From: Desulfuromonas sp. SDB
GTDB taxonomy: Bacteria; SDB-A
Reading direction: 5' to 3'
NCBI GenBank assembly: GCA_001412365.1
Contig: LKUE01000281.1
Span: 1-18,934 of the forward strand
Length of the DNA: 18,934 nt
Positions 1 to 18,934 of this stretch are shown piece by piece (the first letter of the stretch is position 1; every line of letters begins with the position of its first letter). Under the pieces are notes generated by a model. It searched no databases and had not been told where the DNA came from. It saw nothing but the letters and a program-made list of their open reading frames with translations. Both the position numbers and the translations under genes were made by a program.

Positions 1-48
1 AAAAAATTACAATATCACTAGTATTTGAAAAATTCTTTTGGCTGCCCC

Positions 49-76
49 TTGACACCTCTTGATTTTTTTTTATCTT
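49..76 (+). promoter_or_regulatory. Probable promoter of groES-groEL
   Basis: A perfect -35 hexamer TTGACA (49-54) is followed, after 16 bases, by TATCTT (71-76, 4 of 6 matches to the -10 consensus). The bases CCCCTTGAC around the -35 also resemble the -35 of heat-shock sigma-32 promoters, but no CCCCAT-like -10 follows. I saw no CIRCE inverted repeat and no HspR (HAIR) repeat between here and the groES start. The 5' untranslated region would be about 60 nt. Confidence 0.5.
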
Positions 77-143
77 TTACTTTTAGAAATAATGAAAAGG
101 TTTTTATTTAACATTATTACCTATATTTCAAGGAGGTATAAGA

Positions 144-428
144 ATGGCAGTTAATCTGAAGCCAGTAAACCGTAAGCTGATTGTGCAGAGAGAAGAGGAA
201 AAAGAGGTGAAAAAAGGGGGTATAATAATCCCCGACACCGCCAAAGAAAAACCTCAAAGAGGCAAAGTGATAGCGGTTGCCGATGTAAAAAAAGACGATG
301 ATCCCATGCCGGTAAAAGCAGGAGATGTAATTTTATTCGGCAAGTATGCAGGAACTGAGATTAATGTAGATGATCAGGAATTCCTAATTTTAAATGAAGA
401 TGAAATTCTGGCTATCGTTCAAGGATAA
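144..428 (+). CDS. groES: Co-chaperonin GroES (Hsp10)
   Basis: This 94-residue protein is the normal length for GroES. It forms the seven-subunit lid that caps the GroEL ring in the cytoplasm during ATP-driven protein folding. The N-terminal 'NLKPVNRKLIVQ' strand, the mobile-loop segment with 'KKGGIIIPDTAKEKPQRG' (about residues 24-41) and the C-terminal 'EFLILNEDEILAIV' are all family hallmarks. A strong Shine-Dalgarno, AAGGAGG at 130-136, lies 7 nt before the ATG and fixes the start. groEL follows after 18 nt, so the pair is one transcript. Confidence 0.98.
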   Translation: MAVNLKPVNRKLIVQREEEKEVKKGGIIIPDTAKEKPQRGKVIAVADVKKDDDPMPVKAGDVILFGKYAGTEINVDDQEFLILNEDEILAIVQG

Positions 429-2084
<1,656 letters not shown>

Positions 2085-2101
2085 TATCAGCAACAAGCAC
2101 C

Positions 2102-2127
2102 AAGGGAGCGGAAACGCTCCCTTTTTT
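2102..2127 (+). terminator. Intrinsic terminator after groEL
   Basis: A perfect 9-bp stem (AAGGGAGCG at 2102-2110 with CGCTCCCTT at 2115-2123) closed by a GAAA tetraloop runs straight into a T tract (2122-2127). This is a textbook rho-independent terminator. It separates groESL from the fmdB operon. Confidence 0.93.
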
Positions 2128-2130
2128 AAT

Positions 2131-2160
2131 TTGGCATTATTGTGGTTCTGATGATAAAAT
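2131..2160 (+). promoter_or_regulatory. Extended -10 promoter of the fmdB-glgA-cobO-btuFDC run
   Basis: TTGGCA (2131-2136, 5 of 6) and TAAAAT (2155-2160, 5 of 6) are separated by 18 bases. TGA sits directly before the -10, giving an extended -10 TGn motif. The site lies just after the groEL terminator and about 25 nt before the fmdB start, so the leader would be short. No promoter-like gap occurs in the following five genes. Confidence 0.55.
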
Positions 2161-2185
2161 TGGACCTAAAGTTAAAGGAGATGAC

Positions 2186-2464
2186 ATGCCTATTTACGAT
2201 TATAAATGTGAACACTGCGGAAATTGTTTTGAACTGCTGCAGGATATTACCGCTGAATCCGTTGCTATCTGTCCGAAGTGTAAACATTCTGCCCAGCGAC
2301 AAATTTCCGGAGGAGTTGGATTCATATTGAAAGGTTCAGGTTTTTACATCAATGACTACAAGAAAAAGGCAAAGGTATCTAATTCTAAACCCGCTGAAAC
2401 TACTTCTCCCAAAAGCAAAAAATCATCTGAAAACAAATCATCTTCATCAGAGAAAAAACAATAA
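2186..2464 (+). CDS. FmdB-family zinc-ribbon protein
   Basis: This 92-residue protein has the FmdB-type putative regulatory zinc ribbon. It starts 'MPIYDYKCEHCG', with metal-ligand cysteines Cys8, Cys11, Cys29 and Cys32, and carries the family 'GSGFYINDYK' segment at about 50-59. The C-terminal third is a low-complexity, Ser/Lys-rich and probably disordered tail, as is common in the family. The function is unsettled; members are called putative regulators from a link to formamidase genes. The Shine-Dalgarno AAGGAG (2175-2180) is 5 nt before the ATG. The stop codon abuts the glgA start with no gap, which suggests translational coupling. Confidence 0.9.
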   Translation: MPIYDYKCEHCGNCFELLQDITAESVAICPKCKHSAQRQISGGVGFILKGSGFYINDYKKKAKVSNSKPAETTSPKSKKSSENKSSSSEKKQ

Positions 2465-3922
2465 ATGCATATTCTAATACCTACTGCGGAGATATATCCT
2501 TATGCTAAAGTAGGGGGGATGGGGGATATGGTAGCCGCTTTATCCCGGCATCTATCTAAATTAGGTCATGATGTCCGGATTGTTCTCCCCTATTACCGGA
2601 ATATAAAAAATTTAAATTTAGATCATCAAATTTTCCTCAATAATTTTAAAGTTAATCTTCCCTTTAAAACTATCAACTGCAGAGTATTGGAATATCTGGA
2701 GACAGATAGCGGGGTAATCCTTTATTTCATAGATTATCCTGAGTATTTTGACAGAGAGGGCATCTACAACGACCGTCAAAAAGATTACCCGGATAACCCT
2801 GAAAGATTTATATTTTTCAGTTATGCTGCCCTTCTGCTGACCAAACATTTTGACTTTCATGTGGATGTACTCCACGGTCATGACTGGCCTACCGGGCTGA
2901 TTATGCCTTTGCTGAAATGCGGAATTAAATGGTCTGCCCAAATCGAAGAAGTCAAAACTGTTTTCACCATTCACAATCTGGCTTACCAGGGGAATTATCC
3001 TCTCTCCTATTTCAAATCAATCGGTTTGCCTGAATCATTTCTCCACCATCAAGACGGATTGGAGTTTTTTGGTCAAATATCATTTTTAAAAGCGGGAATT
3101 GCGTATGCTGACCACATTACTACGGTAAGCATTACTTATGCCCGTGAAATCCAGACTGATGCCGGGGGATGCGGACTGCAGGGTTTATTGCAGAAAAGGA
3201 AAGAATCCATCACCGGAATTTTAAATGGAATTGATGAATCTATTTGGAATCCACTCACTGACAGCTATTTGACCAACCATTACGATATTTCCACCATCGA
3301 ACAAAAAAAATTGTGCAAACAGGATTTACAACAGAAGATGGGATTACATCCGGATTTAAACATTCCATTAATCGGGGGAATATCCAGATTGGTTTTTCAA
3401 AAAGGGTTCGATATTGTGGCTTCTGCTTTAGTGGATTTACTGGCGGAAAATATCCAATTTGCCTTACTGGGCACCGGGGATGATCAAATCGAATCTCAAT
3501 TGACTGAAATTTCCAAGCATTATTCAAATTTTAAATTTTACAACGGATACAGTGAACATCTAGCCCATCTGATAATTGCAGGATGCGATATTTTCATTGT
3601 TCCCAGCAGATATGAGCCCTGTGGTTTGACCCAGCTTTATTCTCTAAAATATGGGACAATCCCGGTAGTACATGCTACGGGGGGACTTGAGGACAGTGTA
3701 AACAATATCAAGGATTCAACCGGGAACGGGATTAAGTTTTCTCCCCTTACCCCATATAATTTGAAAATAGCTATATTAAAAGCAGTAGAATTATATCAGG
3801 ATGACCGGGATAGATGGAAAAAAATAATGATTAACGGGATGAAGGAAAACCATAACTGGGATTATCAGATACTTCAATATCATAATTTATATCGCTCTTT
3901 AACCAGAATAATGCATCCATAA
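2465..3922 (+). CDS. glgA: Glycogen synthase (ADP-glucose type, GT5)
   Basis: This 485-residue GT-B fold enzyme extends alpha-1,4-glucan chains from ADP-glucose in the cytoplasm. The N-terminal substrate loop 'KVGGMGD' (residues 15-21) matches the KxGGL(G/A)D motif of the family. Further hallmarks are 'HGHDWPTGL', 'TIHNLAYQG', 'NGIDESIWNP', 'GGISRLVFQKGFD' (about 304-316) and the nucleotide-sugar motif 'SRYEPCGLTQLYSLKYG', with the acidic residue at Glu384. Length is typical. Its ATG directly follows the fmdB stop codon and has no clear Shine-Dalgarno of its own, so expression is likely coupled. No other glycogen gene is in view. Starch synthase activity on UDP-glucose cannot be excluded. Confidence 0.95.
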   Translation: MHILIPTAEIYPYAKVGGMGDMVAALSRHLSKLGHDVRIVLPYYRNIKNLNLDHQIFLNNFKVNLPFKTINCRVLEYLETDSGVILYFIDYPEYFDREGIYNDRQKDYPDNPERFIFFSYAALLLTKHFDFHVDVLHGHDWPTGLIMPLLKCGIKWSAQIEEVKTVFTIHNLAYQGNYPLSYFKSIGLPESFLHHQDGLEFFGQISFLKAGIAYADHITTVSITYAREIQTDAGGCGLQGLLQKRKESITGILNGIDESIWNPLTDSYLTNHYDISTIEQKKLCKQDLQQKMGLHPDLNIPLIGGISRLVFQKGFDIVASALVDLLAENIQFALLGTGDDQIESQLTEISKHYSNFKFYNGYSEHLAHLIIAGCDIFIVPSRYEPCGLTQLYSLKYGTIPVVHATGGLEDSVNNIKDSTGNGIKFSPLTPYNLKIAILKAVELYQDDRDRWKKIMINGMKENHNWDYQILQYHNLYRSLTRIMHP

Positions 3923-3924
3923 TA

Positions 3925-4464
3925 ATGAACTGTTCTTGTAATCAGCGGGGATATTTTCAGGTTTACACCGGGGACGGGAAAGGTAAAACCACTGCCGCTT
4001 TAGGTCTGGCTATAAGAGCAGCAGGGGCAGGCAAACAAGTCTATGTGGGACAGTTCATGAAAGGGAAAAAGTATTCCGAACATATTATTTTAGACCGGCT
4101 AAACGACCATATCACCTATGAACTGTACGGAACTGCTGAACTAATTCATGTTAAACACAAACCCGATCAACAAAATATTCAATGTGCAAGAAATGGATAT
4201 GATCAGGCAAAGCAGGCTATCCAATCCTCTAACTATGATGTGATCATACTAGATGAAATTAATATCACCGTTTACTTTAAGCTGCTTAAGGTAGAAGATT
4301 TAATAGAATTGGTAAAACTTCGTTCACCTGATCAGGAATTGATTTTTACCGGACGCAAAGCACCTGAACAGATAATTGAACTTGCAGATTTAGTTACTGA
4401 AATGAAAGAGGTTAAGCATTATTACCGGAAGGGGATTACTGCCCGGGAAGGTATAGAACATTGA
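3925..4464 (+). CDS. cobO: Cob(I)yrinic acid a,c-diamide adenosyltransferase (CobO/BtuR type)
   Basis: This 179-residue ATP-dependent corrinoid adenosyltransferase transfers the 5'-deoxyadenosyl group of ATP to Co(I) corrinoids, making the coenzyme form of B12. The P-loop 'GDGKGKTT' (residues 16-23) followed by 'AALGLAIRAAGAG', the acidic strand 'DVIILDEIN' (Walker B-like), 'IFTGRKAP' and the C-terminal 'HYYRKGITAREGIE' are diagnostic of this family rather than of PduO or EutT. It begins 2 nt after glgA and overlaps the next gene by 4 nt. Its place before an ABC importer suggests that imported corrinoid is adenosylated directly. Only salvage genes are visible here, with no de novo corrin-ring genes. 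Confidence 0.93.
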   Translation: MNCSCNQRGYFQVYTGDGKGKTTAALGLAIRAAGAGKQVYVGQFMKGKKYSEHIILDRLNDHITYELYGTAELIHVKHKPDQQNIQCARNGYDQAKQAIQSSNYDVIILDEINITVYFKLLKVEDLIELVKLRSPDQELIFTGRKAPEQIIELADLVTEMKEVKHYYRKGITAREGIEH

Positions 4465-5354
4465 ACCGTACTCAGAAATTGTTCTTGATCTCTGCAATAG
4501 CGGGATTGATTACCGGAATTATTTTAAAAACTTTTCTCCGCTCCGGCTATGTTCCCTCAGATACAGCACCTCAGAGAATTATCAGCATTGGACCAAATAT
4601 AACTGAAATCATCTATGCCCTGGGGCAGCAGCATAAGCTGGTGGGAGTGGATGACTTTTCCCGCTATCCTTCCCCCGCGGAATTAATTCCCCGGGTGGGA
4701 GGAGTGATTAATCCGAATTTAGAGAAGATAATATCTCTGCAGCCGGATATTGTTTTTTTATCCGGCAACTCCCAGAAAATAAAGGAATTTTGCAACGATC
4801 ACAGTATCCAGTGCATTGGATACGAATTCACTGACCTTAAATCCGTATTTTACTCAATACAAGATATGGGAAAATTGATGGATGCTCAATCTCAAGCAGA
4901 TACTTTGTTAAATTTATTAAAAGCCAGTTTTGACTCAATTCAACTAAGCAGTATTTCCAGGGATATCACCGTGCTGACAGTTATTCCGTATCAACAGGAT
5001 TTGACTAAGTTCATGACCACTTCCGGCAATTCGTTTATAGGAGAAATCATTGAATTGGCGGGAGGAGAAAATGTCATCGGAAATCAAGCGGTAATATTTC
5101 CTGAAATTTCTCAGGAAGCAGTTCTGCTGAGTGATCCCCAGCTAATTTTAATTTTAGCTTCACCATTATCCCCGGACTCCGCTGATTCAGCGGATTTAGT
5201 AAAGCAATGGATAGATCTTTATCCTCAAAGCACCGCCACTAAAAATAACCAGATTTATATTTTAAGCGATGATTACCTGTTAATCCCAGGTCCCCGGATT
5301 ATTTTAATAGCCCAAAGAATTGATGAAATCTTCGAAAATTATTCTAAACATTGA
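4461..5354 (+). CDS. btuF: Periplasmic corrinoid/metal-chelate binding protein (BtuF-like)
   Basis: This 297-residue helical-backbone (class III) substrate-binding protein has the family opening 'RIISIGPNITEIIYALGQ', then 'LVGVDDFSRYP' and 'NLEKIISLQPDIVFLSG'. It captures cobalamin or a related chelate and passes it to the permease. Residues 7-25 are hydrophobic with no lipobox Cys, so the protein is probably held by an uncleaved signal anchor or is simply secreted. The start is TTG, overlapping the cobO stop (TTGA); GGAAGG at 4446-4451 is a well-spaced Shine-Dalgarno. Cobalamin is preferred over ferric siderophore only because cobO is adjacent and overlapping. Confidence 0.85.
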   Translation: MNRTQKLFLISAIAGLITGIILKTFLRSGYVPSDTAPQRIISIGPNITEIIYALGQQHKLVGVDDFSRYPSPAELIPRVGGVINPNLEKIISLQPDIVFLSGNSQKIKEFCNDHSIQCIGYEFTDLKSVFYSIQDMGKLMDAQSQADTLLNLLKASFDSIQLSSISRDITVLTVIPYQQDLTKFMTTSGNSFIGEIIELAGGENVIGNQAVIFPEISQEAVLLSDPQLILILASPLSPDSADSADLVKQWIDLYPQSTATKNNQIYILSDDYLLIPGPRIILIAQRIDEIFENYSKH

Positions 5355-6105
5355 AAATCTCTGGTTTAAATATCCAGCAGGATTTGAAATCAGAGAAATT
5401 AATTTTAAGGTCGTAGAAGGGACCTTTAATTGCCTGATTGGTCCCAATGGTTCAGGTAAAACCACTCTGTTGAAACTACTGGGGGGAATTTTAATTCCCG
5501 CCCGGGGAAAGATTAAAATTAATAGTAAAGATTTATCTTCCCTCAGTTTAAAGCAAAAAGCACACCAATTAGCTTATATTCCTCAATTTTTTCAGTCAAA
5601 TTTACCTTTTACCGTTGAACAGATAATTTCCATGGGCAGGTATCCCCACCTCAGAGGGTGGGGTTTTTTAGATAAGCAGGATCATCACATAATTTTCCAA
5701 AACATGGAATTGTTGAAAATTACTCACTTGCTGGGACGTTATTTCAACTCCTTAAGCGGAGGAGAAAAACAAAAAGTACTAATTGCCACCGCTCTAACTC
5801 AGTGTTCAAATCTACTGTTATTAGACGAACCAGCCTCTTCGCTGGATATTCACTTCCGCAATGAGATTTATTCAATTTTAAAAGATCTCACCGGACATAA
5901 TTCAACCGTGGTAATGGTCAGCCATGATCTTTCTCTGGCTTCTCTTTACAGTGATAAGTTGATCTTACTGGATCAAGGAAGATTATCTGCCCAAGGCAGT
6001 TCATCCCAGGTTATTGACCAGGAAAATTTAGTTAAAGTATTCAACCGGGGATTTAAAATAATATGGTCAGAACAAAAACCACTGGTAATACCTCAGAAGA
6101 TTTAA
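5323..6105 (+). CDS. btuD: ABC transporter ATPase (BtuD/FecE-like)
   Basis: This 260-residue ATP-binding subunit energises the corrinoid or chelate importer at the inner face of the membrane. Counting from the ATG, it has Walker A 'GPNGSGKTT' (40-48), a Q-loop Gln near 88, signature 'LSGGEKQ' (144-150), Walker B 'LLLLDEP' (164-170) and the switch His in 'SHD' (200-202). All catalytic positions are intact. The gene overlaps the end of btuF by 32 nt. A TTG three bases upstream (5320) is an alternative start; neither has a strong Shine-Dalgarno, so coupling to btuF is likely. Substrate is inferred from neighbours only. Confidence 0.9.
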   Translation: MKSSKIILNIENLWFKYPAGFEIREINFKVVEGTFNCLIGPNGSGKTTLLKLLGGILIPARGKIKINSKDLSSLSLKQKAHQLAYIPQFFQSNLPFTVEQIISMGRYPHLRGWGFLDKQDHHIIFQNMELLKITHLLGRYFNSLSGGEKQKVLIATALTQCSNLLLLDEPASSLDIHFRNEIYSILKDLTGHNSTVVMVSHDLSLASLYSDKLILLDQGRLSAQGSSSQVIDQENLVKVFNRGFKIIWSEQKPLVIPQKI

Positions 6106-7091
6106 CCGGCATTATCAGCAAAAAGAAGATTGTTATCAATATAGCCATCCACTCCATGCTGGCAGTGGCGGTTTTAATTATCGCACCCTGGTTCGGTTCA
6201 GAGAACTTCACCTTTTCCAAATTTTCTGCTCAAAATGAAGTTTTTAAACTCCTGCTTTCCTACCGCCTGGCCAGGGTAACAATCGCCTTTCTGCTGGGAG
6301 GGGTACTTTCCTTGTCAGGAACCCTTCTTCAGGCTACCTTGAAAAATCCCTTGATTGAACCTTACACCTTAGGAATCAGCAGCAGCTCAGCGCTGGGAGC
6401 ATTTATAGGAATAACTTTTTTCAGCTTCATACCCTGGTCAGGATTCAGTTTATCAATATTGATCTCAGTATTTATAATATTTACAGTGTACAGATTATCT
6501 CAAAGATTCGGAGGTTTTTCAGTTTACACCTTGATTCTTGCCGGTATAACCATCAGTATTTTCTCTGCTTCTTTAATATCTCTATTGAGATATATATTAA
6601 ATCCTCTAACTGCCAACTTATTGGACCGATGGTTAATTGGTTCATTGATTACCGCTTCCTGGAAAGATTTCTGGATATTACTGTGCTTTTCAATTCCCCT
6701 GATATTGTGGGGAGGATACTTTGCCAATGACTACAATCAGCTTTACTTTCAAACTGAAGTCAGCAAATCCAGAGGACTGAATGTAGAATGGCTTCAGAAA
6801 ATAACTTTTCTAATTGTTTCCATAGCCATCGCCGGTTCAGTATCCCTGTTTGGACCGATTGCCTTTGTCGGATTGATTGTTCCCCATATTGAAAGAAAGA
6901 TTTCCGGATTTGATTACCGCATAGTTATACCGGCAACGTTTATATCAGGAGGAATATTGCTAACTTTATCCGATTTGATCAGCAGGACTATTTTAGCCCC
7001 TACCGAACTGCCGGTGGGTATAATTACCTCCTGTCTGGGGGCTCCATTCTTTTTATATCTTCTTTTTTGTAGAAAAGATTTGACAGATTGA
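6063..7091 (+). CDS. btuC: ABC transporter permease of the FecCD/BtuC family
   Basis: This 342-residue polytopic inner-membrane protein has many hydrophobic helices, as expected for the dimeric ten-helix BtuC fold. Hallmarks are 'GTLLQATLKNPLIEPYTLG' in the first third and 'FVGLIVPHIER' near the C-terminus. With the two genes before it, it completes an importer for cobalamin or a siderophore-like chelate. The ATG lies inside the ATPase gene (43-nt overlap), so the three transporter genes are strongly coupled. No outer-membrane TonB-dependent receptor gene (btuB) is near; it must be elsewhere. Confidence 0.9.
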   Translation: MVRTKTTGNTSEDLTGIISKKKIVINIAIHSMLAVAVLIIAPWFGSENFTFSKFSAQNEVFKLLLSYRLARVTIAFLLGGVLSLSGTLLQATLKNPLIEPYTLGISSSSALGAFIGITFFSFIPWSGFSLSILISVFIIFTVYRLSQRFGGFSVYTLILAGITISIFSASLISLLRYILNPLTANLLDRWLIGSLITASWKDFWILLCFSIPLILWGGYFANDYNQLYFQTEVSKSRGLNVEWLQKITFLIVSIAIAGSVSLFGPIAFVGLIVPHIERKISGFDYRIVIPATFISGGILLTLSDLISRTILAPTELPVGIITSCLGAPFFLYLLFCRKDLTD

Positions 7092-7108
7092 AGTTCTAAG
7101 TATAAATA
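7080..7108 (+). promoter_or_regulatory. Possible promoter of the EIIA/zinc-ribbon pair
   Basis: A perfect TTGACA (7080-7085) overlaps the end of btuC. TATAAA (7101-7106, 15-nt spacer) or TAAATA (7103-7108, 17-nt spacer) could serve as the -10. This would give the downstream pair its own transcript, although read-through from btuC is also possible because no terminator with a T tract separates them. Neither -10 choice is ideal. Confidence 0.35.
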
Positions 7109-7127
7109 ATTTTATATATTTAACTTA
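7097..7127 (+). other. AT-rich imperfect inverted repeat in the EIIA leader
   Basis: TAAGT-A-TAAATA (7097-7108) pairs with TATTTA-ACTTA (7117-7127), giving 11 pairs, one bulged A and an 8-nt loop. It is almost all A-T pairs and has no T tract after it, so it is not an intrinsic terminator. It overlaps the possible -10 and could be an operator or a weak leader hairpin. Chance is also reasonable in sequence this AT-rich. Confidence 0.25.
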
Positions 7128-7147
7128 TACAAGTAAAGGGATTAAGT

Positions 7148-7630
7148 ATCGTTAATCTTATAACTAAAGATAATATTAAGTTTAAACTATCTTGTTCTTC
7201 ATCAGGTGAAGTATATCTAGAATTATTAAAATTAATTAAAGCTGAACATATCAACAGCATTCGCGATTTTCTTATACACCGTGAAAATGAAAATCCCTTT
7301 GACATGGGCGGAGGCATTGCCTTTCCCCATGGAAGAATTAATCTTATTAAAACCCCCCTGGTAGCAGTAGGGCTTTCCCCTAAAAAAGGCATCCCCTTTC
7401 CCTCAAAATCAGGAAGCAGAAAGATTTCAACCTATCTTATTTTCATGCTTTTACTGCCATCATCAGACTATCCGGTCAATATTGCAGGTAAATCAAAGCA
7501 ATATATCAATGCCATATCTTCAGTAGCCAAATTTCTTAGAACAATCAAGAGTAAAAAGCTGGTAAAATCATTTAAATCAGAGCCGGATTTTCTTAACTTC
7601 GTAGAAAAATACTTGGAGGAAAATGGATAA
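7148..7630 (+). CDS. PTS EIIA-like protein (fructose/nitrogen type), apparent AUC start
   Basis: This is a phosphocarrier domain of the PTS EIIA-2 (PtsN/fructose) family. From 7148 the product has 160 residues. It opens 'VNLITKDNIKFKL' after the initiator and carries the phosphoacceptor motif 'GGGIAFPHGR' with His61, the normal place for this family. The first ATG (7304, residue 53) would delete the first strands and helices and leave only 8 residues before the His. The frame is open back to a TAA at 7121 but contains no ATG, GTG or TTG upstream of 7304. AAAGGG (7135-7140) lies 7 nt before ATC 7148, which I take as the start. No PTS permease or HPr is nearby, so a regulatory role is likely. 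The end overlaps the next gene by 8 nt. Confidence 0.75.
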   Translation: MVNLITKDNIKFKLSCSSSGEVYLELLKLIKAEHINSIRDFLIHRENENPFDMGGGIAFPHGRINLIKTPLVAVGLSPKKGIPFPSKSGSRKISTYLIFMLLLPSSDYPVNIAGKSKQYINAISSVAKFLRTIKSKKLVKSFKSEPDFLNFVEKYLEENG

Positions 7631-8012
7631 AAACTTAGAAATTCTGATCTCCATTGACAATCTTGAAACCTATATGGATGATCTAAACGATCAAAAGTAC
7701 ATAGATAAAATACAGGAACTGGGTATGACCATTGACACCAAAGCGCTAGCAAGTTTAGAAAAAACCAGGTCTGATTTATTAGATGAGTTAACTCCTAATT
7801 TAAAAAGAGAGTATCTGCGGTTAAAAAAATATTACCAGAATTCACCGATACCCCGGGCTATTGTGCCTATCCGATTTGAGCGGGGAGAAGGATTCTGCTT
7901 TGGCTGTTCTTCTAAAATACCTGCAGAAGTATTTCAAAGAGTAAAAAAATATCATACCATAGAAAGATGTGAGAACTGCGGCCGATTTATTTTTTGGCCT
8001 CCCCTACCCTGA
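7623..8012 (+). CDS. Small C4-type zinc-ribbon protein
   Basis: This 129-residue protein has a C-terminal zinc ribbon with ligands Cys92, Cys95, Cys116 and Cys119. The pattern CxxC...CxxCGR is close to that ending the C4-type zinc-ribbon (DUF164/CdsZ-like) proteins. Those usually carry a long N-terminal coiled coil of about 150 residues or more. Here the N-terminal part is only about 85 residues and its helices are short, so this is a minimal version. It overlaps the EIIA gene by 8 nt. The Shine-Dalgarno GGAGG (7615-7619) is only 3 nt from the ATG. It ends 1 nt from the convergent minus-strand operon. Function unknown; nucleic-acid or protein binding is plausible. Confidence 0.75.
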   Translation: MDKNLEILISIDNLETYMDDLNDQKYIDKIQELGMTIDTKALASLEKTRSDLLDELTPNLKREYLRLKKYYQNSPIPRAIVPIRFERGEGFCFGCSSKIPAEVFQRVKKYHTIERCENCGRFIFWPPLP

Positions 8013-8013
8013 A

Positions 8014-8976
8014 TTAAGGGGTAAGCCCAATTTTAAGCATGGGTTTATAGCCGATAACAGTTAAAATATCCTGCAGATCCATAATAATCAAAAAGCTGGT
8101 GTTTTTTCTTAATTTTACCAAATCAGAGAGATCTTTGGGAGAATAAGCCAATACTTCCACCAGGCAGCTGTCGGTAATAATCATGTCCACATATTGCTGT
8201 TGATCAAAAATTTCTCCCATTTCCCGGCTTTGAGCTTCAATAATCAGGGGATATCTGTCCTCTATCAAAAGAGAAAGTTTATAGGTCAGTTCCAACGGAG
8301 CTTGCATATAAAAAACTGCCCAGGATTGAGCAAGCTGTGAATTAAGGTAATCACTAGCCGGATCTACATAGTACTTCCGTTTAAATGCGCTTCTTAAAAA
8401 AGGATCATAACTCCATTCTATTCCTGGAACAGTAAGGTTAGTAATGATAATGCCGTCAGCAGGATAATTTTGATTAACCTGATCAATTAATTGCTGGGCT
8501 AATTTTTCCAGTCCCGGGGCAAGTGGAGAAATAAAATATCCACTTAAATTTTGTTGTTGCAGGTCATCCAGGGTAAATTCAATCATTCGCTCACCTCTGT
8601 TATTGGCGGCAAACCACTGGGGATGACTGTAAAAAACATGATTTGCATATACCGGAGGCGAACTAGACTGCCATACCTTGCATAAGGACAACCGTAAATA
8701 AAATTTTAAATTTAAACGTTGGCAGTGATAGGAAATTTCTTCCAAAGGGTCAAAACTGAACCCGGAGGGCAATTGATCCGAAGGGTAGTTGGCTATTCCC
8801 TGTTCATATAAATCCACCACTATCCCTGTAAATCCAATATCTCTGGCTTGTTGCAGATATGCGGGGATTGAATCTATTTGGAAGTAAGAGGTAGGATATA
8901 AAACTAATACTTCTCCTTCCAGCCCGGTAAGTCCTACCACTAAACTTACAAAAACTATCAGATAAAACTTAATCAC
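8014..8976 (-). CDS. Secreted TIM-barrel, glycoside-hydrolase-like protein
   Basis: This 320-residue protein has an N-terminal hydrophobic signal (about residues 3-18). The segments 'ARDIGFTGIVVDLYEQG', 'YHCQRLNLKFYLRLSL', 'HPQWFAANNRGER', 'YFISPLAPGLEKLAQQLI' and 'YPADGIIITNL' follow the layout of GHL10-like (YngK/DUF187-type) putative glycosidases: strand-helix units, then the 'hPeW...g' and 'dGihlD'-like strands. The Asp normally found in the last motif reads 'DGIIITN' here, so catalytic activity is uncertain. The start is GTG overlapping the previous stop (GTGA), so translation is coupled to the TonB-like gene. It is the last gene of the nine-gene operon and acts in the periplasm or outside. 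Confidence 0.65.
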   Translation of the reverse strand: MIKFYLIVFVSLVVGLTGLEGEVLVLYPTSYFQIDSIPAYLQQARDIGFTGIVVDLYEQGIANYPSDQLPSGFSFDPLEEISYHCQRLNLKFYLRLSLCKVWQSSSPPVYANHVFYSHPQWFAANNRGERMIEFTLDDLQQQNLSGYFISPLAPGLEKLAQQLIDQVNQNYPADGIIITNLTVPGIEWSYDPFLRSAFKRKYYVDPASDYLNSQLAQSWAVFYMQAPLELTYKLSLLIEDRYPLIIEAQSREMGEIFDQQQYVDMIITDSCLVEVLAYSPKDLSDLVKLRKNTSFLIIMDLQDILTVIGYKPMLKIGLTP

Positions 8977-10805
8977 TGACTGTAGAAATTAAATGGTACA
9001 GTAAAGGTGAAAGATCCTCCTCCCGCTTCAATCGCGGGGAACTGCCAAGTACCGATTGCCGCCAGCAACTGCTGCTCTAATCTCGGTGATCCCAAAGTAC
9101 TGCTTACCATGGATACACCGGTTATTCCACCACTTTCCGAAATGGTCAATCTGACTACAATTTTCCCCTGAATATTTGGATTAACTTCCAATTCTTTTTC
9201 ATAGTAGTATTTCAATCTTCCCTGATAGCGGACAATAGTTCTCCTAACATCGGCAGGATCTCTGGCTCCTGAAACTGCTGCTTCTCCGGATACCCCTGCT
9301 AAACTGCCTCCGCTCACTCCGGCAGTTCTTTGATGCTGAAGATCACCACCCACTGCTGGTCCCGTGGATATTTCACCTCCCCCGGTTACCCCTACTGTTC
9401 CGGTTACTCCTCCTCCCAATCCCCCAGTTCCGCCTGCTGCAGAAGCTGCTCCTCCGGAAACTCCGGAAAGGGAAGCTCCTCCTGCCAGCAAGTCCTGAAC
9501 ACTGGCGTCCCCACCTCCTAATCCTAATCCCACTGGACCGGTAGATGGCCCTGATGTTCCCACACCTAAAACTCTTAATCCTCTGGACACTCGGTCGGTA
9601 TTACCTGTTCCTACTCCTCCTCCCGCTCCTGCTCCGGATCCTCCCCCGCTTCCTCCGCCTGATCCTCCATCCCCCGAACCTTCTCCGCTTCCCTGATCGG
9701 ATTGACCCTGCCCCAGACCCAGGGTGCCTCTTCTCAGAGCTTCAATATCCTCACTTACGCTGACATCAATGATCTCGCTTTCCTGCAGTCTTCTTAGAGT
9801 TTCTTCAGCGGTACTCAGGGTAATTCCCTGGGCTTGGGCTCTCATAGTTAAGGTGTACAGAATCCAGAAAAACCAAAGGAGAACAGTCATCACATTGAAT
9901 AACATGTGTACGGTTTTATCCTTGGAATGTTCCCCCACGGTCATCCCATCATGAGGACGGGAATTAAATCTCTGCCAGTTAAAAATTGCTGGTTTAGGCG
10001 CTTGCTCCGGTTCCGGCTCAATTTTCTTCTCCTCTACTACTGCCTGCCCTTCTTCCCGGACTCCCAGGCGAATGATCATATCTGTCTGAAATTTCAGTTC
10101 CGCCCGATCACCCTTGCGCAGAAGAAATTTAACTTTTGAACGTCCTTTAAAACTAGCTTGATCAATTTTTTTCTGAACTTTATCGGTCATCAATATACCG
10201 GTAAAACCGGGAACTACAGTTAATACATAACCGTTGCGGAGACCTTCAAATAAATTTAATTTCTGCAGATAGGAATCTAAAATTAAAGTTTCATTGGTAG
10301 TATTGCCCACAGAAAATGATTCTCCCTGGGAAATCATAAATTTTCTGATTTTTCCACTTTGGATTACCTCAACCCAACCTACCACTGCTTTTTTGGGTAA
10401 TCCCGGGGCAGCCCGATGATACTGGGCGGAAACTTTCTGAAATCCGAATCCAATAACTGTTTTCCCAATTTCAATCCTTCCCCGGTTGGTGATCTCCAGG
10501 GGGATGACCAACACCGGTCCCTCCCGGCTAACTTTAACTTGATCGGCTAAATCTTCAAAGCGGTAAGGTTTATTTTTTATTCTTACCCATCCTTTGAACA
10601 AGGCAGGAATTATGCATAATTCATAGCATTTATCATTCTCATTAAATCTAAATAGTAGGTGCTGTTCAGGAATATTTGATTGAAATTCAGGAATAACAAT
10701 ATCCATCCCCGCTCTGGTCCCAATTTCCACCTTGTTTTTATCGGCAATAAAATGCCACTTTTTGCCCTGCTGCTGGACTACAATGCCCAATTTGATATTA
10801 TTCAT
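8973..10805 (-). CDS. TonB-like energy transducer with AgmX/PglI-type C-terminal domain
   Basis: This 610-residue protein bridges the inner membrane and periplasm. Residues 7-122 and 143-249 are two copies of a beta-rich, FHA-like module ('EIGTRAGMDIVIPE...HLLFRF' and 'SVGNTTNETLIL...LNLFEG'), predicted cytoplasmic. One membrane helix lies at about 302-321. A Gly/Ser-rich flexible linker (361-510) spans the periplasm. Residues 518-607 ('DVRRTIVRYQGRLKYYYEKEL', 'GKIVVRLTISESGGI', 'VSSTLGSP', 'TWQFPA') match the TonB-like domain of AgmX/PglI gliding proteins. The ATG at 10805 is chosen because AAGGGGG precedes it; the frame stays open upstream to an ATG at 10940, but that start would run into the exbD gene. 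It probably transmits ExbBD-driven force to the TPR and outer-membrane proteins, as GltG and GltJ do in Myxococcus. Confidence 0.85.
   Translation of the reverse strand: MNNIKLGIVVQQQGKKWHFIADKNKVEIGTRAGMDIVIPEFQSNIPEQHLLFRFNENDKCYELCIIPALFKGWVRIKNKPYRFEDLADQVKVSREGPVLVIPLEITNRGRIEIGKTVIGFGFQKVSAQYHRAAPGLPKKAVVGWVEVIQSGKIRKFMISQGESFSVGNTTNETLILDSYLQKLNLFEGLRNGYVLTVVPGFTGILMTDKVQKKIDQASFKGRSKVKFLLRKGDRAELKFQTDMIIRLGVREEGQAVVEEKKIEPEPEQAPKPAIFNWQRFNSRPHDGMTVGEHSKDKTVHMLFNVMTVLLWFFWILYTLTMRAQAQGITLSTAEETLRRLQESEIIDVSVSEDIEALRRGTLGLGQGQSDQGSGEGSGDGGSGGGSGGGSGAGAGGGVGTGNTDRVSRGLRVLGVGTSGPSTGPVGLGLGGGDASVQDLLAGGASLSGVSGGAASAAGGTGGLGGGVTGTVGVTGGGEISTGPAVGGDLQHQRTAGVSGGSLAGVSGEAAVSGARDPADVRRTIVRYQGRLKYYYEKELEVNPNIQGKIVVRLTISESGGITGVSMVSSTLGSPRLEQQLLAAIGTWQFPAIEAGGGSFTFTVPFNFYSQ
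9276..9725 (-). repeat. Low-complexity DNA coding the Gly/Ser-rich periplasmic linker
   Basis: About 450 bp inside the TonB-like gene code for a Gly/Ser/Ala/Val/Thr-rich segment with short GSGGGSGGG and GVSGG-type repeats. On the plus strand the DNA is pyrimidine-rich, with recurring CCTCC and CCGCC runs. This is richer in G+C than the flanking genes because of the Gly codons. Such a tract is prone to length changes by slippage. In the protein it should be an extended spacer reaching across the periplasm. Confidence 0.8.
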
Positions 10806-10846
10806 AATTCCCCCTTGATAAACTTTATAATTAAGATTGATTATTG

Positions 10847-11440
10847 CTAATATGAAGGCGCTAAAACCATTACTGAAACCTTTTTGTAACCAGCCATAGT
10901 ACAGGTATTGACGATTTGAGTTATTAAATTGTAGCTGCACAAACTGTCCGCCTGGATAATAATCCGAACTGAATCCGGATCTATCTGATTTATTTCTGCT
11001 GTTTGAACTGCGATTTCATAAGTCTCCCTCAATTTTTCCAGCAAATCAGGGATCATGGTGTCATTTTTTGCCGGCATCATCTGAGGATCTTCAATTATTG
11101 AGGATTGATCCAGGGTTATGGAATAATTGTTGGCGGTGATGACATTAACTCCTCCTTGAGGTTGCATTTCTCCTTCTTCACTAGCCACCAGGGGCAAACT
11201 GATATCCTCAGGAGGAGGGCTCTGATTAGGATCTGTAGAGTAGTTAAGCAATAAAAACACCAGAATAATTGTAAACATATCTATAAGAGAGGTAAGCTGC
11301 AATACCGGGGCTTCTCTTTTCTGATGAGGTCCCTTTCCCTGATTATTCACTTTAAGTGAAGATATGGAGCTTCTGAACATCATCTTCTTTTTGGAGGGAG
11401 GTTTGGGAAACCATTTAAATTCTTGCTTTTTTTCTTCCAT
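10847..11440 (-). CDS. ExbD/TolR-family proton-channel subunit (canonical Asp)
   Basis: This 197-residue inner-membrane protein has a basic cytoplasmic N-terminus of about 45 residues, one membrane helix at about 47-67 and a periplasmic domain ending 'VRIIIQADSLCSYNLI...AGYKKVSVMV', the typical ExbD/TolR fold. The key proton-binding Asp is present at position 54 in 'LTSLIDMFTIILVFLL'. It should pair with the ExbB-like protein two genes upstream to turn proton flow into movement of the TonB-like protein encoded next. AGAAGAGG upstream of the ATG serves as Shine-Dalgarno. The cytoplasmic N-terminal extension is longer than in ExbD of E. coli. Confidence 0.88.
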   Translation of the reverse strand: MEEKKQEFKWFPKPPSKKKMMFRSSISSLKVNNQGKGPHQKREAPVLQLTSLIDMFTIILVFLLLNYSTDPNQSPPPEDISLPLVASEEGEMQPQGGVNVITANNYSITLDQSSIIEDPQMMPAKNDTMIPDLLEKLRETYEIAVQTAEINQIDPDSVRIIIQADSLCSYNLITQIVNTCTMAGYKKVSVMVLAPSY

Positions 11441-11455
11441 ATTAAACCTCTTCTA

Positions 11456-12130
11456 TTACATTCCTCCCGGCCACCAGGGAGGCGGCTGGAGGTAATTATT
11501 TAAAAATCCGTTTCTCCGGGCAATCCTCATAAATTTAACCAGATCGTTTAAGGTGACTCCTTCTCCGCTAATCTGATCACCAATGCTGTCTACTGAAACC
11601 AGAACAAAAATATTCATTCTACTTACAATGCTGTCCAGAATTTGCTGATCTGGATTTTCAGCAATCACCCTTTTGATTTCTCTCCAATTACTCATCAGCA
11701 TTTCATCAGGTACAGTATCCAGAAATGACCTTACCTCTTCTGTAGCTAAATTATGAAGTGACTCCATCTTACCTGCTAATTGAGTGTCAATCTGATCCCA
11801 ACTGTTAAATAATTGAGTTTTAGGAATCAATGTATCCACTACAATTGATTCCCCCTGAATATGTTGATATCTGGAAAATTCGCAAACCATCCGATCATCG
11901 GATGTTTTAGCCATCACTATGGTCATAAAATAAGGAGGTGGAGACAGCAACTGTTCCCCTTCTACCGCACCCATTCCGGCTAATTCAAGATTTAATATTG
12001 CAGTTTGAACAATTTGAAAGCTGGTTAACAGAGCAGGAATTAAGATCATGAATAAATTTAAAATCGGAGTAACATTTACTCCCAGCTGACGAGATGATTT
12101 ACGGCCTGCTTTGGAAACTGCAAAAGACAT
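11456..12130 (-). CDS. ExbD/TolR-like protein with Asp replaced by Asn
   Basis: This 224-residue protein has the ExbD layout: a short basic N-terminus, one membrane helix (about 21-43) and a long periplasmic part with a Pro/Trp-rich end (PPPWWPGGM). The helix starts 'VNVTPILNLFMILI', which aligns with the family's 'TPLIDVVFLLL', but the proton-carrying Asp is Asn25 (codon AAT at 12056-12058). It therefore probably cannot carry protons itself and may be a structural partner of the Asp-bearing ExbD gene downstream, much as AglR and AglS are paired in Myxococcus. The gene begins 3 nt after the ExbB-like gene. Assignment rests on topology, position and the helix motif; the periplasmic domain is divergent. 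Confidence 0.75.
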   Translation of the reverse strand: MSFAVSKAGRKSSRQLGVNVTPILNLFMILIPALLTSFQIVQTAILNLELAGMGAVEGEQLLSPPPYFMTIVMAKTSDDRMVCEFSRYQHIQGESIVVDTLIPKTQLFNSWDQIDTQLAGKMESLHNLATEEVRSFLDTVPDEMLMSNWREIKRVIAENPDQQILDSIVSRMNIFVLVSVDSIGDQISGEGVTLNDLVKFMRIARRNGFLNNYLQPPPWWPGGM

Positions 12131-12133
12131 GAT

Positions 12134-12757
12134 TTATCCTTTCTTTATGTCTTGAAGCATGTTCATAATTTTTACTGCATATTCATCAATATCATCAACT
12201 ATTCCGTCTGCTTTTGCCTGGAGAAAGGCATGAAACAACATCACCGGAATAGCTACAGATAAGCCGAAAAAAGTAGTATTCAAGGCTACTGAAATACCTT
12301 TAATTAATTCCATTGTCCTGGTGGAAGCACTGGCGGTTAGCAAAGCGGCAAATGACTTCAACAAACCGGCAATGGTCCCCAGCAATCCCAACAAAGTTGC
12401 CACCTGAGAAAGTACCGGGAGGTAATTTAAACGTTGGTTAATGCGGGGAATTTCAGCTAGTCCTACCTCGTCCACTGCATTTTGCATTTCTCTGATGTCA
12501 TCTTTGTAATTTCTCAAACCTGCACCAATTATTTTTGACAGAGGTTTTCCAATTGAATCGCAATATCTTATAGCGCCGTTATAGTCTCCTTCTCTTAACT
12601 TTTTAGTTATAGTTCTCAGAAAGCTTTCCGGATTCATACTGGATTTAAATAAAAAGAAAAATCTTTCTCCAATCAGTGCTAAAGATACAAGAGCAGTCAA
12701 TGATATAAAATGCATGGCCCATCCACCACTTTTGTAAAACTGGATGAAACTCGCCAC
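12134..12757 (-). CDS. MotA/TolQ/ExbB-family proton channel protein
   Basis: This 207-residue inner-membrane protein has three membrane helices, at about 14-36, 112-138 and 155-180. The family core 'LPVLSQVATLLGLLGTIAGLLKSF' and 'ISVALNTTFFGLSVAIP' is intact, with the conserved pore threonines at about 128 and 161-162. It forms the pentameric channel around the ExbD helices and supplies proton-motive energy to the TonB-like protein. AglQ is the counterpart in the Myxococcus gliding motor. The start is GTG, fixed by a strong AAGGAGG (12764-12770) 6 nt upstream. Spacing to the next gene is 3 nt. Confidence 0.95.
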   Translation of the reverse strand: MASFIQFYKSGGWAMHFISLTALVSLALIGERFFFLFKSSMNPESFLRTITKKLREGDYNGAIRYCDSIGKPLSKIIGAGLRNYKDDIREMQNAVDEVGLAEIPRINQRLNYLPVLSQVATLLGLLGTIAGLLKSFAALLTASASTRTMELIKGISVALNTTFFGLSVAIPVMLFHAFLQAKADGIVDDIDEYAVKIMNMLQDIKKG

Positions 12758-12778
12758 GTTTAACCTCCTTTACTTAGA

Positions 12779-13210
12779 TTACTTTCCAGATAGGTATAAT
12801 ATTCCAGAAATTAACAACAATACTCCTCCCGAGCTCAATACAACCACTCCGCTTTTTTCATTCTGATAAATCAGATAACCGCCTACCGCAGAAGTAGCTC
12901 CGCCTAACAGAGCAGTGGTTTTAGAATAAGGGTGATAAACCCGGTTGACTCCTAATCTTCCTAAATCCCCTCTAGTAATGAAAACTTGATCTAATATTTC
13001 ATCTGAAAAACTTCTGGATATGATAAAGCTCGAAAAATCAATACGAGCTGTTGCCGCAATGTTAATTACTAAAGGTTCTCTGGCTGTACCCATAATTTCA
13101 ATTTCTTCAATTTGCAAAACATTTCCCGAGGGATCTTGCAAATCCTGTGCATGCAAAGATGCAGTTAGTGATACCCATAACAATATATACATAAATAATT
13201 TAATATTCAT
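12779..13210 (-). CDS. Small secreted protein with hydrophobic C-terminal segments
   Basis: I do not recognise this 143-residue protein. It has a clear signal peptide with a likely cut after 'SLHA' (about residue 21). A beta-prone middle region contains 'ITRGDLGRLGVNRVYHPYSKT', and two Gly/Leu/Val-rich hydrophobic stretches fill about residues 97-142. Those stretches could be membrane hairpins or strands in the outer membrane. An ATG one codon earlier (13213) is possible, but AGGGGG (13215-13220) is only 1 nt from it and 4 nt from the chosen ATG. It lies between the large TPR gene and the ExbB-like gene, so it is probably a part of the same machine. Confidence 0.7.
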   Translation of the reverse strand: MNIKLFMYILLWVSLTASLHAQDLQDPSGNVLQIEEIEIMGTAREPLVINIAATARIDFSSFIISRSFSDEILDQVFITRGDLGRLGVNRVYHPYSKTTALLGGATSAVGGYLIYQNEKSGVVVLSSGGVLLLISGILYLSGK

Positions 13211-13218
13211 CATTCCCC

Positions 13219-16149
13219 CTATGGATTATCCATGGTTTCCGTACTATCCAAAGGTACTTCAGTGGAGTCTGAAACCAGAGTGGAATCAGTTTGGACCGGT
13301 GTGGTATCCATTATAACTTCCTCCGGAAATAAATCTGGTCTGAATATTTTTAAATTTTCAATAGCTTCCAGTGTCTTCCGATACCAGGAGCTGCCGGTTA
13401 AATCATTTTCTTCAGCATTACGAACGGCTGCCTGGTAAAATTGTGCAGCCACCTCTTCATAAGGCAAAGCCTGCATCTCCAGTTCTTCCTGAAAAAATAT
13501 TTGTTCTTCTTCGGACCAGCTGGGGTCATATTCAGCTTCTCTAAATGCCCTGGCGTAATCTTCATTGCACTGCCCCAGTAAATAAAGAGCTCCGATGGTC
13601 ACCTCTCCTGATTTTAATCCGGCAATCTTAGTCAAATAGCCGGCAATTTCCTTCATTTCCGCATCATAGGGGGGGAAAGAAGAATTAATCGGCCAGTTGA
13701 GAATAGTACCCTTGACATTTTTGAAATTCCAGTCGGCAACCTTCAACATATCTTCATCAATGTCCCCCGGAGAAATACCAGCTGCTTGACCTCCAGAAAA
13801 ATAATCTTGTAAAATTTGTTCCCGGGCATTCATCGCATCCGCATGCAGTCCTAAACTGTCCAGAGCAGCAGCTAATCTATGGAGAGCTTCATAATGGGCT
13901 GCTTCGGAAAATGAAGTATTATTAGCCACTATTTCAAAAGATTGACGGGCTTGCAGATAATCTCCTGCCCCTAGATAAGCTCGTCCTGACCAAAGATATG
14001 CTTCCCTGCCTTCCCTGGTTTCCGGATATCGTGCAGTTATATCTTCAAGCGCCACTGCTGCTTCTCTCCACAGTTGAGGGGAGGGATTACCTTCTTGCTG
14101 AGCTTGCTCCGCCAAGGTCAAGGAGATGTTGGCAATATTCAGATAGGCAGAATAAACCAGACTGTCCTCCTGATAGTCGTAGTGACTGACAAACTGTCTG
14201 AATATTTCTAAAGCTCTCCGCTCTTCTCCCGCATTATTGAAAATCACCCCTGCATTGAACAATGCTTTCTTACCTTCTTCCCTATCCCCATAATTATGAA
14301 AAACTTCGATATATGAAACTGCTTTTAATGTATCATCATCAGACTGGTCGGAAGCTGATTCAAATGCAATTAACGCTGCCTGTTTAGTTAAACTTGTGTC
14401 TCCTCCCACTTCGGCAGCCCGGTTAAACCACAGTTCCGCCTCGGCTAAATTTCCCAACTGGTAATTACACTGAGCAATCATTACTGCCGCTGAAGGCACT
14501 GCGGGAGATATTGAAAATCTGTCAATAACCTGACGATACCAGGTTTCTGCTTGTGAGTACTGTCCTGATTCATACAAAACTTTACCCGTAGCCATGCACA
14601 CTCCTACTGGTTCGGAAAGTGAATCCCCCGGGTATTCATCCCAAATTTCAATATACCTGGAAGCTGCATTCACAATACTGTCAATGCGTTCAGTATTAGT
14701 TGTATCTAAGCCATGCCAGGAATTATAGGAAGTTACCGCTTCATAAGCAGCAGCCAGCTTTAAGGTGTCATTAGAAGGGTCAACAGCAACCTGGGTGTAC
14801 TGGTATCCTGCGGACTGGTAATTTTGCAGCTCATACAAAGCTTCAGCCAGGGCAAATCGAATCCCATAGGATTCAGGATCATCAGGATATTTTTCTAAAA
14901 AATTCTGATATCTGTCCGCAGTAGTCCTCCATTCCTCCGGAGTGCCTTGTTGTAATGCTCTGCTGTGATGAACTCCTGCAGTGAACAGCATTGCTTCCCG
15001 GATTAATGAATCAGTTGCCCTGGATTGTTCAGAAACCCCGGCACTGTCTCCCATCGCTAATTCTTCCCATCCCGATCCGTATGATTCAACCAGTCTATCC
15101 ATAGAAGCTTCCGCCATCTCCACATCCCCCACTTCTGCATACAGAGCAGCCATATCCCTTAAAATAAAGGGCGCTTGGGAATGATTGGGATACATATTTA
15201 GAAAGGTCTGATAGGTAGTGATGGCATTGGCGTAATCAATTTTATCTTTATAAGTCTCCGCCAGCTGAATTAACAATTCGGGTCCCTGGGGCAATTCTCC
15301 AATTTGATTTAATACTATCTGCATACGCATAGGACCATTGTCAAACTCGGAAAAATTAAATCCCAGATACATCATCGCCTCGTCCGCCAGTTGAGTACCT
15401 CCTTCCTGCTGAGCCAACTCCAGTAAGTAAAGAAAATAGGTGGTGGAGGCAATTAAACTGTCTTCTCCGGCTAAACGGTTCAGCCAGCCAATCATATAAA
15501 TTGCTTTATCGTAGTTGGGATCAGTGGGGTAATCCATAACCCGGTTGAAATAATCCAAAGCCAAATCAACCTTACCCAGCCCCTCATGACGGAAATTGAA
15601 ATAATACAATCCCAGTCTGAAACAGGAGGCGGGAACCCGGTCACTTTGAGGGAATCTTTCTACCAGCAGCCGGTATAAAATGCTTGCGGAATCTACACTG
15701 CCTTCCTCTTCCAGCACTGAAGCTAAAATGTAATAGGCATCAGCTGCAGCGAAAGTGTCCAATCCTTCGTATTCCGTTATCACCCTCAAGTACATCTGCT
15801 TTGCTTTGGAATAATCAGCAATAGGTTCCTGTCCAGGAATCATTCCCGCATCTTCCCACTGGTGCATGGCAATTTCAAACTGGTTTTTAGCCTGGACCCG
15901 GTAAAGTTCACCTAACCTCAATGCAGCATCTGCCCCAAAAGGATTGAAAGTATAAGTGTTCAGCAAATTTTCAAGGTAATTTATGGAAGAATTCACATAT
16001 TCTTCCTGTAATTCTTCTAACTGTGCTTCTTCACTCTCTAAAACCATCAATTCTTTCTCCGGACTCATCTCCCTTCTAAAACTGCAATTTGCCTGGATTA
16101 AACTAACCAGCAAACCAAATAATATTAATATGAAAAAATCTCTTTTCAA
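13219..16149 (-). CDS. Large secreted TPR-repeat protein
   Basis: This 976-residue protein has an N-terminal signal (residues 4-20) and Cys22. The context 'QANC' is not a good lipobox, so lipidation is doubtful. Most of the length is tandem TPR-like helical pairs, for example 'ADAYYILASVLEEEGSVDSASILYRLLVERFPQS' type units spaced through about 60-900. The composition is acidic. The C-terminal tail (about 945-976) is Ser/Thr/Asp/Pro rich and probably disordered. It should be a periplasmic scaffold joining outer-membrane and inner-membrane parts, like the large TPR proteins of the Glt system. The start is TTG, directly after the previous stop codon, with AGGA 8 nt upstream. A later ATG would lose the signal peptide. 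Confidence 0.85.
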   Translation of the reverse strand: MKRDFFILILFGLLVSLIQANCSFRREMSPEKELMVLESEEAQLEELQEEYVNSSINYLENLLNTYTFNPFGADAALRLGELYRVQAKNQFEIAMHQWEDAGMIPGQEPIADYSKAKQMYLRVITEYEGLDTFAAADAYYILASVLEEEGSVDSASILYRLLVERFPQSDRVPASCFRLGLYYFNFRHEGLGKVDLALDYFNRVMDYPTDPNYDKAIYMIGWLNRLAGEDSLIASTTYFLYLLELAQQEGGTQLADEAMMYLGFNFSEFDNGPMRMQIVLNQIGELPQGPELLIQLAETYKDKIDYANAITTYQTFLNMYPNHSQAPFILRDMAALYAEVGDVEMAEASMDRLVESYGSGWEELAMGDSAGVSEQSRATDSLIREAMLFTAGVHHSRALQQGTPEEWRTTADRYQNFLEKYPDDPESYGIRFALAEALYELQNYQSAGYQYTQVAVDPSNDTLKLAAAYEAVTSYNSWHGLDTTNTERIDSIVNAASRYIEIWDEYPGDSLSEPVGVCMATGKVLYESGQYSQAETWYRQVIDRFSISPAVPSAAVMIAQCNYQLGNLAEAELWFNRAAEVGGDTSLTKQAALIAFESASDQSDDDTLKAVSYIEVFHNYGDREEGKKALFNAGVIFNNAGEERRALEIFRQFVSHYDYQEDSLVYSAYLNIANISLTLAEQAQQEGNPSPQLWREAAVALEDITARYPETREGREAYLWSGRAYLGAGDYLQARQSFEIVANNTSFSEAAHYEALHRLAAALDSLGLHADAMNAREQILQDYFSGGQAAGISPGDIDEDMLKVADWNFKNVKGTILNWPINSSFPPYDAEMKEIAGYLTKIAGLKSGEVTIGALYLLGQCNEDYARAFREAEYDPSWSEEEQIFFQEELEMQALPYEEVAAQFYQAAVRNAEENDLTGSSWYRKTLEAIENLKIFRPDLFPEEVIMDTTPVQTDSTLVSDSTEVPLDSTETMDNP

Positions 16150-17796
16150 TTATTGTTCCTGTAATTCCGGTCCATTAATATTTTGCAGAGAATCCTGCTG
16201 GGCTTGCAATTCATAGCGAATTTCTGCCTGCCTCAATCTAACCTCAGATAATCTTCTTTCGATATCTTTGTATCTCATGAAATGAGATATCCCTGCACCA
16301 TATTCAGCCTGCATCAGCCAGTCGGTTATGGTGGAAAGGTTTTCCTCTGCCCCCACTTCATTTTCGATATCCGCCAAAATTAATGAAAGACTGGTCAATT
16401 CATTTTTTATATTATCTAAAAGATCAGCCTGGGAAGGTGGCAACCTTCTTTGAAGATAATTAATTTCCACCAGCATGTCTTCCACCCTAGCTCTTTCATC
16501 ATTGAGATTAACCAAGATACTTCCCCTCAATAATGCCAGATCCAATGAACCTTTCCGGTAAGCCTGGAGACCAATGGATCTCAGGGCATCCTGCTGCAGC
16601 TGGATACCTTCTCCGATTTTTTCCAAACTATCCGCTACCTCATACCGCCCTTCTAATCTGGCTTTTAAGGTCATTTCCCTGATCGTATCCAGAAGTTCCT
16701 GAGTAACCTGGAGATCTTCAGAAATCATTCCGCTGATGGGTTCCCGGGATTGGCCGATTTCAATATCTCTGATGTCAACAATGTATCCATAATCTTCCAA
16801 TATATTATTGTAAATGGCAAAGGTCTTGTCATATTCACCTTTTTGAAGATAGGCTGCCGCTCTGGCTAATTCGATATCTGTTCTCAAATCCTCTTCAATG
16901 GTATGTCTGAATCTTAAGTGATCAAGCAGGTCCAAGCCTTCATCTACCAGTCCCACCCTCAGATAAAGCCATACAATACCTAAATCTACTACATCCGGAT
17001 CAGCTCCTTTTGCTTTAGCCAGATTGTAATATTCATAAGCCTCCGTATATTTTTCCTGTTCGTACAACAGTTGAGCTAAAGTAATGTAAACTTTACCCTT
17101 CCAGTGTTCGGGAATTAAATTGGCATAAGGGCCAAACAGCATATTATTTAGTTCTTCTCTGGCTTTTTCCACCCCTTGTTCATTCATATTTTCCTGATAA
17201 TAGGAAACTGCATTTAGATAAAGGGAAAAAGCAAATTGAGGAGAATTTGGAGATACTTTGGAAGCCATATCCCTGCAACTCTGAAATTGAGCCAGAGAAA
17301 AATGACTTAATGCCAAAACCATATTAACATTATCAATAAATTCACTAAGCGGATATTCGTAAATAAATTGATTGCCCCGGTTGATACATTCATTAAATCT
17401 TCCCTGTTGATAGCCGATAACCAGATACATGTACAGAGCTCTTTCCTTTAAGCTGTCCGGCGTGGCAAAATACTCGTAAACATTTAAATAAGTGAATTTT
17501 GCCCAACCAATTGCCCCTTTTAAATACAATTGATCAGCAGCCTGAATAAAGGGGGGAGAAACCATAGCCATTCTCATCTCGTCAATTTCGTCGTGGAGAT
17601 TTTCCAGCACTCCCTGCTCCACTTGAATTTGCCTTCTCAGGGAATCGCTTCGCTGTCTTATTTCGTCATCGGATAATTGGTAAAAATTTTGCTGATTGTT
17701 CCGGGGAAGTTGATCGGTGCTGTCCACAACTTCCTGAGCATAAACAGATATACACAGTAAAATTAATCCGGTAAACAAAACTAATATATTTTTCAT
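16150..17796 (-). CDS. Secreted TPR and coiled-coil protein
   Basis: This 548-residue protein has a signal peptide cut after 'SVYA' (about residue 20). A coiled coil at about 42-78 ('DSLRRQIQVEQGVLENLHDE') follows, then TPR-like repeats over about 85-350 such as 'GKVYITLAQLLYEQEKYTEAYEYYNLAKAKG'. More charged helical and coiled-coil segments run to a Gln-rich end. It looks like a periplasmic scaffold that works with the larger TPR protein encoded immediately downstream with no gap. The Shine-Dalgarno is weak (AGAAG about 10 nt upstream). No catalytic motif was seen. Precise family unknown. Confidence 0.82.
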   Translation of the reverse strand: MKNILVLFTGLILLCISVYAQEVVDSTDQLPRNNQQNFYQLSDDEIRQRSDSLRRQIQVEQGVLENLHDEIDEMRMAMVSPPFIQAADQLYLKGAIGWAKFTYLNVYEYFATPDSLKERALYMYLVIGYQQGRFNECINRGNQFIYEYPLSEFIDNVNMVLALSHFSLAQFQSCRDMASKVSPNSPQFAFSLYLNAVSYYQENMNEQGVEKAREELNNMLFGPYANLIPEHWKGKVYITLAQLLYEQEKYTEAYEYYNLAKAKGADPDVVDLGIVWLYLRVGLVDEGLDLLDHLRFRHTIEEDLRTDIELARAAAYLQKGEYDKTFAIYNNILEDYGYIVDIRDIEIGQSREPISGMISEDLQVTQELLDTIREMTLKARLEGRYEVADSLEKIGEGIQLQQDALRSIGLQAYRKGSLDLALLRGSILVNLNDERARVEDMLVEINYLQRRLPPSQADLLDNIKNELTSLSLILADIENEVGAEENLSTITDWLMQAEYGAGISHFMRYKDIERRLSEVRLRQAEIRYELQAQQDSLQNINGPELQEQ

Positions 17797-17830
17797 TTTT
17801 CAACACTTCTGACTAAATTATCTAATCAGA

Positions 17831-18763
17831 TTATCCTCCGCTTTGTTCGAGGATTCGACGCAATCTTCTCAGTTCTTCCTCCGCCTCTTCTCTTCTCCTT
17901 CTAATTTCTTCTAATTCTTCTTCATAACTTCTCATAATTTCAAATTCTCTCTGTCTCCTCTGCTGGATTTCCGCTCCGAAAAATGGTCCGTAAGTCAATC
18001 TAAATCCTAACTGAATTTTCTGCTGTTCGGTGGGGACATTACGATGGACGTAATTTACCCCAAAGGTCTGCTCAATTTCAGTCCAGGCGAACATAACTTC
18101 CCAATTGTAAGTCACCCGGTAAACAGCTCCCAGGTTCCAGTCTTTACCATCTATATCCGAAATCACCTTAAGATTGCGGATTGGTCTTATCTCTACACCG
18201 GTGAAAATCCCATGCCAGGGTTCTGATCTTTCCCTTTCTCCTTGAAATCTTCCGGTGCCAATGCCCAGGGTCAAGGTTACCGGTATACTGGGAAAGATAT
18301 AACTTAAATCTTTGGAAATTACTCCGTACATGGAAAAATTTTGAGCAATTTTATAATAAGTCATGGAATTTTTTCCATATTGAGACAAACGCTTGTAAGG
18401 AGATATATTCTGTATGCCAATTGCTACCGCGGGTAGGGTCCCGCTTTCCCTTAACAATCTTATCTTTCCAAAACCACTCCACACATCTGTTCCTAAAAAG
18501 GCAAAACCCAGCTCCACCCAATTCAGCAATCCAATTTTAAGATCAGCTCCGAAAGTGTATTTGGGAAAGGTTTTAAATTCCTGTTGAGTTAGCAGGTGAT
18601 CCTGATTATACAAACTTACTGCAGAACTAAACTGAATATAGGAATTAGGGAGGATGTAGGCATTGGGAATCTCAATTTCATTTCCCTGGATAAATGGTCC
18701 GGAATATAAAATAGCAGGGACAATAACTAGTAATAATATTTGCAGATACTTTTTCCCCCTCAT
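17831..18763 (-). CDS. Predicted outer-membrane beta-barrel protein with coiled-coil tail
   Basis: This 310-residue protein has a signal peptide (about 1-21). Alternating hydrophobic strands bounded by aromatic residues fill about 30-265, for example 'TFGADLKIGLLNWVELGFAF', 'VTLTLGIGTGRF' and 'WEVMFAWTEIEQTFGVNYV'. This is the pattern of an outer-membrane barrel of roughly 10-14 strands. The last 40 residues (about 270-310) are a highly charged Glu/Arg helix of coiled-coil type, which would lie in the periplasm. It is the first gene of the operon, with AGGAGG (18769-18774) 5 nt before the ATG. By position it parallels the GltA/GltB barrels, but I see no specific homology that I can name. Confidence 0.78.
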   Translation of the reverse strand: MRGKKYLQILLLVIVPAILYSGPFIQGNEIEIPNAYILPNSYIQFSSAVSLYNQDHLLTQQEFKTFPKYTFGADLKIGLLNWVELGFAFLGTDVWSGFGKIRLLRESGTLPAVAIGIQNISPYKRLSQYGKNSMTYYKIAQNFSMYGVISKDLSYIFPSIPVTLTLGIGTGRFQGERERSEPWHGIFTGVEIRPIRNLKVISDIDGKDWNLGAVYRVTYNWEVMFAWTEIEQTFGVNYVHRNVPTEQQKIQLGFRLTYGPFFGAEIQQRRQREFEIMRSYEEELEEIRRRREEAEEELRRLRRILEQSGG

Positions 18764-18828
18764 AAAAACCTCCTATATAAATTAACCATGTATTTCCTGG
18801 TTTGATGTTTATATTTATGACAAGGAAT

Positions 18829-18857
18829 ATTATAAATTAATAACCATTATAATTCAA
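18829..18857 (-). promoter_or_regulatory. Promoter of the nine-gene minus-strand operon
   Basis: On the minus strand TTGAAT (18852-18857) and a perfect TATAAT (18829-18834) are separated by exactly 17 bases, a strong sigma-70-like match. The -10 is about 65 nt before the first start codon. No terminator-like hairpin and no gap above 41 nt occur in the nine genes that follow, so one transcript of about 10.8 kb is likely. The rest of 18858-18934 is AT-rich and shows no gene. Confidence 0.65.
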
Positions 18858-18934
18858 GCATTCTAGGATTTTATATCTATTGGAATTTTTGTAATAATAA
18901 GAATTCTTATCTGTAATTTTTTAGCAAGAGGTAT

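Follow-up and report, generated by a model that had tools for sequence, protein, structure and literature searches.

The nine minus-strand genes that fill positions 8014-18763 of the window (the whole 18,934-nt contig analyzed here, part of a 3.14 Mb assembly that is 98.7% complete) probably encode, with a likelihood that we put at about 0.8, a self-contained core complex of the Glt/Nfs type, i.e., a proton-driven, envelope-spanning machine that would pull a surface adhesin or polymer. Judged from sequence, the operon is of the Agl-Glt/Nfs core complex kind delineated by Luciano et al. in 2011 in non-gliding bacteria (PMC3169522). As shown by comparisons of the individual proteins, its ExbB is of the AglR kind, its two ExbDs are the counterparts of AglQ and AglS, its TonB-like protein is GltG-like and its small exported protein GltF-like. 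The resemblance to Agl-Glt/Nfs proposed in the preliminary description is hence one of true homology, as seen in the AglR clade, the GltG-type transducer, the GltF-type small protein and a GltD-like TPR protein. Counting against this explanation are the absence of GltE, a GltG match below the equivalog cut-off and a weak single-sequence match to GltF; moreover, a literature search turned up no experiment on an integrated core cluster.

Operon organization and relationship to known core complexes

In the order of transcription, the genes are separated by 34, 0, 5, 21, 3, 15, 41 and -4 nt, if the TonB-like gene is taken to start at the ATG at 10805, which has a ribosome site, rather than at the longest-ORF start at 10940. 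The open reading frames and gaps bear out the nine co-directional minus-strand genes with spacings of -4 to 41 nt reported previously. The sampled family comprises four genomes (candidate division WOR-3), and the three relatives also have all nine genes in this order and orientation, at 28-86% identity to those of the window; the retention of order and co-orientation in three relatives at such identities excludes chance. The single promoter proposed earlier corresponds to a promoter-like site (TTGAAT-17-TATAAT, 18829..18857, minus strand, 10/12 consensus match) just upstream of the first gene, but matches of this quality number no more than expected by chance (48 observed versus 48.5 in shuffled sequences), and it is its position alone that is suggestive of a promoter role. 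Rfam and tRNA scans were empty. The plus strand at 2465-8012 of the window carries glgA, a cobO-type gene, btuF/D/C-type uptake genes, a short EIIA-like frame and a zinc-ribbon gene, all convergent with the nine-gene operon and partly conserved beside it.

The order TPR-F-ExbB-ExbD-ExbD-TonB, where F is the small gene, is seen in dozens of fetched clusters, and clusters of the window-operon kind occur in at least 27 sampled families. A profile of the small protein matches 59 of 386 sampled genomes (51 of 327 genera), while missing some clusters found otherwise, e.g., those of G010 and G055. According to the 2011 study, self-contained core operons exist outside myxobacteria in gamma-, beta- and some deltaproteobacteria and in Fibrobacter (PMC3169522). 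Thus, the earlier suggestion of a self-contained operon outside Myxococcus stands as regards the self-contained core and its conserved order, but overstated the novelty of a kind known since 2011. Like the window genes, the core complex described there (Group B gltC, gltD, gltE and gltG together with aglR, aglQ and aglS) is encoded in a single operon, which comprises an ExbB of the AglR type, a pair of ExbDs, a transducer of the GltG type, a TPR protein resembling GltD and one additional gene. The window operon differs in lacking GltE, in adding a predicted barrel gene and a glycosidase-like gene, in lying outside the 2011 taxa, in the Asn of its AglQ-type subunit and in its GltF-like small gene. 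In the operon, no match to the GltE TPR lipoprotein was recovered, and the gap between the second TPR gene and the small gene is only 5 nt.

The Agl-Glt gliding and Agl-Nfs spore-coat machines of Myxococcus xanthus share with the window operon the motor and transducer families, TPR proteins and a GltF-type small protein. In M. xanthus, however, the motor is encoded apart and is common to the two systems, each ExbD has its Asp, and the machinery includes GltA/B/H/I/J/K in addition; no operon protein matches NF033755 (CglE/GltH), a model which is matched in L056 of our reference genome, G031. This genome is presumed from its gene content to be a myxobacterium, because the matches of L056 to GltE, CglF, GltG and CglE follow the gene order of the M. 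xanthus G1 cluster (PMC3169522), and because its locus L124 is an ExbB-ExbD-ExbD set with ExbD lengths of 162 and 194, as in AglQ and AglS. The GTPase MglA, earlier described as missing, is indeed absent from the contig, but is encoded on contig C198 of the same genome. There (L123:4320-5481), unlinked to the operon, it has a Roadblock-like (MglB-type) protein directly upstream.

The ExbB subunit and the two ExbDs

The predicted motor comprises an AglR-type ring subunit, ExbB (207 aa, 12134..12757, minus strand; MotA_ExbB, 9.5e-25), and two axle subunits encoded on the same strand: the AglQ-type ExbD1 (224 aa, 11456..12130), in which Asn replaces the proton-carrying Asp (TPIL[N]LFMILIPALL), and the AglS-type ExbD2 (197 aa, 10847..11440; ExbD, 2.9e-12), which has the Asp (TSLI[D]MFTIILVFLL). 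ExbD1 has no Pfam match, and its membership in the ExbD family comes from an iterated profile (4.1e-17); with these three matches the ExbB and two ExbD-like proteins of the preliminary description are confirmed. In a 55-row tree, the window-family ExbB belongs to a 19-row clade (support 100/99) that comprises AglR (L124), the M2 AglR and the core-cluster ExbBs, with L125 among its members; TolQ and ExbB of Escherichia coli fall outside it, as do the ExbBs linked to receptors in the window family.

This placement bears on two alternative readings. The first, that the genes constitute an ordinary TonB-ExbB-ExbD set powering import through TonB-dependent receptors, would accommodate the TonB_C, ExbB and ExbD domains, the three Plug-domain receptors in the genome, the convergent btuFDC-type uptake operon, and the cellodextrin import which the authors of the Fibrobacter proteome proposed for matching genes (PMC6851124). 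We nevertheless consider it quite improbable: the ExbB lies outside the Ton/Tol groups of the tree, the transducer is of the AgmX/PglI type with an FHA-like cytosolic domain, and neither the operon nor the rest of the contig, which ends 171 nt upstream of the first gene with its farther side unseen, encodes a receptor. A search for pairing with ordinary TonB receptors, the possibility that the preliminary description had set against its own proposal, found none linked, and the C274 receptor is accompanied by an ExbB-ExbD-ExbD set of its own, with Asp in both ExbDs. In view of the missing linked receptor and the position of the ExbB outside the Ton group, membership in an ordinary Ton system was rejected. 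The locus on contig C274 (L121; also L139 and L140) consists of the Plug-domain receptor followed by ExbB-ExbD-ExbD, with a further ExbB a few genes on. The second alternative, a Tol-Pal-like system for outer-membrane constriction and integrity, could draw on the TolQ matches of the ExbB and the YbgF/CpoB matches of a TPR protein. It is highly improbable and was likewise rejected, since TolQ sits in another clade than the operon ExbB and the operon lacks TolB and Pal; further, the genome encodes another ExbB-ExbD pair, on C146, which in the tree joins the TolQ/ExbB side.

Returning to the Glt/Nfs-type motor, a quick tree of ExbDs separates the first ExbDs, AglQ included, from the second ExbDs, AglS included (99 SH-aLRT). 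Across 43 integrated clusters from 27 families, the position of E. coli ExbD Asp25, which is equivalent to AglQ Asp28, is occupied in the first ExbD by Asn in 38, Ser in three and Asp in two, as against Asp in the second ExbD of all 43. Seven residues further on, the first ExbD has a Pro in 41 of the 43. As the set includes four loci found by an ExbD1 query and four of the window family, the counts were also taken with these eight removed (Asn 30, Ser 3, Asp 2). By contrast, five motors that have no TonB gene downstream, including AglRQS and M2 of G031, carry Asp in both ExbDs, though one of them, L138, is at a contig end, so that the gene following it is unseen, and another, L195, follows a TonB gene. 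Counted by family, Asn/Ser versus Asp is 26 to 1 among integrated clusters and 0 to 4 among the rest (Fisher 1.6e-4, ancestry ignored).

In the well-studied 5:2 motors, Asp is found on both axle subunits. An Asn-only homodimer would be unable to carry protons by the known route, which leaves pairing of the two ExbDs or a different role for ExbD1. The D28N substitution in AglQ paralyzes the M. xanthus motor (PMC3858216), and a 2022 review states the question of AglQ/AglS hetero- versus homodimers to be open (PMC9389320); the conserved Asn in the first ExbD bears on pairing of this type. A literature search found no report of a natural Asn in the first ExbD, nor was a mention of Asn in the AglQ-type subunit found in the portions of PMC3169522 considered.

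Transducer, small protein and outer-envelope components

The 610-aa transducer (8973..10805, minus strand) combines an FHA-like and a second β-domain with a TM segment at about 298-321, its one TM helix, a Gly-rich periplasmic arm and an AgmX/PglI TonB end. It matches TonB_C at 8e-7 and the AgmX/PglI-end model NF033768 at 8.2e-24, in agreement with the AgmX/PglI-type TonB recognized earlier, and NF033760 (GltG) at 3.5e-21 with 75 bits, which is below the 650-bit equivalog cut-off. Its structural model has two N-terminal β-domains (mean pLDDT 63), the first of which is similar to FHA domains (Z up to 9.3, rmsd 2.8 over 97 residues). A second AgmX/PglI-type TonB protein, stand-alone and conserved in the family (G000:C332, L047:3860-5425; also L049, L050 and L051), adjoins RecJ and a Cu-oxidase_4 gene.

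The small exported protein (144 aa, 12779..13213, minus strand), encoded directly 5' of ExbB, carries a motif common to GltF/CglF and the small proteins directly 5' of ExbB elsewhere. Its single-sequence match to GltF is weak, and no match to NF033764 is listed for it. Among 3,568 ORFs, a profile of the core small proteins alone recovers the GltF of G031 at 3e-6 and its paralogue at 4e-16, and with a profile of the window family alone the F-position proteins of other clusters rank next after the family itself. According to PMC3169522, GltF occurs only in Myxococcales and Bdellovibrio, and the extra core gene has no homologues in myxobacteria; the profile matches suggest that GltF and this extra gene form one family. 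Profile-profile comparison (hhalign) recovered the TonB end and the TM region of ExbD1, the small protein weakly and the barrel not at all, and multi-member profiles later resolved the small-protein and barrel relationships thus left weak or unmatched.

The first gene (310 aa, 17831..18763, minus strand) encodes a predicted outer-membrane β-barrel with a signal-like N-terminus and a C-terminal charged helix. The barrel named in the preliminary description stays a prediction: the AlphaFold model, from a two-sequence alignment, is of low confidence overall (mean pLDDT 34), though it has only strands (10-12) besides a confident C-terminal helix. Homologues are the first genes of core clusters in G242 (5.7e-55) and G370 (2.3e-51), and the gene recurs in other families; similarity to YjbH is weak and below the cut-off. 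Searched by sequence against the PDB, the TonB-like protein and the predicted barrel returned low-complexity or chance matches only.

TPR domains were found in both long proteins, as described before. The exported TPR protein 1 (548 aa, 16150..17796, minus strand) is likened to GltC by position plus general TPR similarity only. TPR protein 2 (976 aa, 13219..16149, minus strand) is GltD-like: a profile built from its own family finds the protein in the GltD position of L056 (7.3e-23) and the counterparts in core clusters (up to 3e-60), scores which TPR repeats inflate, and YbgF-type TPRs are present in all of these alike. The two proteins are fused into one of about 1,500 aa at L194:2565-7073 and L200:7505-12037, and the gene in first position in these clusters is clearly homologous to the barrel gene of the window.

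The last gene (320 aa, 8014..8976, minus strand), which overlaps the end of the TonB gene by 4 nt, encodes an exported protein for which the earlier label of glycosidase-like is kept on account of GHL6/GHL10 matches, but these are weak. It is retained in the four family genomes and was not found in the other clusters surveyed. A GHL10 paralogue (G000:C345, L048:1438-3042) lies near a short TonB-end protein.

Proposed mechanism and a possible connection to type IX secretion

The AglR protein of M. xanthus is a binding partner of GltG, and the Glt/Nfs complexes are moved by the flow of protons through AglQ, with the motor using GltG to act on an envelope chain, whether in gliding or in carriage of the spore-coat polymer (PMC3858216, PMC3169522). 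In the window operon, an ExbB pentamer would surround an ExbD1/ExbD2 heterodimer with a proton-binding Asp on ExbD2 only, and proton flow would work on the GltG-like protein. The periplasmic end of the latter could then pull on a chain made up of the small GltF-like protein, both TPR proteins and the putative outer-membrane barrel. This chain would retain or drag along an adhesin or polymer bound at the surface, which the type IX system of these genomes perhaps exports. Regulatory input might come through the cytosolic FHA-like domains. The operon has no adhesin or polymer gene beside it, and polymer export or motility would be a possible role; Luciano et al. thought the core alone unlikely to drive gliding (PMC3169522). 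A comparable gene order is seen in Fibrobacter succinogenes, where FSU_2396-2403, raised on cellulose, run OmpA-TPR-TPR-(2399)-ExbB-ExbD-ExbD-TonB, and the OmpA and first TPR proteins occur in an outer-membrane complex with cellulases (PMC6851124). The window operon is likened to it by gene order, i.e., an outer-membrane protein, two TPR proteins, one gene, ExbB, two ExbDs and TonB, but the first Fibrobacter protein is of the OmpA family and its authors read the motor part as TonB-dependent uptake.

The genomes of the window family encode SprA and 48-130 type IX secretion system (T9SS) tails each, with no match over the cut-off for GldL or GldM. The GldLM/PorLM motor of T9SS is similarly a proton-driven 5:2-type machine acting on surface adhesins or secretion, but its subunits differ from those of the window motor, and identity of the operon with GldLM was rejected for want of a GldL or GldM match over the cut-off in the family. 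Across the 386 sampled genomes, SprA exceeds the cut-off in 90 and GldM in three, two of these with SprA; most sampled genomes with the SprA translocon thus seem to be without GldM. If GltE is counted as present wherever the GltD-like and small genes lie more than 600 nt apart, integrated clusters without GltE are found in 14 families, all SprA-positive (E up to 1e-10), and in no SprA-negative genome, whereas those with GltE are found in 10 SprA-negative and two SprA-positive families (p 1.2e-5 by family). No genome with a GltE-less cluster has a recognizable GldM.

These distributions are what would be expected were the operon the T9SS motor of bacteria that have SprA but not GldL/GldM, with the Glt core energizing T9SS export or moving T9SS adhesins. 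This reading is on the whole unlikely: the SprA association could be explained by shared ancestry, GldL and GldM may be too diverged for the models used, the genome has other ExbB sets, and no T9SS gene is recognized beside the operon. Equally speculative, and rather doubtful, is the broader proposition of a widespread class which both has an obligate ExbD1(Asn)/ExbD2(Asp) axle with a single proton site and powers T9SS secretion or adhesin movement in the T9SS phyla without GldLM.

Neither the natural loss of Asp in the first ExbD nor the link to genomes with type IX secretion figured in the preliminary description. The presence of Glt/Nfs-type core clusters in at least 27 families, together with a GltE-less variant found solely in genomes that bear SprA, makes this look like a general envelope machine and not a myxobacterial curiosity. 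A further question is what powers type IX secretion in genomes that seem to be without GldLM, and a natural one-Asp axle, if true, would test current models of rotation.
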